From a virus: a stretch of DNA of 64,000 nt. The DNA is taken from positions 36,896 through 100,895 of the IMG/VR virus record IMGVR_UViG_3300007512_000015. The stretch is one strand, 5' to 3'. Below are positions 1-64,000 of the stretch, one piece after another. Both the position numbers and the translations under genes were made by a program. Position 1 is the stretch's first letter; each line of letters starts with the position of its first letter. The notes under the pieces are model-generated. The model made no database searches and was not told where the DNA came from. It saw only the letters and a program-made list of their open reading frames with translations.

Positions 1-13
1 TCTCCTTGTGTAT

Positions 14-1426
14 TCAGGTAACGGATTGAGTGGTTTTGCTCGCCCGTCGGGAAAGCAGATAGCCGACTCGGATTGCTACCCGAACTTCGGCAGAGGACAT
101 CTTGCGACCCGTAGCGGAGCCAAGAGCAGCAAGAAAGGACTTCAAGTCAGGATGGCTCGAAGGGGTTCCCGCAGCCAAAACCGCACGGTAAATGTCCCGT
201 GCAACTTTGACTCCGTAGGAATCATTGACCGCAGCAACCCCGTCAACGAGGGCTACGTCAGAGGACGCCACCCGCACAACCGTCTGAATAGCAGTCTTGT
301 ACTGGTGGAGCTTGCCCTCTTTTTGAAGGGTGTCGTTGGGCCAAGTGGACGGAGGACCTGGGTTATCCAGTTGCTCTTCCACGTTGGAATCAGCCATGTC
401 TTTCTGAAGGCGCTCTTGAACGCGCTTCTTCACCATGTCGTAGATTTGGTCTTCGATGTCAGTGAAAGGCTTCCCTGAATCAGCGGGTGCCTCTTCGGCG
501 GGCTTTTCATCATCCTCGCCAAAACCAAAGGCGCGTACCGTAGAGGCTGCCTTCGCAATCGCGTCCTGCGACCATGCCTCTGGGGGCGCGGAGAGGACCT
601 GTTCCAACTTCTGGGTCTGGGAGGTGGCCTCCGCAGGACTCAAAATGTTCCGCATGACAGCGCCGGAAAAGGCCGGGGTCGCTACCCAAGACGCCTCGAT
701 AAACGTCACGCCACCCGTCTCATCGTAGTCGGGATGGCCGCAAAGCTCTGCAATCACGCGCTTCTTGCCGCCGCCATCCATGAAAGTGTTGAGCTTCGCA
801 TACCGAATATGGTCGCAAAGTTCAGTCTCATCAGCGGCAACATGACCGCACTTCGTGCAGATGGTGAAATCCGTGGTGCAGCCCATAGAGAGCGTTGCAA
901 TCTTGCCGGATTCAATGTCCTGGACAAGTGCTGCGTGCTTTCGGTCAGTGGCAACGAGGATGTCGATATAAACCGAAGAGCCAACGTCACGGGCTACGGC
1001 ATCAATGATGCGGCCCTTCGACTGCTCCTCAATCTGGACATGCTCCTGGAAGTTGTGGGAGCCGATGAAAGTCCGGTAAGACTTCAGCAAGACATCCCGG
1101 CTCCAGGAATCCCCGTTGTTGTTCACCATCGCGGATGATTCAGGGGAGATGTAGTAGTCGGCGTACTTACGGTTGATGGTACGGCTGCCGATCTTGACGT
1201 TCCCGAGTTTCGCGCCCGCTACCTTCTCTACCTCAACCGATCCCACAATAGTGCAGTGGGTAAGGAGGTACTGGTCCGGGCTAAAAGGAGTGCCGAGAAT
1301 CGTGGTGGCTTGCGCGGAGAGGTCGCGGGTGGGGGTAGAAGACGCAGTACGCTGCACACCGCCCCAAGAGGCAGCATTGACACGAGGATGGAGGACCATC
1401 GCCTTGGCGTACTTGGCAAAAGCCAT
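14..1426 (-). CDS. Capsid (prohead) maturation protease with C-terminal extension
   Basis: 470 residues. The first ~260 resemble phage prohead proteases: a candidate catalytic His lies in GSHNFQEH (about H124) and a candidate Ser in ATLSMGC (about S180). Right after the Ser there is a Cys cluster (C183, C190, C193, C204) of the kind seen in zinc-binding variants of this family. By family knowledge it would cleave scaffold and head proteins during capsid assembly. Residues ~270-470 are acidic and helical, with AEEAPADSG-type sequence, and could be a fused scaffold-like tail (inference). The ATG is preceded by GAGGAGGGTTAG. It is the last gene of the minus-strand block at the window edge, so the major capsid gene may lie just left of position 1. 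Confidence 0.72.
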   Translation of the reverse strand: MAFAKYAKAMVLHPRVNAASWGGVQRTASSTPTRDLSAQATTILGTPFSPDQYLLTHCTIVGSVEVEKVAGAKLGNVKIGSRTINRKYADYYISPESSAMVNNNGDSWSRDVLLKSYRTFIGSHNFQEHVQIEEQSKGRIIDAVARDVGSSVYIDILVATDRKHAALVQDIESGKIATLSMGCTTDFTICTKCGHVAADETELCDHIRYAKLNTFMDGGGKKRVIAELCGHPDYDETGGVTFIEASWVATPAFSGAVMRNILSPAEATSQTQKLEQVLSAPPEAWSQDAIAKAASTVRAFGFGEDDEKPAEEAPADSGKPFTDIEDQIYDMVKKRVQERLQKDMADSNVEEQLDNPGPPSTWPNDTLQKEGKLHQYKTAIQTVVRVASSDVALVDGVAAVNDSYGVKVARDIYRAVLAAGTPSSHPDLKSFLAALGSATGRKMSSAEVRVAIRVGYLLSRRASKTTQSVT

Positions 1427-1428
1427 GT

Positions 1429-1995
1429 CTAACCCTCCTCTCCGACTTCAAGTTCAGCGTTATCCCCAAGGAAGTTCACAATATCGAGTTCCTTGATGAG
1501 AAACATGCACCCAGGACATCCCATCAGGCGCTCGCTGGCACCGTCCCTACGCTTGTAGATTGCTCGCTTGAGGGAGCCTTCCTTGCACTTGGGACAACCG
1601 ATAGCCCCACCGTCTTTTTCAGAGCGGGTCAACTTGTACTTACGATCCGTGGATGCCCAGTACAAAGCTCTACGCACGGCTGCTTCAGCAACTCTTTCAG
1701 CAGACGCGCTCTTACCGTAAGGGCCTCCTGGAACCGAAACCGTAGGCTGGCCTCCCGGAGCAGAGTCTGTGGTAGGCGGGGCTGCGTTACCGTTGCCGTC
1801 GTAACGCTGGAGGTCTTCCGCAGGGAACCGCTTGTTGCCGTTAGGCATTTCAACATCAATCATGCCAATAGCAGGCCAGACCGCTGTTACGCGGCCTGCT
1901 TGAGACTCGTAGGCTCCGAAGATTCCCACGAGATCACCGACAGAGAACTCTGTGGCTCTCTCTTGCCAGTTGACGTTGTTAGTGCCGGTCTTCAA
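1429..1995 (-). CDS. SH3/KOW-like and zinc-ribbon protein, function unknown
   Basis: 188 residues starting at TTG, with TAGGAG upstream. The N-terminal third (VGDLVGIFGAYESQAGRV ... NGNKRFPAEDLQRY) looks like a small SH3/KOW-type barrel. The C-terminal part carries two Cys pairs (GCPKC and GCPGC, about 30 residues apart) typical of a zinc ribbon. Between them is ASAERVAEAAVRRALY, a match to the R-V-A module seen in many other proteins of this window. It ends 2 bases before the protease start, so both are probably on one transcript. The location suggests a virion or assembly role, but no specific function is recognised. Confidence 0.6.
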   Translation of the reverse strand: MKTGTNNVNWQERATEFSVGDLVGIFGAYESQAGRVTAVWPAIGMIDVEMPNGNKRFPAEDLQRYDGNGNAAPPTTDSAPGGQPTVSVPGGPYGKSASAERVAEAAVRRALYWASTDRKYKLTRSEKDGGAIGCPKCKEGSLKRAIYKRRDGASERLMGCPGCMFLIKELDIVNFLGDNAELEVGEEG

Positions 1996-2004
1996 CGGAG
2001 ACTC

Positions 2005-3066
2005 CTACTCGGAAAAGAAATCGAAACCGTGGACTTCGGTGGCAGCCTTGCCCATCTCGGACTCGAACTGGTCGAGTTCCCGCAGGAACATGGAGGTGTC
2101 CTTCTCCATCTTGCGGCCCACGCCCTTGAAAAGACGAGTGGCCTGCTCTGCCATACCGACAATGCGCTTCAGGCCACCAACGAGCCATTCGCGGAAGCGA
2201 ACCAGCTTGTCGAGGACACCAGCGTTCTTGTCAGCAACGGACGCGGTACGCATCTCAAGCTCGAATCCCTTGAAGGCGACAGCCATAGTCTTCTTTTCTT
2301 CGCGCAGTGCGTTCTCCAGTTCAGGAAGGCGCTGACGAATACTCTCACCGTACTCCTCGGCAAGAGCGGCCAGGAGTTCATCCCGGACCTTCTGCGGAGT
2401 GCGCCTGCGAGCAACGACTGCCAACCTTGCCTGGGCGTCCACCAGAGCGGTCTTGCGCTCGATGATGACGTTGCCCTGTGCCGAAAGATTCTCCTTGTAG
2501 TCTTTCTTGAGAACCTCAACGGCGGCCTTCATCTCCTTGTCGAGATCCTTCTTGCGCGACAAAAGGCCGCTGGTGGCGGCCTCAAGCTCTGCTTCAAGCA
2601 TCTCGATTTCGGTGGAGAGTTCGTCTAAACGGCGAACCTGATCCGTAAAGCCCCGGAATCCTTGGACGTTGATGGTGGGCATCGCGGCTTCCATCACGCG
2701 GTCTGCCTCTTCCATCAGAGAAGCCAGCTTGTCGGCGGCTTCTTCGGCGTCTGCCATCTCGGTAAGCTCGTGGAACTTCTCTTGGGTGAAGTGTTCATCG
2801 ATCTGTGCATTGGGAGGATCATCAACCAAAGGACCCGGAACCTCTTCGCCAATCTCATCGGCGTTGAAGTCAGCTTGCTTCAAAGGGAAGTTGGCCGCCG
2901 CTTGCTTCTCCACCGCATCGCTAACCAAATCGCAGCGGAAGGCGAAGTCGGTGGCAATGTTCGAGGGGAGGCCCAAAAGGGCTGCATTGTGTTGAACGGC
3001 GGTAGCGATACGGTCAAGGGTCTCGGTGAAGGCCCGTGCCCCGCTCCGGGTAAGGTTGTCGGCCAT
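2005..3066 (-). CDS. Coiled-coil virion-block protein carrying the FNAD/FTQ module
   Basis: 353 residues from an ATG with CTGGAG nine bases upstream; a longer reading frame starting at 3129 has no such support. About residues 75-120 hold a module, FNADEIGEEVPGPLV then DPP, FTQ and HELT, that recurs in the protein at 54278-55438. The middle third is strongly heptad-like and charged, a long coiled coil. There is no catalytic signature. It sits between the 1713-residue fusion and the small zinc-ribbon gene, so it is probably a structural or internal head protein (inference). Confidence 0.6.
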   Translation of the reverse strand: MADNLTRSGARAFTETLDRIATAVQHNAALLGLPSNIATDFAFRCDLVSDAVEKQAAANFPLKQADFNADEIGEEVPGPLVDDPPNAQIDEHFTQEKFHELTEMADAEEAADKLASLMEEADRVMEAAMPTINVQGFRGFTDQVRRLDELSTEIEMLEAELEAATSGLLSRKKDLDKEMKAAVEVLKKDYKENLSAQGNVIIERKTALVDAQARLAVVARRRTPQKVRDELLAALAEEYGESIRQRLPELENALREEKKTMAVAFKGFELEMRTASVADKNAGVLDKLVRFREWLVGGLKRIVGMAEQATRLFKGVGRKMEKDTSMFLRELDQFESEMGKAATEVHGFDFFSE

Positions 3067-3078
3067 GACGATTCTCCA

Positions 3079-3111
3079 GTAAGGGGGTCCTGTAAGGGGG
3101 TCCTGTAAGGA
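3079..3111. repeat. Tandem 13-bp repeat in an intergenic leader
   Basis: GTAAGGGGGTCCT occurs twice back to back (3079-3091 and 3092-3104), followed by a partial third copy. It lies in the 96-base space between the end of the fusion gene and the start at 3066. It could be a regulatory leader or the result of slippage. Confidence 0.7.
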
Positions 3112-3162
3112 CAGGGATTCCACGAGCACAAGTCTCGCTCATAGGGTGAAGGTATAGGAACG

Positions 3163-6100
3163 TTACCGCGCATCTAACGGGACAGAGTTTCCCGTTGGAA
3201 GTTTGGAAGTGTCCCACGGCTGCAAATCATAACGATCAAGGGCTGTCTTTTCCGTCGAAGATTCAGGCTCGTCGCCTTCAACGATGGCTTGCCATTTATC
3301 CTTTCTCGAATCAGGGAAGATGGCATCAAGAAGGGCGGCGAAGAATCCCTTCTTCCGCTCTGCACCCTCCTCCTTCTTTTCTTCTGTGTCTTCCGACCCT
3401 GCACCCTCGGACTCGGCAGAAGTATCGGCGTCTTCGTCATCCTGCTTCGCCCCAGAACCCTGCGCCTCGTCAATAGCGGATTGGTCCAAGAACTGACCTT
3501 TCGCATCCCGAAGGGCAGACGTCATCCGAGACTTGTCCTTCTTCCGGCGCTCCTTCAAGCTCTGCTTCACGTCGCCCGTAGTAGGCTCATCCTTTTGATG
3601 ATCCTCGCGAGTCGCCTCTTCCACCACCGTGATTTCATCCGTCAAATAATCAGCAATGATTGTGCGAAGAAACTGCTTATCCTCCATCCCCAAATCAGCG
3701 GATTCATCACTCAACAACTCCGCGATAGGGAAGATGGGGTCATCCTCCTCGACCAAACTTCCCCAGTCTTCGTCAAGCACGTCAGTGAGGGCGGCCCGGA
3801 TGCCCTCCTGCGCCTCTGGAGTGGAAAGGTCGCCCCCAACCGGTGCAAACAAGGCCCCATCGGGACCTGCTGCCCCAGCCTTATCGAGTGCTTTGACGAG
3901 AAGCTGCATCGTAGGTCCGACGCCAGTAGCCTCTTCCCCGTCATGCAAAGCTGACGCGGCAAGCAGTCCTGAAACAACACCTTGAAGCTCCACCTTCGCG
4001 GCAGACCCGTCAGGAAGACCCTCCAACTGCTGGGCGAGTGCTTCACGGGAATGGGCGCGTTCCTCGGGGCTTGCCTCCTTGAAGCGTTCAAAGGCATTCG
4101 CAGCATGAGTTGCGCTGCGCTTTTTCGACTTCGCGAGGTCGTCGCCCGTCACGACACCCTGGCTATCGGAGACTGGGTTGGCGGGGTCTATGAGGGAAGG
4201 ATTGAACAGAACCTTCGAGGCATACTCGAATAGCGCCAGCACCTCTCCCATCACGCCTGGGTTTCCGTCCTTGATGGAGGCCAGAACCGCATCAAGGCTT
4301 TCGGCAAGGGTGAGCAACTCTTTACGGGCGGCAGGGTCGCCTCGAACCGCAGAGTCCCGCGCCTTGGCGGTTTCCTGCGCCTTCTCATATGATTCAAGGA
4401 ATGTTGCCCGGTCATCACCCTTCAAGCCTTGAAGGGCTGATTCAACCTTCTCGGACCCGTCACCTCCAAAAGACTGGGTAAGGAGGACGAGGTTGTTGGA
4501 CGCCGAATCCATCGCCGCTTGGCTCTTGATCTGGTCCTTGCGTTCCTTGGCCGCTGCTGGGCTGAAAGGGTCCACCCCTTCCGCAGCTTGCTCCATCATC
4601 ATGTCCTGGACGTCTTCTTCAGTGATCGTGGTGTTGGGGTATTCGTCCTGAATCTTCCCAAACTCGGTCCCTGCGCCCTCTGCCAAGAGATCCATTTGCT
4701 CATCAGAGGAAAGTTCTTCCCAGGTATCCTCGGACGCACCCCCATCCTCGCCGTCCTCACCTATTGACCGGATCGTGTGGTCGTCCTTATTGGCCCCTGG
4801 GTGCTTGGATTTATACGTCTTCCACTCTTGCTCCGTAAACTCCTCGGCCTTCCTGTACCGAAAAGCTACACGCCGAGCGGCCATCGAGGCGGCGATGTCC
4901 TTGAAGTTGTGGGACGTATCCTTCCGATCTTGCTCTTTATCGGGATCCCTTTCGGAATCCGAATCCTCGACATGACGGCGTTCCAGGTCCACCCGAGGCG
5001 GCTTTTTCTTGGGGGACTTACGCACAAGTCGCTGGGCCTCTTCCTCTTCACGCTCTGCTTCAGACTTCGTGGCTTGCTTCAGGAGAAGCGTATGAGCCAC
5101 ACGCGAGAACCGAACCCCTCGGGTAGCTTCGCGCTCGCTCCTGTATTTCTGGACCCGGAAACCATCTCCAATGCTGGCGTACCAACTACCGCCCATCTTC
5201 CAGATGTAGCCCTCGGGAACCAACCCTCCTGGAAGATCCGCTGGGCCGTCCAGCTTTTGCTCACCCCACTCAAAGATCGCCTTGACCACCGTGGACTTAC
5301 TGACGATCCCCATGAGCCACGAACGAAAGCCTGCATCCCGACCCAGAGAGGCAGCCTTGGCCAAATCATCAATAACAGTCCCGTCCTTCATGTAGAAGTC
5401 CTCCAGCCCTGGCACGAGGTACTGGGACCGGAGCGTGGATGCCTGATGCCCCACCGCCTCTGCAACCGCCTCCAATGCTTCCTTGAACTCTGCCTTTAGG
5501 ATCTTGTCTCGGTCTTTTCGACCTCGGGGAAGGCTCTCGCCCTTCTTGCGAACATCCTTCAACCGAACACGCATCTCCTCATTGGCATGTAGCCCCCGAA
5601 GATCCTTGGCCGTGATGTCAAACGGCTTGAGGTAACCGTTGACGTGCCGCGCTCGAATCTGACAATCATCGCCGTCGCACAGAATGCGCTCGTCACCCTC
5701 TTTTCCGTCCACTGCCGCTTTGAGAACCTCAATGATTTGAGGGTCCGTCACAACCTTCTTCTGCTTCACCCCGCTCTTGCCAACGTACTCAAAGGTGGCT
5801 TTCTTGTCCTTCAGGTCCAGGTGGCTGACCCGCAAGGTCGTGATTCCAAAATGGCCACGATCATCAGCGGATTTCTCGTTACCCACGCGCTCATAAGTCT
5901 TGTCGAGCAACGCCACCGCCAAAGCCGTAAGCCTCGTCTCCGGGTCGTCTGACACCATGTCCTCCGAAACCTGACCCCTCAAATCAGAAAGGGATGCCTT
6001 CAACCCCTCCAATCTCTTGGCCTTTTCTTTATGGCGTTGGGCTACCTGCCGAGGGCCGTACTCGTAAACAGTGGTGGTCCCGCTGCCGTCTGCTTTGGGC

Positions 6101-8304
6101 ACCTCTTTCTTGCTCTTGTACTTGGCTACGACGCGACGGGGGCTTGCCTCCTTGCCCTCCTCCACCTCTCGGGGGCGCACCCGGAACAGCTTCAACTCTT
6201 TGGGCTGCTTGCGGCCAGTTGGATTAGGCACCTGTTCGACGGTGATGATCACGTCACCCTTCTCGTTGGTGCTGAACCCATCAATGATCCCCCGCTTGTT
6301 CTTATACTTCCCGTACCAGATAGGATCGCCCTTGTTGACGGTGAACGTCTTGGCCCAGCGATGCCTCTGTAGGGCGTGTGAAGCCCTCCTCTCCATGATC
6401 CGCGCCACGCGAGGACTCCAAGCCTCGGGAACATCCATGAAGTCAGCCATATGGTCAGCAACTTCAACGCCGTAGAGGATGTCACTGGGCCAGTGGTAGC
6501 CTGCTTGCGCCCGACCCCACGCAATCTGGTCAACCAAATCAAAGTATTCAGCCGCATGTTCGGGGTCCAGGCGGCTTGATGCCTCTCCCAAGAGGAACGC
6601 TTGGATGGCATGACCGCTTGGGTACGAAGGGGAGTGGGCCGTTTCTGAAGCAAGTGCCTCGAAGGGCTGTCCGATAGCGTCCCCTACCTGATATGGACGT
6701 GGGCGATTGAAGTGCCACTTCAGCTTGGCGACGTGGGTTTTCGCCTGTTTGACCATCTCTCGCATCCACCTCTTATCGACTCGGACACCATGATCGCGCC
6801 ACAGACGATCAAAGAGATGGAGAATCTCCCCATCAGACTCCTTGATGAACTCTTCAGCTTCCGGGCGCTGTTCTTCAGCGAGTTCGCGTAGGTCTTGAAG
6901 CTCCTCAAGGGTTTCCTCCTGGTCGGGGGGCGGGATCAGGTGAAAATCCTCGAACGCGAGGGGAAATATGGGAGTGGGGGCTTCCATAGTTGCGCGGTCG
7001 GCATCCGAAGGGGTGCCGTAAACCAAAGCAGAGCTTGCCCGTCGGGGCAGTTGACGAGGCAGTTCCCGACGAACCCGCTGAACGAGCCTCGATGAAGAAG
7101 CCGCCAAAGAAGGATCTTCGAGGAGAAGGTCCCGCACAACCCTATTCAAGACGGGTGAAAAATCCCGCATTTCGTTTTGTCGATAGCCGTGCTCTTGCGC
7201 CAAAGCCAGGGTAGCCCCTCCCAAGGCACTGCCCGTCTGGCGCAACATACCCAAAAAATCCAAAGCGGCGTCACGATCCATAACAGACGTTACTTCCCGA
7301 AAACGCTTCTGCTGCGCTGCATCAAGGAAAGAGATTGGAGCGCCTACAGGGATGCCCACGTCCATCAGATCAAGCATGTAAGCAACACCCTTCTTTCTGG
7401 CGTGGCTCTCCATAAAGGACCGAAAGGGCTTGTTCTCCAGCATTATCTCCTTGATGACTGCGTTCACGCCAAGGCGATCCATGACATCAAGGGCTTTCTT
7501 GTATTGGGGGTTATCCAACACAATCTTCTGAAGAATGCTCTGGGTCTTGGAAGGGATGCGTTTGAGTCCCTTGGCCTGCCGGATAGCTGCTGCCTTCACG
7601 TCGGGCGGCAGCTTCATGCCGTACTTGAAGGCGAACTTGATGGTGCGGATGATCCGGGTGGGGTCCTGCGCGAATGTCTCGTCGGGGTCGCCAGGGCAGC
7701 GCATCTCGCGGTTTTTTAGATCCTTTAGACCACACCCCGTGAGGTCAATGATTTCGGCCTTGTCAGGGCCATTGGCGAGCGACAGCAGCGTCCACATCAA
7801 TGTATTGAACGTGAACTCGCGGCGAGAAATGTCGATCTCCATCGTGGTGGGTTCGACCCGTTCCGGCTTGTGTCCGGTGTACTCACCTGTCTGGGGGTCA
7901 ACCGCGTACTCCTCCAAGCGAGCGTTGACGATCTCGATCTCCTCCCCCTCCATCTGATGGCCGTCAAGGCTCCAAGGACCCTCCACAGTGATATGAGAAA
8001 CCATCAGGCTATCGGTCCACACCTTGGTAGGGGCGGGGATTGCACGGGCTACCTGCTGCGCCACCCAAGCGGCGTCACGATTCCCGCGCAGTGCGAGAGA
8101 ATCCACCACCATGTCTATGTCCTTGATGGGCTTCTCAAGCAGGAAGTTCCTGACGGCACCGCCGACGACGTAGACGTGCTGCGCTACCCCGGCCTTTCGG
8201 GTGACTCGGGAGAGCCACTTCATCAAGGCCACCGATGCCTCTGTGGACATCTCGGCCTGCTTCAGTGTCGCTACCGCTTCAGGATTTGGGTGACGAGGAG
8301 CCAC
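3163..8304 (-). CDS. Giant fusion: tRNA nucleotidyltransferase-like + PAP2 phosphatase/haloperoxidase + topoisomerase IB
   Basis: 1713 residues in one uninterrupted frame. Residues ~45-245 match class II CCA-adding enzymes/poly(A) polymerases: VVGGAVRNF, the metal-binding DID (about D62, D64), RREFTFNTL and QDPTRIIRTIKFA. Residues ~529-608 hold the full PAP2/vanadium-haloperoxidase signature: K529-x6-RP, PSGH (562-565) and R598-x5-H604-x3-D608. Residues ~790-970 match poxvirus-type topoisomerase IB, with all five catalytic positions visible: R806, K843, R903, H953 and Y962, the His-Tyr spacing of nine as in the vaccinia enzyme. The remaining ~700 residues are acidic and low-complexity, with R-V-A modules and a HPGANKDDHTI segment resembling one at 57918-58898. 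Lying in the virion block, it resembles the 'polyvalent proteins' described in phages and conjugative elements, thought to enter the cell with DNA (inference). Confidence 0.82.
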   Translation of the reverse strand: MAPRHPNPEAVATLKQAEMSTEASVALMKWLSRVTRKAGVAQHVYVVGGAVRNFLLEKPIKDIDMVVDSLALRGNRDAAWVAQQVARAIPAPTKVWTDSLMVSHITVEGPWSLDGHQMEGEEIEIVNARLEEYAVDPQTGEYTGHKPERVEPTTMEIDISRREFTFNTLMWTLLSLANGPDKAEIIDLTGCGLKDLKNREMRCPGDPDETFAQDPTRIIRTIKFAFKYGMKLPPDVKAAAIRQAKGLKRIPSKTQSILQKIVLDNPQYKKALDVMDRLGVNAVIKEIMLENKPFRSFMESHARKKGVAYMLDLMDVGIPVGAPISFLDAAQQKRFREVTSVMDRDAALDFLGMLRQTGSALGGATLALAQEHGYRQNEMRDFSPVLNRVVRDLLLEDPSLAASSSRLVQRVRRELPRQLPRRASSALVYGTPSDADRATMEAPTPIFPLAFEDFHLIPPPDQEETLEELQDLRELAEEQRPEAEEFIKESDGEILHLFDRLWRDHGVRVDKRWMREMVKQAKTHVAKLKWHFNRPRPYQVGDAIGQPFEALASETAHSPSYPSGHAIQAFLLGEASSRLDPEHAAEYFDLVDQIAWGRAQAGYHWPSDILYGVEVADHMADFMDVPEAWSPRVARIMERRASHALQRHRWAKTFTVNKGDPIWYGKYKNKRGIIDGFSTNEKGDVIITVEQVPNPTGRKQPKELKLFRVRPREVEEGKEASPRRVVAKYKSKKEVPKADGSGTTTVYEYGPRQVAQRHKEKAKRLEGLKASLSDLRGQVSEDMVSDDPETRLTALAVALLDKTYERVGNEKSADDRGHFGITTLRVSHLDLKDKKATFEYVGKSGVKQKKVVTDPQIIEVLKAAVDGKEGDERILCDGDDCQIRARHVNGYLKPFDITAKDLRGLHANEEMRVRLKDVRKKGESLPRGRKDRDKILKAEFKEALEAVAEAVGHQASTLRSQYLVPGLEDFYMKDGTVIDDLAKAASLGRDAGFRSWLMGIVSKSTVVKAIFEWGEQKLDGPADLPGGLVPEGYIWKMGGSWYASIGDGFRVQKYRSEREATRGVRFSRVAHTLLLKQATKSEAEREEEEAQRLVRKSPKKKPPRVDLERRHVEDSDSERDPDKEQDRKDTSHNFKDIAASMAARRVAFRYRKAEEFTEQEWKTYKSKHPGANKDDHTIRSIGEDGEDGGASEDTWEELSSDEQMDLLAEGAGTEFGKIQDEYPNTTITEEDVQDMMMEQAAEGVDPFSPAAAKERKDQIKSQAAMDSASNNLVLLTQSFGGDGSEKVESALQGLKGDDRATFLESYEKAQETAKARDSAVRGDPAARKELLTLAESLDAVLASIKDGNPGVMGEVLALFEYASKVLFNPSLIDPANPVSDSQGVVTGDDLAKSKKRSATHAANAFERFKEASPEERAHSREALAQQLEGLPDGSAAKVELQGVVSGLLAASALHDGEEATGVGPTMQLLVKALDKAGAAGPDGALFAPVGGDLSTPEAQEGIRAALTDVLDEDWGSLVEEDDPIFPIAELLSDESADLGMEDKQFLRTIIADYLTDEITVVEEATREDHQKDEPTTGDVKQSLKERRKKDKSRMTSALRDAKGQFLDQSAIDEAQGSGAKQDDEDADTSAESEGAGSEDTEEKKEEGAERKKGFFAALLDAIFPDSRKDKWQAIVEGDEPESSTEKTALDRYDLQPWDTSKLPTGNSVPLDAR

Positions 8305-8307
8305 AGG

Positions 8308-10470
8308 TCACTCCCACAGGAAGCCACCCAAGACGATTTCACCAATCTTCTCGTTTTCGGGGAGCGGGGCCAGTTCTACCTCGTCCTCGAAATCCGCACT
8401 GCGAAGGTTGTATTCATCCGGGTCATAGGTAGCGCCGAACAGGGAAGCAATACCTTCCGCATCCGTCTGGTCTGCCCCGGTGATGTTGGCCTTCTTGATG
8501 GACTTGATGTCTCCGGGAAGGTCCGAACGCTCCAGAAGCACCTTGTTGTAGGTGCTGCACTTCCGCGTGCCGCAGGAAAGTGTGCAAACTCGGGTACACC
8601 CTTGGCACCGGGAACTGGCCAGGACAGCAGGTAGCTGGTTGGATCGATGACGAAGGGCACCTGTCTCGCAACCTTTCACCCCTGTGGGAGCCATGTAGGC
8701 TTCGGAGTCAACGTAGAGAAATCCAGCAGCGCCCTCGTGGGTGTCGCGAATACTCTGAATCAATCCCGAAGCAGACTTGAGGATCCGGTTCGAGAAACGA
8801 TGACGAAGCAGTTCAGTAAGCTCACTTCCGGCAGACCCTTGGGACATATGACGAGAGGCCCACTTGAGGACACCCTTGATCTCCGAAACAGAAACATCAC
8901 CATCAGAAGCAGCCTTGGCGAGCGCCGCGTCCTTATCAGAAAGCTCCACAGCCTCCCGCACCTCGGGGGCACGTTCGTAAACATGACCATCATAGGAAGC
9001 GGCCTTGCTCTCTTCTTCGAGGGCACCGGTCTTTTCCAATGTTGGACGCAGCCGACGCACTGCTTCAGCAGCAAACTTCTGCGGAATCACCTTGTTGATA
9101 AAGGACTTGAGGTAAGAACCGCGTGCGCCCTGCTCGATCTTCTCAATGACCTTTGCGATGCGCTGGTCCAGATCATCGGAGTTTCGGAAAGCGACGATTT
9201 CTCGGAGCCGTGCTTCAGAAGCCTCTTTGGCGTGGTCCTTACGGACAAGACGGAGATGCTGGCGCTTCTGGGCCGCCTCAACGGCGGTGTTAGGGGCACC
9301 CGTGAAACCAGAGGTCCCGTTACGACGAGCGTTCACCGCATCGAGAGCACGGGCCAACTTCTGGTTCGGCGTCAGATCGGCAGCCTGAATCTGCTCAACC
9401 AAGTCAGAGTCAATCATATTGCTCTGCTTCCAGAGTTGAAGCCGTCGATTCAACACGGCGTCTGTCACCTGGACTTCCGTGGGAGTGTTGTCGGCGGCCT
9501 TCAGGCTTGCCGCAGCCTCTTCAGAAGAAACCGTATCGCATACAGCCTTGTAACGAGGAAGACGCTCACCGCGTGCAACCGGCAACGAGGTCGGTGCAAG
9601 AAAGGCGGCCCGGAGGGCATCCTTTGCTGGAACGTCCGTAGCTACCCGATGCCCCGTAGCAAGCAACAAAGGCTTGTAGTGAGACAGGGCCTTGCTCCAA
9701 GGAACCTCAAGGACGGCCTTCTTGCCCGTTACAGTGCAGCGACCGTTCTGGATATGAGTAGAACCAAAGTCCTGGCCCGAGACAAGGATGTACTCGGCTC
9801 CCTTGGCGGCCTTCAGAATCTCGTCGCGGTACTTCCCCTTTTCATAAGAGGGGTATGCGGCGGCACGAACAAAGACCTTTCCTGCAAGACCATGCTCGCT
9901 GCGGATAATGGAAAGCCCCTTCTCGATTCGATCTGCATCCACGCCAGCGGCGATTCGGGACTGTTCGATGATCAGGCTGATGTCCTCACCAGCCGCAGAG
10001 CGCCGCATGGCCGTAACCAGAATGTCCGACAAGTCGCGTTCATTCATGGGGAGGCGCGTGTCAGGGGCCGACGCCTTGGCGTGGGCAAGATCCGTAGAGA
10101 ACACCTGGATACCGTTAGTGCGGCGATCAACGCCCCAGGCTTCCTCAAGTTCCGGGATTCCCAAATCAACCGGGTTCTGGGGGAGACGCTCGGGGTCTTG
10201 TTCTGCATCGGCAAGCCAAGACAGGTCGGCCAACTCGGCCTCCTTCATCATCTCCTGGACGCCCATGTCTGATTCAGCAACGCGCTCCAGCCCAGTAGGC
10301 AACGCGGGAGGAGGCATCAACTCGGGATCCAGGACGCCTTCAAGGACGCCTTGGTTGTAGTGCATGTCCTCAAACCCAGGCATACCGTAGTTGGAGCCAA
10401 GGGTAGGGGTGAGGAGGTCAGCCGGAAGGTGACTCTCCCCCAAAACATCGAGGGGCTTGTCGCTACTCAC
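8308..10470 (-). CDS. Large unknown protein with a C-terminal Cys cluster
   Basis: 720 residues from GTG, with GGAGGTGAAC just upstream; it overlaps the preceding gene by 8 bases. The acidic N-terminus is followed by mixed alpha/beta sequence and helical charged stretches. Near residues 625-650 is a dense Cys cluster, CQGCTRVCTLSCGTRKC (C-x2-C-x3-C-x3-C-x4-C), with another Cys in KGCETG upstream; it could bind zinc or an iron-sulfur cluster. No family is recognised. Placement between the giant fusion and other virion-block genes suggests an internal or structural protein. Confidence 0.6.
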   Translation of the reverse strand: MSSDKPLDVLGESHLPADLLTPTLGSNYGMPGFEDMHYNQGVLEGVLDPELMPPPALPTGLERVAESDMGVQEMMKEAELADLSWLADAEQDPERLPQNPVDLGIPELEEAWGVDRRTNGIQVFSTDLAHAKASAPDTRLPMNERDLSDILVTAMRRSAAGEDISLIIEQSRIAAGVDADRIEKGLSIIRSEHGLAGKVFVRAAAYPSYEKGKYRDEILKAAKGAEYILVSGQDFGSTHIQNGRCTVTGKKAVLEVPWSKALSHYKPLLLATGHRVATDVPAKDALRAAFLAPTSLPVARGERLPRYKAVCDTVSSEEAAASLKAADNTPTEVQVTDAVLNRRLQLWKQSNMIDSDLVEQIQAADLTPNQKLARALDAVNARRNGTSGFTGAPNTAVEAAQKRQHLRLVRKDHAKEASEARLREIVAFRNSDDLDQRIAKVIEKIEQGARGSYLKSFINKVIPQKFAAEAVRRLRPTLEKTGALEEESKAASYDGHVYERAPEVREAVELSDKDAALAKAASDGDVSVSEIKGVLKWASRHMSQGSAGSELTELLRHRFSNRILKSASGLIQSIRDTHEGAAGFLYVDSEAYMAPTGVKGCETGALRHRSNQLPAVLASSRCQGCTRVCTLSCGTRKCSTYNKVLLERSDLPGDIKSIKKANITGADQTDAEGIASLFGATYDPDEYNLRSADFEDEVELAPLPENEKIGEIVLGGFLWE

Positions 10471-11713
10471 CGTTCACCTCCATAAACCGTGCAAGCACAC
10501 GGGCGGTGCTTCCGGGGATTCCTGCCATGCGCTGACGCCTCTCGATTTCTCGAAGAAGGTCCTCCTCGTCGTCCGAGACTGCTTTCACAAGTGCAGGCAT
10601 GTACTTCTTGATATGCTTTTCAATAAGGACCGCGTCATCGACAGGGTTGCCGACCCACCTGTGCCGAACCAAACCGGGCGAACGCTTGTCGTTATACCCG
10701 TCGATAATGAACTGAATGTTCGTGCCATCGGGCATGAATCGAAACTCTGCGGTGGCCCCCTCGTCCAAGACGCCCCAGTTGAAAAGCACGACCTTTCCCG
10801 GCTCTGAAACCAACTCGTAACCAGAAGGGACTCGAACACGACGGCTCTCAACCGCCTTGCCAAGAGTCCAGCGGTCATCTCCGCGCATGTAGTCGATGCC
10901 TGCCCATGCAGCCGTCTTGCGGCGAACCGTCTGGGCTGCGCGTGGCCTTGGAGTGTCCGAACCAATGCCCTTCACAAACCCCTCCAGGCTTCGGAGGGCA
11001 GTCTTGACTGCTTTGAACTCCCGGCTTCGGGAAGATCCGGTGGGGAGGTCTTTTCCAAGCTCAATGAGAAGATCCGTCATCGCATACGCTTTATCGAGCG
11101 GGGTGTCCCCCCGATAGGACAAAGTACCAGCGGTCTTGCCGAACTCGTCTTCCTCTTCCTCGTCGGCCCAGCCGGTGGGGTCCTCTCGGATTTCTTCGGC
11201 TTCCTCAACGATCTCCCGAACCTCATCCCGATCACGCGGATCAAGAGTGTCCTCGGCAGGATCCCAGTGAGGGGCTGCCATCTCGTCATAGATGGTGTCG
11301 GTGAAAGCAGACAGGGCCTCGGAACAGTTCATCAACTGCCGACGCATCTCGGAAACTTTCTGGATGTACCCCTTACCGCCAAGGCTGCCGTCAGGGCTAA
11401 CGTCGCGGCTCTTGATCTTGAGAAAGCGGTCGTGAGCAGACGAAACATGGCCCAGAGCCATAAGCGCAGAGCGCATCGTCGTTGCCAGGGGCTTCAGGTA
11501 CTTGGGATCAAACACGAAGTCGGACGTGATTTGGCGCTCGCTGGGACCAGGGCTTCCCCAACCCCACTCGTTCTTGTCACCGCCACGGTCCTTGATGAAG
11601 CGAACCTCACCAGCAGTGCGGGACATGGAAGCCGTCTTCTGGCCGTCAGCAGACGCACCAAGCCGCTGCTTGCGGGTATGGGCTTTCGCGATGCGTGCTG
11701 GGTCAGGGCGCAT
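10463..11713 (-). CDS. Unknown virion-block protein
   Basis: 416 residues. The ATG at 11713 fits the TAGGAG motif (nine-base spacing) better than a GTG two codons earlier. The N-terminus is basic, the middle is rich in acidic residues (REIVEEAEEIRED), and the C-terminus ends in STARVLARFMEVNGE, which resembles the R-V-A module found elsewhere. No enzymatic motif. The stop lies inside the next gene's start region (8-base overlap), suggesting translational coupling. Confidence 0.55.
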   Translation of the reverse strand: MRPDPARIAKAHTRKQRLGASADGQKTASMSRTAGEVRFIKDRGGDKNEWGWGSPGPSERQITSDFVFDPKYLKPLATTMRSALMALGHVSSAHDRFLKIKSRDVSPDGSLGGKGYIQKVSEMRRQLMNCSEALSAFTDTIYDEMAAPHWDPAEDTLDPRDRDEVREIVEEAEEIREDPTGWADEEEEDEFGKTAGTLSYRGDTPLDKAYAMTDLLIELGKDLPTGSSRSREFKAVKTALRSLEGFVKGIGSDTPRPRAAQTVRRKTAAWAGIDYMRGDDRWTLGKAVESRRVRVPSGYELVSEPGKVVLFNWGVLDEGATAEFRFMPDGTNIQFIIDGYNDKRSPGLVRHRWVGNPVDDAVLIEKHIKKYMPALVKAVSDDEEDLLREIERRQRMAGIPGSTARVLARFMEVNGE

Positions 11714-11765
11714 GGGCACACTCTCCTACGAAACAGAACAGAATAGGCGCTCTACCGTACAAGGC

Positions 11766-12767
11766 TCATCCCTTGAGGGGTTGCCCTTCGTCATCGAAGA
11801 GGCGTTCAATAAGGAAACCCTCACCGTCGGCGGTCACGGACCACAGATCATTGGTGCTCTTGTGGACCAGATGCCCGTCCGCAGCTTTGAGGAAATCCGT
11901 GAGGTTGCCCAAGTTCGACACGCGGATCGTCTTGGCCGCCTTGCCGAGCGACTTCAGTTCCTTCTGCATCTCGGCCATCTGCCCGATCTCTTTCTCGATC
12001 TTCTGCACCACGGCCATTTGCTTGTCAGTAGGGGCGAAACCCTTGTCAGCCATCTGCTTCAGCAAGCCCTTCAAGAACTTGCTGTCAGGCTTCTTCTTGA
12101 CCAGGGCCTTGATCTTCTCGAAGTCAGCCTTGAGATCAGAGGCGGCTTTGTGTTTCTTCAGCGCAGATACAGCATCCCCCACGGAGCCAATGCTGATGTC
12201 CATTTTGATTTTCTTGGGGCGTTTATCCGAAGTCCAAACATCAATGGTGTTCTTGTCCCCGTGTTTGACAAACATGACCATGCGACCATCCCCGAGATCC
12301 CACATCTGCTGCTTCTTGTTGAAGAATGCCTTGGGGAACTTCTTTGCAACCGCCTTGCCCAGTTCCCCCGTATCCATAGAGGCAAAATCCTTTGCGGTCT
12401 TGCCCTGTTTCGCCAATCGCAAGTGTTCCGCATGAATGGCCCGAAACTTACCATCATCCCACTGCACGAAGACTTTGCCGTCATGATTGGTGATGTCACC
12501 GTTGGCTGATTTGACGTTCACAACTTCACCGATAGCACCCTTTGGAGGCGGGTTTTCGTAAGTCATGTACGCGCCAAGGCCGCCTGTAAAGGACACCTTG
12601 GTTCCTGCTTCAGTGCTCAGAGGAAGCGCATTGGCCGCCCTGGAAACATCCGTGAGATCCCGCACCGAATCAAAACTCTGGCCTGACACCTTCTCGGAAA
12701 GGTGTCGGTCAATGGCGCTCGGGATTGTCCCGGTGAAGATGCCTGTATTGTCCCAAAAGTTGCTCAT
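11766..12767 (-). CDS. Unknown protein with SH3-like segment
   Basis: 333 residues; GAGGTAAG precedes the ATG. Residues ~60-110 (GGLGAYMTYENPPPKGAIG, then VQWDDGKFRAIHAEHLRL) look like a small SH3/KOW-type barrel, comparable in style to the one at 1429-1995. The C-terminal half is Lys-rich and helical. No catalytic residues are evident. It lies in the same minus-strand run as the beta-helix protein and is probably virion-associated (inference). Confidence 0.55.
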   Translation of the reverse strand: MSNFWDNTGIFTGTIPSAIDRHLSEKVSGQSFDSVRDLTDVSRAANALPLSTEAGTKVSFTGGLGAYMTYENPPPKGAIGEVVNVKSANGDITNHDGKVFVQWDDGKFRAIHAEHLRLAKQGKTAKDFASMDTGELGKAVAKKFPKAFFNKKQQMWDLGDGRMVMFVKHGDKNTIDVWTSDKRPKKIKMDISIGSVGDAVSALKKHKAASDLKADFEKIKALVKKKPDSKFLKGLLKQMADKGFAPTDKQMAVVQKIEKEIGQMAEMQKELKSLGKAAKTIRVSNLGNLTDFLKAADGHLVHKSTNDLWSVTADGEGFLIERLFDDEGQPLKG

Positions 12768-12776
12768 GGCTTACCT

Positions 12777-14348
12777 CTAAATATCTCGAAGCACGACGTA
12801 GTTGACGGTCGCGGTTATCGGTGTCGCGGGGCCTGCTACCTCGGCCAAATCAAATGATGCAGCAAGTTTGTTCTGAACCCCCACGACGCCTCCCCCTGGC
12901 TGTTCTGAAACAACGGTGTAGAGCGCGTCAGGCTGGGGGATGTCGAAAGTGATTGTCTCGGAAGCCGAGGCAACAAACGCCTGGGATCCAATGATCCGGG
13001 ACTCTGCGAGGGTAGGGGTCCCCCCAGAAATCGCCAGGGTTCCTCGTTCCGTATTGCGGAACGTAGCTGCTGTAGTAGTCCCAAGAGTTGTAGCCCCGCC
13101 CACCACACAGTTGTTGAGAGCCAAGGTTTGGTCACCATCCTGGGCCAGCACGCTGATGTCGGGGCAGTTGGAAATAGTGAGGGAACCCAGACCAACCAGA
13201 TTGCAAGAGAGGTCATGGATACGGCCACAGTTCAAAATCTGATACTCGGAGGTCGTGTCGTTGGGTTGATCCAGGGTGTTGTCGTAAGCGAGTTGGAAAT
13301 CATTTGTCCACTCGACACCTTCCAACAAAACCTGGGCCGTATTGGATGCCTGAAACACGGACGTAGCAGCCGAACCTCGGAAGGTTCCACCGCGCACTCG
13401 AATATGGTTCGCGGTATCTGCGTTGACCTGGAAGCACCCCGCTCCTGAAGCAACCAGGACACAATCCTCAATGGTCAAAGCACCGTTTGCCACAAGGTTC
13501 CCGGAGGAACCGCCTCCCGCCAGGGTTGCGCCAGAGGGAACCAAGTCCAACGGCACTGCTACGGATACCGCCAAAGTGATCGCGTTGCCCGTAACGCCTG
13601 CCGTTACAGCGGTGAATGTCACCACGTTCAGAGCAGAGGTCGCGGTCACAACATCAGTGAAGCTGTTCGCGCTATCCATGACCGCTTCAGCAATCTCGGC
13701 AGCGATGATGTCAGTGGTAGCGCCGTTGACCGAGAAATCATCGGAACCGGAGGTCCGGGTTCCAGAAACTCCTGTGAGAACCACGCCTCCCACAGTGATG
13801 GTGTCTCCTGCCGTAAGCGGTGCGTTGTCTACATCGACAGTCCCAGAGGCGAAAGTATCAGCCCCGAGAACATAGACGCAGGCATCTCCCGCATGGGTGT
13901 TCTCAATCTCCAAGCCCTTGAGCAGCACGTTCTGCGGGGTCGAGGTTGATTCAGCCTTGATGGTCAGGGTGTGGGTCCCTGTAAGATTCACCAGCTTGGC
14001 CCCGCCAAGACCGACGATGTAAACGCCGTCCCGCGTAAGGGTCAAATCTTCCGTGTAGACCCCCGGCATCACCAGGACGAGGGAGGGCACCAAAGCAGTG
14101 GAAGAGGCAGGGATAGCATCCAACGCTGACTGGACCGTTGTATAAGCAGCGCCGTCACCGGCACGGCCCACGACGAAGACTCCCGTGATGTTACGGATTC
14201 CAACAAGATTCGGGAGCAGGACACCAGACGTGACCACCGCATCGACAAACTGCATGGCTCCGTCAGTGGAGTCACGGTCAATGGTGATGGTGTCTCCAGA
14301 CCCAGGTTCAATCTGGAGAACATCTACAAGCCAAGGGGGTTGAGCCAT
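12777..14348 (-). CDS. Beta-helix tail fibre/spike-type protein
   Basis: 523 residues; GAGGTAGAAG precedes the ATG. Residues ~60-150 and ~280-450 are short repeated Val/Ile/Asn/Gly-rich turns (YTEDLTLTRDGVYIVGLGG, KGLEIENTHAGDACVYVLG) typical of right-handed parallel beta-helices of the pectate-lyase-like kind used in phage tail spikes and fibres. Interrupting the helix at ~170-270 is a separate beta domain beginning TAGDTITVGGVVLTGVSG, a type common in phage virion proteins, with a related domain at 43850-44455. No clear catalytic residues, so receptor binding or a structural role is as likely as glycan cleavage. Confidence 0.65.
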   Translation of the reverse strand: MAQPPWLVDVLQIEPGSGDTITIDRDSTDGAMQFVDAVVTSGVLLPNLVGIRNITGVFVVGRAGDGAAYTTVQSALDAIPASSTALVPSLVLVMPGVYTEDLTLTRDGVYIVGLGGAKLVNLTGTHTLTIKAESTSTPQNVLLKGLEIENTHAGDACVYVLGADTFASGTVDVDNAPLTAGDTITVGGVVLTGVSGTRTSGSDDFSVNGATTDIIAAEIAEAVMDSANSFTDVVTATSALNVVTFTAVTAGVTGNAITLAVSVAVPLDLVPSGATLAGGGSSGNLVANGALTIEDCVLVASGAGCFQVNADTANHIRVRGGTFRGSAATSVFQASNTAQVLLEGVEWTNDFQLAYDNTLDQPNDTTSEYQILNCGRIHDLSCNLVGLGSLTISNCPDISVLAQDGDQTLALNNCVVGGATTLGTTTAATFRNTERGTLAISGGTPTLAESRIIGSQAFVASASETITFDIPQPDALYTVVSEQPGGGVVGVQNKLAASFDLAEVAGPATPITATVNYVVLRDI

Positions 14349-14356
14349 CTTCTACC

Positions 14357-14785
14357 TCACACGAACACGTCGAAGCCCACAGTGCCTGAAAAGTCGGCAC
14401 CGGCTTGGACAGTAAAAGTTGTGGTCGTCTGGGCACTAATCCGCAACGGAACAAAGGCGTCACTGGAAAGCACGACGCGGTAGTGCGCGTCCGTCATGGC
14501 CTCTACAAACGTGAAGGTTTCTTCGTGCGAATCAGTGAACGTGAGAGTGCCGTTCACTGCGGATGTAGCAGCCATTAGCGCCTCCACCTGTGAGATTGCG
14601 GAATGAATGTCGTCTTCAACGGATTTGGGGATACGGGAGTACGGACTTACCACCATGCCGTAAGCATTCTGGATGTCGCGCACTGAAAGGTTGCCTTGGG
14701 AGTCGGAAACGACCGTGAATAGGTACTGGTCCGAAGCAGACCCAGACGTGTAACTAAACTCCGAAAGAACCAATGCGGCAGCCAT
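14357..14785 (-). CDS. Small beta-rich virion-type protein
   Basis: 142 residues from an ATG preceded by TAGGGGGGATC; an upstream GTG start is less likely. It is mostly Thr/Ser/Val-rich beta sequence (NGTLTFTDSHEETFTFVEAM, TTTTFTVQAGADFSGTVGF), usual for phage decoration or tail-accessory proteins. It is 8 bases from the beta-helix gene and probably works with it. Family not recognised. Confidence 0.55.
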   Translation of the reverse strand: MAAALVLSEFSYTSGSASDQYLFTVVSDSQGNLSVRDIQNAYGMVVSPYSRIPKSVEDDIHSAISQVEALMAATSAVNGTLTFTDSHEETFTFVEAMTDAHYRVVLSSDAFVPLRISAQTTTTFTVQAGADFSGTVGFDVFV

Positions 14786-14793
14786 GATCCCCC

Positions 14794-15108
14794 CTACCAA
14801 ACGCCAGTTGTTTCACAGCCCACCGCCTGAAGCCACTCGTCCAACTCGACAAGCCCTTCACGGTTAGCTGACCAAAGTTCAACATGATCAAACCCGGCTT
14901 TGACTCCGAGATCGCGAACAGGGTCTACAGATCCAACCTTGATCTTGCCATCACGGAAAGAACGGAGGAGTCCCGGAAGATTGCGAAGACCCTTGGGACC
15001 CATGTACACGGTGATCCGGTACTCGGGGCGCACGTTGGCCTTGATCCATCTTCGCGCCAGCCGCTTCGCCATAGCCACGCGGCGGTGAGAAGGTTTTGAC
15101 TTCGGCAT
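14794..15108 (-). CDS. Small basic protein, unknown
   Basis: 104 residues with GGAGGACAAGTT before the ATG. The N-terminus is very basic (MPKSKPSHRRVAMAKRLARR), the rest alpha/beta. It is the first gene upstream of the beta-helix pair in this run. No known domain is visible. Confidence 0.5.
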   Translation of the reverse strand: MPKSKPSHRRVAMAKRLARRWIKANVRPEYRITVYMGPKGLRNLPGLLRSFRDGKIKVGSVDPVRDLGVKAGFDHVELWSANREGLVELDEWLQAVGCETTGVW

Positions 15109-15169
15109 AACTTGTCCTCCGAAGGAACGCGCCCTTCACGGGACATGCTCAATAAGAGGAACACCGAGA

Positions 15170-15784
15170 TCAGGTAACCAAGTAAATCACCGGTTCAGAC
15201 CACTTGGCCCGCTGTACCTCGCGAAGAATGTTCAAGTTCCCCGACACATGCTTGAACACAGCAACGTACCCGTCCATCCCCGGCATCTGCTCCAAAGCAG
15301 CGATTGTGCGGAGGAAGCGATGACGGACAAAGCCTTGGGAAACCCCCATCCTCTTGGCTACCTCGCTCTGGCAAGTGGTCTCGACCATCCCGATCATGAC
15401 GTCAACATCGACCGGATCACCGAGAACCTTCGAGAGTTCCACGCGCATCTCGCCCAAATCATGTTCAGGAAGACCCAAAAGATACTTGATTCGGGCCGCT
15501 GCACGCTGGAGCCGATAGCAGACCGTGGGCTGTGAGACATTGAAGATGTCTGCGATAGCCGTCTGCCGAACCCGCTTGAAGAAATACAGTTCAACGAAAT
15601 CTGCTTCCCTGGGAGGGATGGAGTCGAGAACGGCGCGAACCTCGGCCAACTGGGAGGTGCGGCTCTCCGACATGTACTCGGTGCCGGTGCAGTCAAGGTG
15701 AGCCAGACTGTCCTCCGTGGAGAACTGACGCTCCATGTCTTGCGGATCTAAAATCTTATGTCCGCACCAATAACTACTCGACAT
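15170..15784 (-). CDS. Sigma-factor-like protein (region 4 helix-turn-helix)
   Basis: 204 residues. About residues 45-105 read as a sigma region 4-type unit: VRAVLDSIPPREADFVELYF followed by RQTAIADIFNVSQPTVCYRL, a helix-turn-helix with an IAD..NVSQPTV recognition turn. A second helix-turn-helix-like segment may lie at SEVAKRMGVSQGFVRHRF (about 140-157). No clear region 2 is seen. It could redirect host RNA polymerase to phage promoters, or act as a DNA-binding regulator. It lies directly downstream of the NusG-like gene, so the two probably form a transcription-control pair. Confidence 0.62.
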   Translation of the reverse strand: MSSSYWCGHKILDPQDMERQFSTEDSLAHLDCTGTEYMSESRTSQLAEVRAVLDSIPPREADFVELYFFKRVRQTAIADIFNVSQPTVCYRLQRAAARIKYLLGLPEHDLGEMRVELSKVLGDPVDVDVMIGMVETTCQSEVAKRMGVSQGFVRHRFLRTIAALEQMPGMDGYVAVFKHVSGNLNILREVQRAKWSEPVIYLVT

Positions 15785-15791
15785 TCGCCAC

Positions 15792-16337
15792 CTACCCGTT
15801 TGCTGTTTTAGGCCGAAGTACGGTGCGAGGAATGGACCGTATAGCCTTGAGGGACCTCATCTCAACGTAGACATGAGCATTGTCCCCCTCAAGCTCTACC
15901 ACGTTTCCAGACAACCCCGCGTATGGCCCGTCCACCACCTCGACCTGCATACCCGTTTCAATCTCCACCGCGATCATTTTACGAAGACCGGCCCGTATCT
16001 CGTCAAGGTTTGAATCAGGAATCGTTGATAGAACGGCCACACCACCCTGTTGGTGGTGACACAACACTTGACGGATGTAGGCGCAATCGTGTTCGAGAGC
16101 GATGTAGGTACTCTCTGGTAACCCGGCAGCGACAAAAACGTAGCCCTCCATCATATTGAGGACAATGCGCGTGTTGTCACGCTCGTAGACCACGCAGGGA
16201 ACGAACACGGGCCAGTCGTTTCCAACATTCAGGGCGTCTTGCAGCAGCACAGGAAGCTCTCCCTCCTCTGCCTTCTGCTCCCCGAGCCTTGTCAGTTCAA
16301 GAACCACCCATGTTGTTTCGTCCCGAGAATCTGCCAC
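15792..16337 (-). CDS. NusG/RfaH-like transcription elongation or antitermination factor
   Basis: 181 residues from GTG with GAGG upstream; the start overlaps the end of the clamp-loader gene by 41 bases. The N-terminal part fits an NGN domain (TTWVVLELTRLGE..., VFVPCVVYE, MMEGYVFVAAG). Residues ~128-165 fit a KOW motif (GMQVEVVDGPYAGLSGNVVE). Length matches bacterial NusG. By family knowledge such proteins bind RNA polymerase and affect pausing or termination; a role in phage antitermination is inference. Confidence 0.72.
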   Translation of the reverse strand: MADSRDETTWVVLELTRLGEQKAEEGELPVLLQDALNVGNDWPVFVPCVVYERDNTRIVLNMMEGYVFVAAGLPESTYIALEHDCAYIRQVLCHHQQGGVAVLSTIPDSNLDEIRAGLRKMIAVEIETGMQVEVVDGPYAGLSGNVVELEGDNAHVYVEMRSLKAIRSIPRTVLRPKTANG

Positions 16338-17691
16338 GTTGCCGCCTCAACTCTGCCAGACGGACTTGAAGGATGGTCTGGAAAACATGCGGCTCAAGAG
16401 CGGCGCTTGAATCGTTGATAGTAGGCGGTTTGTCCCGTGAAACCGGCTGCTTGCCGACCCCTGTACCGCTTCCAACAGCACGAGGATCAACGAAAACCCC
16501 TGATTTAGTGGTGTGGGCAGCACGAGCAGACTCCTTACGTCTGTCAACAGTACCCACCCTTGACAGTGACAAGTCTTCCCGTTGTGTAGAGGGTGCGGCA
16601 GGCGTGATTCCGGGGGCTGCCACAAAGACCCCGGTCCCGTGATGCGAACGGGCAACGTCAAGCACAAGGGAACGCCTTGTGGGGCGACGGGGAGGGGCCG
16701 CGAAAACCTCTGCGATAGGCAACAGGCCCTCTCCTAAAGAAGACCCCAATGCCGCCACTTGTTCCTCGTCCCAGTAGCGAGGAACTTTCCCCACCCCCAG
16801 CGTTGTCTCATAAGCCAGAAGAGCGGCTGCCGCGATGCGCTCGTAGGCTACGGAGGGGGAAACCTCATCGGACAAGGTCTTGGCTGAGAGCAACGCCATC
16901 GGCAAGTCAGCCTTGATGCTCTGGAGAAGGTCCCACACCAACTGGTTAGCGTCCAGGCGAAGATACGATGAAACCGCAGCGGTGGTTACAGGCCCCACCA
17001 TAGAAACGCCCTCGACCATCTTGAGGGCGTCACGAATATGGCTCTCGCTGTGGTCAGCGATAAGCTCCAAGGCAGGCAACTCATACTCCAAGCCTTCCTG
17101 GGAACAGACCTGTGCCAATCGCTCCCCAATGGCCTTGGAACTCACCTGCCTGATGACGAAGGCCGGGGCGCATCGAGAAAAGATAGTAGAGCGCATCTTG
17201 TCTGGCTCTGTGGTGGCAAAGATGCACACCAACTGTTTGTCCTCGACCCCCTGGACACAATCCTCCATCGGCTTCAACAGCGCATCGAGCGCCTGCTTGG
17301 AAAGCCGGTGTGCTTCGTCAAAGAGGTAAATGCACCGCTTACCGCTAAAGGTGGCGTATCCGATGTCCTCTACAATCTTGGCTACGTCAGCCTTGCCTGA
17401 CTTCGTGGCAGCATCGAGTTCGACAAAGCATTCTGAAGCACCCTTCTCCAGAATAGAGATGCAAGAGGTGCAAGAGTCGCAAGGCCCTCCTTCTTGGGGG
17501 TTCTCGCAAAGGAGTGAGCGGGCCAGGATGCGACCCAAGGTGGTCTTGCCAGAGCCGTGTTGCCCGCAGAATACATAGGATTGGTGGAAGCCCCGACCCT
17601 CACGCACGAACTGGCGCAAGACCTCTACTGTGGCGTCCTGTCCCAGCACCTCGTCATAGGTGAGAGGTCGATACTTGGTATCAAACGCCAT
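16297..17691 (-). CDS. dnaX: DNA polymerase III gamma/tau-like clamp loader ATPase
   Basis: 464 residues. It opens with the DnaX hallmark FDTKYRPLTYDEVLGQ, then Walker A GQHGSGKTT (about 43-51), a zinc module (C62, C71, C74, C77), Walker B/DEAH (YLFDEAH, ~122-128), sensor ATTEPDK and the arginine finger in FSRC (~171-174). This is the ATP-hydrolysing subunit that opens the beta clamp and loads it on primed DNA. The C-terminal ~150 residues are low-complexity and basic. Delta and delta-prime-like subunits are at 36918 and 37919 and a beta clamp at 20937, so the phage seems to carry the whole loader. Confidence 0.93.
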   Translation of the reverse strand: MAFDTKYRPLTYDEVLGQDATVEVLRQFVREGRGFHQSYVFCGQHGSGKTTLGRILARSLLCENPQEGGPCDSCTSCISILEKGASECFVELDAATKSGKADVAKIVEDIGYATFSGKRCIYLFDEAHRLSKQALDALLKPMEDCVQGVEDKQLVCIFATTEPDKMRSTIFSRCAPAFVIRQVSSKAIGERLAQVCSQEGLEYELPALELIADHSESHIRDALKMVEGVSMVGPVTTAAVSSYLRLDANQLVWDLLQSIKADLPMALLSAKTLSDEVSPSVAYERIAAAALLAYETTLGVGKVPRYWDEEQVAALGSSLGEGLLPIAEVFAAPPRRPTRRSLVLDVARSHHGTGVFVAAPGITPAAPSTQREDLSLSRVGTVDRRKESARAAHTTKSGVFVDPRAVGSGTGVGKQPVSRDKPPTINDSSAALEPHVFQTILQVRLAELRRQRGRFSGRNNMGGS

Positions 17692-18037
17692 TGGCCCGCC
17701 ATACCGCTACATAGACTTGAAACTGTCCTACCTCTTCGAGAGCCAAGAGAAGAGGGCCTTCTGCCTCCAAAAGCTCCGCAAGGGCTTTCTTGAAGGCATC
17801 TGTGGTGAGTGCTGGCTCCCCCGGACCCCCCAACCCAGAAGAATCTACGAAGAAAGTCTTCAGCCGGGAGTGGGTTTTGTCTACGTCGTCACAGGCATAG
17901 CCAAGGTGGGGGAACGGGAAAGGAGGCCACTCCTTCAGGGAAGACGCCTCGACAACAAGATGGGGAGCGGCTTCCCGCTTCCTGGCAGCCTCGGCTGCCT
18001 CCTTGTTGATCTGCTTTATGGTCTCAAGACCCCACAC
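17681..18037 (-). CDS. Unknown small protein in the clamp-loader operon
   Basis: 118 residues from GTG, starting right after the stop of the upstream gene (TAG GTG) and overlapping dnaX by 11 bases, so translational coupling is likely. It has a charged helical N-terminus and an acidic helical segment near residues 85-100. No family recognised. Context suggests a replication accessory role, but this is only positional. Confidence 0.5.
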   Translation of the reverse strand: MWGLETIKQINKEAAEAARKREAAPHLVVEASSLKEWPPFPFPHLGYACDDVDKTHSRLKTFFVDSSGLGGPGEPALTTDAFKKALAELLEAEGPLLLALEEVGQFQVYVAVWRANGV

Positions 18038-18604
18038 CTAAATGTCACCAAGACGGTCTGCTTCACCGAGATGGTCCTCTCCTTCATCGGAGTCGAGAAG
18101 TTCATCAAGGATCTCATCCACGTCCGTCGGCTGATCCGGCACTTTGTCAGCCTCTCCGAACATCTCAATCACGGGTGTGGCGCTCTCGTCCTCTTCTTGA
18201 GGAAACCACATTCCGTAGCGTTCAACATTCTCACGGAAAGCCATGATGTCAGGCTTCGCCACAGAACACTTGAACTCCCCGCTGTTGGGATCTTCCTCAC
18301 ACCGACAGGCAGTCAGGAGGTGGTCCAACAACGCTTCGCGCTGCTTCCCCGTCAACTCCTGCTCCCACTGATCAGCGGCAAGCTCCAGGACGAACTTGAA
18401 GCTCTGCCCAGCAAGGGCATTAGCCAGAGGAGCGACCTTCTTGGAAGACCCGAGAACCACTTGGCCTCCAGTCTTTCCCGCCTTTTCCCGGAACACGCAC
18501 ACCACCTCATCCGACACCAAAGCAAGGTCAGGGTGGTGCTGCCCAATCAAGTCCAGGATCTTCTGGTGGATCTCGTCGTTCGCCTTCCAATACTCAACAG
18601 CCAT
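18038..18604 (-). CDS. Putative phage metallopeptidase-fold protein lacking HExxH
   Basis: 188 residues; TAGGAG precedes the ATG. The layout (HPDLA..., a beta strand, FKFVLELAADQWEQELTG, then ALLDHLL..., EEDPNSGEFKC, VERYGMW) follows a phage family annotated as putative metallopeptidase, in which ALLDHEL-C-H carries HExxH. Here the motif reads DHLLTACRC, so the metal-binding Glu and second His are absent; it may be catalytically dead or mis-assigned. The C-terminal tail is strongly acidic with VDEILDELLDSDEG, resembling tails of other replication proteins in this window. Confidence 0.55.
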   Translation of the reverse strand: MAVEYWKANDEIHQKILDLIGQHHPDLALVSDEVVCVFREKAGKTGGQVVLGSSKKVAPLANALAGQSFKFVLELAADQWEQELTGKQREALLDHLLTACRCEEDPNSGEFKCSVAKPDIMAFRENVERYGMWFPQEEDESATPVIEMFGEADKVPDQPTDVDEILDELLDSDEGEDHLGEADRLGDI

Positions 18605-18681
18605 GTTGAAACTCCTATCTCCCGTAAAGGGTCACACACTCTTACCCGCCAGCAGGACGGTCAGACCCCCCAATAAGACCC

Positions 18682-19380
18682 TCAAAGCCGAAAGGCTTTC
18701 CGCAGGCCAGAGGTGCCAGAACGCTCCCAGACCTCTCCGGGGTCTTTCCCTCCCCGATAACGAACATCCCGACACCGGACGCCCACCCGCTCCAAACGAC
18801 GGGGGACCCCCGGAACCCACTTCCCCGTGCGCTCGTCAGTGAACCCCGTAGCCTGTCGGCGGCCTGTCTCATCCTCGTCAAAGACAAGGTGGACGAAAGA
18901 GGTAGAAGAAACATACCGCTGTAGAAAAAGGAGGTGGCGTTTCCGAAGTGCAGCCCCGCCTGTGGCAAGCACCACGTCCTTATCCGGGACAGCGTGGGCC
19001 AAGGCAAGATCAAAGACCCCCTCGACTATCCAGACATCCCCGCCATCCCAGATCCGGCGAAAAGTGGAAGGAGTGAGTCCAACAAACGTGGGAATCCAAC
19101 GTGCTTCAGGAAGGTGGTACTTCTTGACCGCTTTCGGTCGATCCCCCCACGCCCGAAACTCCAAGCCAACCACCTCGTCTCGCGGAGACCAAGTAGGAAC
19201 CACCAGAGAGCCATGCCATCCTCGAAAATCTGAATCAGGGGCAGAGGTAGGGGGAGGGGTCCAAACCCCAATCCCAATGTCAGACACCAATGCTTCTGGA
19301 AGGCCGCGCCCGAGGACATATGCTTCCGCATCTTCCGACAAGCTCAACGATGACAATGCTTCTCGAAGCCACCTTTTCAC
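18682..19380 (-). CDS. DnaG-type TOPRIM primase core
   Basis: 232 residues starting at GTG that overlaps the previous stop (GTGA). The N-terminal part fits the DnaG RNA-polymerase fold (LVVPTWSPRDEVVGLEFRAW). The TOPRIM residues follow: VWIVEGVFDLALA (catalytic Glu) and HLVFDEDETGR (DxD). It lacks the CHC2 zinc domain and helicase domain, so it is a minimal primase or nucleotidyl-transfer core, much shorter than cellular DnaG (~600 residues). It probably primes phage DNA synthesis; no helicase partner is visible. Confidence 0.75.
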   Translation of the reverse strand: MKRWLREALSSLSLSEDAEAYVLGRGLPEALVSDIGIGVWTPPPTSAPDSDFRGWHGSLVVPTWSPRDEVVGLEFRAWGDRPKAVKKYHLPEARWIPTFVGLTPSTFRRIWDGGDVWIVEGVFDLALAHAVPDKDVVLATGGAALRKRHLLFLQRYVSSTSFVHLVFDEDETGRRQATGFTDERTGKWVPGVPRRLERVGVRCRDVRYRGGKDPGEVWERSGTSGLRKAFRL

Positions 19381-19901
19381 TCGGGGTCGCCAATCAGGAC
19401 CGCCACACCCCGCGCAGCATTATGAACCACCGTAGCGAAGAGGCCCTCCTTGAAGCAGAGGGTGGTGCCTACAAAAGAACGGTCAACAGGAACCACAACC
19501 GCCCACCCTTTAGGAACCCAAGGAGCTTCTCGAACCGGGACACCCTCGGGGATTCCTACATCGCGGGTAGAGGGCGAAAAGAGAACCTCTACATCCCCAA
19601 ACCCATAGTATTGGAGATGGGCCAGGGCCTCCCGAACCCCCTTCTCTGACAGAGGGTGGCAGTTCCCCCATTCTTCGGCGTCCCCTTTGATTGCAATATG
19701 CTCGATGAGGGATTTAGCGTGACCTTGGTGATTGGTCACCGCAGCCCGAACACAGTTGTTGGGGTGGGGGCGTTCAATCCAGAGAGCAGACTTGGACGAG
19801 GACACCAAATACGGAGCCAACTCCCGATCCACCGGAACCTCTACAAGAAGAGGTGTCTTCTTGCCCAAGTCGTAGGGGATCATCTGGGTAAGGGTCACCA
19901 T
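19377..19901 (-). CDS. Unknown protein, replication cluster
   Basis: 174 residues if started at the ATG at 19901 (AGAGGG upstream); a GTG at 19919 is possible. It has a mixed alpha/beta fold with a recognisable C-terminal stretch VPVDRSFVGTTLCF ... VVHNAARGVAVL. No catalytic motif is certain. It overlaps both neighbours and so is co-translated with the primase core. Confidence 0.5.
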   Translation of the reverse strand: MVTLTQMIPYDLGKKTPLLVEVPVDRELAPYLVSSSKSALWIERPHPNNCVRAAVTNHQGHAKSLIEHIAIKGDAEEWGNCHPLSEKGVREALAHLQYYGFGDVEVLFSPSTRDVGIPEGVPVREAPWVPKGWAVVVPVDRSFVGTTLCFKEGLFATVVHNAARGVAVLIGDPE

Positions 19902-20305
19902 GAGAACGCCCTCTTCCACCAGGGTTTCGACACCTCCCCCTCTATCTCCTGGAGACGGTCAACAAGACGGTCAAGGTGGTGTTGGGCCTGGACAGCTTCC
20001 TCTGGAGTGTCAGCCCAAAGAGGGATGCCTCCCAAGGAGCCAACCAGGGTTGCTCCCGGCATCAAGCTGTCCTCGGTGTCCACCGAATCCGAAAGCACCC
20101 ACATCAAGACAGCGACATCAGGATAGAGCGGGGCAATCGTTGAGACAGAAGCGCCCTCAAAGGTTTTCTTTAGCTCCTTCTTCAAGTTGTCCTTCGCAGC
20201 GTCAGAAAGATCCGGTGAGGTACGCACGGCCTTGGCCAGAACTCGCTTGATATGTCGAAAGCGAGCCTGCTTTAGCTTCTGTGCGACTTCCCCGGCACTT
20301 TTCAT
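19895..20305 (-). CDS. Unknown helical protein
   Basis: 136 residues; GAGG precedes the ATG. The basic helical N-terminus (EVAQKLKQARFRHIKRVLAK) is followed by a short beta portion (GSLGGIPLWADTPEEAVQAQ) and a helical end. Overlaps the next genes on both sides by 4-7 bases. No recognised family. Confidence 0.5.
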   Translation of the reverse strand: MKSAGEVAQKLKQARFRHIKRVLAKAVRTSPDLSDAAKDNLKKELKKTFEGASVSTIAPLYPDVAVLMWVLSDSVDTEDSLMPGATLVGSLGGIPLWADTPEEAVQAQHHLDRLVDRLQEIEGEVSKPWWKRAFSW

Positions 20306-20949
20306 GTACGGACCTCTTCAAAGCTGGCCGAGCTTCCAACCTTTTTGATGCGGTACGCCTTGTTGGCAGCTTCCACCAAGACACGATTATGGGTGACCGC
20401 GAGTATATCCATACCTACCCGTTCAGCGAGCAGTGTCAGGAACTGGCCGACACGGGGGACATAGTGTTCCGCTACCGCCCCCAAAGACTCATCCAGCAAG
20501 AGCAAGGGCCGCATACCTCGACGCAACACCACAACCACACGCAAAAGCACCGACTGTACGGCTGTAACGGAACCCCCGTAACCCTCGGTCGAAGGGGCAT
20601 CGGTGATGGTTCCATCAGGCTGTCTTTGGACTGTGAACAGGTTGACCGCTACACGACCTCGCTGAACGTCGATCTCACTGCGAACTGAAAGGTCCATGTC
20701 ATCGAAAACGGTACGAAGGCCCTCCGTCAACAACGATTCAGCAGCCTGGGCATTGGCGGCGATCTCCTGGTCTATGAGAAGACGCAGAAGGTCGGCCACA
20801 CGATCCAGGATTTGCCCCTCGGCTTCCAAGGACGCAACCACGGCCTCCCCTGAAGCCATGCGCTCCTGAACGGAATCCCTACGGCCTTGGGCACGGGAGA
20901 GGTTGTCGCGTAGTTCCGCAAGCCGTCGCTTATGGCCTACTGCCTCCAC
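20302..20949 (-). CDS. SbcC/Rad50 C-terminal half (separate gene)
   Basis: 215 residues. The N-terminal ~75 form a coiled coil. The rest is the C-terminal lobe of an SMC/Rad50-type ATPase: a signature-like YGGS at ~124-127 (canonical LSGG), Walker B LLLLDES at ~148-154, and the switch His in ILAVTHN (~187). No Walker A is present. The matching N-terminal lobe, with Walker A, long coil and CPTC hook, is a separate gene at 25513-26634. The two should dimerise into one SbcC-like ATPase with the SbcD nuclease at 24557. The GTG start overlaps the clamp gene; the exact start is uncertain. Confidence 0.78.
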   Translation of the reverse strand: MEAVGHKRRLAELRDNLSRAQGRRDSVQERMASGEAVVASLEAEGQILDRVADLLRLLIDQEIAANAQAAESLLTEGLRTVFDDMDLSVRSEIDVQRGRVAVNLFTVQRQPDGTITDAPSTEGYGGSVTAVQSVLLRVVVVLRRGMRPLLLLDESLGAVAEHYVPRVGQFLTLLAERVGMDILAVTHNRVLVEAANKAYRIKKVGSSASFEEVRT

Positions 20950-22091
20950 ACAACCACCGTATGATAGTTGCTATCGGTAGAGCCGAAGGTCTCCGCGTGA
21001 CGGAAGGCCACGAAGCCGCCCTTTCCGCGACGGTTGACGCCAAGGTTCAGATCACCAAGACCGAAATGGTCGATGATCCCCAGCAAGTAAGAATAGTCCA
21101 CGACGAAACCCTCTTCCGAAAAAACATCTGCGTTCTCCAGAGAGCTACACGGGACCGGGTACTCATCGTCTCCCCCCGCTTCAGAAGACATCGACAGGAT
21201 CACCCCCTCACCATTGGCGCGTACACGCACTCCGGTGTTGTCCTTGGGGGCAGAAGCGGAGAGGACCGACACTGCCGACCGGAGATCCTCACAAGCCACC
21301 GTGAAAGAAGCCTCATCATCAGCTTCTCGATCAACCTTGAGAAGGGGAAACTCAGCCTGCGGCCTCGAAACACCCAAATGGGAACCGTCCTCTCGGGCAA
21401 TGAAAAAGGCAGCATCGTGCTGAAACAAGGAAACCGTGCTGGTGTCCAATGACTTGGCCCCTGCCGGACCCACAGATTGAGACAAGAACCGTGCAAGGGT
21501 GCTCACATCCTTCCCTGCAACGCGAAGGTTGCTGTTTTCCAGCCCCTCCACCTCAACCAAAGAAACTGTCCGTCGATCAGACGACCACAGCACCCCGTCA
21601 ATCACCTCCACCTGACTAATGGCAGGCCGAGTGGTGTCCTCAGCCGCCACGAACCTCTTGGAGTACCCCAAGGCAGCAGCAAGCTGAACGGAAGACACAC
21701 ACCCTGCATCCTCAGCTTCCGAGAAGGTGTTGTCCCAATAAGGGAACTTGGTGGGGTCAAGAGAGCGAAGCCGGATCTTGCTGCGACCGCCAGAGGCCGA
21801 CACTTTGCCGCCTTCTCCAGATTCAAGCGTAAGGGAAGTACCCGACACACCGCCAAGCCACTTGTCCAGCCGCCAAGCCTCCACCGTGAAAGCATCCCCC
21901 TCATCCCCCTCCACACTGCACTTGAGAGGGGCACGGGCGAAAACCCGTTGGCAGTAGGCGAGAACCTCGGCCCCGCCCTCCGTGGCCCGGAACAAATAAT
22001 GAGTGGAGAGGTCATTCCCCGTTGTCCCCACCACAAGGCGGGCGACCTGCAAGGCGGTTTCCAGGTCAACTTTGGCGGCTTCGATCTTCAT
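20937..22091 (-). CDS. dnaN: DNA sliding clamp, beta subunit-like
   Basis: 384 residues, matching the ~370-residue three-domain bacterial beta clamp. Visible features: three similar alpha/beta repeats, VTVEAWRLDKWL-type and SVQLAAALGYSKRFVA segments, RPAISQVEVIDG in the second domain, and the terminal YHTVVVWRQ. Divergent from cellular DnaN. It would be loaded by the phage DnaX/delta/delta-prime system and tether a polymerase not seen here. CTGGAG precedes the ATG, which overlaps the stop of the upstream coiled-coil gene (TGATG). Confidence 0.72.
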   Translation of the reverse strand: MKIEAAKVDLETALQVARLVVGTTGNDLSTHYLFRATEGGAEVLAYCQRVFARAPLKCSVEGDEGDAFTVEAWRLDKWLGGVSGTSLTLESGEGGKVSASGGRSKIRLRSLDPTKFPYWDNTFSEAEDAGCVSSVQLAAALGYSKRFVAAEDTTRPAISQVEVIDGVLWSSDRRTVSLVEVEGLENSNLRVAGKDVSTLARFLSQSVGPAGAKSLDTSTVSLFQHDAAFFIAREDGSHLGVSRPQAEFPLLKVDREADDEASFTVACEDLRSAVSVLSASAPKDNTGVRVRANGEGVILSMSSEAGGDDEYPVPCSSLENADVFSEEGFVVDYSYLLGIIDHFGLGDLNLGVNRRGKGGFVAFRHAETFGSTDSNYHTVVVWRQ

Positions 22092-22360
22092 CAGGGGTTC
22101 TCCAGATACGGGGTAAGGTTGAGTTGGGCTTTTTCGAGGTCCTGCTCAAAGGTTTGCACGCCTTCGGCGTAACGAGCTTGCAGGTCTTCCAGGACCGAAT
22201 CCAGCTTTGCAGGGTCAAGCCCTTTATCCCGGATGGCCTCTTCGACCTCGGAGAGAGTGGTGCGAGCAGCATCGAGACGACCCTCAACCCGCTGAACATC
22301 AGCGGCCAGTTGGTCACGGGTCTGCATTGCTTGTTGCAGTCGCTGGTCCAGTTCTTCCAT
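22091..22360 (-). CDS. Small coiled-coil protein
   Basis: 89 residues from an ATG with GGAGGTATCCG upstream. Almost entirely heptad-like helix. It overlaps the clamp start by one base. It could be a clamp-associated factor, or a stray coil segment related to the split SbcC system; both are speculation. Confidence 0.55.
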   Translation of the reverse strand: MEELDQRLQQAMQTRDQLAADVQRVEGRLDAARTTLSEVEEAIRDKGLDPAKLDSVLEDLQARYAEGVQTFEQDLEKAQLNLTPYLENP

Positions 22361-22408
22361 CGGATACCTCCACACAGAAGTACCCACCCGAACCCACGAA
22401 AGACCCCC

Positions 22409-23326
22409 CTACAGGGAAAGGTCTACGAAGCCGTCTGAATCGCTCAAGGCATCAATCTTCTTGGGCTTACGGCTTCTGCTCGCCTTCTGTTCCTTCCGGG
22501 CATCGCAGACACTCTCGAAGTCGCAGAACCGGCAAACGGACGCGGAGGGGGTAGGCTTGAACTTCTCGTAGCGCATCCCCTTTTTGGCATCGACAGCACG
22601 CTGGGCCAACCCACGAAGGTCGTCCTCCGTGAAATCAACCCACTCCACCCCCTCTTCAAGCTCGCCCTCTGTGTTCTCGGACCCATAGGGAAACCTGAAC
22701 CAAACAAAGGCCAGTCGATCCGGCATCACCTTGTAAGCCAGCTTGAAAAGCATGGCGTACCACCTCAACTGGTCTGGATCGGTGTACTTCATCTTGTGAA
22801 GGGTGTTCTTGCCGTCAATGATCGTGATGCCGGTGTCCTCTCGACGGACAATCGTATCGGCACGGCCACCTACGCCGTTCCACTTATCAATCCACCCTAC
22901 GAGGTTGACCTCTGCTTTGGCATAAGGCCCAAGCAGCTTGTGGGCCTTCATCGTGGAAAGGTATCCCACCACCCCATCCCGGCAGACCTGACGCAAAGAG
23001 CGTGAAGATCCGGCAACCCGGTAGTCGATCCAGTTCCGCTCCTTGGAGGACTCCCGATCCCATTCCGAATCAACAATCTCCAGGAGGCGCTGCTTCAGGA
23101 GGGCAGGCTCGCGATACAACTCATCGTTGTACATCCGCTCGATGGCGTACTGCGTAACAATCCCCATGACGGCGTGGTGTCGAGTGCGCCGAACAGGGAT
23201 GGGCTTTCCTTCCCCTGGGCCTGCTCCGACATCAAGGGTTCCCCACCCCTTTGTCCACAGAAACTTCTGCGGACACTCCTCATACATTTTGAGGTGGGAC
23301 CAGTAGAGGGTGGACTTGTTATTCAA
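22409..23326 (-). CDS. PD-(D/E)XK nuclease, RecB/Cas4-like with possible Fe-S cluster
   Basis: 305 residues from TTG with CTGGAGAACC upstream. The nuclease core is GRADTIV ... ITIIDGKNT (the D-x-K of motif II/III) followed by DPDQLRWYAMLF, as in RecB-family and Cas4/AddB nucleases. An early Cys (YEECPQKFLW) and a late trio (VCRFCDFESVC) match the four-Cys pattern that binds an Fe-S cluster in that group. It probably takes part in end processing with RecA, SbcCD and the RecD-like helicase. The acidic tail (DALSDSDGFVDLSL) resembles tails of neighbouring replication proteins. Confidence 0.82.
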   Translation of the reverse strand: MNNKSTLYWSHLKMYEECPQKFLWTKGWGTLDVGAGPGEGKPIPVRRTRHHAVMGIVTQYAIERMYNDELYREPALLKQRLLEIVDSEWDRESSKERNWIDYRVAGSSRSLRQVCRDGVVGYLSTMKAHKLLGPYAKAEVNLVGWIDKWNGVGGRADTIVRREDTGITIIDGKNTLHKMKYTDPDQLRWYAMLFKLAYKVMPDRLAFVWFRFPYGSENTEGELEEGVEWVDFTEDDLRGLAQRAVDAKKGMRYEKFKPTPSASVCRFCDFESVCDARKEQKASRSRKPKKIDALSDSDGFVDLSL

Positions 23327-23355
23327 GAGGTTCTCCAGTTCACACAGTACCTACA

Positions 23356-23392
23356 AATAGGCCCCCTGTGATCTTCTCCCAGGGGGCCTATT
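23356..23392 (-). terminator. Strong hairpin, probable intrinsic terminator
   Basis: Perfect 13-bp stem (AATAGGCCCCCTG at 23356-23368 and CAGGGGGCCTATT at 23380-23392) with an 11-base loop. On the minus strand it is followed by only a short T run (ATTTG). It lies between the DUF2589-type gene and the nuclease, so it may separate two transcription units or protect the 3' end of the upstream one. Confidence 0.65.
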
Positions 23393-23410
23393 CAGCAGGG
23401 AGGTCGGCTA

Positions 23411-24058
23411 TCAGGTGCCGCCCTTCTTCTTCTTTGCGGCAGGGGGATTGTCACCATCATCCGCAGCATCGCCGCCAGAAACTGACGTGGGGGCAATAGC
23501 GGAGTTGAGCATGTCGAGAACCTTCATCAAGCCTTCAGGCGGCCCGTCGTCGCGTGCAACGACTCTGACATTGTACTTGGCCGAGTTGTCCGACTTACGG
23601 GTGTTAGAACTATGGGTAGCAACATGCCCGTGGACATGAACCTTCATACTGAAGATGCCGTAGTTCAACTTGGCCGTCGCATCCAGATCGGCTTCTGAAT
23701 CGGAACTGGACTCACTGCTGGTGCTTGAAGACACCGACATAGTGAAGTCCACTTCCGCTTCCTTCACCGACAGTGAAGGGGTGTTGATGATGGCCAACAA
23801 GGGGACTTCAAGGTCCACCTTTTCTGTGCTGACGGTTCCATCGGGAAGTTGTGTGGGGCGGGTGAAGCCAAAGTCAACTGTACGGGCCGAGTAGCTGCCA
23901 CTCCCGTCGTCCTGGAGACCAATATCCTTGATGAAGGACGCGCTGGCGTTCGCCAGAAGGGTTTGTGCATCGCAGGCTGCCTGCAAAGGACCACCAATCA
24001 GGTCCTTCATGGGCAAGCCCTTGAACTGGGAAGACATATTTACAAGGCCGTCAGCCAT
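23411..24058 (-). CDS. DUF2589-family protein
   Basis: 215 residues; GTAGGAG precedes the ATG. The N-terminal FKGLPMKDLIGGPLQAACDA followed by FIKDIGL, and then VDLEVPLLAIINTPSLSV plus a VDF strand, is the layout of DUF2589 (bacteria and some viruses, role unknown). The middle is Ser-rich and the C-terminus ends in a Lys tract (AAKKKKGG). Its neighbour at 24068 shares the style and is probably its partner. Embedded in a recombination cluster, its role there is unknown. Confidence 0.72.
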   Translation of the reverse strand: MADGLVNMSSQFKGLPMKDLIGGPLQAACDAQTLLANASASFIKDIGLQDDGSGSYSARTVDFGFTRPTQLPDGTVSTEKVDLEVPLLAIINTPSLSVKEAEVDFTMSVSSSTSSESSSDSEADLDATAKLNYGIFSMKVHVHGHVATHSSNTRKSDNSAKYNVRVVARDDGPPEGLMKVLDMLNSAIAPTSVSGGDAADDGDNPPAAKKKKGGT

Positions 24059-24067
24059 TTCTTACTC

Positions 24068-24547
24068 CTACGCTGGGAAAGTTTTGAGGATTTTATCGTT
24101 GATCCGCATCATACCCTCGGAAGGGTCTTCCCCCTTGAAGGTCACCTCTACTTTCGCCATAGTCTTTCTACTGAAAACGCCTGCGGGGGTACTGGCAAGC
24201 ATGTTTTCGCTGCCTGCGCCCTCGGACTCCAACTCCTCCAGGCCATGAAGTTCGACCTCGAAGTTGATCTTGAGGGTATCCAGCGCGACAGACTGGTGCT
24301 TCACCAAGGAGTACAGAGGAACGTCATACTGTACAGGCTTTATCTCCTCCCCTTCAGGGGTAGGAAGAACGAGTGACAAGGTTTTCGGCTTCCACACCCC
24401 CGTAGGGGTTCCGTCCTCGTTGTGAACCTGACTGAAGTAGTCTTTTTTCAGGGACTGGATCGAAGTCTCACGAGCAACCTTGGTGGCCTGGATCACAGCC
24501 TTGTGGAGAGCTTGGAACAACGCATGGAGTGGGAACTGTTTAGCCAT
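24068..24547 (-). CDS. DUF2589-like partner protein
   Basis: 159 residues; GAGGTAGATT precedes the ATG, 10 bases upstream of the previous gene. A helical N-terminus is followed by PVQYDVPLYSLVKHQSVALD and LKINFEVELHG, the same alternating VPL.../strand arrangement seen in DUF2589 proteins. It may form a hetero-oligomer with its neighbour. Function unknown. Confidence 0.6.
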   Translation of the reverse strand: MAKQFPLHALFQALHKAVIQATKVARETSIQSLKKDYFSQVHNEDGTPTGVWKPKTLSLVLPTPEGEEIKPVQYDVPLYSLVKHQSVALDTLKINFEVELHGLEELESEGAGSENMLASTPAGVFSRKTMAKVEVTFKGEDPSEGMMRINDKILKTFPA

Positions 24548-24556
24548 AATCTACCT

Positions 24557-25516
24557 CTATACCCGCTCCAGGTAAGACAACGCCCTCTCCCGGACCTCTT
24601 GAGGAACATCCGCGAAACCCTGAACTACATCGGCCAAGGTTTCCCCCGCCTCGCTCTGGAGTGAGTCCCGGATAGCCGACACGAAGGAATCCATCTCGAC
24701 TTGGCGCTGGACTTGGCGGGCACGGCCCTCTATATCGAACACCTCCTCGGAAGGCTTCACCCGAAGCCTCACGACCTTAGCCGTCATCTCCTGCTCCGAG
24801 AAAGACAGGAGAACACACGCAGGGCGACGGCCTACATCGTCCTGGGACAGCGTCCCTCGGGTCAGGCTTCCGACATTCACGAAGGTCTTATCCTGTAACT
24901 CCACGATGCCCTGGTCTTTATGCCAATGCCCAAAGAGGAACATATCCGGGGCTGTGTCACGGAGAGCTTCGTACTTGATGATGTCCTCCCCCTCAAACAT
25001 CGAGCCGCCCTTCTTGGAAGCCAAGACATGGGCCACACAGATGAGGTAGTCCTCGTCCTTGCGCTCGATGTAGTGGAAACGGTCCATGGCATAAGTAGTG
25101 CCGTGGTAGGGCACCCCCACCACACGGACCTTCACCCCATCCTTCTCAAATACGGCCTCGTGTTCGTCATAGAGCCTGCGGAACACACCGCTGGCATACA
25201 GGACTCCAAGAGGCTGTTGTGGAAGGAAGGAGTAGTCTCCGTAGATCGAATCGTGGTTGCCCGGAGTGCAGTAGACGGGGCACGGATAATCGGCGTGGTG
25301 CTCCGCAGTTCGATGGACCAAGGAATGGGAGTTCCGGCCCGGTGACTTGATATGGAAGAAGTCGCCGCCGTCCAGGATCGCTGCTGCACCGACCTTCTTT
25401 GCTACACGGCGAACCTGATCCAACTTGTCGAACACCGTAGCAGCCCAATCATCGGTGCGACTGGAGGGTGCTTTGTCAGAAAGGTGGACATCAGTGCGCC
25501 AGACAAGTTGAATCAT
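24557..25516 (-). CDS. sbcD: SbcD/Mre11-like nuclease
   Basis: 319 residues; GGAGG lies upstream of the ATG and it overlaps the SbcC N-half gene by 4 bases (ATGA). All five metallophosphoesterase motifs are visible: RTDVHLS, DGGDFFH, GNHDSIYG, CVAHV and FGHWHKD. The C-terminal part would cap the nuclease and contact the ATPase. With both SbcC halves it should process DNA ends or hairpins during phage recombination. Confidence 0.88.
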   Translation of the reverse strand: MIQLVWRTDVHLSDKAPSSRTDDWAATVFDKLDQVRRVAKKVGAAAILDGGDFFHIKSPGRNSHSLVHRTAEHHADYPCPVYCTPGNHDSIYGDYSFLPQQPLGVLYASGVFRRLYDEHEAVFEKDGVKVRVVGVPYHGTTYAMDRFHYIERKDEDYLICVAHVLASKKGGSMFEGEDIIKYEALRDTAPDMFLFGHWHKDQGIVELQDKTFVNVGSLTRGTLSQDDVGRRPACVLLSFSEQEMTAKVVRLRVKPSEEVFDIEGRARQVQRQVEMDSFVSAIRDSLQSEAGETLADVVQGFADVPQEVRERALSYLERV

Positions 25517-26634
25517 TTGGAAGAAGCCTCCATGAAGCGTGATTCGTGAAGAGGAGCATCTTCATCAAATACGGTTTCACAGGTGGGACAGATCCCCCGG
25601 TCTCCCAGAATGGTCCAGAAAGTTTCTTGAGCCTCGGATAGACGGACCCCCGTTTCTCGAAGCTCCACTTCCAGGAGGCGCACCGCCTTACGGGCTGTGT
25701 GCAACCGTCCCCCAAGCTCTTGAACCTGTTTGATGGCGCTTGCCACCTTCTCCACCCCGGCACTGGAAGGGAGGGGGTGCTTCTCCACCGCCTCCAACAC
25801 TCCAACAGCCCTCTCCACAGCGCCCTGGGAGGAGCGAAGCTGCTTCTGAAAGGTTCTTGCCTCCTGGACCCCTGCCCGTACATCCCTAAACCACTCACGG
25901 TGCGCCAGAGGCACAAGTGAGGGGTCAAACCCGTCAAGGGCCTTCACCACACCCTGTGTGGCTTCAAGCTGCCTCTTCAAGTTGGCCACCTCTTGAACCT
26001 CTACATCCAGAAATGAGAGGGCCTCGTAGGCAGTAACCGCACTGTCCACGAGCAGAGCGGCCTCGTCCAGCCCCTCAAAAGTCCTAAACTCCTCCTTCAA
26101 AGCCACTGCATCTTTGCGACGTATCTTGAGTTCAGAAGTGACCGAGCGCCTGTCTGATTCAGAGAGTCGAAGGGCATCCGACAGCCTCCCTACCCGATCT
26201 ACATCCGAAAGAGCCTCGGCCACCACCGACCCTGGACGGTCCACCAGAAACAGCACTCCCCCGAACTGTTCCGCGATTTGAGGCCACAACCTATCGGAAG
26301 CGGCCTTCACCTCTTGAAGACCGATGGCAGCAACCTCGGGAGGGACCCCTCGACCGACGTTATCAAGCACCTTCCCGTTGAGGGTGTAGCGGTTGATCTT
26401 CTTGCCCTTCTCCCAACGGACAACAGCATCCTCAAAGGTCATGTCAACCGTCAGGTGGGGGCAACCGTGACGAACCAGGGAGCCAGCGGGGGCATTGGTG
26501 AACACCCCCCGAATAGCTCGCATCAACGCACTCTTGCCGCTGTTGTTAGGGCCGGTAACGACAGTGAAGCCGTCTATCTCAATCGAAGCATCCTCGATTG
26601 ACTGAAAGTTCTGAAGTCGGACAAGAACGCTCAT
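25513..26634 (-). CDS. SbcC/Rad50 N-terminal half ending at a zinc hook
   Basis: 373 residues. It begins with the Rad50-type lobe (LVRLQNFQSIEDASIEI, Walker A GPNNSGKS at ~28-35, Q-loop near residue 100), then a long coiled coil (~150-340), and ends shortly after CPTC (~349-352), the zinc-hook motif. It stops where a normal SbcC would turn back, and has no Walker B or signature; those are in the separate gene at 20302-20949. The pair is therefore a split SbcC. Directly followed by SbcD with a 4-base overlap. Confidence 0.85.
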   Translation of the reverse strand: MSVLVRLQNFQSIEDASIEIDGFTVVTGPNNSGKSALMRAIRGVFTNAPAGSLVRHGCPHLTVDMTFEDAVVRWEKGKKINRYTLNGKVLDNVGRGVPPEVAAIGLQEVKAASDRLWPQIAEQFGGVLFLVDRPGSVVAEALSDVDRVGRLSDALRLSESDRRSVTSELKIRRKDAVALKEEFRTFEGLDEAALLVDSAVTAYEALSFLDVEVQEVANLKRQLEATQGVVKALDGFDPSLVPLAHREWFRDVRAGVQEARTFQKQLRSSQGAVERAVGVLEAVEKHPLPSSAGVEKVASAIKQVQELGGRLHTARKAVRLLEVELRETGVRLSEAQETFWTILGDRGICPTCETVFDEDAPLHESRFMEASSK

Positions 26635-26678
26635 AGCACCCCCATCCTTCCTACTACCCGGTCAACAAGCCATCCCAC

Positions 26679-27878
26679 CTACCCCAAGACCTCGCTCAAG
26701 GCGGCGTCGATGTCACTCTCTTCTTCCACGTCCTCTTCCTCATACACCTCAACGGACCCAAGGAGAGGGTAGACCTGCGAGCACAGGTCATTGTAGGCAT
26801 CAGCATCCTCAATCAAGTAGTCCCGGAGCTTCTCGATGCCCTGCTTCTTCACCAGACCATCAGGCCGATCCCAGGACAACCAAGCCCCTCCCTTCTTGAT
26901 GAGTCCGTGTGCGATAGCGATCTCCAAGATCGAACGGTAGTTGTCGATGCCCTCGCCCCAACGGATGTAGAACACGACCTCCCGGCCCTGTGACTTGGAC
27001 ATCTTGCACTTGACCGCCTTGGCCTTGATGATGCCGCCGATGACACGCTCATCAGTGCGGTGGGTCAGTGCGTCATGGCGTCGAGACTTCTCATTCTGCA
27101 CACGACGAAGCTCCAAGCGAACACTGGAGTAAAACTTCCAGGCGTTGCCACCCTGCGGCTTCGTCTTGGGGCCGTAGGTCTTGCCAATGTCTGCCCGAAC
27201 CTGGGAGATCCCCAAGACAGCGGTTCCGCTCTTGGCGATGACACCTTTGAGGTTGGGGAGTTCCTGGGACCAAACAGCCTGAAGCTCTCCGACCTTGGAC
27301 TGTTCACCTGCCTCGATCATGTCGCGCTCCGCGATACGACGAGTCACCGCAGCACCAACAGAGTCGAACACGATGAGGTCCACCCCCGCCGCCGCAAAGA
27401 TCATCGCGAACTTGATGCCTTCTTCCAGGGAATCCGGCTGAAGAAGCTCGAACTTATCCGGGTCCGTGATGGGAACCCCAAGGGCAGCGGCATAGTCGGG
27501 AACAATGTCGTTCTCCCAATCAATGTAGACGACAGTGCCTCCCTGGGCACAAGCTGATGCTGCGGCTGTAAGGGCAAGTGTGGTCTTTCCTGCACTCTCG
27601 TGCCCCCAGACCTGGGTGACACGACCACGAGGAAGCCCTGGGCAGGGAGCAACCCCAAAGGTGTTGGCCTCGCCCCCGATCAAGAAGTCAATAGCGGTAG
27701 ACCCCGTGGGAAGGTGGGGTGCTGACTCTTGGAGGGCTTCTGGATCCAAAGGAACATGAGCCTGCTCATAGGACTTGGTCATCTTCTTCTGCACGAACTC
27801 ACGAGCCTTGGAAAGCGCGTTCCCAGACACCTTGAGGGCCTTCTTGTCAGTGCTACTACTCTTCTTGGCTCTGGGCAT
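26679..27878 (-). CDS. recA: RecA recombinase
   Basis: 399 residues from an ATG with CAGGAG six bases upstream; a longer frame reaching 27977 lacks this site. Typical RecA core: STAIDFLIGG, Walker A GHESAGKTT (~92-100), Walker B-like VDLIVFDSV (~166-174), SQVRADIG and the PQGGNAWKFYSSVRLEL loop. It ends in an acidic tail, ESDIDAALSEVLG, resembling the SSB-like and 29363 tails. It performs strand exchange with the resolvase, SSB and SbcCD genes around it. Confidence 0.95.
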   Translation of the reverse strand: MPRAKKSSSTDKKALKVSGNALSKAREFVQKKMTKSYEQAHVPLDPEALQESAPHLPTGSTAIDFLIGGEANTFGVAPCPGLPRGRVTQVWGHESAGKTTLALTAAASACAQGGTVVYIDWENDIVPDYAAALGVPITDPDKFELLQPDSLEEGIKFAMIFAAAGVDLIVFDSVGAAVTRRIAERDMIEAGEQSKVGELQAVWSQELPNLKGVIAKSGTAVLGISQVRADIGKTYGPKTKPQGGNAWKFYSSVRLELRRVQNEKSRRHDALTHRTDERVIGGIIKAKAVKCKMSKSQGREVVFYIRWGEGIDNYRSILEIAIAHGLIKKGGAWLSWDRPDGLVKKQGIEKLRDYLIEDADAYNDLCSQVYPLLGSVEVYEEEDVEEESDIDAALSEVLG

Positions 27879-27891
27879 GGAATCTCCTGTA

Positions 27892-28533
27892 TCAGCGGGA
27901 CCAGATGAAAAAGCGATCATTCTCCCGGTGGATGATCCCCCGCCGTTCTTCACGGCCAGCTTTCCTCCCTCGGACATATTTCTTCACTTCCGTGAAGTAC
28001 CTGTTTTCGGTAGCAGAAAGACCCCCCTCGGAAACAACCCCTTGGTGAAAAAGCCAGAACCGAGAAGCCAGTCGAGCCACAAGGTAGGCATCGGCTTCAT
28101 TATGGTTCCACCGGCCACCACCGGAATCCACCCGAGCGGCTTCAACCATGTCGGTTTTATCCATCTTCCACTTGGGAGGACGCACAATGGAATCACGGGC
28201 GTGGGCCTTTACCTGCATAGGGGACCAGAACACTACATCACAGCCCTCGGATTTCAGGGCTTCGCAGGAGTAGAGGAAGAGGCCGTACATGCCCTCGCTC
28301 CACATGTCGTTGAAGATGGGGAACTCGATCCCAACCCGGTCAGGCTGGTACTCCTGAACAACACCCTGCAAAGAGGAGCGCATCTTCATGTACCGTTCAA
28401 GGAACTCCATCTTGGAGGGGGTACGAAAACGGCCCCTGGCGGGACACCGTGAGGGGTCTCCGACAGGGGCCGTCGTATCGTGCAAGGCCCACCCATAGTT
28501 TGTCAGGGACGGGTCCAAGCCAAGGACAAGCAT
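27892..28533 (-). CDS. RuvC-like Holliday-junction resolvase
   Basis: 213 residues from an ATG at 28533, just after the SSB-like stop. It opens with the RNase H-fold motif MLVLGLDPSLTNYGWAL (catalytic D7), followed by VGIEFP (E70) and HNEADAYLVA (H144, E146 and D148). These match the acidic tetrad of RuvC-type resolvases. It would cut branched recombination or packaging intermediates. Basic C-terminal end. Confidence 0.8.
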   Translation of the reverse strand: MLVLGLDPSLTNYGWALHDTTAPVGDPSRCPARGRFRTPSKMEFLERYMKMRSSLQGVVQEYQPDRVGIEFPIFNDMWSEGMYGLFLYSCEALKSEGCDVVFWSPMQVKAHARDSIVRPPKWKMDKTDMVEAARVDSGGGRWNHNEADAYLVARLASRFWLFHQGVVSEGGLSATENRYFTEVKKYVRGRKAGREERRGIIHRENDRFFIWSR

Positions 28534-28534
28534 C

Positions 28535-29260
28535 CTATCCGTCCAGAAGGCCGTCCAAGAGGTTGTCCACTTCCTTGGAGGTGTTGGCCACAGCCCCTCC
28601 CCCGTTGACGGGAGTTTCAGCCTCCCCACCGAGCTTCTCGCGGATCTCGTCAACCGTCAGGTCACGAGCGAGTTCCCGGTGGATGCCGTCTGCAATCGTC
28701 TTGGCCTCGGCCATGATGCGATCAGCAGCTTCCCGAAGCTGGCCTTCCTGTCCAAGCAGCTTGAACAGCAGGTTGTTGTTCTCGGGAGTGAACGTCATCT
28801 TGTGGTAGGTGGCGTCCGTGCAGGTCATGCTCAAGTCATGCTCCAGCAACGAGAACTTGTTGTGGATACGCCCGATGTCCTTGTACTTGTCAGGCGAGAA
28901 GATCCAGGGCATGACCTGATAGCCAGTCCCAGCCTTGAACGAGGCAGCGTCGAGGTCGCCGTTCTTGTCCGTGGGCCAGATCACCATGACAGTGGCCACG
29001 CTCTGCTTGGGCTGGCCGAACTCGGCGTAGGCAGGCCCCTTGTACAGAAAGTAGCCGACACCGGGCTTGTAGATGCGTTCGCAGCCCGTGAAGCGAAGGT
29101 TGGAAGGATCAGTGGAAGGAACGCCGTCCTCTCCAACATCCTTGAACCACGCGAGGCTCACACGGTAGGTGCGACCAGCCTCGGGCTTGAATCGAGTTGC
29201 TTTCTTACCGATGCGGTCGTCGCCGCTACCGATGCTAAAGTCCATGAATCCAGTGGACAT
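28535..29260 (-). CDS. ssDNA-binding protein-like
   Basis: 241 residues from an ATG preceded by TTGGAGAACG; an upstream TTG is an unlikely start. Beta-rich N-terminal half (KPEAGRTYRVSLAWF, YKPGVGYFLYKGP) and an acidic end EVDNLLDGLLDG, as in phage SSB proteins whose tails bind partners. It lies between RecA/RuvC and two unknown genes in a recombination operon. Assignment rests on overall pattern and context, not a strict motif. Confidence 0.62.
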   Translation of the reverse strand: MSTGFMDFSIGSGDDRIGKKATRFKPEAGRTYRVSLAWFKDVGEDGVPSTDPSNLRFTGCERIYKPGVGYFLYKGPAYAEFGQPKQSVATVMVIWPTDKNGDLDAASFKAGTGYQVMPWIFSPDKYKDIGRIHNKFSLLEHDLSMTCTDATYHKMTFTPENNNLLFKLLGQEGQLREAADRIMAEAKTIADGIHRELARDLTVDEIREKLGGEAETPVNGGGAVANTSKEVDNLLDGLLDG

Positions 29261-29362
29261 ATCGTTCTCCAAAAAGGCGCGGGTGAAAGTGCTTCTTACG
29301 AGCGATGTAGGAAAGGTTGCGCCTGAAACCCTTTACCCACGGAAAAAGGAAAGAGACCCCCC

Positions 29363-30142
29363 CTACCCGAAGGAATCTCCCAAAAGTTCATCAATGTCCA
29401 AAGTGTCGGGTGAACGGGACTTTCCGGCATCCAATGCAGCCAAGAACTCATCCACCTCATTATCGCTGCCCTGTGTAGGCAACCCTTCCTCCAGGGAAGG
29501 TTCCGACGTTACAGCTTCCGGGATGGGTGGGGGTGCATCCACCTCCACGTCCTCTCCTGTAAACATGGCCTGCAAGTCACGGATAGTGGTTGCATCAACG
29601 TGCGGGGCAGCATCGAGGTCCGGTGCCTCGACACCAGGGGCAGGCTTGGACCCCCAACGGCCCCCCAACCCAATCTCTTCCTGACACAGCTTCATCTGAT
29701 CCCGGATTCGAGCCTGGGTGTCTTTGAGGTCCGCACGCTTCGCCTTGATGACGGTCATCACAGCCTCCAAGTCCTGGAGGGTGAGTTCCTGGGAAGCAAT
29801 ATCTTCCTTCTCGGAGCGCAGCTTCATCGTGGCGATGGCATCCCGATCCTTGACGTTGCGGCCAGCCCGAACCTCGGGATCATTGGTCATAAGGTCTTGC
29901 ATCTGGAGATCGAAGTCAGCCTGTGAACTCCGGTTCGCATGACGATACTGCTGAAGCCACTGTGAAACCTGAAGATAAACGCGCTCCGTCTGTGCCAGAT
30001 GGCTACGGGCTGCTGCGATCTTCAGCGTAAGGCGACGAGGACCGTACTCCAGAGGGTTGGGGTCCAAGTGAACCTCCATATCCTCCAGACGAGAGAAGAT
30101 CCCCTCGACTACCTCTTGGGTGATGTCAGGCAAGTCTCCCAT
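29363..30142 (-). CDS. Coiled-coil replication-cluster protein with acidic tail
   Basis: 259 residues from ATG (GAGGTTGGAA upstream). Residues ~10-170 are charged helices with strong heptads (QLE-type coil around the middle). The tail has acidic NEVDEFLAALDAG and, at the very end, DIDELLGDSFG, repeating the D-[IV]-D-x-[LF]-L pattern of the neighbouring SSB-like and RecA tails. No catalytic motif. It may be a recombination mediator or assembly partner (inference). Confidence 0.5.
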   Translation of the reverse strand: MGDLPDITQEVVEGIFSRLEDMEVHLDPNPLEYGPRRLTLKIAAARSHLAQTERVYLQVSQWLQQYRHANRSSQADFDLQMQDLMTNDPEVRAGRNVKDRDAIATMKLRSEKEDIASQELTLQDLEAVMTVIKAKRADLKDTQARIRDQMKLCQEEIGLGGRWGSKPAPGVEAPDLDAAPHVDATTIRDLQAMFTGEDVEVDAPPPIPEAVTSEPSLEEGLPTQGSDNEVDEFLAALDAGKSRSPDTLDIDELLGDSFG

Positions 30143-30151
30143 TTCCAACCT

Positions 30152-30580
30152 CTATGCCGCTTCTTCTTCTTCGGCTTCAGCAGCAGTCTTACCCTGAAGC
30201 TCCGAAAGATGCTCGACCGTGTTGTGCTTGATCACGCGAACCTTGTTGTCGAACTGGCTCTTGCTGACAGCACCATCGGTGAGGGCGGCTCTCCACGCAG
30301 CAATATGGCACTCCATAGAGAGGAGGATATGGGCCACGCGAGCCTCCTCCAAGGTCATGCCGTTGGCTGCGCTGTCCTCGGTGTCCACGGAAATGTCAAC
30401 GTCGGCACTGCCTCCCGCGTCGTCCTGAACAGAATCCCAAGCTGCCGACATACCGGCAAAGAAGTCGCCGCGCTTGGTCTTGACGGCACGGGTTGCAACA
30501 ACCTTGGTGACGCGCATCTTGCCTTTCACGCGGGCAACGGTTTCCTGAAGGCGCTTACGGCTCTCTTCGGTGGTACTCAT
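30152..30580 (-). CDS. Unknown helical protein
   Basis: 142 residues; AAAGGAG precedes the ATG. Basic N-terminal helix (RKRLQETVARVKGKMRVTKV), acidic middle, and glutamate-rich end. It sits 9 bases from the previous gene in the same recombination operon. No family recognised. Confidence 0.5.
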   Translation of the reverse strand: MSTTEESRKRLQETVARVKGKMRVTKVVATRAVKTKRGDFFAGMSAAWDSVQDDAGGSADVDISVDTEDSAANGMTLEEARVAHILLSMECHIAAWRAALTDGAVSKSQFDNKVRVIKHNTVEHLSELQGKTAAEAEEEEAA

Positions 30581-30655
30581 GACGGCTCTCCTTTTATCCG
30601 GCCCCAAAAAGGAGCGGTAGGACCTACTACACCCCCCACAAACAAAGGAACCCCC

Positions 30656-32992
30656 CTACTCTCCGCAGGCTTGGGAGATTCGGGTGGCAAACATCGTGTT
30701 CCGCTGATCTGCCTTGGCGTTTTGAACAGCCGAAGCAATCGCGGAAGCCTTGCCTACCAGCACCACCTTCTCTTTGGCACGGGTGATCGCGGTGTAAAAG
30801 AGGTTGCGCTGAAGCTGCCGACCGAAAGAGGGGACAACCGGCATCACGATCACGTCGTACTCCTGCCCTTGGGATTTGTGGACCGTCTGTGCGTAGGCCA
30901 GTCGAAGGCGAGAGACAGCATCCTTGAACGCAAACCGAACATGACGCGGAGGGGTCCCAGGCATCCCGTGGATCTTCACCTCGATTTCCCGAGCCTTGCG
31001 GTCAATCCGTGCGACCTTTCCAACATCCCCGTTGTACACGTCCAACCCATAGTCGTTCCGAACCACCATCACACGGTCATCCTCTCGAATCACCTCACCC
31101 CCCAGCCGAACCTCGACCAGCCCAGCAACACCAGGATTCAAAGATGACCGGATACGGTCGTTCAACGCAGTCACCCCCACAGAACCAGCATGGCGTGGGG
31201 AAAGGACTTGGAAGTTGGCCCTGCGCTTGTACAAACTGGCCGCCAGTTCCACGACGTAGTCAGCGGCTTCGTCGTCCGTGATCTTGGACACCAGCACGAA
31301 GTCTTTTCCGTCACTGGTGGGGACATCCCCCCGGTGAACCGCATGAGCGGCCAAGATGATTCCACTGGTATCTTCTTGTCGGAAGATAGTGTCCAGATGA
31401 GATACCGGGAACTGGGCCGAGGACACAATCTCACGAAGAACATCCCCAGCGCCAACGGAAGGCAACTGGTCCGAGTCTCCAACGAACACAAGCCTGCAAT
31501 CGGGGTCTGTTCCAGAAAGGATTCGATACAGAAGATGTTGGTCCAGCATGGAAGACTCGTCGCAAATGACGACCTTGGCAGGATGGGTGTTCCCCGGCCC
31601 GTAGTCCCACTTCTGCTTTGAGGCGTCATCCCCGACCCCTCGTTCAGAACTCTCCCCCACAACTCCGACGTAGGTGGCCTCCCTTCCACCAGCAATCTGA
31701 ACGTCCTTGGCTCCAAAGGCCCGGTGAACGGTGGATGCCGGTGCCCGTGCCACAAGCGCCATGCGCTTGGCCGCGATGCCAGTAGGAGCACAAAGAAGGA
31801 AGGGGATATGCGTGTCGCGCAGAACATCGACCACCGCCTGAAGGGTGGTGGTCTTCCCGGTGCCGGGGAGTCCGGTAAGAACCGAAACAGGGGCCGTAAG
31901 AGCACGCAGGGCGGCTTCTCGCTGGGCTTCAGTCAAGGTGACCCTGCTGCCCGCAGACCAATCCCTCAACGCCCCAGCAGCCACCCTACGAAGAGATTCT
32001 TCGGAGGCATCCTCCACCCGCTTCCGTTCCGCTTCAGCAGAAGGGCCGAACTGGCCAAAGCCATCCAGGATCTTCTCCAAAACCGGCTCTGGAGGAAGGA
32101 CCCTCGCAGCCAAAAGCTCCGCTGATTCACACTCCATAGCGTGAAGGCCAGGGTCGTAGAGGGCAAAGCCTCCCCCACTGCGCGGCTCTGCAACCAAGTC
32201 TCCCTCACCCTTCATAACAACCAGGGCCTCTGTGATGAGCTTGGCGTTATCAACCACCTCGGGGACCAGGGCGCTTACATGAGACACCACCTCAACGGAG
32301 GTGGCGAAAAGGTTGCCGTTGCGGGAGCAGTCTTGAATGGCGCTCATGATCGCCCCGCAGATGCGGCGTTGGGACGACATATCGACGCCCAGCTTGCGAG
32401 CCACTTCATCTGCTTGGGAAAACTTGACCCCCCTTACACGAACAAGGGACCAAGGATCTGCGAGGAGGCGCTCCTCCACCCCGACGCCAAAAGTCTTCCA
32501 AACAAGACCCACGGATCGGGAAGAAATGCCAGCCTCTCCCATGAGGCGCATGGCGTCCATGTAGACGCGAAGGCTCTGCCATCGAGAAGCAACGAACGTG
32601 CAGGTGAAGTCATCCAACCCTGATTCACGGAGAGCCTCTTCGCCTTTATCAAGAACTGAAGGAAGGGACTCGCCGTAAAACCTCTCCAACAGGGCGCATG
32701 TTCCCGCGCCTATGCCTTGGGAAGCCAGGGCTGAAAGACAAGAGGTGAGGTTCCAGCCAGGGGTTGAGGCAGGAGAACGGATTGCATGAAGCTGGTCCCC
32801 GTAGGTTTCGTGCTTCTCCCACTTCCCATCAAAGGAGACCCACGACCCAATCGACAGGGGGCCGAAGTTCCCCTTCACTGAAACAGGGCGGCTGTGCGGA
32901 CCTTCATCCAAGCTCACCCGAAGCACAAAAAACCCAGCGTTCTCGTAAACGATAGAGGTGACCCGACCACTACATGGCACAGCCTTCCCCAT
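30656..32992 (-). CDS. RecD-like SF1B helicase (RecD2 type)
   Basis: 778 residues from ATG (overlapping the upstream stop, TGATG). It has an N-terminal OB-like stretch typical of RecD2, a helix-hairpin region, and helicase motifs: Walker A LTGLPGTGKTTTL (~372-384), CAPTGIAAKRM, Walker B VVICDESSML, GDSDQLPSVGAGDVL, TIFRQ, and C-terminal TVHKSQGQEYDVIV and LFYTAITRAKEKVVL. A 5'-3' DNA helicase for recombination, repair or replication. Length fits the family. Confidence 0.9.
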   Translation of the reverse strand: MGKAVPCSGRVTSIVYENAGFFVLRVSLDEGPHSRPVSVKGNFGPLSIGSWVSFDGKWEKHETYGDQLHAIRSPASTPGWNLTSCLSALASQGIGAGTCALLERFYGESLPSVLDKGEEALRESGLDDFTCTFVASRWQSLRVYMDAMRLMGEAGISSRSVGLVWKTFGVGVEERLLADPWSLVRVRGVKFSQADEVARKLGVDMSSQRRICGAIMSAIQDCSRNGNLFATSVEVVSHVSALVPEVVDNAKLITEALVVMKGEGDLVAEPRSGGGFALYDPGLHAMECESAELLAARVLPPEPVLEKILDGFGQFGPSAEAERKRVEDASEESLRRVAAGALRDWSAGSRVTLTEAQREAALRALTAPVSVLTGLPGTGKTTTLQAVVDVLRDTHIPFLLCAPTGIAAKRMALVARAPASTVHRAFGAKDVQIAGGREATYVGVVGESSERGVGDDASKQKWDYGPGNTHPAKVVICDESSMLDQHLLYRILSGTDPDCRLVFVGDSDQLPSVGAGDVLREIVSSAQFPVSHLDTIFRQEDTSGIILAAHAVHRGDVPTSDGKDFVLVSKITDDEAADYVVELAASLYKRRANFQVLSPRHAGSVGVTALNDRIRSSLNPGVAGLVEVRLGGEVIREDDRVMVVRNDYGLDVYNGDVGKVARIDRKAREIEVKIHGMPGTPPRHVRFAFKDAVSRLRLAYAQTVHKSQGQEYDVIVMPVVPSFGRQLQRNLFYTAITRAKEKVVLVGKASAIASAVQNAKADQRNTMFATRISQACGE

Positions 32993-33492
32993 CAATCCCC
33001 CTCTCCCAAATATGACTTGAGGCTCTCCAAAGTGGAGGTCATGTCCCCTGCCTGTTGAAGCAAGGACTCCAAGTCAGCCGTCTCGGAACTACCCGTCGGA
33101 CGTTCTACGCTAACCCCCGTAGTGACCAAATAAACCTGCGCTCTGTGGCCCTCCAGGGGCGAAAAGAGAACCTGGGACTCCCCCACAAACCATTTACCCC
33201 CTCTACTTTCGAGGACCCCCTCCAGGAGTTGGCGGTGTAGCCACTGGGCATCCTTATTGTGGCCAGCAGGACACATCCCCGGAGGCCACAGGCAGGCACC
33301 CCCTCCAGGAAGGAGCGTGTTGGGAGGGGTGAGCGGTGTGTGGTGGACCATCAACTTCACAGCGCGGCCTGACAGTTTCTCGAAGATGTCGTCCAACGGG
33401 ATGGGGTCTTCCCCGTCTGGAAAAGCAGTGGGAAGCGTGTCCCCCTCCATGACACGGAAGATGCCCCCGGCGATAGCAACAATGAAGTCCAT
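32992..33492 (-). CDS. Unknown 166-residue protein
   Basis: An open frame runs to 34113, but its first ~200 residues lie opposite plus-strand genes and look non-protein-like. The ATG at 33492 gives a sensible protein: MDFIVAIAGGIFRVMEG then KLMVHHTPLTPPNTLLPGGG and a C-terminal ESLLQQAGDM helix. A weak GGGGG lies upstream. It forms a divergent pair with the gene at 33608. No family recognised. Confidence 0.55.
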   Translation of the reverse strand: MDFIVAIAGGIFRVMEGDTLPTAFPDGEDPIPLDDIFEKLSGRAVKLMVHHTPLTPPNTLLPGGGACLWPPGMCPAGHNKDAQWLHRQLLEGVLESRGGKWFVGESQVLFSPLEGHRAQVYLVTTGVSVERPTGSSETADLESLLQQAGDMTSTLESLKSYLGEGD

Positions 33493-33607
33493 ACAGCGTA
33501 GTACCCCCCAGAAAAGAAAAAGTACCCCCAGGGGGTTCCCCTCCGACGCCACCCCCGTAAGGAGAACAAGAGAAAAACCCGCACTGCTTGCAGTCACGGA
33601 GGACCCC
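33493..33607. promoter_or_regulatory. Divergent intergenic region with small palindromes
   Basis: 115 bases between divergent genes, so it should hold promoters for both. It contains ACCCCCAGGGGGT and ACTGC-TT-GCAGT inverted repeats. The plus-strand gene has CACGGAGG before its ATG. No confident -10/-35 match is seen. Confidence 0.35.
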
Positions 33608-34033
33608 ATGAACGAACTTTCCGCAAACAACGTCATCAGCTTCGCCAACTCACCCCGCGAGGGCCGCCGCAAGGGCGCAACGATGACCGTGGTGAATGAC
33701 GCCACGGGTGGACGGGTGACCGTTCGCTTCCGTAAGCCCAAGGGCTTCAACAGCGTCCTGGTGGACGTGATGACCGGCTCCGACAACGAGGAGCACTTCA
33801 GCTTCCTCGGCACCCTCCGGGGCGAGCAGGTTGTCATCAGCCCCAAGAGCAAGGCTGGCGACAAGGGCCAACGCGCCCGGACCATCCTCAACTGGACGTT
33901 CGCTGCTGCTGGTCGTGATGACCTCCGCACCGTCCGGTGCCTCCACGAAGGTCGCTGCGGTCGCTGTGGCCGGAAGCTGACGGTGCCCGCGAGCATCGAC
34001 AGCGGGCTTGGCCCGGAGTGCCGAGGCAAGTGA
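33608..34033 (+). CDS. DUF6011-type zinc-knuckle protein
   Basis: 141 residues. C-terminal CLHEGRCGRCGRKLTVP then SGLGPEC matches DUF6011-like zinc knuckles (CxxCGRxL...GxGPxC). N-terminal half is a basic beta-rich region. First gene of a two-gene plus-strand island in a minus-strand block. Likely nucleic-acid binding by resemblance, but function is unproven. Confidence 0.62.
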   Translation: MNELSANNVISFANSPREGRRKGATMTVVNDATGGRVTVRFRKPKGFNSVLVDVMTGSDNEEHFSFLGTLRGEQVVISPKSKAGDKGQRARTILNWTFAAAGRDDLRTVRCLHEGRCGRCGRKLTVPASIDSGLGPECRGK

Positions 34034-34824
34034 GCCTTCGCATCGAGCACGAAGAAGGGGAGCCTCGGTTCATCCAAGGCATCCCCAACCGCCCCCAAGA
34101 GGAACTGCGCCAACTGGTGTCAGACCTTCTCTCGGGGGCCGCTGTGTCCAGCGACCAAGTACCCCCCAACATGACGGGCATGGTGTTCCTGCCTGTTGCG
34201 ATGGGAGCCTTCCAACCTCCAGAGGAACTGCGAAAGGCAGCGATGGGGTCTGCGGGGCCTCCAGAGAGGTTGGAGGAAGACCCCCCAAGGCCAGAGCACC
34301 CCGGATACCCCGAAGGTCCTGGGGACCCTCCAGAGAAGCCTATGCTGGATGTTGTGAACCCCCAACTCCTCAAGGATGTAGAGTGGGGAGAGGTGGATGA
34401 TGAGGCGCTAATGGAAGCCCAGTCCCGCCTCAAAGAAGCGAACAACGCCCGCATAGAGGCATGGGACAAGGCGACCCGAGAATGGGACGAAGCCCAAGAA
34501 GCCAACGACCGAGAGCGCAGACGGATCGACACCGAGTACAGGGAAGCCCTGGCCTCATGGGAGGCGAGCCTGGACCCCCACAAAGAGAAGGTCGCAGAGC
34601 GCAAACGCCTTCACGATGAATGGGTGACGAAGCATGACCGCATCTTTGGCCGATGGGGCGAAGAAATGGGCGCTCTTGTCGGTTGGGTGAAGGATGCCTT
34701 CCCCCGAGGAGTCAACGGATACCCGATGTTCTATAGTGTCCAGGTCGTCAACAATGACGACTGGAAGCGAGTGCGGGCAGCCCTGGAACGAGAGCAAGAA
34801 CGCCGCAAAGAGATCGAGGTTTAG
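34030..34824 (+). CDS. Coiled-coil protein, second gene of plus-strand island
   Basis: 264 residues from GTG that overlaps the previous stop (GTGA). The first ~115 residues are Pro-rich (EEDPPRPEHPGYPEGPGDPP); the middle is a strong charged coil (MEAQSRLKEANNARIEAWDK); the end is alpha/beta. It shares a four-base TTAG stop with the opposing reductase gene. Role unknown. Confidence 0.55.
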   Translation: MSLRIEHEEGEPRFIQGIPNRPQEELRQLVSDLLSGAAVSSDQVPPNMTGMVFLPVAMGAFQPPEELRKAAMGSAGPPERLEEDPPRPEHPGYPEGPGDPPEKPMLDVVNPQLLKDVEWGEVDDEALMEAQSRLKEANNARIEAWDKATREWDEAQEANDRERRRIDTEYREALASWEASLDPHKEKVAERKRLHDEWVTKHDRIFGRWGEEMGALVGWVKDAFPRGVNGYPMFYSVQVVNNDDWKRVRAALEREQERRKEIEV

Positions 34825-36857
34825 CTCTGAACAGCAGCTTCCATCGACAGCTTGTCGAAGTCGATCTCACAGGCCCCGCCCACACAAGCAAGCTCCCGAG
34901 CACCTTCCCCCATGTCCTCTTTTTCGTAGTCCATCAAGAGGTCATAGTTGATGTCCGGGAAGTCGTAGACCCGACTCTCAAACTCTTCCTTGGTGATCTC
35001 CTCGTAAGGAGCAAGGTCATACTTGTGGTCGTCATAAGGCAAGAAACTCAACCCTGTGACCTCATCGAAGTTCTCGAAAAGCCACTCACCTACCTCGTCC
35101 CACTCGTGCTCACGGACGTACACCGTGGCTGACTGGTTGTGGCCTCGAACCGAACACCAAGTATTCATGACATGGAGATAGCGCCGAAGCTGCATCAAAG
35201 CAGACTCGTGGCTCCGCACCATCGCCCCTTCAGGCGACTTGACCGGGAACTCCACAACCCAAGTAGGACACTCCGCATCAGGAGTGTCCTTGTACTGGTT
35301 ATCCTTGAAAACAGGTGCGCCTGAATCACGAACCAGATGGAAGAGCGGGTCGTTAGCCGAGATGCGAACCCGACGGATGTAGTAGGGCGCATACCGAGTG
35401 TGAAAGCCACTGGCGCAATCGACAAGCTGGCTGGAGTTCCCACTGGGCTTCCCACAAGTGATGGAAGCAGGCATGGGCATGTCAAACCACGCTGCCGCCA
35501 CGGCGGCAGTCTCGCGAGCAACGGCATTGAAATGCTTGAGGGCTTCCGGGTCGCAGGACAACTCGGGATTGTCACAATGCCCTGTGATGTCCACGCCCAA
35601 CAGCCGGTCCTCTTCACAGTGCTGGGACCATGCAGGACGGAGGTAGGGGAAGTTCGTGAACGTGGCCTGAATCGCGCCAATCCAAGTAGCCGTCCGAATC
35701 TTTCGAGAGAAAGATTCAACGGTATCTCCAGGGCGCATGATGGCCGCACTCAAGTTGCAGAACTGGCCGCCGCCACCTTCGCCGGTCCAGGGGTCGGTGC
35801 TCTTGGCGTACCGAAGCAGGATTTCCCCACAGGGGTTCGAGCGGCAGTCCGAACGACGCTCTGACCGCTTGGCGACAGGAAACATGAAGAACCCCCGCTC
35901 ACCCGACCCGCTGTTACGGAGAGCTTCCCACTCCTTCAGGAACTCCTCCTTTCCAGGCTTCTGCTTCCAGAAAGCAGAGAAGTTGGCCATGTACCGACAG
36001 GTAGGGAAATCCCCTTTGCTCCAGTCCTTGGCGTGTCGCATCTCTTCGTCGTCTGGGTCGCTGAAGCAGATCAACGCAGCACGTCGGACACCGCCAGCCA
36101 TGACGATTTCTCCAACCATGCAGGCAATATCCGAGGCTTCCACAGAGGAGAGAGGACGGCCTGAAGCAGCATCCAAAGTTTCCTGGCAGAAATCCAAGAG
36201 ACGACGAAGAGGATCCGGTCCTGAAGCACGGCCTCCCTTCGTCACCAGACGAGCACCGGCAGGCCGGATCTGGGAGTAGTCGAAATCAACCGTGTCGCCT
36301 TTCCACATCATCGTCAGACCATCAAAAACCGCATTGGCCCAGCCCTGGGTGCTGTCTTCGATGGTGTACTGGGTCGTGTGTCCAGTGCGAGGGGAAACAT
36401 CCGGGAGGTTATTCACGAACTCGCGCTCGACGCTGTAGCCCACGCCTGTGCCCATCATCAGAATGTAGAGAAGCTCGCTGAAAGAACGAAGCGAATCCAA
36501 AGGGATGAACGCACAGTTGTAGAACATGGTGTTGTCACGGGCTGCCGCTGGTCCTGCGGCCCACAAAGCACGCATAGAAGGAAGGGCATCAAACCGAAGG
36601 ATGGAATCACGAATATCGTTCAACACCGGGGCAGGGATATTCCGGCAACTACGCAGAAACCCGACATATCGGTCTACGGCCTCCTCCAATGTCTCCCGAC
36701 GGCCCTCCTCTTCCCGCCATCGCGGATACGTCCGAGTGAACACAAACTGGGAAAGCGCATTTGGGAACCCTTCGATTGGCTCTGCGGCTTCCGTCTCCGT
36801 CCCAACGGGAAAATGAGCAAGTGACAGTGGTTGGGAGGCGGTGACATCGGGGTTCAT
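34821..36857 (-). CDS. nrdJ: Class II (B12-dependent) ribonucleotide reductase, monomeric type
   Basis: 678 residues; AAGGAG precedes the ATG. Active-site sequence NPCGEI at ~341-346 (thiyl Cys), paired redox Cys candidates C115 (YNCAF) and C367 (GQFCNLS), GTGVGYSVE, GKPSGNSSQLVDC, and a C-terminal CVGGAC pair spaced like the redox pair of the Lactobacillus-type enzyme. No NrdB-like partner is adjacent, fitting a class II enzyme that makes dNTPs without oxygen dependence. It would supply nucleotides for phage replication. Confidence 0.9.
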   Translation of the reverse strand: MNPDVTASQPLSLAHFPVGTETEAAEPIEGFPNALSQFVFTRTYPRWREEEGRRETLEEAVDRYVGFLRSCRNIPAPVLNDIRDSILRFDALPSMRALWAAGPAAARDNTMFYNCAFIPLDSLRSFSELLYILMMGTGVGYSVEREFVNNLPDVSPRTGHTTQYTIEDSTQGWANAVFDGLTMMWKGDTVDFDYSQIRPAGARLVTKGGRASGPDPLRRLLDFCQETLDAASGRPLSSVEASDIACMVGEIVMAGGVRRAALICFSDPDDEEMRHAKDWSKGDFPTCRYMANFSAFWKQKPGKEEFLKEWEALRNSGSGERGFFMFPVAKRSERRSDCRSNPCGEILLRYAKSTDPWTGEGGGGQFCNLSAAIMRPGDTVESFSRKIRTATWIGAIQATFTNFPYLRPAWSQHCEEDRLLGVDITGHCDNPELSCDPEALKHFNAVARETAAVAAAWFDMPMPASITCGKPSGNSSQLVDCASGFHTRYAPYYIRRVRISANDPLFHLVRDSGAPVFKDNQYKDTPDAECPTWVVEFPVKSPEGAMVRSHESALMQLRRYLHVMNTWCSVRGHNQSATVYVREHEWDEVGEWLFENFDEVTGLSFLPYDDHKYDLAPYEEITKEEFESRVYDFPDINYDLLMDYEKEDMGEGARELACVGGACEIDFDKLSMEAAVQS

Positions 36858-36917
36858 TCGGCGGCTCCTTCAAGGGCATAGCGGTAAAAGGCGTATTGGT
36901 CTGGGGCTATTGAAATC

Positions 36918-37919
36918 CTACCGGGATTGGGCACGGTGACAGCCCTCTGCGAGAACGGAAACCAAAGCTACCCACGGGGCAGGGGAGCCGCGCAAAACGG
37001 CTGCCTCCACCCTTGCAAGCCCATGCACAAGCAACCGAAGATTTGCTGTACCCCATCTTCTCGCAGCCGGAATCACGTCCCTTTCGACGGCCCAACGAGG
37101 GGTTCCCAAACGCTCTGCTATTTCCTGCGGATCTTTCGTGTTTTCAAGAAGATAACTGGCAGCCAACCACTCCATCGCGAGGTGCCCTGGACCTCCCCTT
37201 GCCCGAAGTAAAAGCATGAGAGGGTCCCCCGAGATCGAACCTTTTATTTGATAGAGGGCTTTTACAGTTTGTGTGGCTTGGGCAGCACCCAGTGCTTTTG
37301 CGAGGGGTTGGAGGTCCATCTCTGCGGATTTCCGTACCGTGCCTCGAAGGTGCTCCACACTAATCTCGGAATCCCCTCGGGCCTTGGCCAAGGCCGAAGC
37401 CTTCAAGACCTCTTGAGAGATCATCCCCAAATCAGTCCCCACCGCGCCCACAAGCCCTGTTGCCAGTTTGGTCCCCAGCGTGCTTCCTGGAAGGAGCCTC
37501 TGGGCTTCGTAAGAGGCGAAGCGGATTGCAAGAGCCTTGCGATCCTTGCGTGAACCCGGTCGCTCAAAGGGAAGGTGGACGAGCTTGGGGTGGGAAAGCG
37601 AGGGAGCCTTCTTTTTGAGGTCCCCTTCATGCAGAAGCAGAAGCGTAGACTCCACGCCTGAAGCAACATGATCCTCGACCACTCCAGGGTCCAACTTGGC
37701 TCCGTGGCGAACCACCACCAAAAGGGACTCCCCAAAAGTCAGGGCGCACGAAAGAGCGTCTTCCACTTCAGGAGTCGGGTGAGAATCCTCAACCCGGACG
37801 ATGCGTCGGCCTGCTTTGGCTGCTTCACGACAAGCCACCTGAAGTTCGCGGTTCCAGAGAAAGGCTTCAGAACCAGAGATGGAGACAAGCGGGGGAGGGG
37901 CACTCCAGGACCAGGACAT
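36918..37919 (-). CDS. holA: DNA polymerase III delta-like clamp-loader subunit (HolA)
   Basis: 333 residues from ATG. The start PLVSISGSEAFLWNREL resembles HolA (VYLLYGEE-FL), followed by an alpha/beta lobe (RRIVRVEDSHPTPEVEDALS, ESLLVVVRHG). The C-terminal third is a helical collar (GDPLMLLLRARGG, RLGTPRWAVERDVIPAARRW). Length fits delta (~340). It has no P-loop, as expected. It overlaps the delta-prime gene by one TGATG junction, supporting joint function. Confidence 0.72.
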   Translation of the reverse strand: MSWSWSAPPPLVSISGSEAFLWNRELQVACREAAKAGRRIVRVEDSHPTPEVEDALSCALTFGESLLVVVRHGAKLDPGVVEDHVASGVESTLLLLHEGDLKKKAPSLSHPKLVHLPFERPGSRKDRKALAIRFASYEAQRLLPGSTLGTKLATGLVGAVGTDLGMISQEVLKASALAKARGDSEISVEHLRGTVRKSAEMDLQPLAKALGAAQATQTVKALYQIKGSISGDPLMLLLRARGGPGHLAMEWLAASYLLENTKDPQEIAERLGTPRWAVERDVIPAARRWGTANLRLLVHGLARVEAAVLRGSPAPWVALVSVLAEGCHRAQSR

Positions 37920-38524
37920 CAAACACCCCCTACGAGGGCGTCAGCCGCACGCAAGGGGCTTACGGGTGTGTGTTGCAGGGCCTCACGGATGCGTACCCAC
38001 AAGACCGATGCTGCGGGATCCTCGGCTTCCTCTTCCAGATGGAAAAGAATGCCGTTCAACAAATCCGTTTCTGTTCCCTTGTGTTTCCGAAGGACTCCCA
38101 GGACACCGCCGAAATCTTGCTTCTTCAAGGCAGCCCACAGATCGGAGACTCCCGCCATGTCCTCCCACCGGACTACGGGGGGTCCCGGACACCAGACAGC
38201 GTGGACTCTGGAGATGATCGTGGGAATCACCGAGTTCCGATGGTGTGCCCAAAGCAATATCTGAAGGGAGGCGGTGGTTGATTCCTCCAGAGTTTTCAGG
38301 AGGGCGTCAGCCGCTTCCGGGGTTGCTTCGTCCACAGGACCCACCACCAGAAAGGGCTTCTTGTCTCCCACCCCTGCATGGGATGCCAGTTCCACAATGG
38401 TCCTGGAATCATCAACCTTCAATCCCCCATCTCCGATGACATCGGAGATGAGGCGACCTTCAGCCTCGGCAGTCTGTAGAGCGGTGTCCCGTGCTACGGG
38501 GCCAAAAAACAGACGAGCCGCCAT
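37919..38524 (-). CDS. holB: DNA polymerase III delta-prime-like subunit (HolB), reduced
   Basis: 201 residues from ATG at 38524, overlapping the upstream stop. Hallmarks are ALLKTLEES, LQILLWAHHRNSVIPTIISR, the delta-prime equivalent of the conserved ...LLPTIxSRC arginine-finger region. It lacks the P-loop and zinc module and is shorter than cellular HolB (~330), so it is a compact, non-hydrolysing subunit. Together with HolA-like and DnaX-like genes it completes a clamp loader. Confidence 0.7.
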   Translation of the reverse strand: MAARLFFGPVARDTALQTAEAEGRLISDVIGDGGLKVDDSRTIVELASHAGVGDKKPFLVVGPVDEATPEAADALLKTLEESTTASLQILLWAHHRNSVIPTIISRVHAVWCPGPPVVRWEDMAGVSDLWAALKKQDFGGVLGVLRKHKGTETDLLNGILFHLEEEAEDPAASVLWVRIREALQHTPVSPLRAADALVGGV

Positions 38525-38730
38525 CAGACAGAGACAACGAAACGGCCCTTGCAGGTTTCGCAAGAGTAGTGAATGGCAGTGCCCCCTGCGGGGAGCTTGA
38601 ACTTCATAGCGATCTTTGAAGTCTTGCCTTCACACCCTGCTTTCGCCCGACAGGAGACCCACACAACCTTGCCCTCGTCTTTGTCGGGCTTGCGTGGAGT
38701 GGGGCGAGGTCTTTTCGGCTTCTGACTCAT
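38524..38730 (-). CDS. Small zinc-binding protein
   Basis: 68 residues. Cys pattern WVSCRAKAGCEG ... HYSCETC suggests a zinc ribbon. Basic N-terminus. It precedes the delta-prime gene with a TGATG overlap. Function unknown. Confidence 0.5.
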   Translation of the reverse strand: MSQKPKRPRPTPRKPDKDEGKVVWVSCRAKAGCEGKTSKIAMKFKLPAGGTAIHYSCETCKGRFVVSV

Positions 38731-38806
38731 ACTTCACCAGTACCCAACGGAGAGGGATCCTGACCCCCTGGACAGACACGTTCAAGGGAAAAAGTGTCAA
38801 GCGGCT

Positions 38807-39340
38807 TCAGGGGTATCCGGCTGCTTGGGCGTACTCAACAAGCAGCTTCCCGACCATCTCAATGAACTGACTCCTGTCCGGGTAGAGATTGCCAACGGCC
38901 TCTCCCTGATAAAAGGCTGTCGTCCCAACAGTCGTCCCTGCTTCCAGCGCGGTCCCGGCAGAAGTCTCGGCAACAGATCCCCCGCCAGGAGCGTAGGCTG
39001 TGCTTGGCAAAACAACTGACGAGCCAGAAGAAGGAAGGGTTCCTGACCACCGCAAAAGCCGGTTATCGGACATCATGGGCACAACAACGGATTCCCACTG
39101 TTGCCCGCTAATCCAAAGGTTCCGAGGAACGAGAGCGCGGACCTCTTGAGAGACTTCCTCAACAAGACGGAATCCAACCTTGCGTGAAGGGTGTGCCCGA
39201 GTTGATGAAGGGTAAACCGCCCGGAGCTTGCCCATAAGGACGAGCCACAACGGACCTTTCAGACACTTGGAAAGTTCAGTGGCGGTACGGACAGGGACTC
39301 GACTACCGCCCCTGGAGCCACGAAAGATAGTTCGACTCAT
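38807..39340 (-). CDS. Unknown protein under a hairpin-sequestered ribosome binding site
   Basis: 177 residues. Beta/loop-rich; includes LVLMGKLRAVYPSS, LVPRNLWISGQQWESV and a Gly/Ser-rich stretch in the middle. No family recognised. Its AGGAGG lies in a perfect stem (39345-39364), suggesting control at translation initiation. Confidence 0.55.
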   Translation of the reverse strand: MSRTIFRGSRGGSRVPVRTATELSKCLKGPLWLVLMGKLRAVYPSSTRAHPSRKVGFRLVEEVSQEVRALVPRNLWISGQQWESVVVPMMSDNRLLRWSGTLPSSGSSVVLPSTAYAPGGGSVAETSAGTALEAGTTVGTTAFYQGEAVGNLYPDRSQFIEMVGKLLVEYAQAAGYP

Positions 39341-39344
39341 CCGA

Positions 39345-39364
39345 TCCTCCTACGAGTAGGAGGA
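39345..39364 (-). promoter_or_regulatory. Hairpin sequestering the Shine-Dalgarno
   Basis: On the minus strand the mRNA reads TCCTCCTA-CTCG-TAGGAGGA, then TCGG and ATG. An eight-base-pair perfect stem with a four-base loop completely pairs the AGGAGG of the gene at 38807-39340. It may act as a translational switch, opened by heat, a protein or translation of an upstream leader. No known riboswitch class fits. Confidence 0.75.
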
Positions 39365-39826
39365 GATAAGGACTTGATTGATTGTCTCTGTTGTTGTCTG
39401 GGTTCTATCTCTCTCTACTACCTTCTTCTTATCTCTCGCTACGCTCGTTCTATTTCAGTCGAACCTACGGTTCTCCTTACTTCTCTATCCTTTCTAATCC
39501 TTCCTTATGTCTGTGGAAGGCAGGACAGATTGTAAGGGGGTTCGAGGAATCCCACTCTCTAAACGGCTCTCTTCTATGAAGGCCGAGGTAAAGGCTGATT
39601 CCGAGGCTCCGCTCTTGCGAGGGGGGAGCAACCCTTGAAGTTCCCTATTTCTTATCTCCTGTGAGGTTGATCCAAACGGCGGGGTTCCTTACCGCCCTGG
39701 TTTCCCAGGTCCCGGCAATCCTCGAATCAACAAGCTCACAGTCAGACAACTGGCCACGCTGTTCAAGGATCCCAAGACACTCTTATGAGGTCTGGACGTG
39801 GGTACTCTATAGGCAGCGGAGAGGTC
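39365..39826. other. Long non-coding leader region
   Basis: 462 bases with no convincing gene. The first half is C/T-rich on the plus strand (TCTCTCTACTACC, CTTCTTCTTATCTC), then mixed. It separates a minus-strand gene and a plus-strand gene, so it should carry promoters and leader for both. I see no tRNA or clear -10/-35. Confidence 0.4.
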
Positions 39827-40189
39827 ATGCAAGGAATCCCCCAAAATCCAGGTCGCTATGAAGTATGGATTGCCAAGGAGGACGGCGATTGTGCGCGTCC
39901 TTTAGAGAAGACCGGATCTTTTGTTGACCTTGGTGAAGCTCTCTTGTGGGCGGGGCGAGTGCTCCGTGGCTTGGGTGGCTCTTCCCTCCAAGCTCAAAAC
40001 AGCCGTCTTGTCGGTGAGGGGTACGCCTGCAACAGCATCGTTGTAAGGGACCCGGATGCAGCCACAACCTTCTGCACGGCCATCTCCAATGCGTCCCTCA
40101 CAGAGAATGACGGGACCACCTCTTCCTCTACGCCGTCCCAGACCGTCCCAATGTGGGAGCCTGATGACCCGGACATTCCGGTGGCCTAA
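39827..40189 (+). CDS. Unknown small protein
   Basis: 120 residues; the ATG at 39827 has GGAGAG upstream (an earlier ATG at 39785 is less supported). Alpha/beta N-terminal part (GRYEVWIAKEDGDCARPLE), Ser/Thr-rich acidic tail. It shares a CTAA double stop with the opposing sigma-like gene. No family. Confidence 0.5.
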   Translation: MQGIPQNPGRYEVWIAKEDGDCARPLEKTGSFVDLGEALLWAGRVLRGLGGSSLQAQNSRLVGEGYACNSIVVRDPDAATTFCTAISNASLTENDGTTSSSTPSQTVPMWEPDDPDIPVA

Positions 40190-41358
40190 AAGAGTACGAG
40201 AGTCTCTCCTTGGGCACGGCCTGCGTCTGTTGCCAAGTAGCTGTCACCCTTATGGATGGTGAGAAGACCTCGACCTCCAAGCAGCCGGATTGCCCGGTTG
40301 AAGTGGGCGGGAGGATATTCCAGATCACCCTGAATCTCGTTCTTGGTGGAGAAGGGTTCCTCGATGACATACTCCAGGATCGTCTTCGCCATCTTCAGCG
40401 TGATTGACGATTCCCGAAGGTCCGACCGAACACGGGCGGTCAGGTGGCCTGCACGCAGGACGGTGATCCCCTCGCTGTCTGCAATCTCTTGCCGAGAAGC
40501 CCCGCCACACATGAGGTCGAACACCCGAAGCAGCCGCTCATGGGATTGGGGACGAGCAGCACGGAGGCAGTCTCTTGCGAGGTCCAGAAACTCCGCATCA
40601 AACTCACTCTCTTCGTCTGCATCATCCATAATGTCGAACTGCCCTTGAAGAGCCTTCCCGTTGTCATCGGTGGCGTAGACAACCGAGAACGAAGTCACGT
40701 CCATCGCATCGTCCGCGATCTTCCCTTCGTTGTGGTACTCCCGGTCTGTCCGTGATCCGCGCATCTCCCGAAGCAGTGCATCCTGACCGCGACGGCGAAG
40801 CTGGTTGATGATCTTGCGGCCAATCCAGTCAGCGAGATTGGAGAGGCTGGGCTGGTATCCGCGTCGAAGGTGGGCATCGAAGGAGCCTTCAGCGCCCCAC
40901 TGCCCGATAGCAATATGGACAGCGCCCACAATGTCTTCCCTGGTTTCCAGAGGGAAGCGGGCACGGAGCTTGTAGGAGAGGCGATTGACCAGCCCGCTTT
41001 CGAGCCGCTGGTTCAGCCATTCCCGAGTAGTCACGTTGCCTTGGAGGGTGAGGGCCACGGCCTCCTGCTCCTCCCGCTTGACGCGAGCGATGAGGTCCCT
41101 CATGTCACCCTGAATAGCCTTATAGAGTTCAGCAGCGAACTCCTCCACGGCATGACGACCACGGTAGCCGTGACCGTAAACAACATCACGGTTGAACAGC
41201 TTCCGGCCACAGCCTTGGGAATCACCAAGGGAGGCAAAGGCTTCGCGAACCAAGGAGTCGCAGGTTTCGGGGGAGTCAGGGTTCTGGAGGCGAACGGCGT
41301 CAATCACTTCGATGAGACGCGCAGTTCGTGCTCGCAACACGGGCTTGGCTTGGGGCAT
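40186..41358 (-). CDS. Sigma-factor-like regulator with winged-helix end
   Basis: 390 residues from ATG with GAGGAACCCG upstream. A region-2-like part (FPLETREDIVGAVHIAIGQ ... LADWIGRKIINQLRRRGQ) resembles sigma-70 region 2. A region-4-like HTH follows (ASRQEIADSEGITVLRAGHL), then a winged-helix-like end (ILEYVIEEPFSTKNEIQGD ... LLGGRGLLTI). Linker is acidic. Could program host RNA polymerase. Divergent from the large gene at 41583. Weak similarity, read by eye. Confidence 0.58.
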   Translation of the reverse strand: MPQAKPVLRARTARLIEVIDAVRLQNPDSPETCDSLVREAFASLGDSQGCGRKLFNRDVVYGHGYRGRHAVEEFAAELYKAIQGDMRDLIARVKREEQEAVALTLQGNVTTREWLNQRLESGLVNRLSYKLRARFPLETREDIVGAVHIAIGQWGAEGSFDAHLRRGYQPSLSNLADWIGRKIINQLRRRGQDALLREMRGSRTDREYHNEGKIADDAMDVTSFSVVYATDDNGKALQGQFDIMDDADEESEFDAEFLDLARDCLRAARPQSHERLLRVFDLMCGGASRQEIADSEGITVLRAGHLTARVRSDLRESSITLKMAKTILEYVIEEPFSTKNEIQGDLEYPPAHFNRAIRLLGGRGLLTIHKGDSYLATDAGRAQGETLVLF

Positions 41359-41582
41359 CGGGTTCCTCGTCTTGACCTGGGACAGCAAGCTGCTTGAGGT
41401 CTGGGTAGGGTTAGGGTGTTGCGACGGGTGACGATGCTCTTGCCGAGCGGGTCTGGGAAGCAACGATCTGATCGTAACACGAAATCGCGTGTGTGCGAGC
41501 CAAGAGTGGCGTTTTTTCTTTGTCTATCGTCACGGTCCATATGAAACGTGGGATGGCGAGCCAGAATCCCGTGGAGGTAGAT
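41359..41582. promoter_or_regulatory. Divergent regulatory region
   Basis: 224 bases between two divergent genes. It includes an ACGAT-CTG-ATCGT inverted repeat near 41463-41475 and a T-rich stretch (GTTTTTTCTTTG, ~41511). The plus-strand gene is preceded by TGGAGGTAGAT. No confident promoter consensus. Confidence 0.4.
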
Positions 41583-43838
41583 ATGACACGCATCATGGCG
41601 AAAGCAAGAAATCTCATGGAGTCGCTCGCAGAGGAAGATCCTCTGCGGGGCAAGCTGGCATCTTTGCTCAAAGAGGCTGGCATCCGGGACGACCTTTTCG
41701 CCCGTGCTTCAGTTCTGGAAGGGGCGCTTGGCCTCCCCGCAAACTCCTTGGCCCGCACCCCTTCCAGGGATCTTGTGGATATTCAGCGGAACTTCCCTGA
41801 CATCAACGAGCAGTTCTTCGACCTTCGCCGCGACTACGATCTCTACGGAGCGGTGATCGGAGGGGCCAGCCAGATCCGAGGAACCGAGTTCACCCCTGAT
41901 GAGATTGCCCAGTCGTTGATTGCAGGGCTTACCATCAAGAACCTGGATCGGGTGAAGGGTGGAAGCATCTACCGCCGACTGGGTGAGAAGCTCAAGAACC
42001 AAATCAAGTCAGGCCGCGTAGATATGAAGGGCCTTGCGGGCACTCTCCGCAGATGGGCTGCCACCCGAGCGATGGATGTCATCGACCGACGGCCACAAGA
42101 CAGCCTCGATGAAATGTCTGATGGCGACAACGCGACCCTTATCGACCGTTTTTACAGTGACCCTGGAACCTCCGAAACAGCACTGGCTGTCTCTTTGGTG
42201 AATGATCCCCGCCTACTTCGAGAGATCGACCGTGCGGTGCGGGGGCAGATCGGGAACGCTGAAGCACAGGTTGCTGTATGGGAGGCCATCCTGGCCAATC
42301 CCGGACTCCTGGATGTCAAACGGAATGGCGTAGGCGTAGACCAGCAGGGCCTTGCTGATGTTCTCTCCGAGGGTGGAAGGTCCGTGTCCAGGCAGAACGC
42401 CGGAAGGAAGTTCCGGGAGAAGGTTCTCCCGGCGATGCAGAATGCCCTCGCGAATGACGAGAGGCTCCAGCAGACCCTGATGCGGGACCGAGAAATCCAA
42501 GAGGTCTTCCAGGACGCCATGCGGCTCGCTGCCGGATACGCCCGCAAGTCCATGCGCGGGGGAGACTACGGAGGGGCTGCGAGTAGCAAGCAGTTGGTGA
42601 AGGACATGATCGCCAACATGCGACGGGTGAAGACCCCGGCTGAACGAAGCCATGCCGTTGAGCAGGTGCAACACGCGGAAGCCGCGAGGTCCATCACCCC
42701 CCAACAGGCCAAAGAGGTCATGTCAGCCATCAATAAGGCTACATCGGCCCGCACAGCAGAATGGAAAGGCTGGACCGAGGACATGCCTGTTCAGGTAGTG
42801 ACGATGAAGGGCACCGAGGTGTTCCCGAATCTCGCCGCTGCCCAGAAGAAGTACCGCGACCTGGACCCCCGCCGTAACGGGCGCAAGTTCACCTGGGCCA
42901 TGAAGGATCGTGTCAAAGGCCGCCCTGCAATCCGCTTTGAGGCATGGGACGTGAACAGAATGATGTCTATGTCTGCTTCCTCGAAGAGCGGGAGGGCGAT
43001 GGCTGGGCCTTGGTACGGAATGGTGTGGGGGGGTGATTATGGGAATGACCTTGTACGTTTCTTCCTTGGGAGGAACAAGGGGGCCGTTAGCCGCTGGTTC
43101 AGAGGGGTTGGGGATCACGGGCCGGATTCAAAGTTCGAGTCGGGGGCCATCTTTGACTACGGCTTCAACAGTTCGTATTCGCTCACCCGCAATGGAGTGA
43201 CCCTGAAGGGGAAGGACTTTCAGGCTGCGAACGCGGCCATTCGCTTGCACGACGAATGGAAGAAAGCTCTGCATGACTTCCAAGCACAGGGGGCTACTAC
43301 AAGGTCAGAGGATAAGGAGTTCACGGAAGACTATGCAAAGAACCTGCGGCTTGCCCGTAAGGTTGCTGTGCGGTTCCTTCGCGACAGGACGGCGTGCGGT
43401 CCCGGATGCTCGTGTGGTGGAAACTGCACAGGCCAGTGCCAGTCTCACCGAGCTTCCGAGCAGGAAGCCGAAAAGCTGGAAGCAGAAGCACAGGCCAACC
43501 GTGATCAGGCCGAGGCCGATGAGGCGAAAGCAGAAGCGGCCCAGATGAAAGAGGCTGGGTTCGAGAGCCATTTCAAGAAGGGCGAGTACCTCTACGATTT
43601 CTTCTCGGAGAAGCGTCTGCCCTATCGAGTTTTCGAGAAAGAGGATCGGAACGGGGTCACCCATTTCATCCCCAATGAGGTTGTCATCGAAACGATTGCG
43701 CTGACACGCGGTGGCGAGCGACGGTCAATCGAGGACACGATTCGGAAGATTGATTTCAAGAACGGGGATGTAAACCACTTCCTCGACCATCTGGCGGGAG
43801 CGATTGCCGACCAGTACAGCGGTGCTTTGAGCTTCTAA
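41583..43838 (+). CDS. Large unknown protein with sigma-like segment and Cys cluster
   Basis: 751 residues; the ATG at 41583 has TGGAGGTAGAT immediately upstream, better than earlier in-frame starts. An N-terminal helical region (LARTPSRDLVDIQRNF; TLRRWAATRAMDVIDRRPQ) vaguely recalls sigma regions 2-4, with a possible HTH at GLADVLSEGGRSVSRQNAG. The middle is beta-rich. Near residue 635 a Cys-rich knot reads CGPGCSCGGNCTGQCQSH. It leads the packaging operon and may be a virion or packaging-linked protein. Function unknown. Confidence 0.52.
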   Translation: MTRIMAKARNLMESLAEEDPLRGKLASLLKEAGIRDDLFARASVLEGALGLPANSLARTPSRDLVDIQRNFPDINEQFFDLRRDYDLYGAVIGGASQIRGTEFTPDEIAQSLIAGLTIKNLDRVKGGSIYRRLGEKLKNQIKSGRVDMKGLAGTLRRWAATRAMDVIDRRPQDSLDEMSDGDNATLIDRFYSDPGTSETALAVSLVNDPRLLREIDRAVRGQIGNAEAQVAVWEAILANPGLLDVKRNGVGVDQQGLADVLSEGGRSVSRQNAGRKFREKVLPAMQNALANDERLQQTLMRDREIQEVFQDAMRLAAGYARKSMRGGDYGGAASSKQLVKDMIANMRRVKTPAERSHAVEQVQHAEAARSITPQQAKEVMSAINKATSARTAEWKGWTEDMPVQVVTMKGTEVFPNLAAAQKKYRDLDPRRNGRKFTWAMKDRVKGRPAIRFEAWDVNRMMSMSASSKSGRAMAGPWYGMVWGGDYGNDLVRFFLGRNKGAVSRWFRGVGDHGPDSKFESGAIFDYGFNSSYSLTRNGVTLKGKDFQAANAAIRLHDEWKKALHDFQAQGATTRSEDKEFTEDYAKNLRLARKVAVRFLRDRTACGPGCSCGGNCTGQCQSHRASEQEAEKLEAEAQANRDQAEADEAKAEAAQMKEAGFESHFKKGEYLYDFFSEKRLPYRVFEKEDRNGVTHFIPNEVVIETIALTRGGERRSIEDTIRKIDFKNGDVNHFLDHLAGAIADQYSGALSF

Positions 43839-43849
43839 AGGAGAACAAC

Positions 43850-44455
43850 ATGGGTCGTAAACTCGTCACTGGGCAAAGGCCCTTCACTATGCTGACCCCC
43901 GGACTCACTGGAGGCAGTGACCCCTCGCGGGGCGTTGGTGGCAACCCTGTCAAAATCCGAGAGAGCTATCAGATCCAGATGTTCCCCGAAGTCGCAGGGC
44001 GTGGGAATGATCGAAACGACCTCAACCCCAGCACCCCCGGACTCACTACACGGCAAGGAAACGCTACGTTCACCACAGCCGACACCCAGGTGGCCTGCAC
44101 GGCCACCTTCACGGTGGCAACCGCCGCATGGCCGGAAGCAGCCTCGTGGGTTCAGCTTGGGGAGTACAGGCTCGTTACGGGGGCTGACTTCCTTGTGGTA
44201 AATACTGACGTCAACACGACTGCCACAAACCTCGCCACGGCAATCAACAACCTTCCTGGGTTCTTGTGCGCTGGCCCCGCCGCTGCCACCATCACGGTTA
44301 CGGGTCCCACCGGCCCAGCAGGCAACGACATCGTGCTCAAAGCAGGCGGCTTCAACGCGAACTGGTTGGAGGACGGCGCTGCTGGCTCTGGGGTCAACCT
44401 CAACACCACCTTCACTTCTGGGGAGCCATACATCGGGCCGCCGAGTATTAGTTGA
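43850..44455 (+). CDS. Beta-rich virion-type protein
   Basis: 201 residues; AAAGGAGAAC precedes the ATG. C-terminal half (VQLGEYRLVTGADFLV, then TTATNLATAINNLPGF and ATITVTGPTGPAGNDIVLK) is a domain type common in phage virion proteins, related to the insert in the beta-helix protein at 12777. The N-terminal ~60 residues look unstructured. Probably head-decoration or fibre-linked (inference). Confidence 0.58.
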   Translation: MGRKLVTGQRPFTMLTPGLTGGSDPSRGVGGNPVKIRESYQIQMFPEVAGRGNDRNDLNPSTPGLTTRQGNATFTTADTQVACTATFTVATAAWPEAASWVQLGEYRLVTGADFLVVNTDVNTTATNLATAINNLPGFLCAGPAAATITVTGPTGPAGNDIVLKAGGFNANWLEDGAAGSGVNLNTTFTSGEPYIGPPSIS

Positions 44456-44470
44456 TAAACAGGAGAGCCT

Positions 44471-45154
44471 ATGTCGGCAGCCCCGAAGAACCAGACCCGA
44501 GAAGACAAAGAGACGATTATCGCGGGCCTCCCGCCCGGAACACGAAGAGTCCAAGTCAAGAGTGCAGGAGGCAAGACCTCCTATAAGCGGCCCGAAGACG
44601 TCAACCTTGACACCGATGAAATCCTGCTTGCGAGCGATGGCAGAGCCGTTGTGATGCGGGGGAAGCCAGGACGGAAGACAACCAAGCTATCCCCGGTTTC
44701 CAACAACGTCGAAGAGGTGATGGAAGCCCGAGCGGAACATATCAAGACAGACAACCTGTTGAGCACTACGCTCACCGGGGCCGAAAGCGAAGCGGTCATG
44801 GACTCGCTCCTTGCTGCTTTGGCCGAGGAAGCCGCGTCTATTGCCTTTGAGAAGGCTGAAGCAGAACGGCACGGACACGACACCTCGTCGCTTTCAGCCA
44901 AGCGTGCCCGAATCCTCAAGATGACGGCTGATACTTGGTTGAAGCGCCGGGACAAGAACATCGCTGGATCAATCGACCTGGATTCGCCTGCCTTCGAGAC
45001 TTTGTTCGCCTTCATCCTGGAAACTGTCCGGGAGTCCATGACAGACGCGGGGCTGCGTGCCGAGCATATCGAAACGGTGTTTGCCAAGATCGGTAAGCGC
45101 CTCCAGGACAACTGGAAGGAAGAAGCGAAGGCACGGTTGAAGGAGAAGTCGTGA
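44471..45154 (+). CDS. Probable small terminase subunit
   Basis: 227 residues; AGGAGAGCC precedes the ATG. Mostly charged helix with a basic N-terminus and a helical C-terminal oligomerisation-like part. It ends inside the GTGA start of the large terminase, a typical small-terminase position. Assignment is from position and size; no DNA-binding motif is obvious. Confidence 0.52.
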   Translation: MSAAPKNQTREDKETIIAGLPPGTRRVQVKSAGGKTSYKRPEDVNLDTDEILLASDGRAVVMRGKPGRKTTKLSPVSNNVEEVMEARAEHIKTDNLLSTTLTGAESEAVMDSLLAALAEEAASIAFEKAEAERHGHDTSSLSAKRARILKMTADTWLKRRDKNIAGSIDLDSPAFETLFAFILETVRESMTDAGLRAEHIETVFAKIGKRLQDNWKEEAKARLKEKS

Positions 45155-47061
45155 GTCTTGCCGACCTCGCCATCAACATCGGAAGGCGGGATGCAGATGA
45201 TGATTCCGAAATCGTAGACATCATCACGTTCATCGAGGCTCCGTGGGGCCTCAACATGAAGCTGTTCCCCGTCCAGAAGGTCATCCTAAAGGTCCACTAC
45301 GGGCTGCCTTTGGACGAGAATGCCTTTGGCTTCCCTCTGGACACCCCTATTCCAGAAGACCACCCGGCCTATGACCCTCTCTTGGTGGATAACGATGGCT
45401 ACTACACCCATCGTGTTCCAATCACAGACTGGCGCAGAGAAAACCCCCAGGCTTTCACTGAAGCCGGATACTTGAAGTACCTGTACGAGAACAAACGCTC
45501 CAATGTCGAAGTCCTTGTTCCGGGGCATGAGCGTCGTGAGATGATCTTGAGCATCGGTCGCCGTTCAGGAAAGACCACCATCTCGGCGTGCATCGCTGCC
45601 TACGAAACATACAAACTCATCAGCAAGGGGCACCCACAAGGGTTCTACGGGCTACCTGACTCCAACGTGATTCAGATCATCTCGGTGGCCACGGACAAAG
45701 ACCAAGCTGGCCTGCTTTACCGTGAGTGTCATGGTCACTTCGTGAACTGCGATTTCTTCGCGTCCTACATGGCCAATGCGACCCAGAGCTTCGCTACGTT
45801 CCAGACTCCCAACGACATCGAGAAGTTTGGGCACTACACAGACAATCCTCGGAGCCGGTTCTCCATCAAGGTCACCTTCCGCTCATGCGTAGCAAAGGGT
45901 CTGCGTGGTGCCGGTAACATCGTGGTGATTCTGGACGAGGTGGCTCACTTCACGGATAAGGGCCAATCGGGAGCCGAAGAAGTCTACAACGCGGTCACCC
46001 CCTCTACGTCAGCCTTCTCCAAGAAGGACCCTGATGATTCAAGGAAGCCCATCGGCCCGGTCGAAGGCCGGATCATCCTCATCTCCTCTCCTCTGGGACG
46101 CCAGGGACAGTTCTACAAGCTGTTCGGGATTGGAATGCGCGGCGGCAAGGCAGCGGAGAACATGCTGTGCATCGAGGCACCGACCTGGGAAGTGAACCCC
46201 ACGGTTCCCGCAACCGAGTTCGAGAAGCACTACGTCAAAGACCCCCGTGTGTTCTTTACCGAGTATGGAGGAGAGTTCTCTGACCGGACCAGGGGTTGGA
46301 TTGAGGATCGCCAAGACCTCGTAGCCTGCGTCAAGCCCACCCTGCGGCCCAAGGTTCAAGCACCGCCTCGCGCTCCCCACTTTATGGGCGTCGATGTCGC
46401 CCTCGTAGGGGACTACTCTGCCCTGGCTATCGGCCATAACGACGCCGAAGGCAACATTGTGCTCGACTACATAGAGCGCATCTGTGCCGGGGAAGGGGAC
46501 TTCGTAGGCCAGGACCGCCTTGAGTTCGATGACGTTGCTGACTGGATCGAGAAGTTGGCCAAACGGTTCTACATCACCGAAGGGATTTTCGACCAGTGGG
46601 CAGGCATCCCGATGGAGCAGGCCCTCCGAAAGCGAGGCTTGGGCCAACTCAAATCAGTCCACCACACACGCATGTTGTCGAGCCAGATGTTCCAGAACTT
46701 CAAGGACCAGATGCTTGACCAGCGCCTTGTGCTTTATGATTGGCCCGTCCCCGACGGAGAAGACCACTGCGCCTACATCCAAGAACTCTTGGAGCTTCAA
46801 GCCGAGGTCGTCAGTAAATACATCATTCGCGTGGAAGCCCCGCAAGTCGAAGGAAAGCACGACGACCTCTCTGACGCCTTGATGCGGATGGTGTGGTGTG
46901 CGACCCAGAACGCGAACAAGCAGCACACGGTCATAGGCCACCGGAGAGGGGTCCCCCAATACGCAGGGAACAGCGGAAGGTTTGGACGCGCCCCAAACCA
47001 CGGACGGCGAAAGACCCACAGTTCTCGGACGATCCCTTTGAAGAAGGGTCGGGGACGGTAG
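45151..47061 (+). CDS. terL: Terminase large subunit
   Basis: 636 residues from GTG. ATPase: Walker A GRRSGKTT (~136-143), Walker B IVVILDEVAHF (D262, E263), and a coupling motif ILISSPLGR. RNase H-like nuclease: GVDVALVGDYSAL (D415, D421) and a late acidic HDDLSDAL. It packages DNA into the head through the portal at 48332. Lys/Arg-rich tail. Confidence 0.93.
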   Translation: MSLADLAINIGRRDADDDSEIVDIITFIEAPWGLNMKLFPVQKVILKVHYGLPLDENAFGFPLDTPIPEDHPAYDPLLVDNDGYYTHRVPITDWRRENPQAFTEAGYLKYLYENKRSNVEVLVPGHERREMILSIGRRSGKTTISACIAAYETYKLISKGHPQGFYGLPDSNVIQIISVATDKDQAGLLYRECHGHFVNCDFFASYMANATQSFATFQTPNDIEKFGHYTDNPRSRFSIKVTFRSCVAKGLRGAGNIVVILDEVAHFTDKGQSGAEEVYNAVTPSTSAFSKKDPDDSRKPIGPVEGRIILISSPLGRQGQFYKLFGIGMRGGKAAENMLCIEAPTWEVNPTVPATEFEKHYVKDPRVFFTEYGGEFSDRTRGWIEDRQDLVACVKPTLRPKVQAPPRAPHFMGVDVALVGDYSALAIGHNDAEGNIVLDYIERICAGEGDFVGQDRLEFDDVADWIEKLAKRFYITEGIFDQWAGIPMEQALRKRGLGQLKSVHHTRMLSSQMFQNFKDQMLDQRLVLYDWPVPDGEDHCAYIQELLELQAEVVSKYIIRVEAPQVEGKHDDLSDALMRMVWCATQNANKQHTVIGHRRGVPQYAGNSGRFGRAPNHGRRKTHSSRTIPLKKGRGR

Positions 47062-47446
47062 TGGTTCCGTAAGTTCTGGGGGATGAGGGAGAGATTCAGG
47101 CTCCCTGAATCAGATTGCGGAGGTGCTGAATCAACCCATCTCCGCACCCGAAGCAGTTTCGTTCTCTCCAGGAGCATGAAAAACAGGAAAGACGCGCCCT
47201 CTGAATCAGACCCATTCGCAAGGTTGAAAGCCGCTTATAAAGAAACTTGAAAAAAGTTTGGGTTTTAGTGTCCGGGAAGGGAGGTTGACCGCGTCTCGCG
47301 TGCGAGCGCGAGCGCGAGGCCGTTGTTGCTTTTCGGCCACCGCCCCGGTTCCCGCCAAGCAAAGCAACCGTTCTGCTACTCCTTTACAAAGGGTTGGGTC
47401 TCCTACGGTAGCGTCCCTATCATTCGACCCCCGATAGGAGCACTCG
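47062..47446. other. Intergenic region with several hairpins
   Basis: 385 bases without a gene. It has a perfect GATTCAGG-CT-CCTGAATC type hairpin near 47094-47111, an AAACTT-GAAAA-AAGTTT repeat near 47246-47262, and a GC stem CTCGCG-TGCGAG-CGCGAG near 47293-47310. The last part likely holds the promoter or leader for the head genes; the first may end the terminase transcript. Confidence 0.4.
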
Positions 47447-48013
47447 GTGGCTATTCAGAACTCTAACATTGATGATGCCCTCGACGTGGAACTCATGTTC
47501 CCCGGCGACAGGTTCCCTGTGACCGTGGGGCCTGTCCTCCGTACAAACGGGTGGAGGGGCGGCTTGTTTGTCATGTATGCGGCAGGCAACGATGATTTTA
47601 TTGTAGAGGTCAGTGACGGCACCGCAGCGGCAGGGTTCCTGTTGTTCCAGTCCGAGGACTATGCTTTGGCCCCTCCTTGGGGAACTGGTCCCGGCTCCCC
47701 CGAAAACTGGATCGCCCAACAGCCGCGATCCGGTGTGGGGGGCCAAAACGTGATGACAATGGTAAACGGGGGTACACGGGCCTACTTCAGAGTGTATGAG
47801 ACCGTAGCCCTGGCAGGGGGCACACGAACCGGAGGGGCTATCACCTACAATCTCAACGACACCTTGAAGGTGAGCGAGAATGGCTTGCTCTGTAACGATT
47901 CGGATGCCCAGTTTGCATTGGCAGGCATCGCCTCACCTATCGTTGTAGGTATCGTGTCGGCAGCCCCGTCAGCCATCAACAGCAACCGGCTGTGCATCGA
48001 CATGAAGTATTGA
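47447..48013 (+). CDS. Virion protein, beta-rich
   Basis: 188 residues from GTG; GATAGGAGCACTC precedes. A compact beta fold (PVTVGPVLRTNGWRGGLFVM, YNLNDTLKVSENGLL). Directly between terminase and portal, consistent with a head-decoration or head-tail connector protein. No family recognised. Confidence 0.55.
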   Translation: MAIQNSNIDDALDVELMFPGDRFPVTVGPVLRTNGWRGGLFVMYAAGNDDFIVEVSDGTAAAGFLLFQSEDYALAPPWGTGPGSPENWIAQQPRSGVGGQNVMTMVNGGTRAYFRVYETVALAGGTRTGGAITYNLNDTLKVSENGLLCNDSDAQFALAGIASPIVVGIVSAAPSAINSNRLCIDMKY

Positions 48014-48020
48014 GGTTTCT

Positions 48021-48335
48021 TTGAGTAGATACCGTGCCAGAACCGCTCCTTCAGAGGCAGATCGCGACATCACGCGCCATCTGGACGAAGCAGCACGCCA
48101 TGTTGGACTTGCCTTGGACACCATGAGGCAGCATAAAACTGCCCGGTCGCGTGGCCGTAAGAGGCGCGTGGAGGAAGACCTTATGCGCGTGCTGGGTGCC
48201 ATCAGCAACGTCGGTAGCCTGGAGCCTCGTTACGGCGGCGTGGACGATCCTGACCTCATGTCTGAAGATGCGAGAGCCGCCAAACAGCGAGCGGAGCGGG
48301 ATGCCCGACGGGCAGCCGAAAGAGGTGACGGATGA
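48021..48335 (+). CDS. Small basic head-region protein
   Basis: 104 residues starting at TTG with TGAGG upstream. Very Arg-rich and helical (RSRGRKRRVEEDLMRVLG); ends inside the portal start (ATGA). Possibly a head-completion or DNA-binding protein (inference). Confidence 0.5.
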   Translation: MSRYRARTAPSEADRDITRHLDEAARHVGLALDTMRQHKTARSRGRKRRVEEDLMRVLGAISNVGSLEPRYGGVDDPDLMSEDARAAKQRAERDARRAAERGDG

Positions 48336-50038
48336 CCAAGAAGGGTGATCAGCCTCCTACCGTGGGAACCGTCTCCAATGGCGACGGGAAGAAGAAGGCC
48401 AAGTCAGGCAAGCCTCGCAAGGTCACCGGGTCCATGCGTATGCGTACTGCATCCATCACCACAGGTTTGGGCCACGCTGACACGATAGAAGGCGTAGGGG
48501 GAAACTTCTACAGCCCAGAGCTTTCTACGGACTTCCTGGAGCTTCCCCAGTCTCTCCATGAACAGTGGAACTACTACCGTTTCTTCTATCGTTCCGAGCC
48601 TTTCGTGGGTCAGGCCATTGACCTGCACACCGAACTCCCCCTCTCCAAGATTCGGATTGCCACCCCTGAAGCAAAGAACCGCGACATGGCGGTTGCCGCT
48701 ACGCGGTTCTGTGAGAGGTGGGCCACGCAGATTGGGTTGCTTCACCGCCTCATCGCCATCGTTCACGAGAGGAACCTCATTGGTGAGGTTTTCATCTGGT
48801 GCGAAGACGACAACCCGGAAATGCCGGATGACATCCGAAAGGAACTGCATCGGGAACTCACCGAAGACGGTGAAGTGGTTGAGGAAGAACGTGAACGCGA
48901 GGACGCCGCTGAACGGGCGGTTGCTTGGCTTCAGAAGAACTACAAGGGCTGGACCTCGATTCGGGTACTTCCCCCCGAACAAGTTCAAATGCAGTCCTTC
49001 AACTTCACGGATGAGCGAATCTTCGAGTTGATTCCAGACTCAAAGACCAAGGACATCATCGAGAAATCCCAGCAAGGCGATGAAAACGCCATTCGCATTG
49101 TGAAGTCCATGCCTCCAGACGTGGTGTTTGCAGTGGCCGAGGGGAGCAACATCCCCCTCAACACCGATCCTGACGCGGGGAGCTTCATCTACTACCTCGC
49201 CAACCGCAAATCAGACTACGATTTGCGCGGTCGCTCCATCCTGGAACGGTGTATGCGAGCACTGGTTTACCGGGACAAGTTGCGCCAAGCGCAAACAAGC
49301 ATCGCCTCCCGTCATATGACGCCCATCCGCATCGTTAGCGGGGAGGACTTGGACATTTCTGACGTGGAAGCCTTGCGCGAGCAGGTAGACATGGCACTCC
49401 AAGACCCCGACTACTCCATCATCGCGAACTTCGAGGTTCGCTGGGAAGAGATGGGCGCGGACCAGCGGCTTCTTGATTTGGGGACCGAGTACGACCTTAC
49501 TGACCGTCAGCTTTATTCAGGGCTGGGGGTCACCGAGGGCTTGCTGTCAGGAGAGTCCCAGTACAGCGGTGACCGAATCAATCTCGAAGTGATCAACACC
49601 CGCTACATGCTCTTGCGAGAGCAGGTCCAAGAACTCGTCCAGAACCATATCTTCAAGCCAATGTGTGCCCGCATGGGGTTTGTGGAGGAGGACGAGTTTG
49701 GAGATGAGCGCGTTATCGTTCCGGGCCTTTCGTTCACAAGGCTCGCGCTTCGCGACAACCGGGACACCTTCGATGCTCTGTACAACCTCTACCAGAAGGG
49801 CAGCCTGGACGTGGACACCATCCTCGAACTGCTCAACCTGGACCCTGTGGATGTACGGAGGAAGATCCAGCGTGACCTCTTCACGGTCAACGACCCGACC
49901 TTCAATGAGGCGATGCGCGGAATCTACGGCGACGTGGGACGCGCCTTGGCCGAAAACTCGGATGCTGCCGAACTCATCGCCAAGAACATCGGGCTGGAGT
50001 ACAGCAAGCCCGCAGAAGATGACGGCGGCAGGTACTGA
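48332..50038 (+). CDS. Portal protein
   Basis: 568 residues. The portal-type layout is clear: QWNYYRFFYRSEPFVGQAID near the start, the wing/stem segment LIGEVFIWCEDD, helical GRSILERCMRALVYRDKLR, VTEGLLSGES, and a C-terminal clip/crown region ending acidic. It forms the dodecameric ring through which the terminase packages DNA. Confidence 0.85.
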   Translation: MTKKGDQPPTVGTVSNGDGKKKAKSGKPRKVTGSMRMRTASITTGLGHADTIEGVGGNFYSPELSTDFLELPQSLHEQWNYYRFFYRSEPFVGQAIDLHTELPLSKIRIATPEAKNRDMAVAATRFCERWATQIGLLHRLIAIVHERNLIGEVFIWCEDDNPEMPDDIRKELHRELTEDGEVVEEEREREDAAERAVAWLQKNYKGWTSIRVLPPEQVQMQSFNFTDERIFELIPDSKTKDIIEKSQQGDENAIRIVKSMPPDVVFAVAEGSNIPLNTDPDAGSFIYYLANRKSDYDLRGRSILERCMRALVYRDKLRQAQTSIASRHMTPIRIVSGEDLDISDVEALREQVDMALQDPDYSIIANFEVRWEEMGADQRLLDLGTEYDLTDRQLYSGLGVTEGLLSGESQYSGDRINLEVINTRYMLLREQVQELVQNHIFKPMCARMGFVEEDEFGDERVIVPGLSFTRLALRDNRDTFDALYNLYQKGSLDVDTILELLNLDPVDVRRKIQRDLFTVNDPTFNEAMRGIYGDVGRALAENSDAAELIAKNIGLEYSKPAEDDGGRY

Positions 50039-50055
50039 CTCGGTAGGCACCCTAT

Positions 50056-50071
50056 CTGTGCAGAAGCACAG
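50056..50071 (+). promoter_or_regulatory. Small perfect hairpin before the Dps-like gene
   Basis: CTGTGC-AGAA-GCACAG, six-base-pair stem with a tetraloop, 18 bases upstream of the ATG at 50090. It could be a short regulatory structure or attenuator; no T tract follows. Confidence 0.4.
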
Positions 50072-50089
50072 CAACCTTTGGGGATCTTC

Positions 50090-50224
50090 ATGTCAGACCG
50101 TAAAGCCATGACCTACCGCCATTCGTGAGGTGAGGGTGAGAAGCGGTCGCTTCCCCACCAACATCCCCATCCCCCAGATATTGACGAGTGGAACCCCGTC
50201 CTCGAAGAGGACGCCATCGAAGAC
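50090..50224 (+). pseudogene. In-frame upstream segment with a premature TGA
   Basis: A GGGGATCTTC-ATG start gives MSDRKAMTYRHS, then TGA at 50126-50128, and the same frame stays open into the next gene (PHPPDIDEWNPVLEEDAIED is protein-like). It may be a point nonsense mutation, a readthrough site or an assembly error; the downstream gene restarts at GTG 50225. Confidence 0.5.
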
Positions 50225-51322
50225 GTGGACCTCCACGCACGGGCTACGCAAGATAAACAGGCGTTTCTGGACGCGACACCTATGCAGGTAGAGGTTGCCC
50301 GAAAGCATCTCTCCCAGGTGCTTGCTGTCCTGCGTGCCCAGTACCTCTCCTACCAGACCAGCCATTGGCAGGTGATTAGTGGCAACTTCTACGGCAACCA
50401 CCTGCTGTTCGAGAGGCTCTACAAGAGCGTGCAGGAACAGGTAGACCAGTTGGCAGAGAAGATGGTCGGCTATTTCGGCACGGAAGCGGTAGACCTCGCC
50501 CCCTCCATGAAGAGGATGCTGGGCTGTGTGCTTCGGTGGAACGCTTACTCGTGCCACCACAAGCGTGGGATTGCTTCCGAGGCTGAACTCCAGGAAACCG
50601 TCCAGGGTGCCTATGATGCAATCACTGCATCAGGAGTGATGACCCTGGGGTTGGACGACTGGCTGATGGCTACCGCCAATCAGCACGAAGAGAACACCTA
50701 CCTGCTTCAGCAGGCAGTGACTCCCCTCCCCCATGAGAAGCAAGCGGCCAGACCACCACAGGTGAGGATCCCCCGAAGCCGGAAGGATTTGATTGGCTTC
50801 TACTACGCACTGCATGACGCACTGGAGAAAGACATCAACTTCGGTGTCGAAGACCTCCAGGCCATGAGCAACTCCGTCCTTCGCCGTGAAGTCACTCGAC
50901 TCGCGCAAGGGTTGGAAGACACCCCTGGAGGAGATGAGGCTGCGGAACGTGCTTTGAAGAACGCCCCTGCGGCTTACAGGATGCTGACCCGAATGACTGG
51001 GGTCGATAAACTCGCGACGGAGCCTGCGAAGGCAGTCGCCCCTACCGCTGAAGGACACTTCTTCGACAACCCTTCACACAGGGAAGTCCAGGAGTTCGCG
51101 GACTCGGATGCCATCTCGAACATCAAAGAAGTCACTGAAGAGGCGGCCCCAGAACTGGACATCCCTGAATCAGAGGCCCTCAAAGAAACAGCGGAAGCAC
51201 CCCCGACCCCCGTGGAAATCGCGGAGGAGCCGGGAGGCAAGGAACTCTCTACGCTGAATCGTCTTGAGGTGAAAGGCCACGACGCGAGGATGGCAGCGTG
51301 GGAGGCCCAGCTTCGTCGGTAG
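50225..51322 (+). CDS. Dps/ferritin-like protein with virion-type tail
   Basis: 365 residues from GTG; the frame is open further upstream to the TGA at 50126. Residues ~20-150 match the Dps fold: SHWQV (H47), GNFYGNHLLFERLYKSVQE (H59) and QVDQLAEKM (D74, E78), the ferroxidase pattern of Dps, with a helical remainder (LDDWLMATANQHEENTYLLQ). The C-terminal half is acidic and unstructured with a FFDNPSHREVQEFA segment. Between portal and protease genes, so it may be packaged or protect DNA (inference). Confidence 0.66.
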   Translation: MDLHARATQDKQAFLDATPMQVEVARKHLSQVLAVLRAQYLSYQTSHWQVISGNFYGNHLLFERLYKSVQEQVDQLAEKMVGYFGTEAVDLAPSMKRMLGCVLRWNAYSCHHKRGIASEAELQETVQGAYDAITASGVMTLGLDDWLMATANQHEENTYLLQQAVTPLPHEKQAARPPQVRIPRSRKDLIGFYYALHDALEKDINFGVEDLQAMSNSVLRREVTRLAQGLEDTPGGDEAAERALKNAPAAYRMLTRMTGVDKLATEPAKAVAPTAEGHFFDNPSHREVQEFADSDAISNIKEVTEEAAPELDIPESEALKETAEAPPTPVEIAEEPGGKELSTLNRLEVKGHDARMAAWEAQLRR

Positions 51323-51331
51323 AGTGCGGGA

Positions 51332-51784
51332 ATGGAAAACACAGACCCCTCCGATCTCGAACACGCCCACGTTCAAATCAAGATCACTCTCCGAAAGTCG
51401 GACAGTGCCATCCGTTCCGTGATGGTTCCTGCCACGATGGAAGATGCCCAGACCTTGGTTTCGTGGCCCTCGGGAGGCTTGCACCAGTCCTGCCATGCCC
51501 TGCTGACCGAAACGATTCGGCAGGAAGCCTTCACGATGTACCTTCACCGCATGACAAAAGGTGAGCAGCCCGAAACCATCGACCCCCAGGATCTCCAGGA
51601 TGCTGTAAAGCACCACCTCATCGAGATGCTCGCGAACTACGTCGAGTCTGGGGTGGCAGATGCCAAGGTTCGTGCCGAGGCCATCCCACAGGACAAGAGG
51701 CCCCAGGTAGAGCCGCCCTCGATGCCCGAGAGCAACCCTATCGTGGACCCGGACGCTCTACACGCCCCGGAACACAAGCACTAA
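51332..51784 (+). CDS. Unknown small protein
   Basis: 150 residues; weak GCGGG upstream of ATG. Alpha/beta start (HVQIKITLRKSDSAIRSVMV), helical middle, disordered acidic and Pro-rich end. Shares a CTAA double stop with the opposing gene. No family recognised. Confidence 0.5.
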   Translation: MENTDPSDLEHAHVQIKITLRKSDSAIRSVMVPATMEDAQTLVSWPSGGLHQSCHALLTETIRQEAFTMYLHRMTKGEQPETIDPQDLQDAVKHHLIEMLANYVESGVADAKVRAEAIPQDKRPQVEPPSMPESNPIVDPDALHAPEHKH

Positions 51785-52215
51785 CCAGCCTTGCGAGCCT
51801 TGTGGCGGGCGCGAGCGTTACGGTTGGAGCAATCCCTGGAACAGTAGATGGAGTTGGCCCGACGCATGGCCGATTCGCCGTTGTGCCCTTTGTCACAGGT
51901 CGCCCACGCACACTGCAAGGACTCAACTTGCCGTTGTCTCTGCTTGGCTTCGAGGCGGGCGCGTTTTGCTTCAGCCTTGATGCGTGCTGCTTCAGCAGCC
52001 TTGCGGATTTCTTCTTCCTGGATCCGCTGCTTCTTCTTTTCCTCGAAGATCCGGTGCTGCCTCTCAAGCTCCAACTGCACCCCTGCACCGTAAATGGTCT
52101 TTCCACACATTGCACAGTGGAGGTGAACGTCCTTGGGGCCAGTGTTGAATCGAGGGTCCCTCATAAGCTCCACTCGGGCAGAGTGGCACTTGGGGCATGT
52201 TAGGGAAAAGCGCAT
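51781..52215 (-). CDS. Zinc-ribbon protein with charged helix
   Basis: 144 residues from an ATG with a near-perfect AAAGGAGGCGCG site; a longer frame to 52308 is less likely. N-terminal CPKCHSARVE ... LHCAMCGK zinc ribbon, then a long Lys/Glu/Arg coil (EEKKKQRIQEEEIRKAAEA), then a second Cys set at the end (QCAWATCDKG, IYCSRDCSNRNARARH). Probably nucleic-acid binding by resemblance; function unproven. Confidence 0.6.
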   Translation of the reverse strand: MRFSLTCPKCHSARVELMRDPRFNTGPKDVHLHCAMCGKTIYGAGVQLELERQHRIFEEKKKQRIQEEEIRKAAEAARIKAEAKRARLEAKQRQRQVESLQCAWATCDKGHNGESAMRRANSIYCSRDCSNRNARARHKARKAG

Positions 52216-52289
52216 CGCGCCTCCTTTCGGTTTCCCTTCTATGAGAAAGGATGGGGTGAGCCGGTATCGCTCCATGGAGAGTCTCTTCA

Positions 52290-54233
52290 ATGACCTGTAA
52301 GACCGCAAAAGCTGCTGTCCAGCCAGTTCGTCAACGTACCCAGTACACCTGCATGGCTACGTCGATGATGATGTGTCTGCAAGCCCTTGGGCACGAGGTT
52401 GATGAAGACGAGGTGAACAAGGTGATGGGCGCACGGCCTATGAAGGGTGCCGCATGGGAACACGCTTTGGCCTGTGCCCAACACTATGGATGTAGGGCGA
52501 CCCTTACTGTCCCTTCGACTGTGCAGCAACTAAAGGAATGGACAGATCAAGGAATCCCCGTGATGATCGCGTGGAACCCTGAAGGTAGGGAGTGGAGCCA
52601 CGCAAGCGTGGTGTTTGACGTAGACGATGATCTGAATGTTTACGTCGCAGACCCGAACATCCCGGACCCGGACGAAACAGTACGCATCGTCCCCAAGAAG
52701 GACTTCTACAACAAGTGGTACGAAAAGTGGCCTAACTATTTGGTCCGTCGTCCCGCGATGGCAGTCTCTCGGGAGATCACCACCGACGGAAAGCAGGTGA
52801 TGGCTTCAGCCAAGAAGGTTGCCTCCCTGAAACAGACCGCTCGAATCAACTGGCAACGGCTCTCCCGAGGCAAAGGTTGGAAGTACGTCACTCCTGAACT
52901 GCTGGTTCACGTCCTCCCCGTTGAATCATGGGATCACGTCCGGGACAGAGACATCCCCGACGTGCATGAGGTTGCTGATGCAGAACTCACTGCCGACGCA
53001 ATCCCCCATCTGGTTGAGAGCTACAACAAGATGGTCAAGGAGCACGCCAAGTGGGTGCGCCAAGGATGGTGGCCAAGACCTGTGCGAGTCGAGAAGTGGG
53101 AAGTGTGGGCTTACCACCGCCCCTCCAAAAAGGGATTCCGTGGTGTGTTGGATGACGAGAGAACCGCTCTGCGAAGCACCGAGAACGCTATCCCGAAGCT
53201 CCTGGAAAGGAAGAGGCCCTCTTGGCTCAAGCCTGACAATGACGGGCCAACGAGAGCCGCCAAGAGAACCACCGAGGTCCGAAAGAAGAAGGACAAGAAC
53301 GCCCCGGTAAAAGTGAAGGTGGACCGGCTGCGTAACAATCCCGCTGCTGAAGCAGCAGGCGCACGGAAACCTACACGGGGACACCGAAGAAAAGAGAGAG
53401 GGCGCAACGTGGAACGAGGACATTCAAGAAAAGACAAGCACAAGGGAAGGAGGCAAGAGCGCCAATCGGCTGCTTCTCCGTCACGAGTGGCCCTGCGCCA
53501 CGTCCACAGCCGCACCCTTGATTTGAGCGGCATGGACATGGAGGATGCCCTCGATCTTGTCATGGAAAACGTAGGCATCCCCAGATCCGACTACAGTTGG
53601 AAAAGAGGCGAAATCAAACGCCGGGTGATGGGGGATTTGGCCGCTGATGGCAGTCAACAAGCCCTGATTCGAGGCGAGATTCTGTTCTCCCGTGGTGCCT
53701 TTGTTGAGGACCGGAACATCAAGGAGTTCCTAAATCAGTTCCCTCGGGGCGAGGCCGCCCTGAAGCACCGGTTTACCCAGAGCGTCTTGACGAACAGATC
53801 AGACCTCGGACGGGACATCAGAAAGAGAATCCAGCGCAGCCCCAAACAGTTCCTTGGAACACTTTTCGATGACTACCAGGAAGCCGAAGAATACGAACCC
53901 CTTGAAGTGACTGTGGCCCCTGCGGAGTTTAGTCGGCAGGTTCGCGTCGATGCTCGATGGGGAAAACTCATATCTCCCGCCACCGTCGAAGTGAACTTTT
54001 CCGCGAAGAAGCTGCCGCCAGTTGGCGAAGGTGTGTTCAGCATAATGAGCAACACCGAACTCAACCGTTGGATTGAGGGCTGGGCCAGCTACGCACCGGA
54101 GAACTTCTACATGGACGGTGAGACGGGTATGAATAGCAACCAACTGTTCCGGCACTACCGAGAGCAGTGGCGTGGCCTGTCACCCCGTAGACAAGCAGAG
54201 AAGTACAAGTCGCTCCAGCGGTATGTACGGTAG
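52290..54233 (+). CDS. C39-type cysteine protease virion protein
   Basis: 647 residues. Residues ~1-130 are a C39-like papain-fold peptidase: RQRTQYTCMATSMMM (C21), EWSHASVVFD (H104) and VADPN (D121). The middle is an extremely basic low-complexity linker (GHRRKERGRNVERGHSRKDK), with the R-V-A module PSRVALRHVHS after it, and a C-terminal alpha/beta domain. The separate blocks suggest it is cleaved or domain-modular. Its plausible role is virion-protein processing or host-cell action after injection (inference). Confidence 0.7.
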   Translation: MTCKTAKAAVQPVRQRTQYTCMATSMMMCLQALGHEVDEDEVNKVMGARPMKGAAWEHALACAQHYGCRATLTVPSTVQQLKEWTDQGIPVMIAWNPEGREWSHASVVFDVDDDLNVYVADPNIPDPDETVRIVPKKDFYNKWYEKWPNYLVRRPAMAVSREITTDGKQVMASAKKVASLKQTARINWQRLSRGKGWKYVTPELLVHVLPVESWDHVRDRDIPDVHEVADAELTADAIPHLVESYNKMVKEHAKWVRQGWWPRPVRVEKWEVWAYHRPSKKGFRGVLDDERTALRSTENAIPKLLERKRPSWLKPDNDGPTRAAKRTTEVRKKKDKNAPVKVKVDRLRNNPAAEAAGARKPTRGHRRKERGRNVERGHSRKDKHKGRRQERQSAASPSRVALRHVHSRTLDLSGMDMEDALDLVMENVGIPRSDYSWKRGEIKRRVMGDLAADGSQQALIRGEILFSRGAFVEDRNIKEFLNQFPRGEAALKHRFTQSVLTNRSDLGRDIRKRIQRSPKQFLGTLFDDYQEAEEYEPLEVTVAPAEFSRQVRVDARWGKLISPATVEVNFSAKKLPPVGEGVFSIMSNTELNRWIEGWASYAPENFYMDGETGMNSNQLFRHYREQWRGLSPRRQAEKYKSLQRYVR

Positions 54234-54277
54234 AGACCTTATCCAAGACTTATTGCAGAACCCTCGGAGCACGACCC

Positions 54278-55438
54278 ATGTCTGACAAAACCCTTCTCCT
54301 CCCGTCTGAACGGGCAGCTATGGAACGGGCTGCTGGCCCTTACAACCCGCGCCCGCCGTGGCCTAAAACTCCGGGCGGCCAGGGAAAGCCGGGAACGAAG
54401 AACGTATACAACTTGCACAACGAGTATGGGTCGGGCGTCTCAAATGATCCGGCTGCTTACATGCGCCAGTGGCGTGAAAAATGGCAAGGAAACCATAAAG
54501 ACCGGGCGAACTGCCCGGATGGATTCGGTGAAACAATGGATTGCTCCTCCCACGAAACAGGTAAGTCAAAGAAGGCCAGTGCTCCCGCAGGAATGTACGG
54601 CTACACCAAGAAGACCCAGCATGACGTTGAGGCGTCCATCCGCAAGGCCCAGCGCCGAGTGGCCAAGATTGCCAAGGCTCTCTGGACACGGGATTCCCGT
54701 TCTGCTGCGTTCCTGGCTACCCATGCGAAGCGTGCAAAGAGTGCTCCTGCCCGCCTTCTCGTAGCCGCTATGGCTGACATTGGCCCCAAGGTCGCCTCCG
54801 AAGAGGGAGTGGCTCGTGTGGCCGCCTACGGCCTCTACGGACACCCCGCGAAGACTGCCCGCCTTTCCCTGACCGCTTGCTCCGAGCTTCGGGAAGAAAT
54901 GGGCCGCATCGCATATGATCTGCACAGCCGCCGCAGCATGAAGCACGCCAAGATCACGGGCTTCATGGATGCTCACACGAAGGCTGCGAAGTGCAGCTAC
55001 TGCCGGATGCTCCTGTCCTCGTACCCAGACAGTCCTTCCGGCAAGACTGCGGAGTTCAACGCAGACGATATTGGAAAGACGGTTCCTGGCCCGCTGGTGA
55101 ATGACCCGCCTGACTCGAAGATGGACGGGCAGTTCACACAAGCAGACAACTCTCAGCTTACGAATCTTGCCGAAGGCAAGGAAGTTGCTGTGAAGTCAGC
55201 GGATGAGAACACACCGGATCTTGGACCCGAGTACAACGTCGCCAAGCCCGGTATCGAAGAAGAGATCGGCGCAGAGGTCAAAGGACCCATCTACGAAGAG
55301 GACTCCTCTACGAGTGCTGACCTCAAAGGTCAGTTCACGCAGAAGGACCTCCACGAGTTGACGGACGAGGTTGAGAGCGGCAAGCAGGCGAGCGTGGACA
55401 CCACCTCCGTGCGTAGCCTGCTGGAGTGGGTGGACTGA
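54278..55438 (+). CDS. Virion-region protein with FNAD/FTQ modules
   Basis: 386 residues. Basic helical middle, then the same module as in the 2005-3066 protein: AEFNADDIGKTVPGPLV, DPP, GQFTQ and LTNLAEG; a second, shorter copy follows (GQFTQKDLHELTDEVESG). ARVAAYGLYGHPAKTARL resembles the R-V-A module. No enzyme motif. Function unknown. Confidence 0.58.
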   Translation: MSDKTLLLPSERAAMERAAGPYNPRPPWPKTPGGQGKPGTKNVYNLHNEYGSGVSNDPAAYMRQWREKWQGNHKDRANCPDGFGETMDCSSHETGKSKKASAPAGMYGYTKKTQHDVEASIRKAQRRVAKIAKALWTRDSRSAAFLATHAKRAKSAPARLLVAAMADIGPKVASEEGVARVAAYGLYGHPAKTARLSLTACSELREEMGRIAYDLHSRRSMKHAKITGFMDAHTKAAKCSYCRMLLSSYPDSPSGKTAEFNADDIGKTVPGPLVNDPPDSKMDGQFTQADNSQLTNLAEGKEVAVKSADENTPDLGPEYNVAKPGIEEEIGAEVKGPIYEEDSSTSADLKGQFTQKDLHELTDEVESGKQASVDTTSVRSLLEWVD

Positions 55439-55439
55439 G

Positions 55440-55901
55440 ATGCGTTTGCCGGACACACGAAAATCCGAGGGGTGGTCTGACTCCGACTGGGTGGATGCCG
55501 AAAAGGCTCAGGATGAGTTGTGGGATCAAGCGCAGGAGCACATCCAAGGCTTCTACGACAAGATCAAAGAAGACATCCGCTTCGCAGAGGACGACCTCAA
55601 GCAGATCCGTGATGGCTTCGCCTGGGCTGAGACGCGGGGCGACATCGGCAGGCTTCGGAAGCGTTTTGAGGGTTCCGTGGGCAGCAAGGCCCTCTCCAAG
55701 AAGGAGTGGGAATGGCTCGACGAGATGCTTTCTGTTCAGTCGAGGAAACTCCCCGATTCAATCTTCCGCATGAACGCCTCAGAGACAGATAAAGCCATGA
55801 GCATCACCGCATATGAGCGCGGTGCGCTCATCAGGCTTGCTTCCACCCTCCCTGTAGGGGACGAGAAGCGTAGGGCCATCCTTTCCGGTCTGGTGCGGTA
55901 A
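55440..55901 (+). CDS. Helical protein with C-terminal LIRLA module
   Basis: 153 residues from an ATG right after the upstream TGA; longer frames start earlier. Charged helical body, and the C-terminus is RGALIRLASTLPVGDEKRRA..., the L-I-R-L-A-S-x-x-P module found near the N-terminus of the genes at 63073 and 63574. Function unknown. Confidence 0.58.
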   Translation: MRLPDTRKSEGWSDSDWVDAEKAQDELWDQAQEHIQGFYDKIKEDIRFAEDDLKQIRDGFAWAETRGDIGRLRKRFEGSVGSKALSKKEWEWLDEMLSVQSRKLPDSIFRMNASETDKAMSITAYERGALIRLASTLPVGDEKRRAILSGLVR

Positions 55902-55946
55902 AGGCTTCAGCAACTTCAAGGTTGCCTCTCAAGCCATCCCTTTTTG
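55902..55946 (+). terminator. Probable terminator hairpin
   Basis: After the stop at 55901, GCAAC-TTCAAG-GTTGC and outer GCTT/AAGC arms form an imperfect stem, followed by CCCTTTTTG. It could end the plus-strand head transcript. Confidence 0.45.
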
Positions 55947-55961
55947 AGACTGGGCTTCTGA

Positions 55962-56267
55962 CTAAGACTGGTCCGGGCGTACATTCTCTCTGCCCTCAAA
56001 GGGGCGCGTGAAGGTGTGAGCCTTCAAAGCCTCAAAGCCGTTGTCCATCAAGATGGGCACAGGGGTAAGGCTGTCCTTGGTCTTGACGAACCACTGGCAC
56101 CGCCATTCCACGTCATTGTGAAGGAACTTGAACACCATGAGGTGTGTCCCCTCTGGATCGAGTTGATTTGCGAACTCGTCCACTGGACCCTGGTTACGGT
56201 TTTCGTACCGAGAGTCAGCCATGAGGGCCAGGAAGCCCTCTGTTGTTGCCATCACCATTTCAGCCAT
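55962..56267 (-). CDS. Unknown small protein
   Basis: 101 residues; AGAGGTGAGCG precedes the ATG. Alpha/beta sequence (THLMVFKFLHNDVEWRCQWF). Its end overlaps a 20-base element repeated at 57126-57145. No family. Confidence 0.5.
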   Translation of the reverse strand: MAEMVMATTEGFLALMADSRYENRNQGPVDEFANQLDPEGTHLMVFKFLHNDVEWRCQWFVKTKDSLTPVPILMDNGFEALKAHTFTRPFEGRENVRPDQS

Positions 56268-56284
56268 CGCTCACCTCTTGTAAA

Positions 56285-56620
56285 TCAAACACCCCACCCC
56301 ATCGAACGGGCTTCGTCGCCACACTCGGGACAGTGGTGAGTGTTGTTCTTGCAGACAGCATCACTGCCATCACGGAACTGCATCCAGTTGCAGTGTTGCC
56401 CAGCGGTCTTGACCTGCTGGATATGCTTGCAGTGCTTCCCGTTCCCGAACTTGTACGCGGAACAGGTACACGAATAGTCGTACTGAACGCTGTGCTGGTT
56501 CCTGTGACCGCTTTTGTTCCACGACACCGTGTAAGTGTTCCCCGTAGAACCTGGGACAGTTGTGGACCAGTTCTCGGACGTAACGCAGTGCCAGAAGTAT
56601 TCAGTCGTCAGATCGGGCAT
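56285..56620 (-). CDS. SWIM-type zinc-finger protein
   Basis: 111 residues. YDYSCTCSAYKFGNGKHCKHI fits the SWIM CxC...CxH zinc finger; a second pair at the end (HHCPECG) may form another knuckle. No helicase or transposase domain is attached. Probably a small DNA/protein-interaction domain. Confidence 0.65.
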   Translation of the reverse strand: MPDLTTEYFWHCVTSENWSTTVPGSTGNTYTVSWNKSGHRNQHSVQYDYSCTCSAYKFGNGKHCKHIQQVKTAGQHCNWMQFRDGSDAVCKNNTHHCPECGDEARSMGWGV

Positions 56621-56898
56621 TGGGGGTTCTCTCCTCCCCCTCTCTACGGCGAGGCGTGATTCCTGGAACCCCCTGCAACAACTCCGGTCTGCTTTCGAGA
56701 AGGGAAGCCGTTTTTGTTGTTGTAACGTGCATAAATCCCCGAAAAACCTACACTTTTAGCTAAATCCCCGGTTGATTCCAGGCCAAATCAGGGTTGGGTC
56801 TTGCTTCCAGGAGCTTGAATCTTGGCGGGTCCAAGAGTTTTTATAGATGCCTTATCTGTCGGTAGTGGTGCTATTGGGGAGGGGAGAAGGAGAGAATC
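56621..56898. other. Intergenic region between divergent genes
   Basis: 278 bases. A hairpin TCTTGG-CGGGT-CCAAGA followed by GTTTTTA at 56820-56843 looks like a rho-independent terminator on the plus strand. No tRNA or gene seen. Confidence 0.4.
56820..56843 (+). terminator. Predicted intrinsic terminator
   Basis: Six-base-pair stem TCTTGG/CCAAGA with a five-base loop, then GTTTTTA. It lies just before a gene start, so it could also act as a leader attenuator. Confidence 0.45.
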
Positions 56899-57145
56899 AT
56901 GGCTTCCCCTTGTCCCGTCCGTGTAGCGACTGCCTACAAATGGGCAGCACGCTCCTGCTTGGACCACAGCCATCACCGACAAGCAAGGACGGGTGGTGTT
57001 TACTGGCTCAAGCACACCCCGCGCAAACCCCGGACAGGTAGTGATTGCGCTGCTGATGGATATGCCCCGCTTCGTAGACTCTAAACGCTGGGACGAGGCG
57101 ACCTACATGCGTGAAGAACGAGTCCGAGACTGGGCTTCCGACTAA
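56899..57145 (+). pseudogene. Frameshifted small gene with N-terminal R-V-A module
   Basis: AAGGAGAGAATC-ATG opens MASPCPVRVATAYKWAARS, a clear R-V-A module start, but this frame ends at 57084. The +1 frame is open from 56927 to a TAA at 57143-57145 and reads as plausible protein (GRVVFTGSS..., VVIALLMDMPRFVDSKR, YMREERVRDWASD). The two would join by a +1 frameshift or a one-base error between 56927 and 57084. The gene's last 20 bases recur at 55946-55965. Confidence 0.5.
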
Positions 57146-57151
57146 CCCGCT

Positions 57152-57580
57152 CTACTTGAGTCCCAGCTTCGCCATGCGATGAGCAGTCGTAGAGGCATCC
57201 CAATCGAACGAGAAGCCACGGCTGTCTGTCGCGACGTTCGGGGAAACATCACAGTCGGACCCCATCCAGGTAGCGATCTGCTTGATCTGTTCCTGTGAAA
57301 TGGTGGGAACACGATCCTCCACAACCTTCATATGGGCCGGGTTACAGCAAACCTTGGTCATGCAGGTCTGCACAAGGGAGCTATCAGAGGGGACTGTCCC
57401 CCGCGAAATAACGTACATAGCCTTGTGTGCGGCGAGTGTTTCGCCTTTGCCGTTGGGAGAGTATTCCCCATAGCCTTCAGGCCCCAGCTTTCCTTCCCAG
57501 TTCCAACAGCCACTCTCATCGTGACCAATCGAACCCAAGATGGCTTTCGCGTGTTCCAGGCCCAAATCTGCATACCTCAT
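57152..57580 (-). CDS. HNH-like zinc protein, catalytic His missing
   Basis: 142 residues; GAGGTGAAGT precedes the ATG. GCWNWEGKLGPEGYGEYSP, LAAHKAMYVISRGTVP and CMTKVCCNPAHMKV follow the HNH layout (WxG...H...P...HxC...CxNPxH). The usual first His of VxHxC is replaced (VQTC), so nuclease activity is doubtful. Zinc Cys appear kept. Confidence 0.6.
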   Translation of the reverse strand: MRYADLGLEHAKAILGSIGHDESGCWNWEGKLGPEGYGEYSPNGKGETLAAHKAMYVISRGTVPSDSSLVQTCMTKVCCNPAHMKVVEDRVPTISQEQIKQIATWMGSDCDVSPNVATDSRGFSFDWDASTTAHRMAKLGLK

Positions 57581-57745
57581 ACTTCACCTCGCTTTGATGT
57601 TCTACCTATACCCCTATATCGACAAGATAATCCCCCTCTTTAGGGAGTCACCACAAAAAACGCGGAGATAATCGAGCTTCTCGGGGTTCCGAAGAGCGAT
57701 TTTCCCCCGTAAAGAGGACAGGGAGGCCGTATAGCCGGAAGACCC
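57581..57745. promoter_or_regulatory. Divergent intergenic region
   Basis: 165 bases between the HNH-like gene and a small zinc-ribbon gene. Contains an AT-rich part (CCCCTATATCGACAAGATAA) and an imperfect GCTTC...GAAGAGC stem followed by GATTTT. Probable promoter region; no confident consensus. Confidence 0.35.
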
Positions 57746-57883
57746 ATGATCATCAAGACCAACTGCCAAAAGTGCGGAAAGAAGAAAGCCATCAAGAACA
57801 AGGTGGTGTTCATTCCGGGCGACTGCATCATCACCACCGTAGGGAAGGGATGCCATAAGTGCGGCTGGAAGCCCGGTGATTGA
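57746..57883 (+). CDS. 45-residue zinc-ribbon protein
   Basis: ATG with CGGAAG upstream. Two CxxC pairs (CQKCGKKKA, CHKCGWKP) about 25 residues apart form a zinc ribbon. Very basic. Function unknown. Confidence 0.55.
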   Translation: MIIKTNCQKCGKKKAIKNKVVFIPGDCIITTVGKGCHKCGWKPGD

Positions 57884-57917
57884 TTCTCTATAGGGGGTGA
57901 GCCATAGGAGTACGATC

Positions 57918-58898
57918 ATGTCCAAGCCCTCCCCTGCGAATGTAGTCAAAGCCTACGGAGCCATAGGTCCCGATGGGGACTGGTACGAAGATGACGGCTA
58001 CGACCGCTATTCCGATGCGGACTACGGCTACGACGCGCCACCATGCGAAGAACAAGATTTCTTCCATGATCTGGAGAAGATGACGGCCCAAACCGCCGAA
58101 AGGTTCTTCAGACAAAAGGTGATTCCAGAACTGAAGAGTATGCGCTGGAGCGTCAAAGCAAGTTTTGACTACGGGCTTGGCGAAGACATGGTTTCTGACC
58201 GGGAAGGGTGGGTCTACTATGTTGGAGGCGCAGAGCTAAAAGGCAAGGCAGGGCAAAAGCTCCTCCTCCCCCGCAACAAAGCCATTGTTCTTGATCGGAA
58301 CGTGGACTTCGACATCGGCTTCTGGGTTGCTATGGGGGACGGCGACGAAGAGATAGCGGTGGGGACCGGCAAGTACACGGGGGATGGCTGGAATGAACCC
58401 CGCCAAGAACTTGAAGCCTACATAGACATTGAGTGTCCTGACCCAAAAGACATCATCGGGATCGCGTTCGCTTGGGAAGGCGAAGAGCCTCGCAGATGGT
58501 TCAAGCCCTCCCAAGTAAACAAGATGCTTGAACTGTTCTCCGTCACCTTTCCGAAAGAGGTGAAGATCAGGTCCAAGATCAAGAAGAGGGCAGCAGACGA
58601 GACCGGAGGGTCCTTTCGGGCGGCCAGTGCTGGTCGGGTTGCATCGGCTTACCGGATCGCCCGATCCCAAAGGACTGGCACGGAGCACGCCACCGAGGAA
58701 GCCCGCAAGAAGCACCTCAAGGAACACCCGAACGCTGATCCAAGCGACCACACGGTAGAGAAGAAAGAGAAGCCCGAGAAGAAGCTGGACCTCGGAAAGT
58801 CCCTGGAGAAAAGCAAGGGCGTGAAGAAAAAGGTCGATGAAAAGCTCGATGAACTCTTCGATTTCGCCGGGGCCAGTCAGTACACCAGCAAGGGCTGA
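57918..58898 (+). CDS. Virion-region protein with R-V-A and HP-module
   Basis: 326 residues; TAGGAG precedes the ATG. The N-terminus is NVVKAYGAIG, then acidic Tyr-rich DDGYDRYSDADYGY, a beta-rich body, then RAASAGRVASAYRIARS (R-V-A module), HLKEHPNADPSDHTVEKK (the HP-x-A-x3-DHT-[IV] segment shared with the 3163 fusion), and a Lys-rich coil tail. Function unknown; likely an internal virion protein (inference). Confidence 0.58.
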   Translation: MSKPSPANVVKAYGAIGPDGDWYEDDGYDRYSDADYGYDAPPCEEQDFFHDLEKMTAQTAERFFRQKVIPELKSMRWSVKASFDYGLGEDMVSDREGWVYYVGGAELKGKAGQKLLLPRNKAIVLDRNVDFDIGFWVAMGDGDEEIAVGTGKYTGDGWNEPRQELEAYIDIECPDPKDIIGIAFAWEGEEPRRWFKPSQVNKMLELFSVTFPKEVKIRSKIKKRAADETGGSFRAASAGRVASAYRIARSQRTGTEHATEEARKKHLKEHPNADPSDHTVEKKEKPEKKLDLGKSLEKSKGVKKKVDEKLDELFDFAGASQYTSKG

Positions 58899-58899
58899 T

Positions 58900-59100
58900 T
58901 CAGCGGGACAGCCCCAGGAACCGCTTCCAGGACGTAGGCTTTTCAGCTTCCGGGGGTTCTGCTTCAGGCTCCGAAGCCTTGGGAACAGAGCACTCAAGCA
59001 GAGTGCGTTCCAACTCCTCGGTGATGTTCACCATGTCCATGTCGGACACGTCCACCGTGGTTGCATCCTGTCGAGGAGCCTTCCTCGCTGGAGGCAGCAT
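58900..59100 (-). CDS. Small acidic protein
   Basis: 66 residues starting inside the stop of the previous gene (TGATG). Acidic, with VDVSDMDMVNITEELE, ending KRFLGLSR. Function unknown. Confidence 0.45.
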   Translation of the reverse strand: MLPPARKAPRQDATTVDVSDMDMVNITEELERTLLECSVPKASEPEAEPPEAEKPTSWKRFLGLSR

Positions 59101-59489
59101 CAGGGACGACCACGCAGCTTGAACAGCAAATCCTGGGCTTTCTTCGCCACGTCCTTCGAGTCGGAACGGCGGCCAGAGAACTCAATGTCGCCATCCACTG
59201 TGGTTCCGTCTGGTCGGCTGATCACAATGGCTACAACACCCTTCTTTCCAGTCCAGTACACGTCCAAGGCGTAAGGAAGCATCGCGTTGAAGGGTTCGGC
59301 ATTGTAAGCCTCACCCTCGATATGCGCCCCAGCCCACCCATAAGAGGTATCTACCTTTGCAGGACCAATGGGGTTCACGGCAGCCTTGGTAGCAATCATC
59401 AGCATCTGCTTGGTGACTGCTTCGTATACGTTGCTTACCCTGGCTTCCTTTCGCATGACGTTGCGAATCGCTGTTCTTTTGGGATCCAT
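59100..59489 (-). CDS. Unknown small protein
   Basis: 129 residues; CAGGAG precedes the ATG at 59489 (the longer frame to 59627 overlaps another gene). Basic N-terminus with RNVMRKEARVSNVYEAVTK, then alpha/beta. Function unknown. Confidence 0.52.
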   Translation of the reverse strand: MDPKRTAIRNVMRKEARVSNVYEAVTKQMLMIATKAAVNPIGPAKVDTSYGWAGAHIEGEAYNAEPFNAMLPYALDVYWTGKKGVVAIVISRPDGTTVDGDIEFSGRRSDSKDVAKKAQDLLFKLRGRP

Positions 59490-59491
59490 CT

Positions 59492-59947
59492 TCAACTCCT
59501 GAATCCCTTGGGTCCTGCTCGCCAACCGCTCCAGGTAAGGCGATAGCCTTGTTGGCCTGTTCGGGGCGACGTAACGGGTTCGACCTTGATTCGAGCCTTC
59601 TCGGCTTCCTCGGATCGGCGCAACCATGCCTCACTCAAGCCATACCTTTCGCTTTCAGCGAGGTAGCCTGCTTCCTCGTGGACGTATGCCCAAAGCTGGT
59701 CCTGGACGGCCTTTGGCGTCAAAGCAGGGCCGATGAGGTCATGGTTGTCCTTGAGGAAGACCTTCCCCTGGCTGTTCAACAGCTTGGCGATGTAGAACCC
59801 CAAGTCCCGAAGCACACCTTTAGGGCTGCCTTTTCCTCGACCGAGCTTATCCACGTCGATGAAATCCGTGCCTGCGACCCGAGTCCAATCATAGGACGAT
59901 AGGACCGCATACGCCGCAGCAACACGACTTGGGGAAGCAACGGGCAT
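59492..59947 (-). CDS. Protein with N-terminal R-V-A module
   Basis: 151 residues. Starts MPVASPSRVAAAYAVLSSYD, a clear R-V-A module, followed by a helical charged body (DLGFYIAKLLNSQGKVFLKD). Very close to its neighbours on both sides. Function unknown. Confidence 0.55.
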   Translation of the reverse strand: MPVASPSRVAAAYAVLSSYDWTRVAGTDFIDVDKLGRGKGSPKGVLRDLGFYIAKLLNSQGKVFLKDNHDLIGPALTPKAVQDQLWAYVHEEAGYLAESERYGLSEAWLRRSEEAEKARIKVEPVTSPRTGQQGYRLTWSGWRAGPKGFRS

Positions 59948-60730
59948 TCATCCCCCGCAGAGGGAAAGACGCTTGTTGAGGTAGCGAAGCATGGTTCCAA
60001 TCTCGCGAACCGTCTTGGACTTCTCGGGGATGATCCCCAACGCAAGGTCCTGACGTGCGCCCTGCATACGACCGAGAGGCTTACGCATCATCTTCGTAAG
60101 GGCTTGTGACAGGTCGGAACGCTCCATGCGAAGCAGCGTGCCCTGTGCATCTTCCAGGGCACTCAAGAGGCCCTGTGCGTCCTCACGGGAGGATGCGCCC
60201 ATCGCCTGTCCCAGACTGTCCATCATGTAGCGGAGTTCTGGCACGCAGGCAGCGGCCTCCTCGCCCTTCCAAAGACCACCGACATCACCCAGACCGACCG
60301 GATACTCGCCCATAGGCAGCTTCTTTCCGTCCGGGGTGCGGTGCTTGTTACCGAAAGCGTCGATGTAGCCGGAACGCAAGGACTTCATGTACCGACTCTG
60401 CATCTCGCGCTGGGCTTCGGGGAGCGAGTCCTTGTAGATGATCTTCTGCCGCTTCTGGTCCACGGAGCCTTTGTCTGTAAGACGGCCCCACTGACGAAGC
60501 AGCTTGTAGCCACCGCCCTGTTCCGGGGTGATCAACTGCTCATAGAACTTGGAACTGTTCTTCGCTCGATCCAGGAACCAGACCATCGTGGCCATGCCGT
60601 CACGCACGGAGTTCTTATTCACGCCTGGGGTAAGAGCGCCACGACGCGCTTCCTTCAGTAGTGGAAGCAGGTGGGCACGGAGTTCCGGCTTCTCGTAAGC
60701 CAGCTTGATGCAAGCGATGCGAAGGTTCAT
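59948..60730 (-). CDS. Helical protein with N-terminal LIKLA module
   Basis: 260 residues; CTGGAGAACCCC precedes the ATG at 60730. Starts MNLRIACIKLAYEKPELRAH then LLPLLKEA, the L-x-K-L-A-x3-PELR module. Body is a long helical, Arg/Lys-rich protein. Function unknown. Confidence 0.55.
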   Translation of the reverse strand: MNLRIACIKLAYEKPELRAHLLPLLKEARRGALTPGVNKNSVRDGMATMVWFLDRAKNSSKFYEQLITPEQGGGYKLLRQWGRLTDKGSVDQKRQKIIYKDSLPEAQREMQSRYMKSLRSGYIDAFGNKHRTPDGKKLPMGEYPVGLGDVGGLWKGEEAAACVPELRYMMDSLGQAMGASSREDAQGLLSALEDAQGTLLRMERSDLSQALTKMMRKPLGRMQGARQDLALGIIPEKSKTVREIGTMLRYLNKRLSLCGG

Positions 60731-60785
60731 GGGGTTCTCCAGAAATGTTTGCTGTTCGTTCGGTATAGGCTGTTGATTCAAGGGG

Positions 60786-61163
60786 TTACCCGTCCACGTT
60801 TACAAAGGCGTAGACACGAGCACCGCTGGAATCAGGATCCAGGGCGACGACGAGGGAACCGGTGAGCGTTCTTTCGTAGTCCTCGGCGTTGGGGTCATCG
60901 TTCTCCATCGTGAGGTTAGAGAACATGCGGCCACCCATCGCCTTCGTCACCTTTCGATCAATCTCCAGAGATCCGGGACGAGCCATCGGGTAGTGCTTCA
61001 AGAACATCTTTTCGATGTCCCGAGGTTTGAGGTTGACTTCAAACTTCGAGAAGATCGGAACCTTGTCCACCGCACCTTGCTTCAGGATCGGGAGGAGGTC
61101 CTCCCTAAGCTCAGGGCGGGCATGAGCCAGCTTGATGAGCTTTTCGCGTAGGGGATCTGACAT
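60786..61163 (-). CDS. Protein with N-terminal LIKLA module
   Basis: 125 residues; AAGGAGC precedes the ATG. Starts with LREKLIKLAHARPELREDLL, the same module as 59948. The rest is alpha/beta. Function unknown. Confidence 0.55.
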   Translation of the reverse strand: MSDPLREKLIKLAHARPELREDLLPILKQGAVDKVPIFSKFEVNLKPRDIEKMFLKHYPMARPGSLEIDRKVTKAMGGRMFSNLTMENDDPNAEDYERTLTGSLVVALDPDSSGARVYAFVNVDG

Positions 61164-61216
61164 AGCAGGGTGCTCCTTCTCGGAACCCTACCGGAATAGA
61201 CACTTCACCGAAGCAG

Positions 61217-61263
61217 AGGCGGTAAACCGCCTATCAAACACGGACGGTGGTAGCAGAACCACC
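61217..61263. promoter_or_regulatory. Two inverted repeats in a divergent region
   Basis: AGGCGGT-AA-ACCGCCT (61217-61232) and GGTGGT-AGCAGA-ACCACC (61246-61263) lie between divergent genes. Could be operators or a leader structure. Confidence 0.45.
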
Positions 61264-61280
61264 TGATCCCTTGGAAGAAG

Positions 61281-62459
61281 ATGGAAAACCCCTCCTCTAA
61301 TCGCGTAGCGACTGCCTTTTTACGGAAGGCCCGTCACAGCATGAAGATCAGGGGCATGAGTCCCATCGACATGCTGGGCCGGATACGAGACCTCTCCGAT
61401 TTGATCAAAGGTGGTGCTGACCATCTGTGGGAGGGGCGCAACACCCCTGATCCCACGCCTGCCCAGGTGAAGGCTTGGAGACAAGAGCGTAAAGCTCTCC
61501 TGGAGTTGTTTGGTCAGTTCGAGTTGGGTGCAGTGCATCTGCATGACATCAAGGACTGGAAGATGTACCAGAAGATGAAGGTGGCCTATGGCGGTTATCC
61601 GGGCGGCCCCGGTCAGTACGGGGACGCAACCGAGGACCCAAGCATCTACCATGAAGAGGAGGTGGACCCCTGCGAGGAGAACCCCGAGTACATCGGCATG
61701 TCACTGGATGATGTAGTTGGGTGTGCCCCCGATGCGGTCGATGATTGGATGGAGGCTGCCGAAGGCGTCATGGCAGGCTTGAAAAGGCTCGGGTTCAAGG
61801 TGCGCGAGGGCAAGGATTGGCACGAGGACGGTCAACTCAGGATGAGGATTTTCATCCAGGGGCCGCTCGGAAAAGCCGAGATCGACATCACAGGGAACAT
61901 CGACCCCAACGGACAACTCAAGAGGGGCTGGGGTCTTTACGCTGGGATCGTGAGGGGTGCCGACTGGTGGGACCTCAAGCATCTCAAGCACGGTGAGATC
62001 GAGATGGACGGCGGCAACGTCAGGCGGTTCGTCAAGAAGGTCCTGGAGGTCTGGGCTGACGGTGGCATGAACCGCACCCGGAGGGCTTCTTCTAAGGCCA
62101 GTGCCGAGAGGGTCGCTGCCGCTTTCTTGAAGCAAGGATCATGGGAGATTCACAAGGAGTGGCAGGCTGCGTATCGTTCAGGGATGGGCGACATGCAGAA
62201 AAGATGGACCGCCCTACTCAATAAAGCAGGGCGACAGTTCAAGAAGGACGACTGGAAGCTGGAGCCTCAAAGCTGGCTTGGCCACTACAACCACGGCTCA
62301 GATGGCGCTCGCATGGACGGGATGTTGTTTTTTGAGGATCTCCGCAACGAGGCACGAGGCACACGCGAGACCGAAGACTGGCTGGAAGCGAACCTTGGCC
62401 TCAGCTACAACCTGACGGGTCGCGGCTACGGCAAGTGGTCCTTGAGCCTTGAAGAATAA
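61281..62459 (+). CDS. Virion-region protein with two R-V-A modules
   Basis: 392 residues; TTGGAAGAAG precedes the ATG. Starts with SSNRVATAFLRKARHSM; a second copy, SSKASAERVAAAFLKQGSW, lies at ~270-288, splitting the protein into two halves. Middle has acidic MDGGN-type and helical parts. Function unknown. Confidence 0.58.
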   Translation: MENPSSNRVATAFLRKARHSMKIRGMSPIDMLGRIRDLSDLIKGGADHLWEGRNTPDPTPAQVKAWRQERKALLELFGQFELGAVHLHDIKDWKMYQKMKVAYGGYPGGPGQYGDATEDPSIYHEEEVDPCEENPEYIGMSLDDVVGCAPDAVDDWMEAAEGVMAGLKRLGFKVREGKDWHEDGQLRMRIFIQGPLGKAEIDITGNIDPNGQLKRGWGLYAGIVRGADWWDLKHLKHGEIEMDGGNVRRFVKKVLEVWADGGMNRTRRASSKASAERVAAAFLKQGSWEIHKEWQAAYRSGMGDMQKRWTALLNKAGRQFKKDDWKLEPQSWLGHYNHGSDGARMDGMLFFEDLRNEARGTRETEDWLEANLGLSYNLTGRGYGKWSLSLEE

Positions 62460-62470
62460 GGGAGTTCAGA

Positions 62471-62686
62471 ATGTCTGAAGCAGGAATGGTTGCATGTAAG
62501 ATCGGGCTTCAAGCTCCCGTAGCCGCCCCCGGCTGAAATCAGTTGGGCGTAGCTATCGCCGCTATGGGCATCAAGATCGACAACGCTACGATTGCCCAGC
62601 ATGTCTGGGACGGTATCAAGTCCGGTTACACGGAAGTAGACAGCCTGAGTGAATACCTGTGCCGGGAAATGGGCGCGGACGGCTAA
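62471..62686 (+). pseudogene. Small frame interrupted by an in-frame TGA
   Basis: GGGAGTTCAGA-ATG gives 21 residues, then TGA (62534-62536). The same frame stays open for 49 more codons (GVAIAAMGIKIDNATIAQHV) to a TAA sharing CTAA with the opposing gene. It could be two short genes (second from ATG 62564) or one gene with a nonsense change. Confidence 0.45.
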
Positions 62687-62967
62687 CCCTCGACCATGTT
62701 CAGGAGCACTTGCTCCCCTACTACGTCCTCGATGGTGTCTGCGATATGGCACGCGGCCTCATCCAAGATCGTATCGGGTGCATAGTGGGCACGCGGGGAC
62801 GGGACCCACTGACTCTTGAACACAGTGACCCAAGCAGCCGTGTTCTCGTTGTACTTCTGAATCATCGTGCGGATTCGGTTCTTACGGGCCTCAACACAGC
62901 ACCGCAACGGAAGCACTATCTCTACGTCTTTGACGAGGTACGAAGTCTCCACCCACTTCGACTTCAC
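62683..62967 (-). CDS. Unknown small protein
   Basis: 94 residues from GTG. Alpha/beta (VEIVLPLRCCVEARKNRIRT), helical end. Shares a CTAA stop with the plus-strand frame. No family. Confidence 0.5.
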   Translation of the reverse strand: MKSKWVETSYLVKDVEIVLPLRCCVEARKNRIRTMIQKYNENTAAWVTVFKSQWVPSPRAHYAPDTILDEAACHIADTIEDVVGEQVLLNMVEG

Positions 62968-63072
62968 AGAGCAAATCCAAAAACTTGAGCGGCTGGCATA
63001 TACACCTCGGGGAGTCAGCCCTTTTGAATACGGTTTTCGCCGTTCAGAAAGACCCCCCTCTGTGGAGGCGCT

Positions 63073-63501
63073 TTATCTCCAGAGTTGAACCGTAGGGGGC
63101 TTGCCTTCGCCTCCCCAGGAAACCGACACAGCGATTCGGATGTAGCCTTTCCATGCTCGAATCTCCATTTCGTTGCCGACCATCCCTTCGTACCGATTCA
63201 TTCCACCACGGCCCCATCCTTCCTTCTTCAGCTTCTTGATCTTGGCCAAGGCGCGGGCCATAGCATCCCACTCCTCCTTCACCCTGACCTCATGCGTGAC
63301 GACCCTGGTCATGGACTCAAGCGTGTACTCGTGCCTGCCCGTTTGGCTGTCTACGCCCTGGTAGATGAAAGACCGTGTCCAGCCCTTTGCGGTCTTTTTC
63401 AAACCTGAAAGGATAGTCCTACGCTCCTCCGAACCTTTGGGGAGAGTAGAAGCGAGTCGAATGAGCTTCTTACGATCAGATCCGGTAAGGGTTTTAGACA
63501 T
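63073..63501 (-). CDS. Duplicated-start protein A with LIRLA module
   Basis: 142 residues. Starts MSKTLTGSDRKKLIRLASTL then PKGSEERRTILSGLKK. The 5' leader and first codons are nearly identical to the gene at 63574. Body is basic, alpha/beta. Function unknown. Confidence 0.6.
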   Translation of the reverse strand: MSKTLTGSDRKKLIRLASTLPKGSEERRTILSGLKKTAKGWTRSFIYQGVDSQTGRHEYTLESMTRVVTHEVRVKEEWDAMARALAKIKKLKKEGWGRGGMNRYEGMVGNEMEIRAWKGYIRIAVSVSWGGEGKPPTVQLWR

Positions 63502-63513
63502 AGGGGATTTCCT
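63435..63513 (-). repeat. Direct repeat copy 1 (gene start and leader)
   Basis: The leader (GGAAATCCCCT-ATG) and the first ~20 codons closely match the copy at about 63800-63878, with scattered substitutions. Confidence 0.65.
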
Positions 63514-63573
63514 ACAGGGTGTTTGTACTTGTGTCGGGGCAATAGGGAATCAACCAAGTTCGCGGAGCCATGC
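63502..63573. other. Short repeat-bearing intergenic region
   Basis: 72 bases containing a GGGCAATAGGGAA element (~63538) that also occurs near 63905; it is the leader of the upstream repeat unit. No gene. Confidence 0.5.
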
Positions 63574-63864
63574 TTACTTACCAAACGCACCGCGAATGTC
63601 TCGGAAAGCGAGTTCCACAGCAGCTTCAGCCAGACGGTAAGCGTCTGGGCCGTAGACCCCATGCTTCTGCAAAGCAGGGTACATCACGTCGTACCATGCT
63701 TTCTTGGGTGACAGTCGCGCAGTCTTGTCGGTTTTTGGCTGAACCACACCCGAAGCCTTAGACAATCCAGCGAGGATAGCCTTACGCTCGGGGGAACCCT
63801 TCTCCATCGTGGAGGCGAGTCGAATGAGGGTTTTTCGATCTGAAGCGGTGAGGGTTTTAGACAT
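63574..63864 (-). CDS. Duplicated-start protein B with LIRLA module
   Basis: 96 residues. Starts MSKTLTASDRKTLIRLASTM then EKGSPERKAI. Near-identical start to 63073 but an unrelated C-terminal part (AWYDVMYPALQKHGVYG, YRLAEAAVELAFRDIRGAF). Confidence 0.6.
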   Translation of the reverse strand: MSKTLTASDRKTLIRLASTMEKGSPERKAILAGLSKASGVVQPKTDKTARLSPKKAWYDVMYPALQKHGVYGPDAYRLAEAAVELAFRDIRGAFGK

Positions 63865-63878
63865 AGGGGATTTCCTAT
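63800..63878 (-). repeat. Direct repeat copy 2 (gene start and leader)
   Basis: Second copy of the leader plus N-terminal module shared with 63435-63513; a GGGCAATAGGGAA element lies just beyond, near 63905. Confidence 0.65.
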
Positions 63879-63919
63879 ACGCAAGGGATTGGTTCTACCT
63901 TTGCTGGGCAATAGGGAAC

Positions 63920-64000
63920 CTACTGGTCAGTCTTGGGACGGGCGTCCTGCTCACTCTTGTTGAAAAGGTCGCCCTGTTCCCCCAAGCGTTGGAAAGCAGC
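63920..64000 (-). CDS. Partial gene at the window end
   Basis: Only the last 26 residues are inside the window (AAFQRLGEQGDLFNKSEQDA then RPKTDQ and TAG). It runs off the right edge; function unknown. Confidence 0.5.
   Translation of the reverse strand, partial: AAFQRLGEQGDLFNKSEQDARPKTDQ

Follow-up and report, generated by a model that had tools for sequence, protein, structure and literature searches.

A two-helix peptide carried by many unrelated proteins of very large uncultured bacterial viruses is apparently a removable label for loading into the head. Judging from sequence, this segment (M1), together with an alternative short tag (M2), probably constitutes a portable capsid-loading tag that is cut off by the prohead protease. 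The window considered here is the whole stretch of 64,000 nucleotides that was analysed (table 1), for which a preliminary description had suggested a common tag for targeting or packaging that the prohead protease may remove. This reading, in which we infer both packaging and cleavage, fits best and is backed by the unrelated cargoes, the location of the tag at either end or internally, its changes of position, its replacement by M2, its association with one capsid lineage and a motif on its cargo side.

Table 1. Head genes, tagged proteins and tag copies in the window.
Feature	Position	Strand	Details
Head maturation protease	14..1426	-	phrog_18299, E 1.2e-14
Cys-rich (Zn-ribbon-like) head-cluster protein	1429..1995	-	M2-like SASAERVAEAAV
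1713-aa multidomain protein, M2-like junctions	3163..8304	-	tRNA nucleotidyltransferase/PolyA_pol, PAP2 phosphatase, type IB topoisomerase
Terminase large subunit	45151..47061	+	phrog_2, E 3.7e-30
Portal protein	48332..50038	+	phrog_16240, E 5e-29; 65% identity to LR745208.1
Internal M2 (SPSRVALRH)	53466..53531	+	ORF 52290-54233, N-terminal C39-type peptidase domain
153-aa protein with C-terminal M1	55440..55901	+	no Pfam/PHROG match
M1 tag	55800..55892	+	AYERGALIRLASTLPVGDEKRRAILSGLVR, C-terminus of ORF 55440-55901
Internal M2 (SAGRVASAY)	58617..58682	+	ORF 57897-58898; preceded by KKRAA and FRAAS
M2 (SPSRVAAAYA)	59879..59944	-	N-terminus of ORF 59492-59947
WGR-domain protein, N-terminal M1	59948..60781	-	PF05406, E 2.5e-7
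M1 tag	60647..60730	-	MNLRIACIKLAYEKPELRAHLLPLLKEA, ORF 59948-60781
M1 tag	61077..61163	-	MSDPLREKLIKLAHARPELREDLLPILKQ, N-terminus of ORF 60786-61163
M2 (SSNRVATAFL)	61284..61349	+	N-terminus of ORF 61281-62459
Second M2, internal (SAERVAAAFL)	62091..62156	+	ORF 61281-62459
M1 tag, ends in KKTA	63394..63501	-	MSKTLTGSDRKKLIRLASTLPKGSEERRTILSGLKK, N-terminus of ORF 63073-63501
M1 tag	63754..63864	-	N-terminus of ORF 63574-63864

All five copies of the LI[RK]LA...P...L module reported initially were recovered where they had been placed, one at a C-terminus and four at N-termini (table 1). Searched with a five-copy profile against all six-frame ORFs of the 100.9-kb contig, they score E 5e-16 to 1.5e-11, values inflated because the same copies trained the profile. 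A sixth M1 gene (L002:13373-14017(-)), just outside the window and directly adjoining the major capsid gene, was absent from the training and holds two more copies (E 9e-13); beyond these six genes, the next match in the contig has E 0.57 and the best shuffled match E 0.44. As significant pairwise BLASTP alignments of the five proteins are confined to the 25–38-residue tag (E 6e-15 to 8e-6), the claim that these proteins are otherwise unrelated holds. The sixth gene had been missed by the preliminary description, as had a second recurring motif, SxxRVAxRYL (M2), which the contig carries in six or more further genes. ORF 59948-60781 has an ATG in frame at 60730 and GGAG just before it; this is probably the true start and would place the beginning of translation exactly at the tag. 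The M1 copy of ORF 60786-61163 matches 11 places in LR745208.1.

M1 is a family of similar segments of 25–30 residues on unrelated proteins, predicted by AlphaFold2 to form a helix-turn-helix (helix 7–19, helix 25–39; core pLDDT approx. 92). The comparison across related genomes proposed earlier shows it recurring in approximately 100 distinct proteins from approximately 38 viral contigs, with up to 16 copies per record. Among 104 distinct copies, 82 are N-terminal, eight C-terminal and 14 internal, at domain junctions, and some polyproteins bear two or three. M1 tracks one capsid lineage of huge phages: the same capsid protein (81–91% identity) is found on 12 of the 15 tag-bearing contigs of at least 100 kb, and the capsid protein of this lineage matched 532 viral loci in one scan. 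A cellular origin was rejected, no confirmed copy being found among 84,980 bacterial and archaeal genomes. Among isolated phages, the 63073-type tag gave zero matches and the 60786-type tag matched LR745208.1 only, while searches of 100 kb of Tunturi_5 and 50 kb of phage G, the nearest cultured relatives, found no tag. A literature search retrieved no published mention of the tag sequences.

A putative cleavage motif, [KR]-x-A, lies on the cargo side of the tag in both arrangements. It follows N-terminal tags in 78/96 cases (versus 23–26 expected from within-window shuffles) and precedes C-terminal or internal tags in 21/40 (versus 10 expected), with no enrichment over the 14 residues that come next. 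Against its being a cleavage site, the motif is short and 18 of the 96 N-terminal tags have no [KR]xA nearby. Beside M2, the motif is found in 9/17 and 5/10 cases, versus 4.9% in the control. In Tunturi_5, the form [KR]xA[SAG] occurs at approximately 2.5–4.7 times expectation in scaffold, portal, ejection and DarB-like proteins; in this contig, it does so in the protease, the scaffold-like protein and further proteins on the head side. Tail proteins and most replication proteins show no enrichment. The T4-type LxE was rejected as cut site: [LI]xE is enriched after N-terminal tags (35/96 versus 18), largely as LLKEA, and fits these tags only, as it fails before C-terminal or internal ones (1/40 versus 4.3 expected). 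A further candidate, [ASG]xE, corresponding to the phiKZ/SPN3US type of site (A-x-E or S/G-x-E), is weaker than [KR]xA (29/96 versus 23 after N-terminal tags; 17/40 versus 9 before C-terminal or internal ones).

To one variant, which overlaps with the preferred explanation, we grant a small but appreciable chance: [KR]xA would be the mere end of the second helix, and the tag would target the capsid and stay uncut. The motif often stands directly after the helix (offset 0–2 from its end in 72/96 N-terminal tags), and the AlphaFold2 helix runs through it. However, [KR]xA is also found ahead of C-terminal and internal tags, a position that does not involve the second helix, and scaffold, protease and DarB-like proteins that bear no tag are enriched in it as well.

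The domains recognized in tagged proteins include ART-PolyVal, RelA_SpoT, 2H (2H-SAK), WGR, SWIM and pentapeptide, with one to three members each for ART-PolyVal, RelA_SpoT, 2H-SAK and others. The majority of tagged proteins are small and have a single recognized domain or none, and several tagged polypeptides contain at least two. In its predicted domains, this cargo resembles injected ‘polyvalent’ effectors, and the 1713-aa protein is, as far as its sequence tells, a cargo of the polyvalent type. The head genes follow the order protease, scaffold, major capsid protein, which is identical in Tunturi_5 and matches T4 genes 21-22-23 (protease-scaffold-capsid); the scaffold was called from its position, acidity and low complexity, without a family match. 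We propose the head maturation protease of the window as the enzyme removing the tags. Compared by hhalign, M1 and a conserved island of the scaffold-like protein (contig 35570-36970) give pairwise E-values of 1e-4 to 3e-3 (probability 11–57%), a score equalled in 0/150 column shuffles, for an aligned part of approximately 10 columns in a pair first picked by regex; homology between the two is suggestive only, and the tag may imitate one of the scaffold's own hairpins. A similar-looking stretch at the N-terminus of the major capsid protein (KLIxxxxxTPxGRxKLAAS) raised the idea of the tag being a copy of it, which was discarded after profile comparison (E 0.13–0.22, probability below 1%). The isolation paper of Tunturi_5 makes no mention of mass spectrometry (virion proteomics).

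Varied cargo with a portable tag at either terminus would appear alike if the tag sent proteins not to the capsid but to another intracellular site, such as a phage-made compartment, the membrane or a replication centre, and many tagged genes indeed lie far from the head cluster. We nevertheless regard such a destination as improbable: the cargo is polyvalent-like, the Pfam and PHROG matches listed for 99 tagged proteins include no replication or nucleotide-metabolism enzyme, scaffold, portal and ejection proteins are enriched in the very motif that flanks the tag, and the two-copy tagged gene adjoins the capsid gene.

On homologous cargo, M1 passes from the N- to the C-terminus (L065:2944-3795 versus L060:2251-3075, E 1e-20) or gives way to M2, as between L045:2992-3840 and L005:19468-20367 (full-length identity 59%; masking the tag gives 65% over 250 aa); further replacements of M1 by M2 were found between L045/L149, L019/L124 and L005/L098. 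An apparent move from internal to N-terminal (L025 versus L013) was discarded, the alignment being confined to the tag region. Since tags move and are swapped on the same cargo, a general fold core, which the preliminary description had set against its own proposal, is disfavoured. It is very doubtful that M1 serves as a small domain for interaction or DNA binding, i.e. a functional part of each protein spread by domain shuffling. A helix-turn-helix prediction would suit such a role, small helical hairpins commonly binding DNA or protein, but no recurrent Pfam or PHROG family covers the tag (none matches more than 3 of the 99 tagged proteins), and a linear motif on the cargo side suits removal. 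Finally, a DNA-level element, namely a duplicated 5′ cassette boosting translation or recombination with the peptide coded passively, is scarcely credible: ORFs 63073-63501 and 63574-63864 agree at 13/14 positions just upstream of the start codon (ribosome-binding region), and codon identity among the LR745208 copies is above chance (0.44 versus 0.28), but M1 is conserved at the peptide level while synonymous codons turn over, more than half of the identical residues using different codons, and C-terminal and internal copies retain frame and residues.

The principle of a short peptide loading unrelated cargo, and this principle only, is shared with encapsulins, whose cargo-loading peptides serve the HK97-fold shell of a bacterial compartment and are C-terminal and unproteolysed. 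In T4, the capsid-targeting sequence (CTS) of IPI, IPII, IPIII and Alt is a short terminal peptide common to divergent internal proteins, which are injected, and Alt is processed at both ends (PMC9026906). The comparison with T4 drawn at the outset stands for the proposed way of working, M1 too being a short terminal peptide on unrelated proteins with a presumed location inside the head, but not for the cut site or portability. The T4 CTS needs approximately 10 residues, cut by gp21 after L/I-x-E, whereas M1 is a longer hairpin with [KR]xA, multiplied within a record, placed at either end or inside polyproteins, and interchangeable with a second tag. The huge heads of phiKZ and SPN3US likewise hold many cleaved internal and ejected proteins (PMC10052503); their propeptides, however, mostly span 111–254 residues, are N-terminal in almost all cases and are cleaved after AxE by a gp245-type protease, whereas this clade has one short shared tag and a putative [KR]xA site. 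Polyvalent proteins are multidomain (ART, NTase, RelA/SpoT, 2H), and for those encoded by phages, packaging into the capsid and injection have been predicted (Iyer et al. 2017, PMC5512222), a paper in which a text search found no loading tag. The tagged cargo overlaps with this class in its domains, as in the fusion of NTase, PAP2 and Topo IB, but here the domains also occur as single small proteins with their own tag, or joined by tags.

If M1 and M2 are head-loading tags, the hairpin would dock onto the inner core during prohead assembly, most likely onto the acidic scaffold-like protein encoded between the protease and the major capsid protein (the candidate receptor), and would so pull its cargo inside the prohead. 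Cleavage by the prohead protease after [KR]-x-A would then free the cargo and dispose of the tag and, at internal tags, would divide polyproteins into several cargoes. Once mature, the cargo would accompany the ejected DNA into the next host and act there early in infection. It is conceivable, at slightly less than even chances, that the whole clade relies on such mix-and-match loading, two interchangeable tags at protein ends and polyprotein junctions bringing dozens of effectors inside, and the protease in the head both stripping the tags and freeing the effectors individually.

Which unknown proteins huge phages carry in the particle and inject is a long-standing gap, as the majority of these viruses lack an isolate and the function of most of their genes is not known. 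If the tag is a loading signal, such proteins would become readable from sequence alone, and the peptide would be a candidate for carrying proteins of choice into phage heads of very large size. In addition, [KR]-x-A would give a rule, open to testing, for where the prohead protease of this widespread capsid lineage cuts.

The preliminary description had reported a module, LI[RK]LA...P...L (here M1; the whole tag spans 25-30 residues), in five small window ORFs named by their start coordinates (55440, 59948, 60786, 63073 and 63574) and regarded as otherwise unrelated; all five copies were found where it placed them, and mutual significant alignment of the proteins is indeed confined to this tag. 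A profile built from these copies was run on all six-frame ORFs of the 100,895-base viral contig, of which the window occupies bases 36,896-100,895. Besides the training copies themselves (5e-16 to 1.5e-11), it retrieved two more, one at each end of an untrained gene adjoining the capsid gene; after these six genes, the next match scored 0.57, and the best match in shuffled ORFs 0.44. For 59948, an in-frame ATG at 60730 is very likely where the tag begins. Upstream of 63073 and 63574, the 14 bases 5' of the start codons agree at 13 positions (xTAGGAAATCCCCT), which suggests that a single duplication copied the tag along with its ribosome-binding region. The same scan revealed a second short tag, M2 (SxxRVAxRYL type; motif [SAP]xxRVAxx[YFH]), recurring N-terminally or internally in other genes of the contig.

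Cargo, that is, the protein part to which a tag is attached, was compared between related viral records with the tag masked, with additional unmasked checks of pairs. In these comparisons, M1 changes ends on homologous cargo or is replaced by M2 (table). Accordingly, M1 acts as a tag rather than as a general fold core, the case that the preliminary description had named as refuting its reading and which is now disfavoured.

Features and homologous cargo pairs (L-numbers denote viral records; L002 is the studied contig beyond the window)
Location	Tag or module	Feature
Window 2005-3129 (-)	Third shared module, A-[DE]FNAD[ED]IGxxVPGPLVxDPP...FTQ...L, preceded by KQA or KTA	Otherwise different from 54278-55438
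Window 3163-8304 (-)		1713-aa fusion: tRNA nucleotidyltransferase, PAP2-type phosphatase, type IB topoisomerase
Window 50225-51322 (+)		Ferritin/Dps-like domain (phrog_3636, E 2.5e-9) and long tail in one fusion
Window 54278-55438 (+)	As 2005-3129, KQA or KTA again preceding	
Window 57897-58898 (+)	xxxEEARKKYLxEHPxADPxxHTV after tag	
Window 63073-63501 (-)	M1	
Window 63574-63864 (-)	M1	
L002:13373-14017	M1 at both ends	Adjoins capsid gene
L002:14301-15173 (-)		Major capsid protein
L002:16067-17395 (-)		Scaffold-like protein, upstream of capsid gene
L045:2992-3840	M1, N-terminal	Full-length homologue of L005:19468-20367 (M2-like ASPIKVAFRHL, same place)
L045:3844-4788	M1	Homologous to L149:736-1830 (M2)
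L019:2968-4092	M1	Homologous to L124:15161-15796 (M2)
L005:14565-15296	M1	Cargo matches domain directly after an M2 in 1506-aa protein of L098
L065:2944-3795	M1, N-terminal	Homologous to L060:2251-3075 (M1, C-terminal), E 1e-20

The portal of this virus is 65% identical to that of LR745208.1, an uncultured huge phage of 485 kb; Tunturiibacter phage Tunturi_5 and Bacillus phage G match it less strongly. Just past the portal gene lies the ferritin/Dps-like fusion, possibly a head-packaged DNA-binding protein. The head cassette runs protease, acidic scaffold-like protein, 250-aa protein, major capsid protein, double-M1 gene and M2 gene. In the viral collection, the major capsid protein matches 532 loci; identity is 89-100% among the 80 best of these, an unusual conservation beside strongly divergent adjacent genes. 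At least 11 copies of M1 are present in LR745208.1; with one exception, they sit at a start codon or very close to it, in the form M(x)TLRSKLIRLAHxNPxLRxxLLPLLK. An alignment of these copies retrieved 70 loci on approximately 38 contigs of the viral collection (up to 16 copies per record); none of 84,980 genomes of bacteria and archaea gave a confirmed match. The clade capsid protein (81-91% identity) is present on 12 of the 15 tag-bearing contigs of at least 100 kb, and the other three may be fragments. M1 is absent from several records of the capsid clade, among them a 312-kb record, read whole, with M2 at N- and C-termini alike.

Some M1 loci overlap, and some stem from contigs that are nearly identical. 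Counting by sequence gave 104 distinct copies, of which a simple positional rule places 82 at the N-terminus, 8 at the C-terminus and 14 internally; some large proteins carry M1 two or three times between domains (1243 aa in L182, 868 aa in L186). M1 is conserved as a peptide: the same codon is used at 44% of identical residues versus 28% expected from usage, an excess that fits spread by duplication. AlphaFold2 predicts helices at residues 7-19 and 25-39 (56 tags, mean pLDDT 84).

On their cargo side, 78 of 96 N-terminal M1 copies have the short motif [KR]xA within approximately 14 residues (same-window shuffles: 23-26, maximum 37 in 1000), as do 21 of 40 C-terminal or internal ones (shuffle mean 10, maximum 16); the adjoining 14 residues show no enrichment. 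[KR]xA also accompanies M2 (9/17 and 5/10 versus 4.9% of control windows). From these sequence patterns, together with the protein enrichments that follow, we infer that [KR]xA is the site of the prohead protease. Since [KR]xA[SAG] was examined in many proteins, single-protein enrichments over shuffled sequences should not be over-read, be it in Tunturi_5 (scaffold 9 versus 2.0; DNA-ejection protein 14 versus 3.0; DarB-like protein 10 versus 3.3; portal 7 versus 2.4; gp348 12 versus 3.2) or in the protease, scaffold-like protein and several head-side proteins of the studied contig. Counts close to expectation were obtained for tail fibres, sheath, terminase and polymerases, with one nucleotidyltransferase of Tunturi_5 as an exception. 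The studied contig's own portal is at expectation. The Tunturi_5 set nameable beforehand (scaffold, protease, portal, ejection, DarB) totals 42 versus approximately 11.5, and the remaining tested Tunturi_5 proteins, excluding gp345 and gp348, approximately 38 versus 34. KTAS-type motifs are repeated in gp348 and the DarB-like gp350 of this cultured relative, suggesting that the two are processed internal head proteins.

T4 internal proteins have a capsid-targeting sequence (CTS) in common, of which 10 residues are sufficient, and are cut by gp21 after L/I-x-E, both ends of Alt being processed (PMC9026906). The propeptides of SPN3US are long for the most part, with cleavage after AxE (PMC10052503). 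The parallel with T4 drawn in the preliminary description holds for the probable CTS-like working of M1, but not for the cut site, as the [LI]xE rule fails on the cargo side of C-terminal and internal copies. Because of this failure, M1 is not classed among the T4 CTSs. None of the papers searched contains the tag sequences looked for.

Domains among 99 scanned tagged proteins include DUF2958, RelA_SpoT, ART-PolyVal, 2H phosphoesterase, WGR, pentapeptide repeats, SWIM and similar families, with no replication enzymes among those listed. They overlap the repertoire of polyvalent proteins, of which those encoded by phages are described as 'likely to be packaged in the capsid' (PMC5512222). The 1713-aa fusion is of this polyvalent kind; M2-bearing junctions vary among its relatives. 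The EEARKKYL-containing linker module of the table also follows tags in polyproteins of L182, L186 and L045, and often precedes a Lys/Pro-rich linker in several tagged proteins.

The scaffold-like protein is very acidic, with a single conserved island, ERKAAKCIRIAxAMLGxxAxxxxIEDQALxLMD, shared by most relatives whose copy could be read, and a helical bundle is predicted there. The island is an IRxA helix-turn-helix reminiscent of the tag; its first helix resembles M1, with weak statistical support. The N-terminus of the major capsid protein was rejected as a look-alike, showing no similarity. Given this weakly supported resemblance and the dissimilar capsid N-terminus, the scaffold-like protein as M1 receptor is a guess. 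In the mechanism that we propose, the M1 hairpin would dock onto the prohead core, the docked cargo would become enclosed, and the protease would then cut at [KR]xA.
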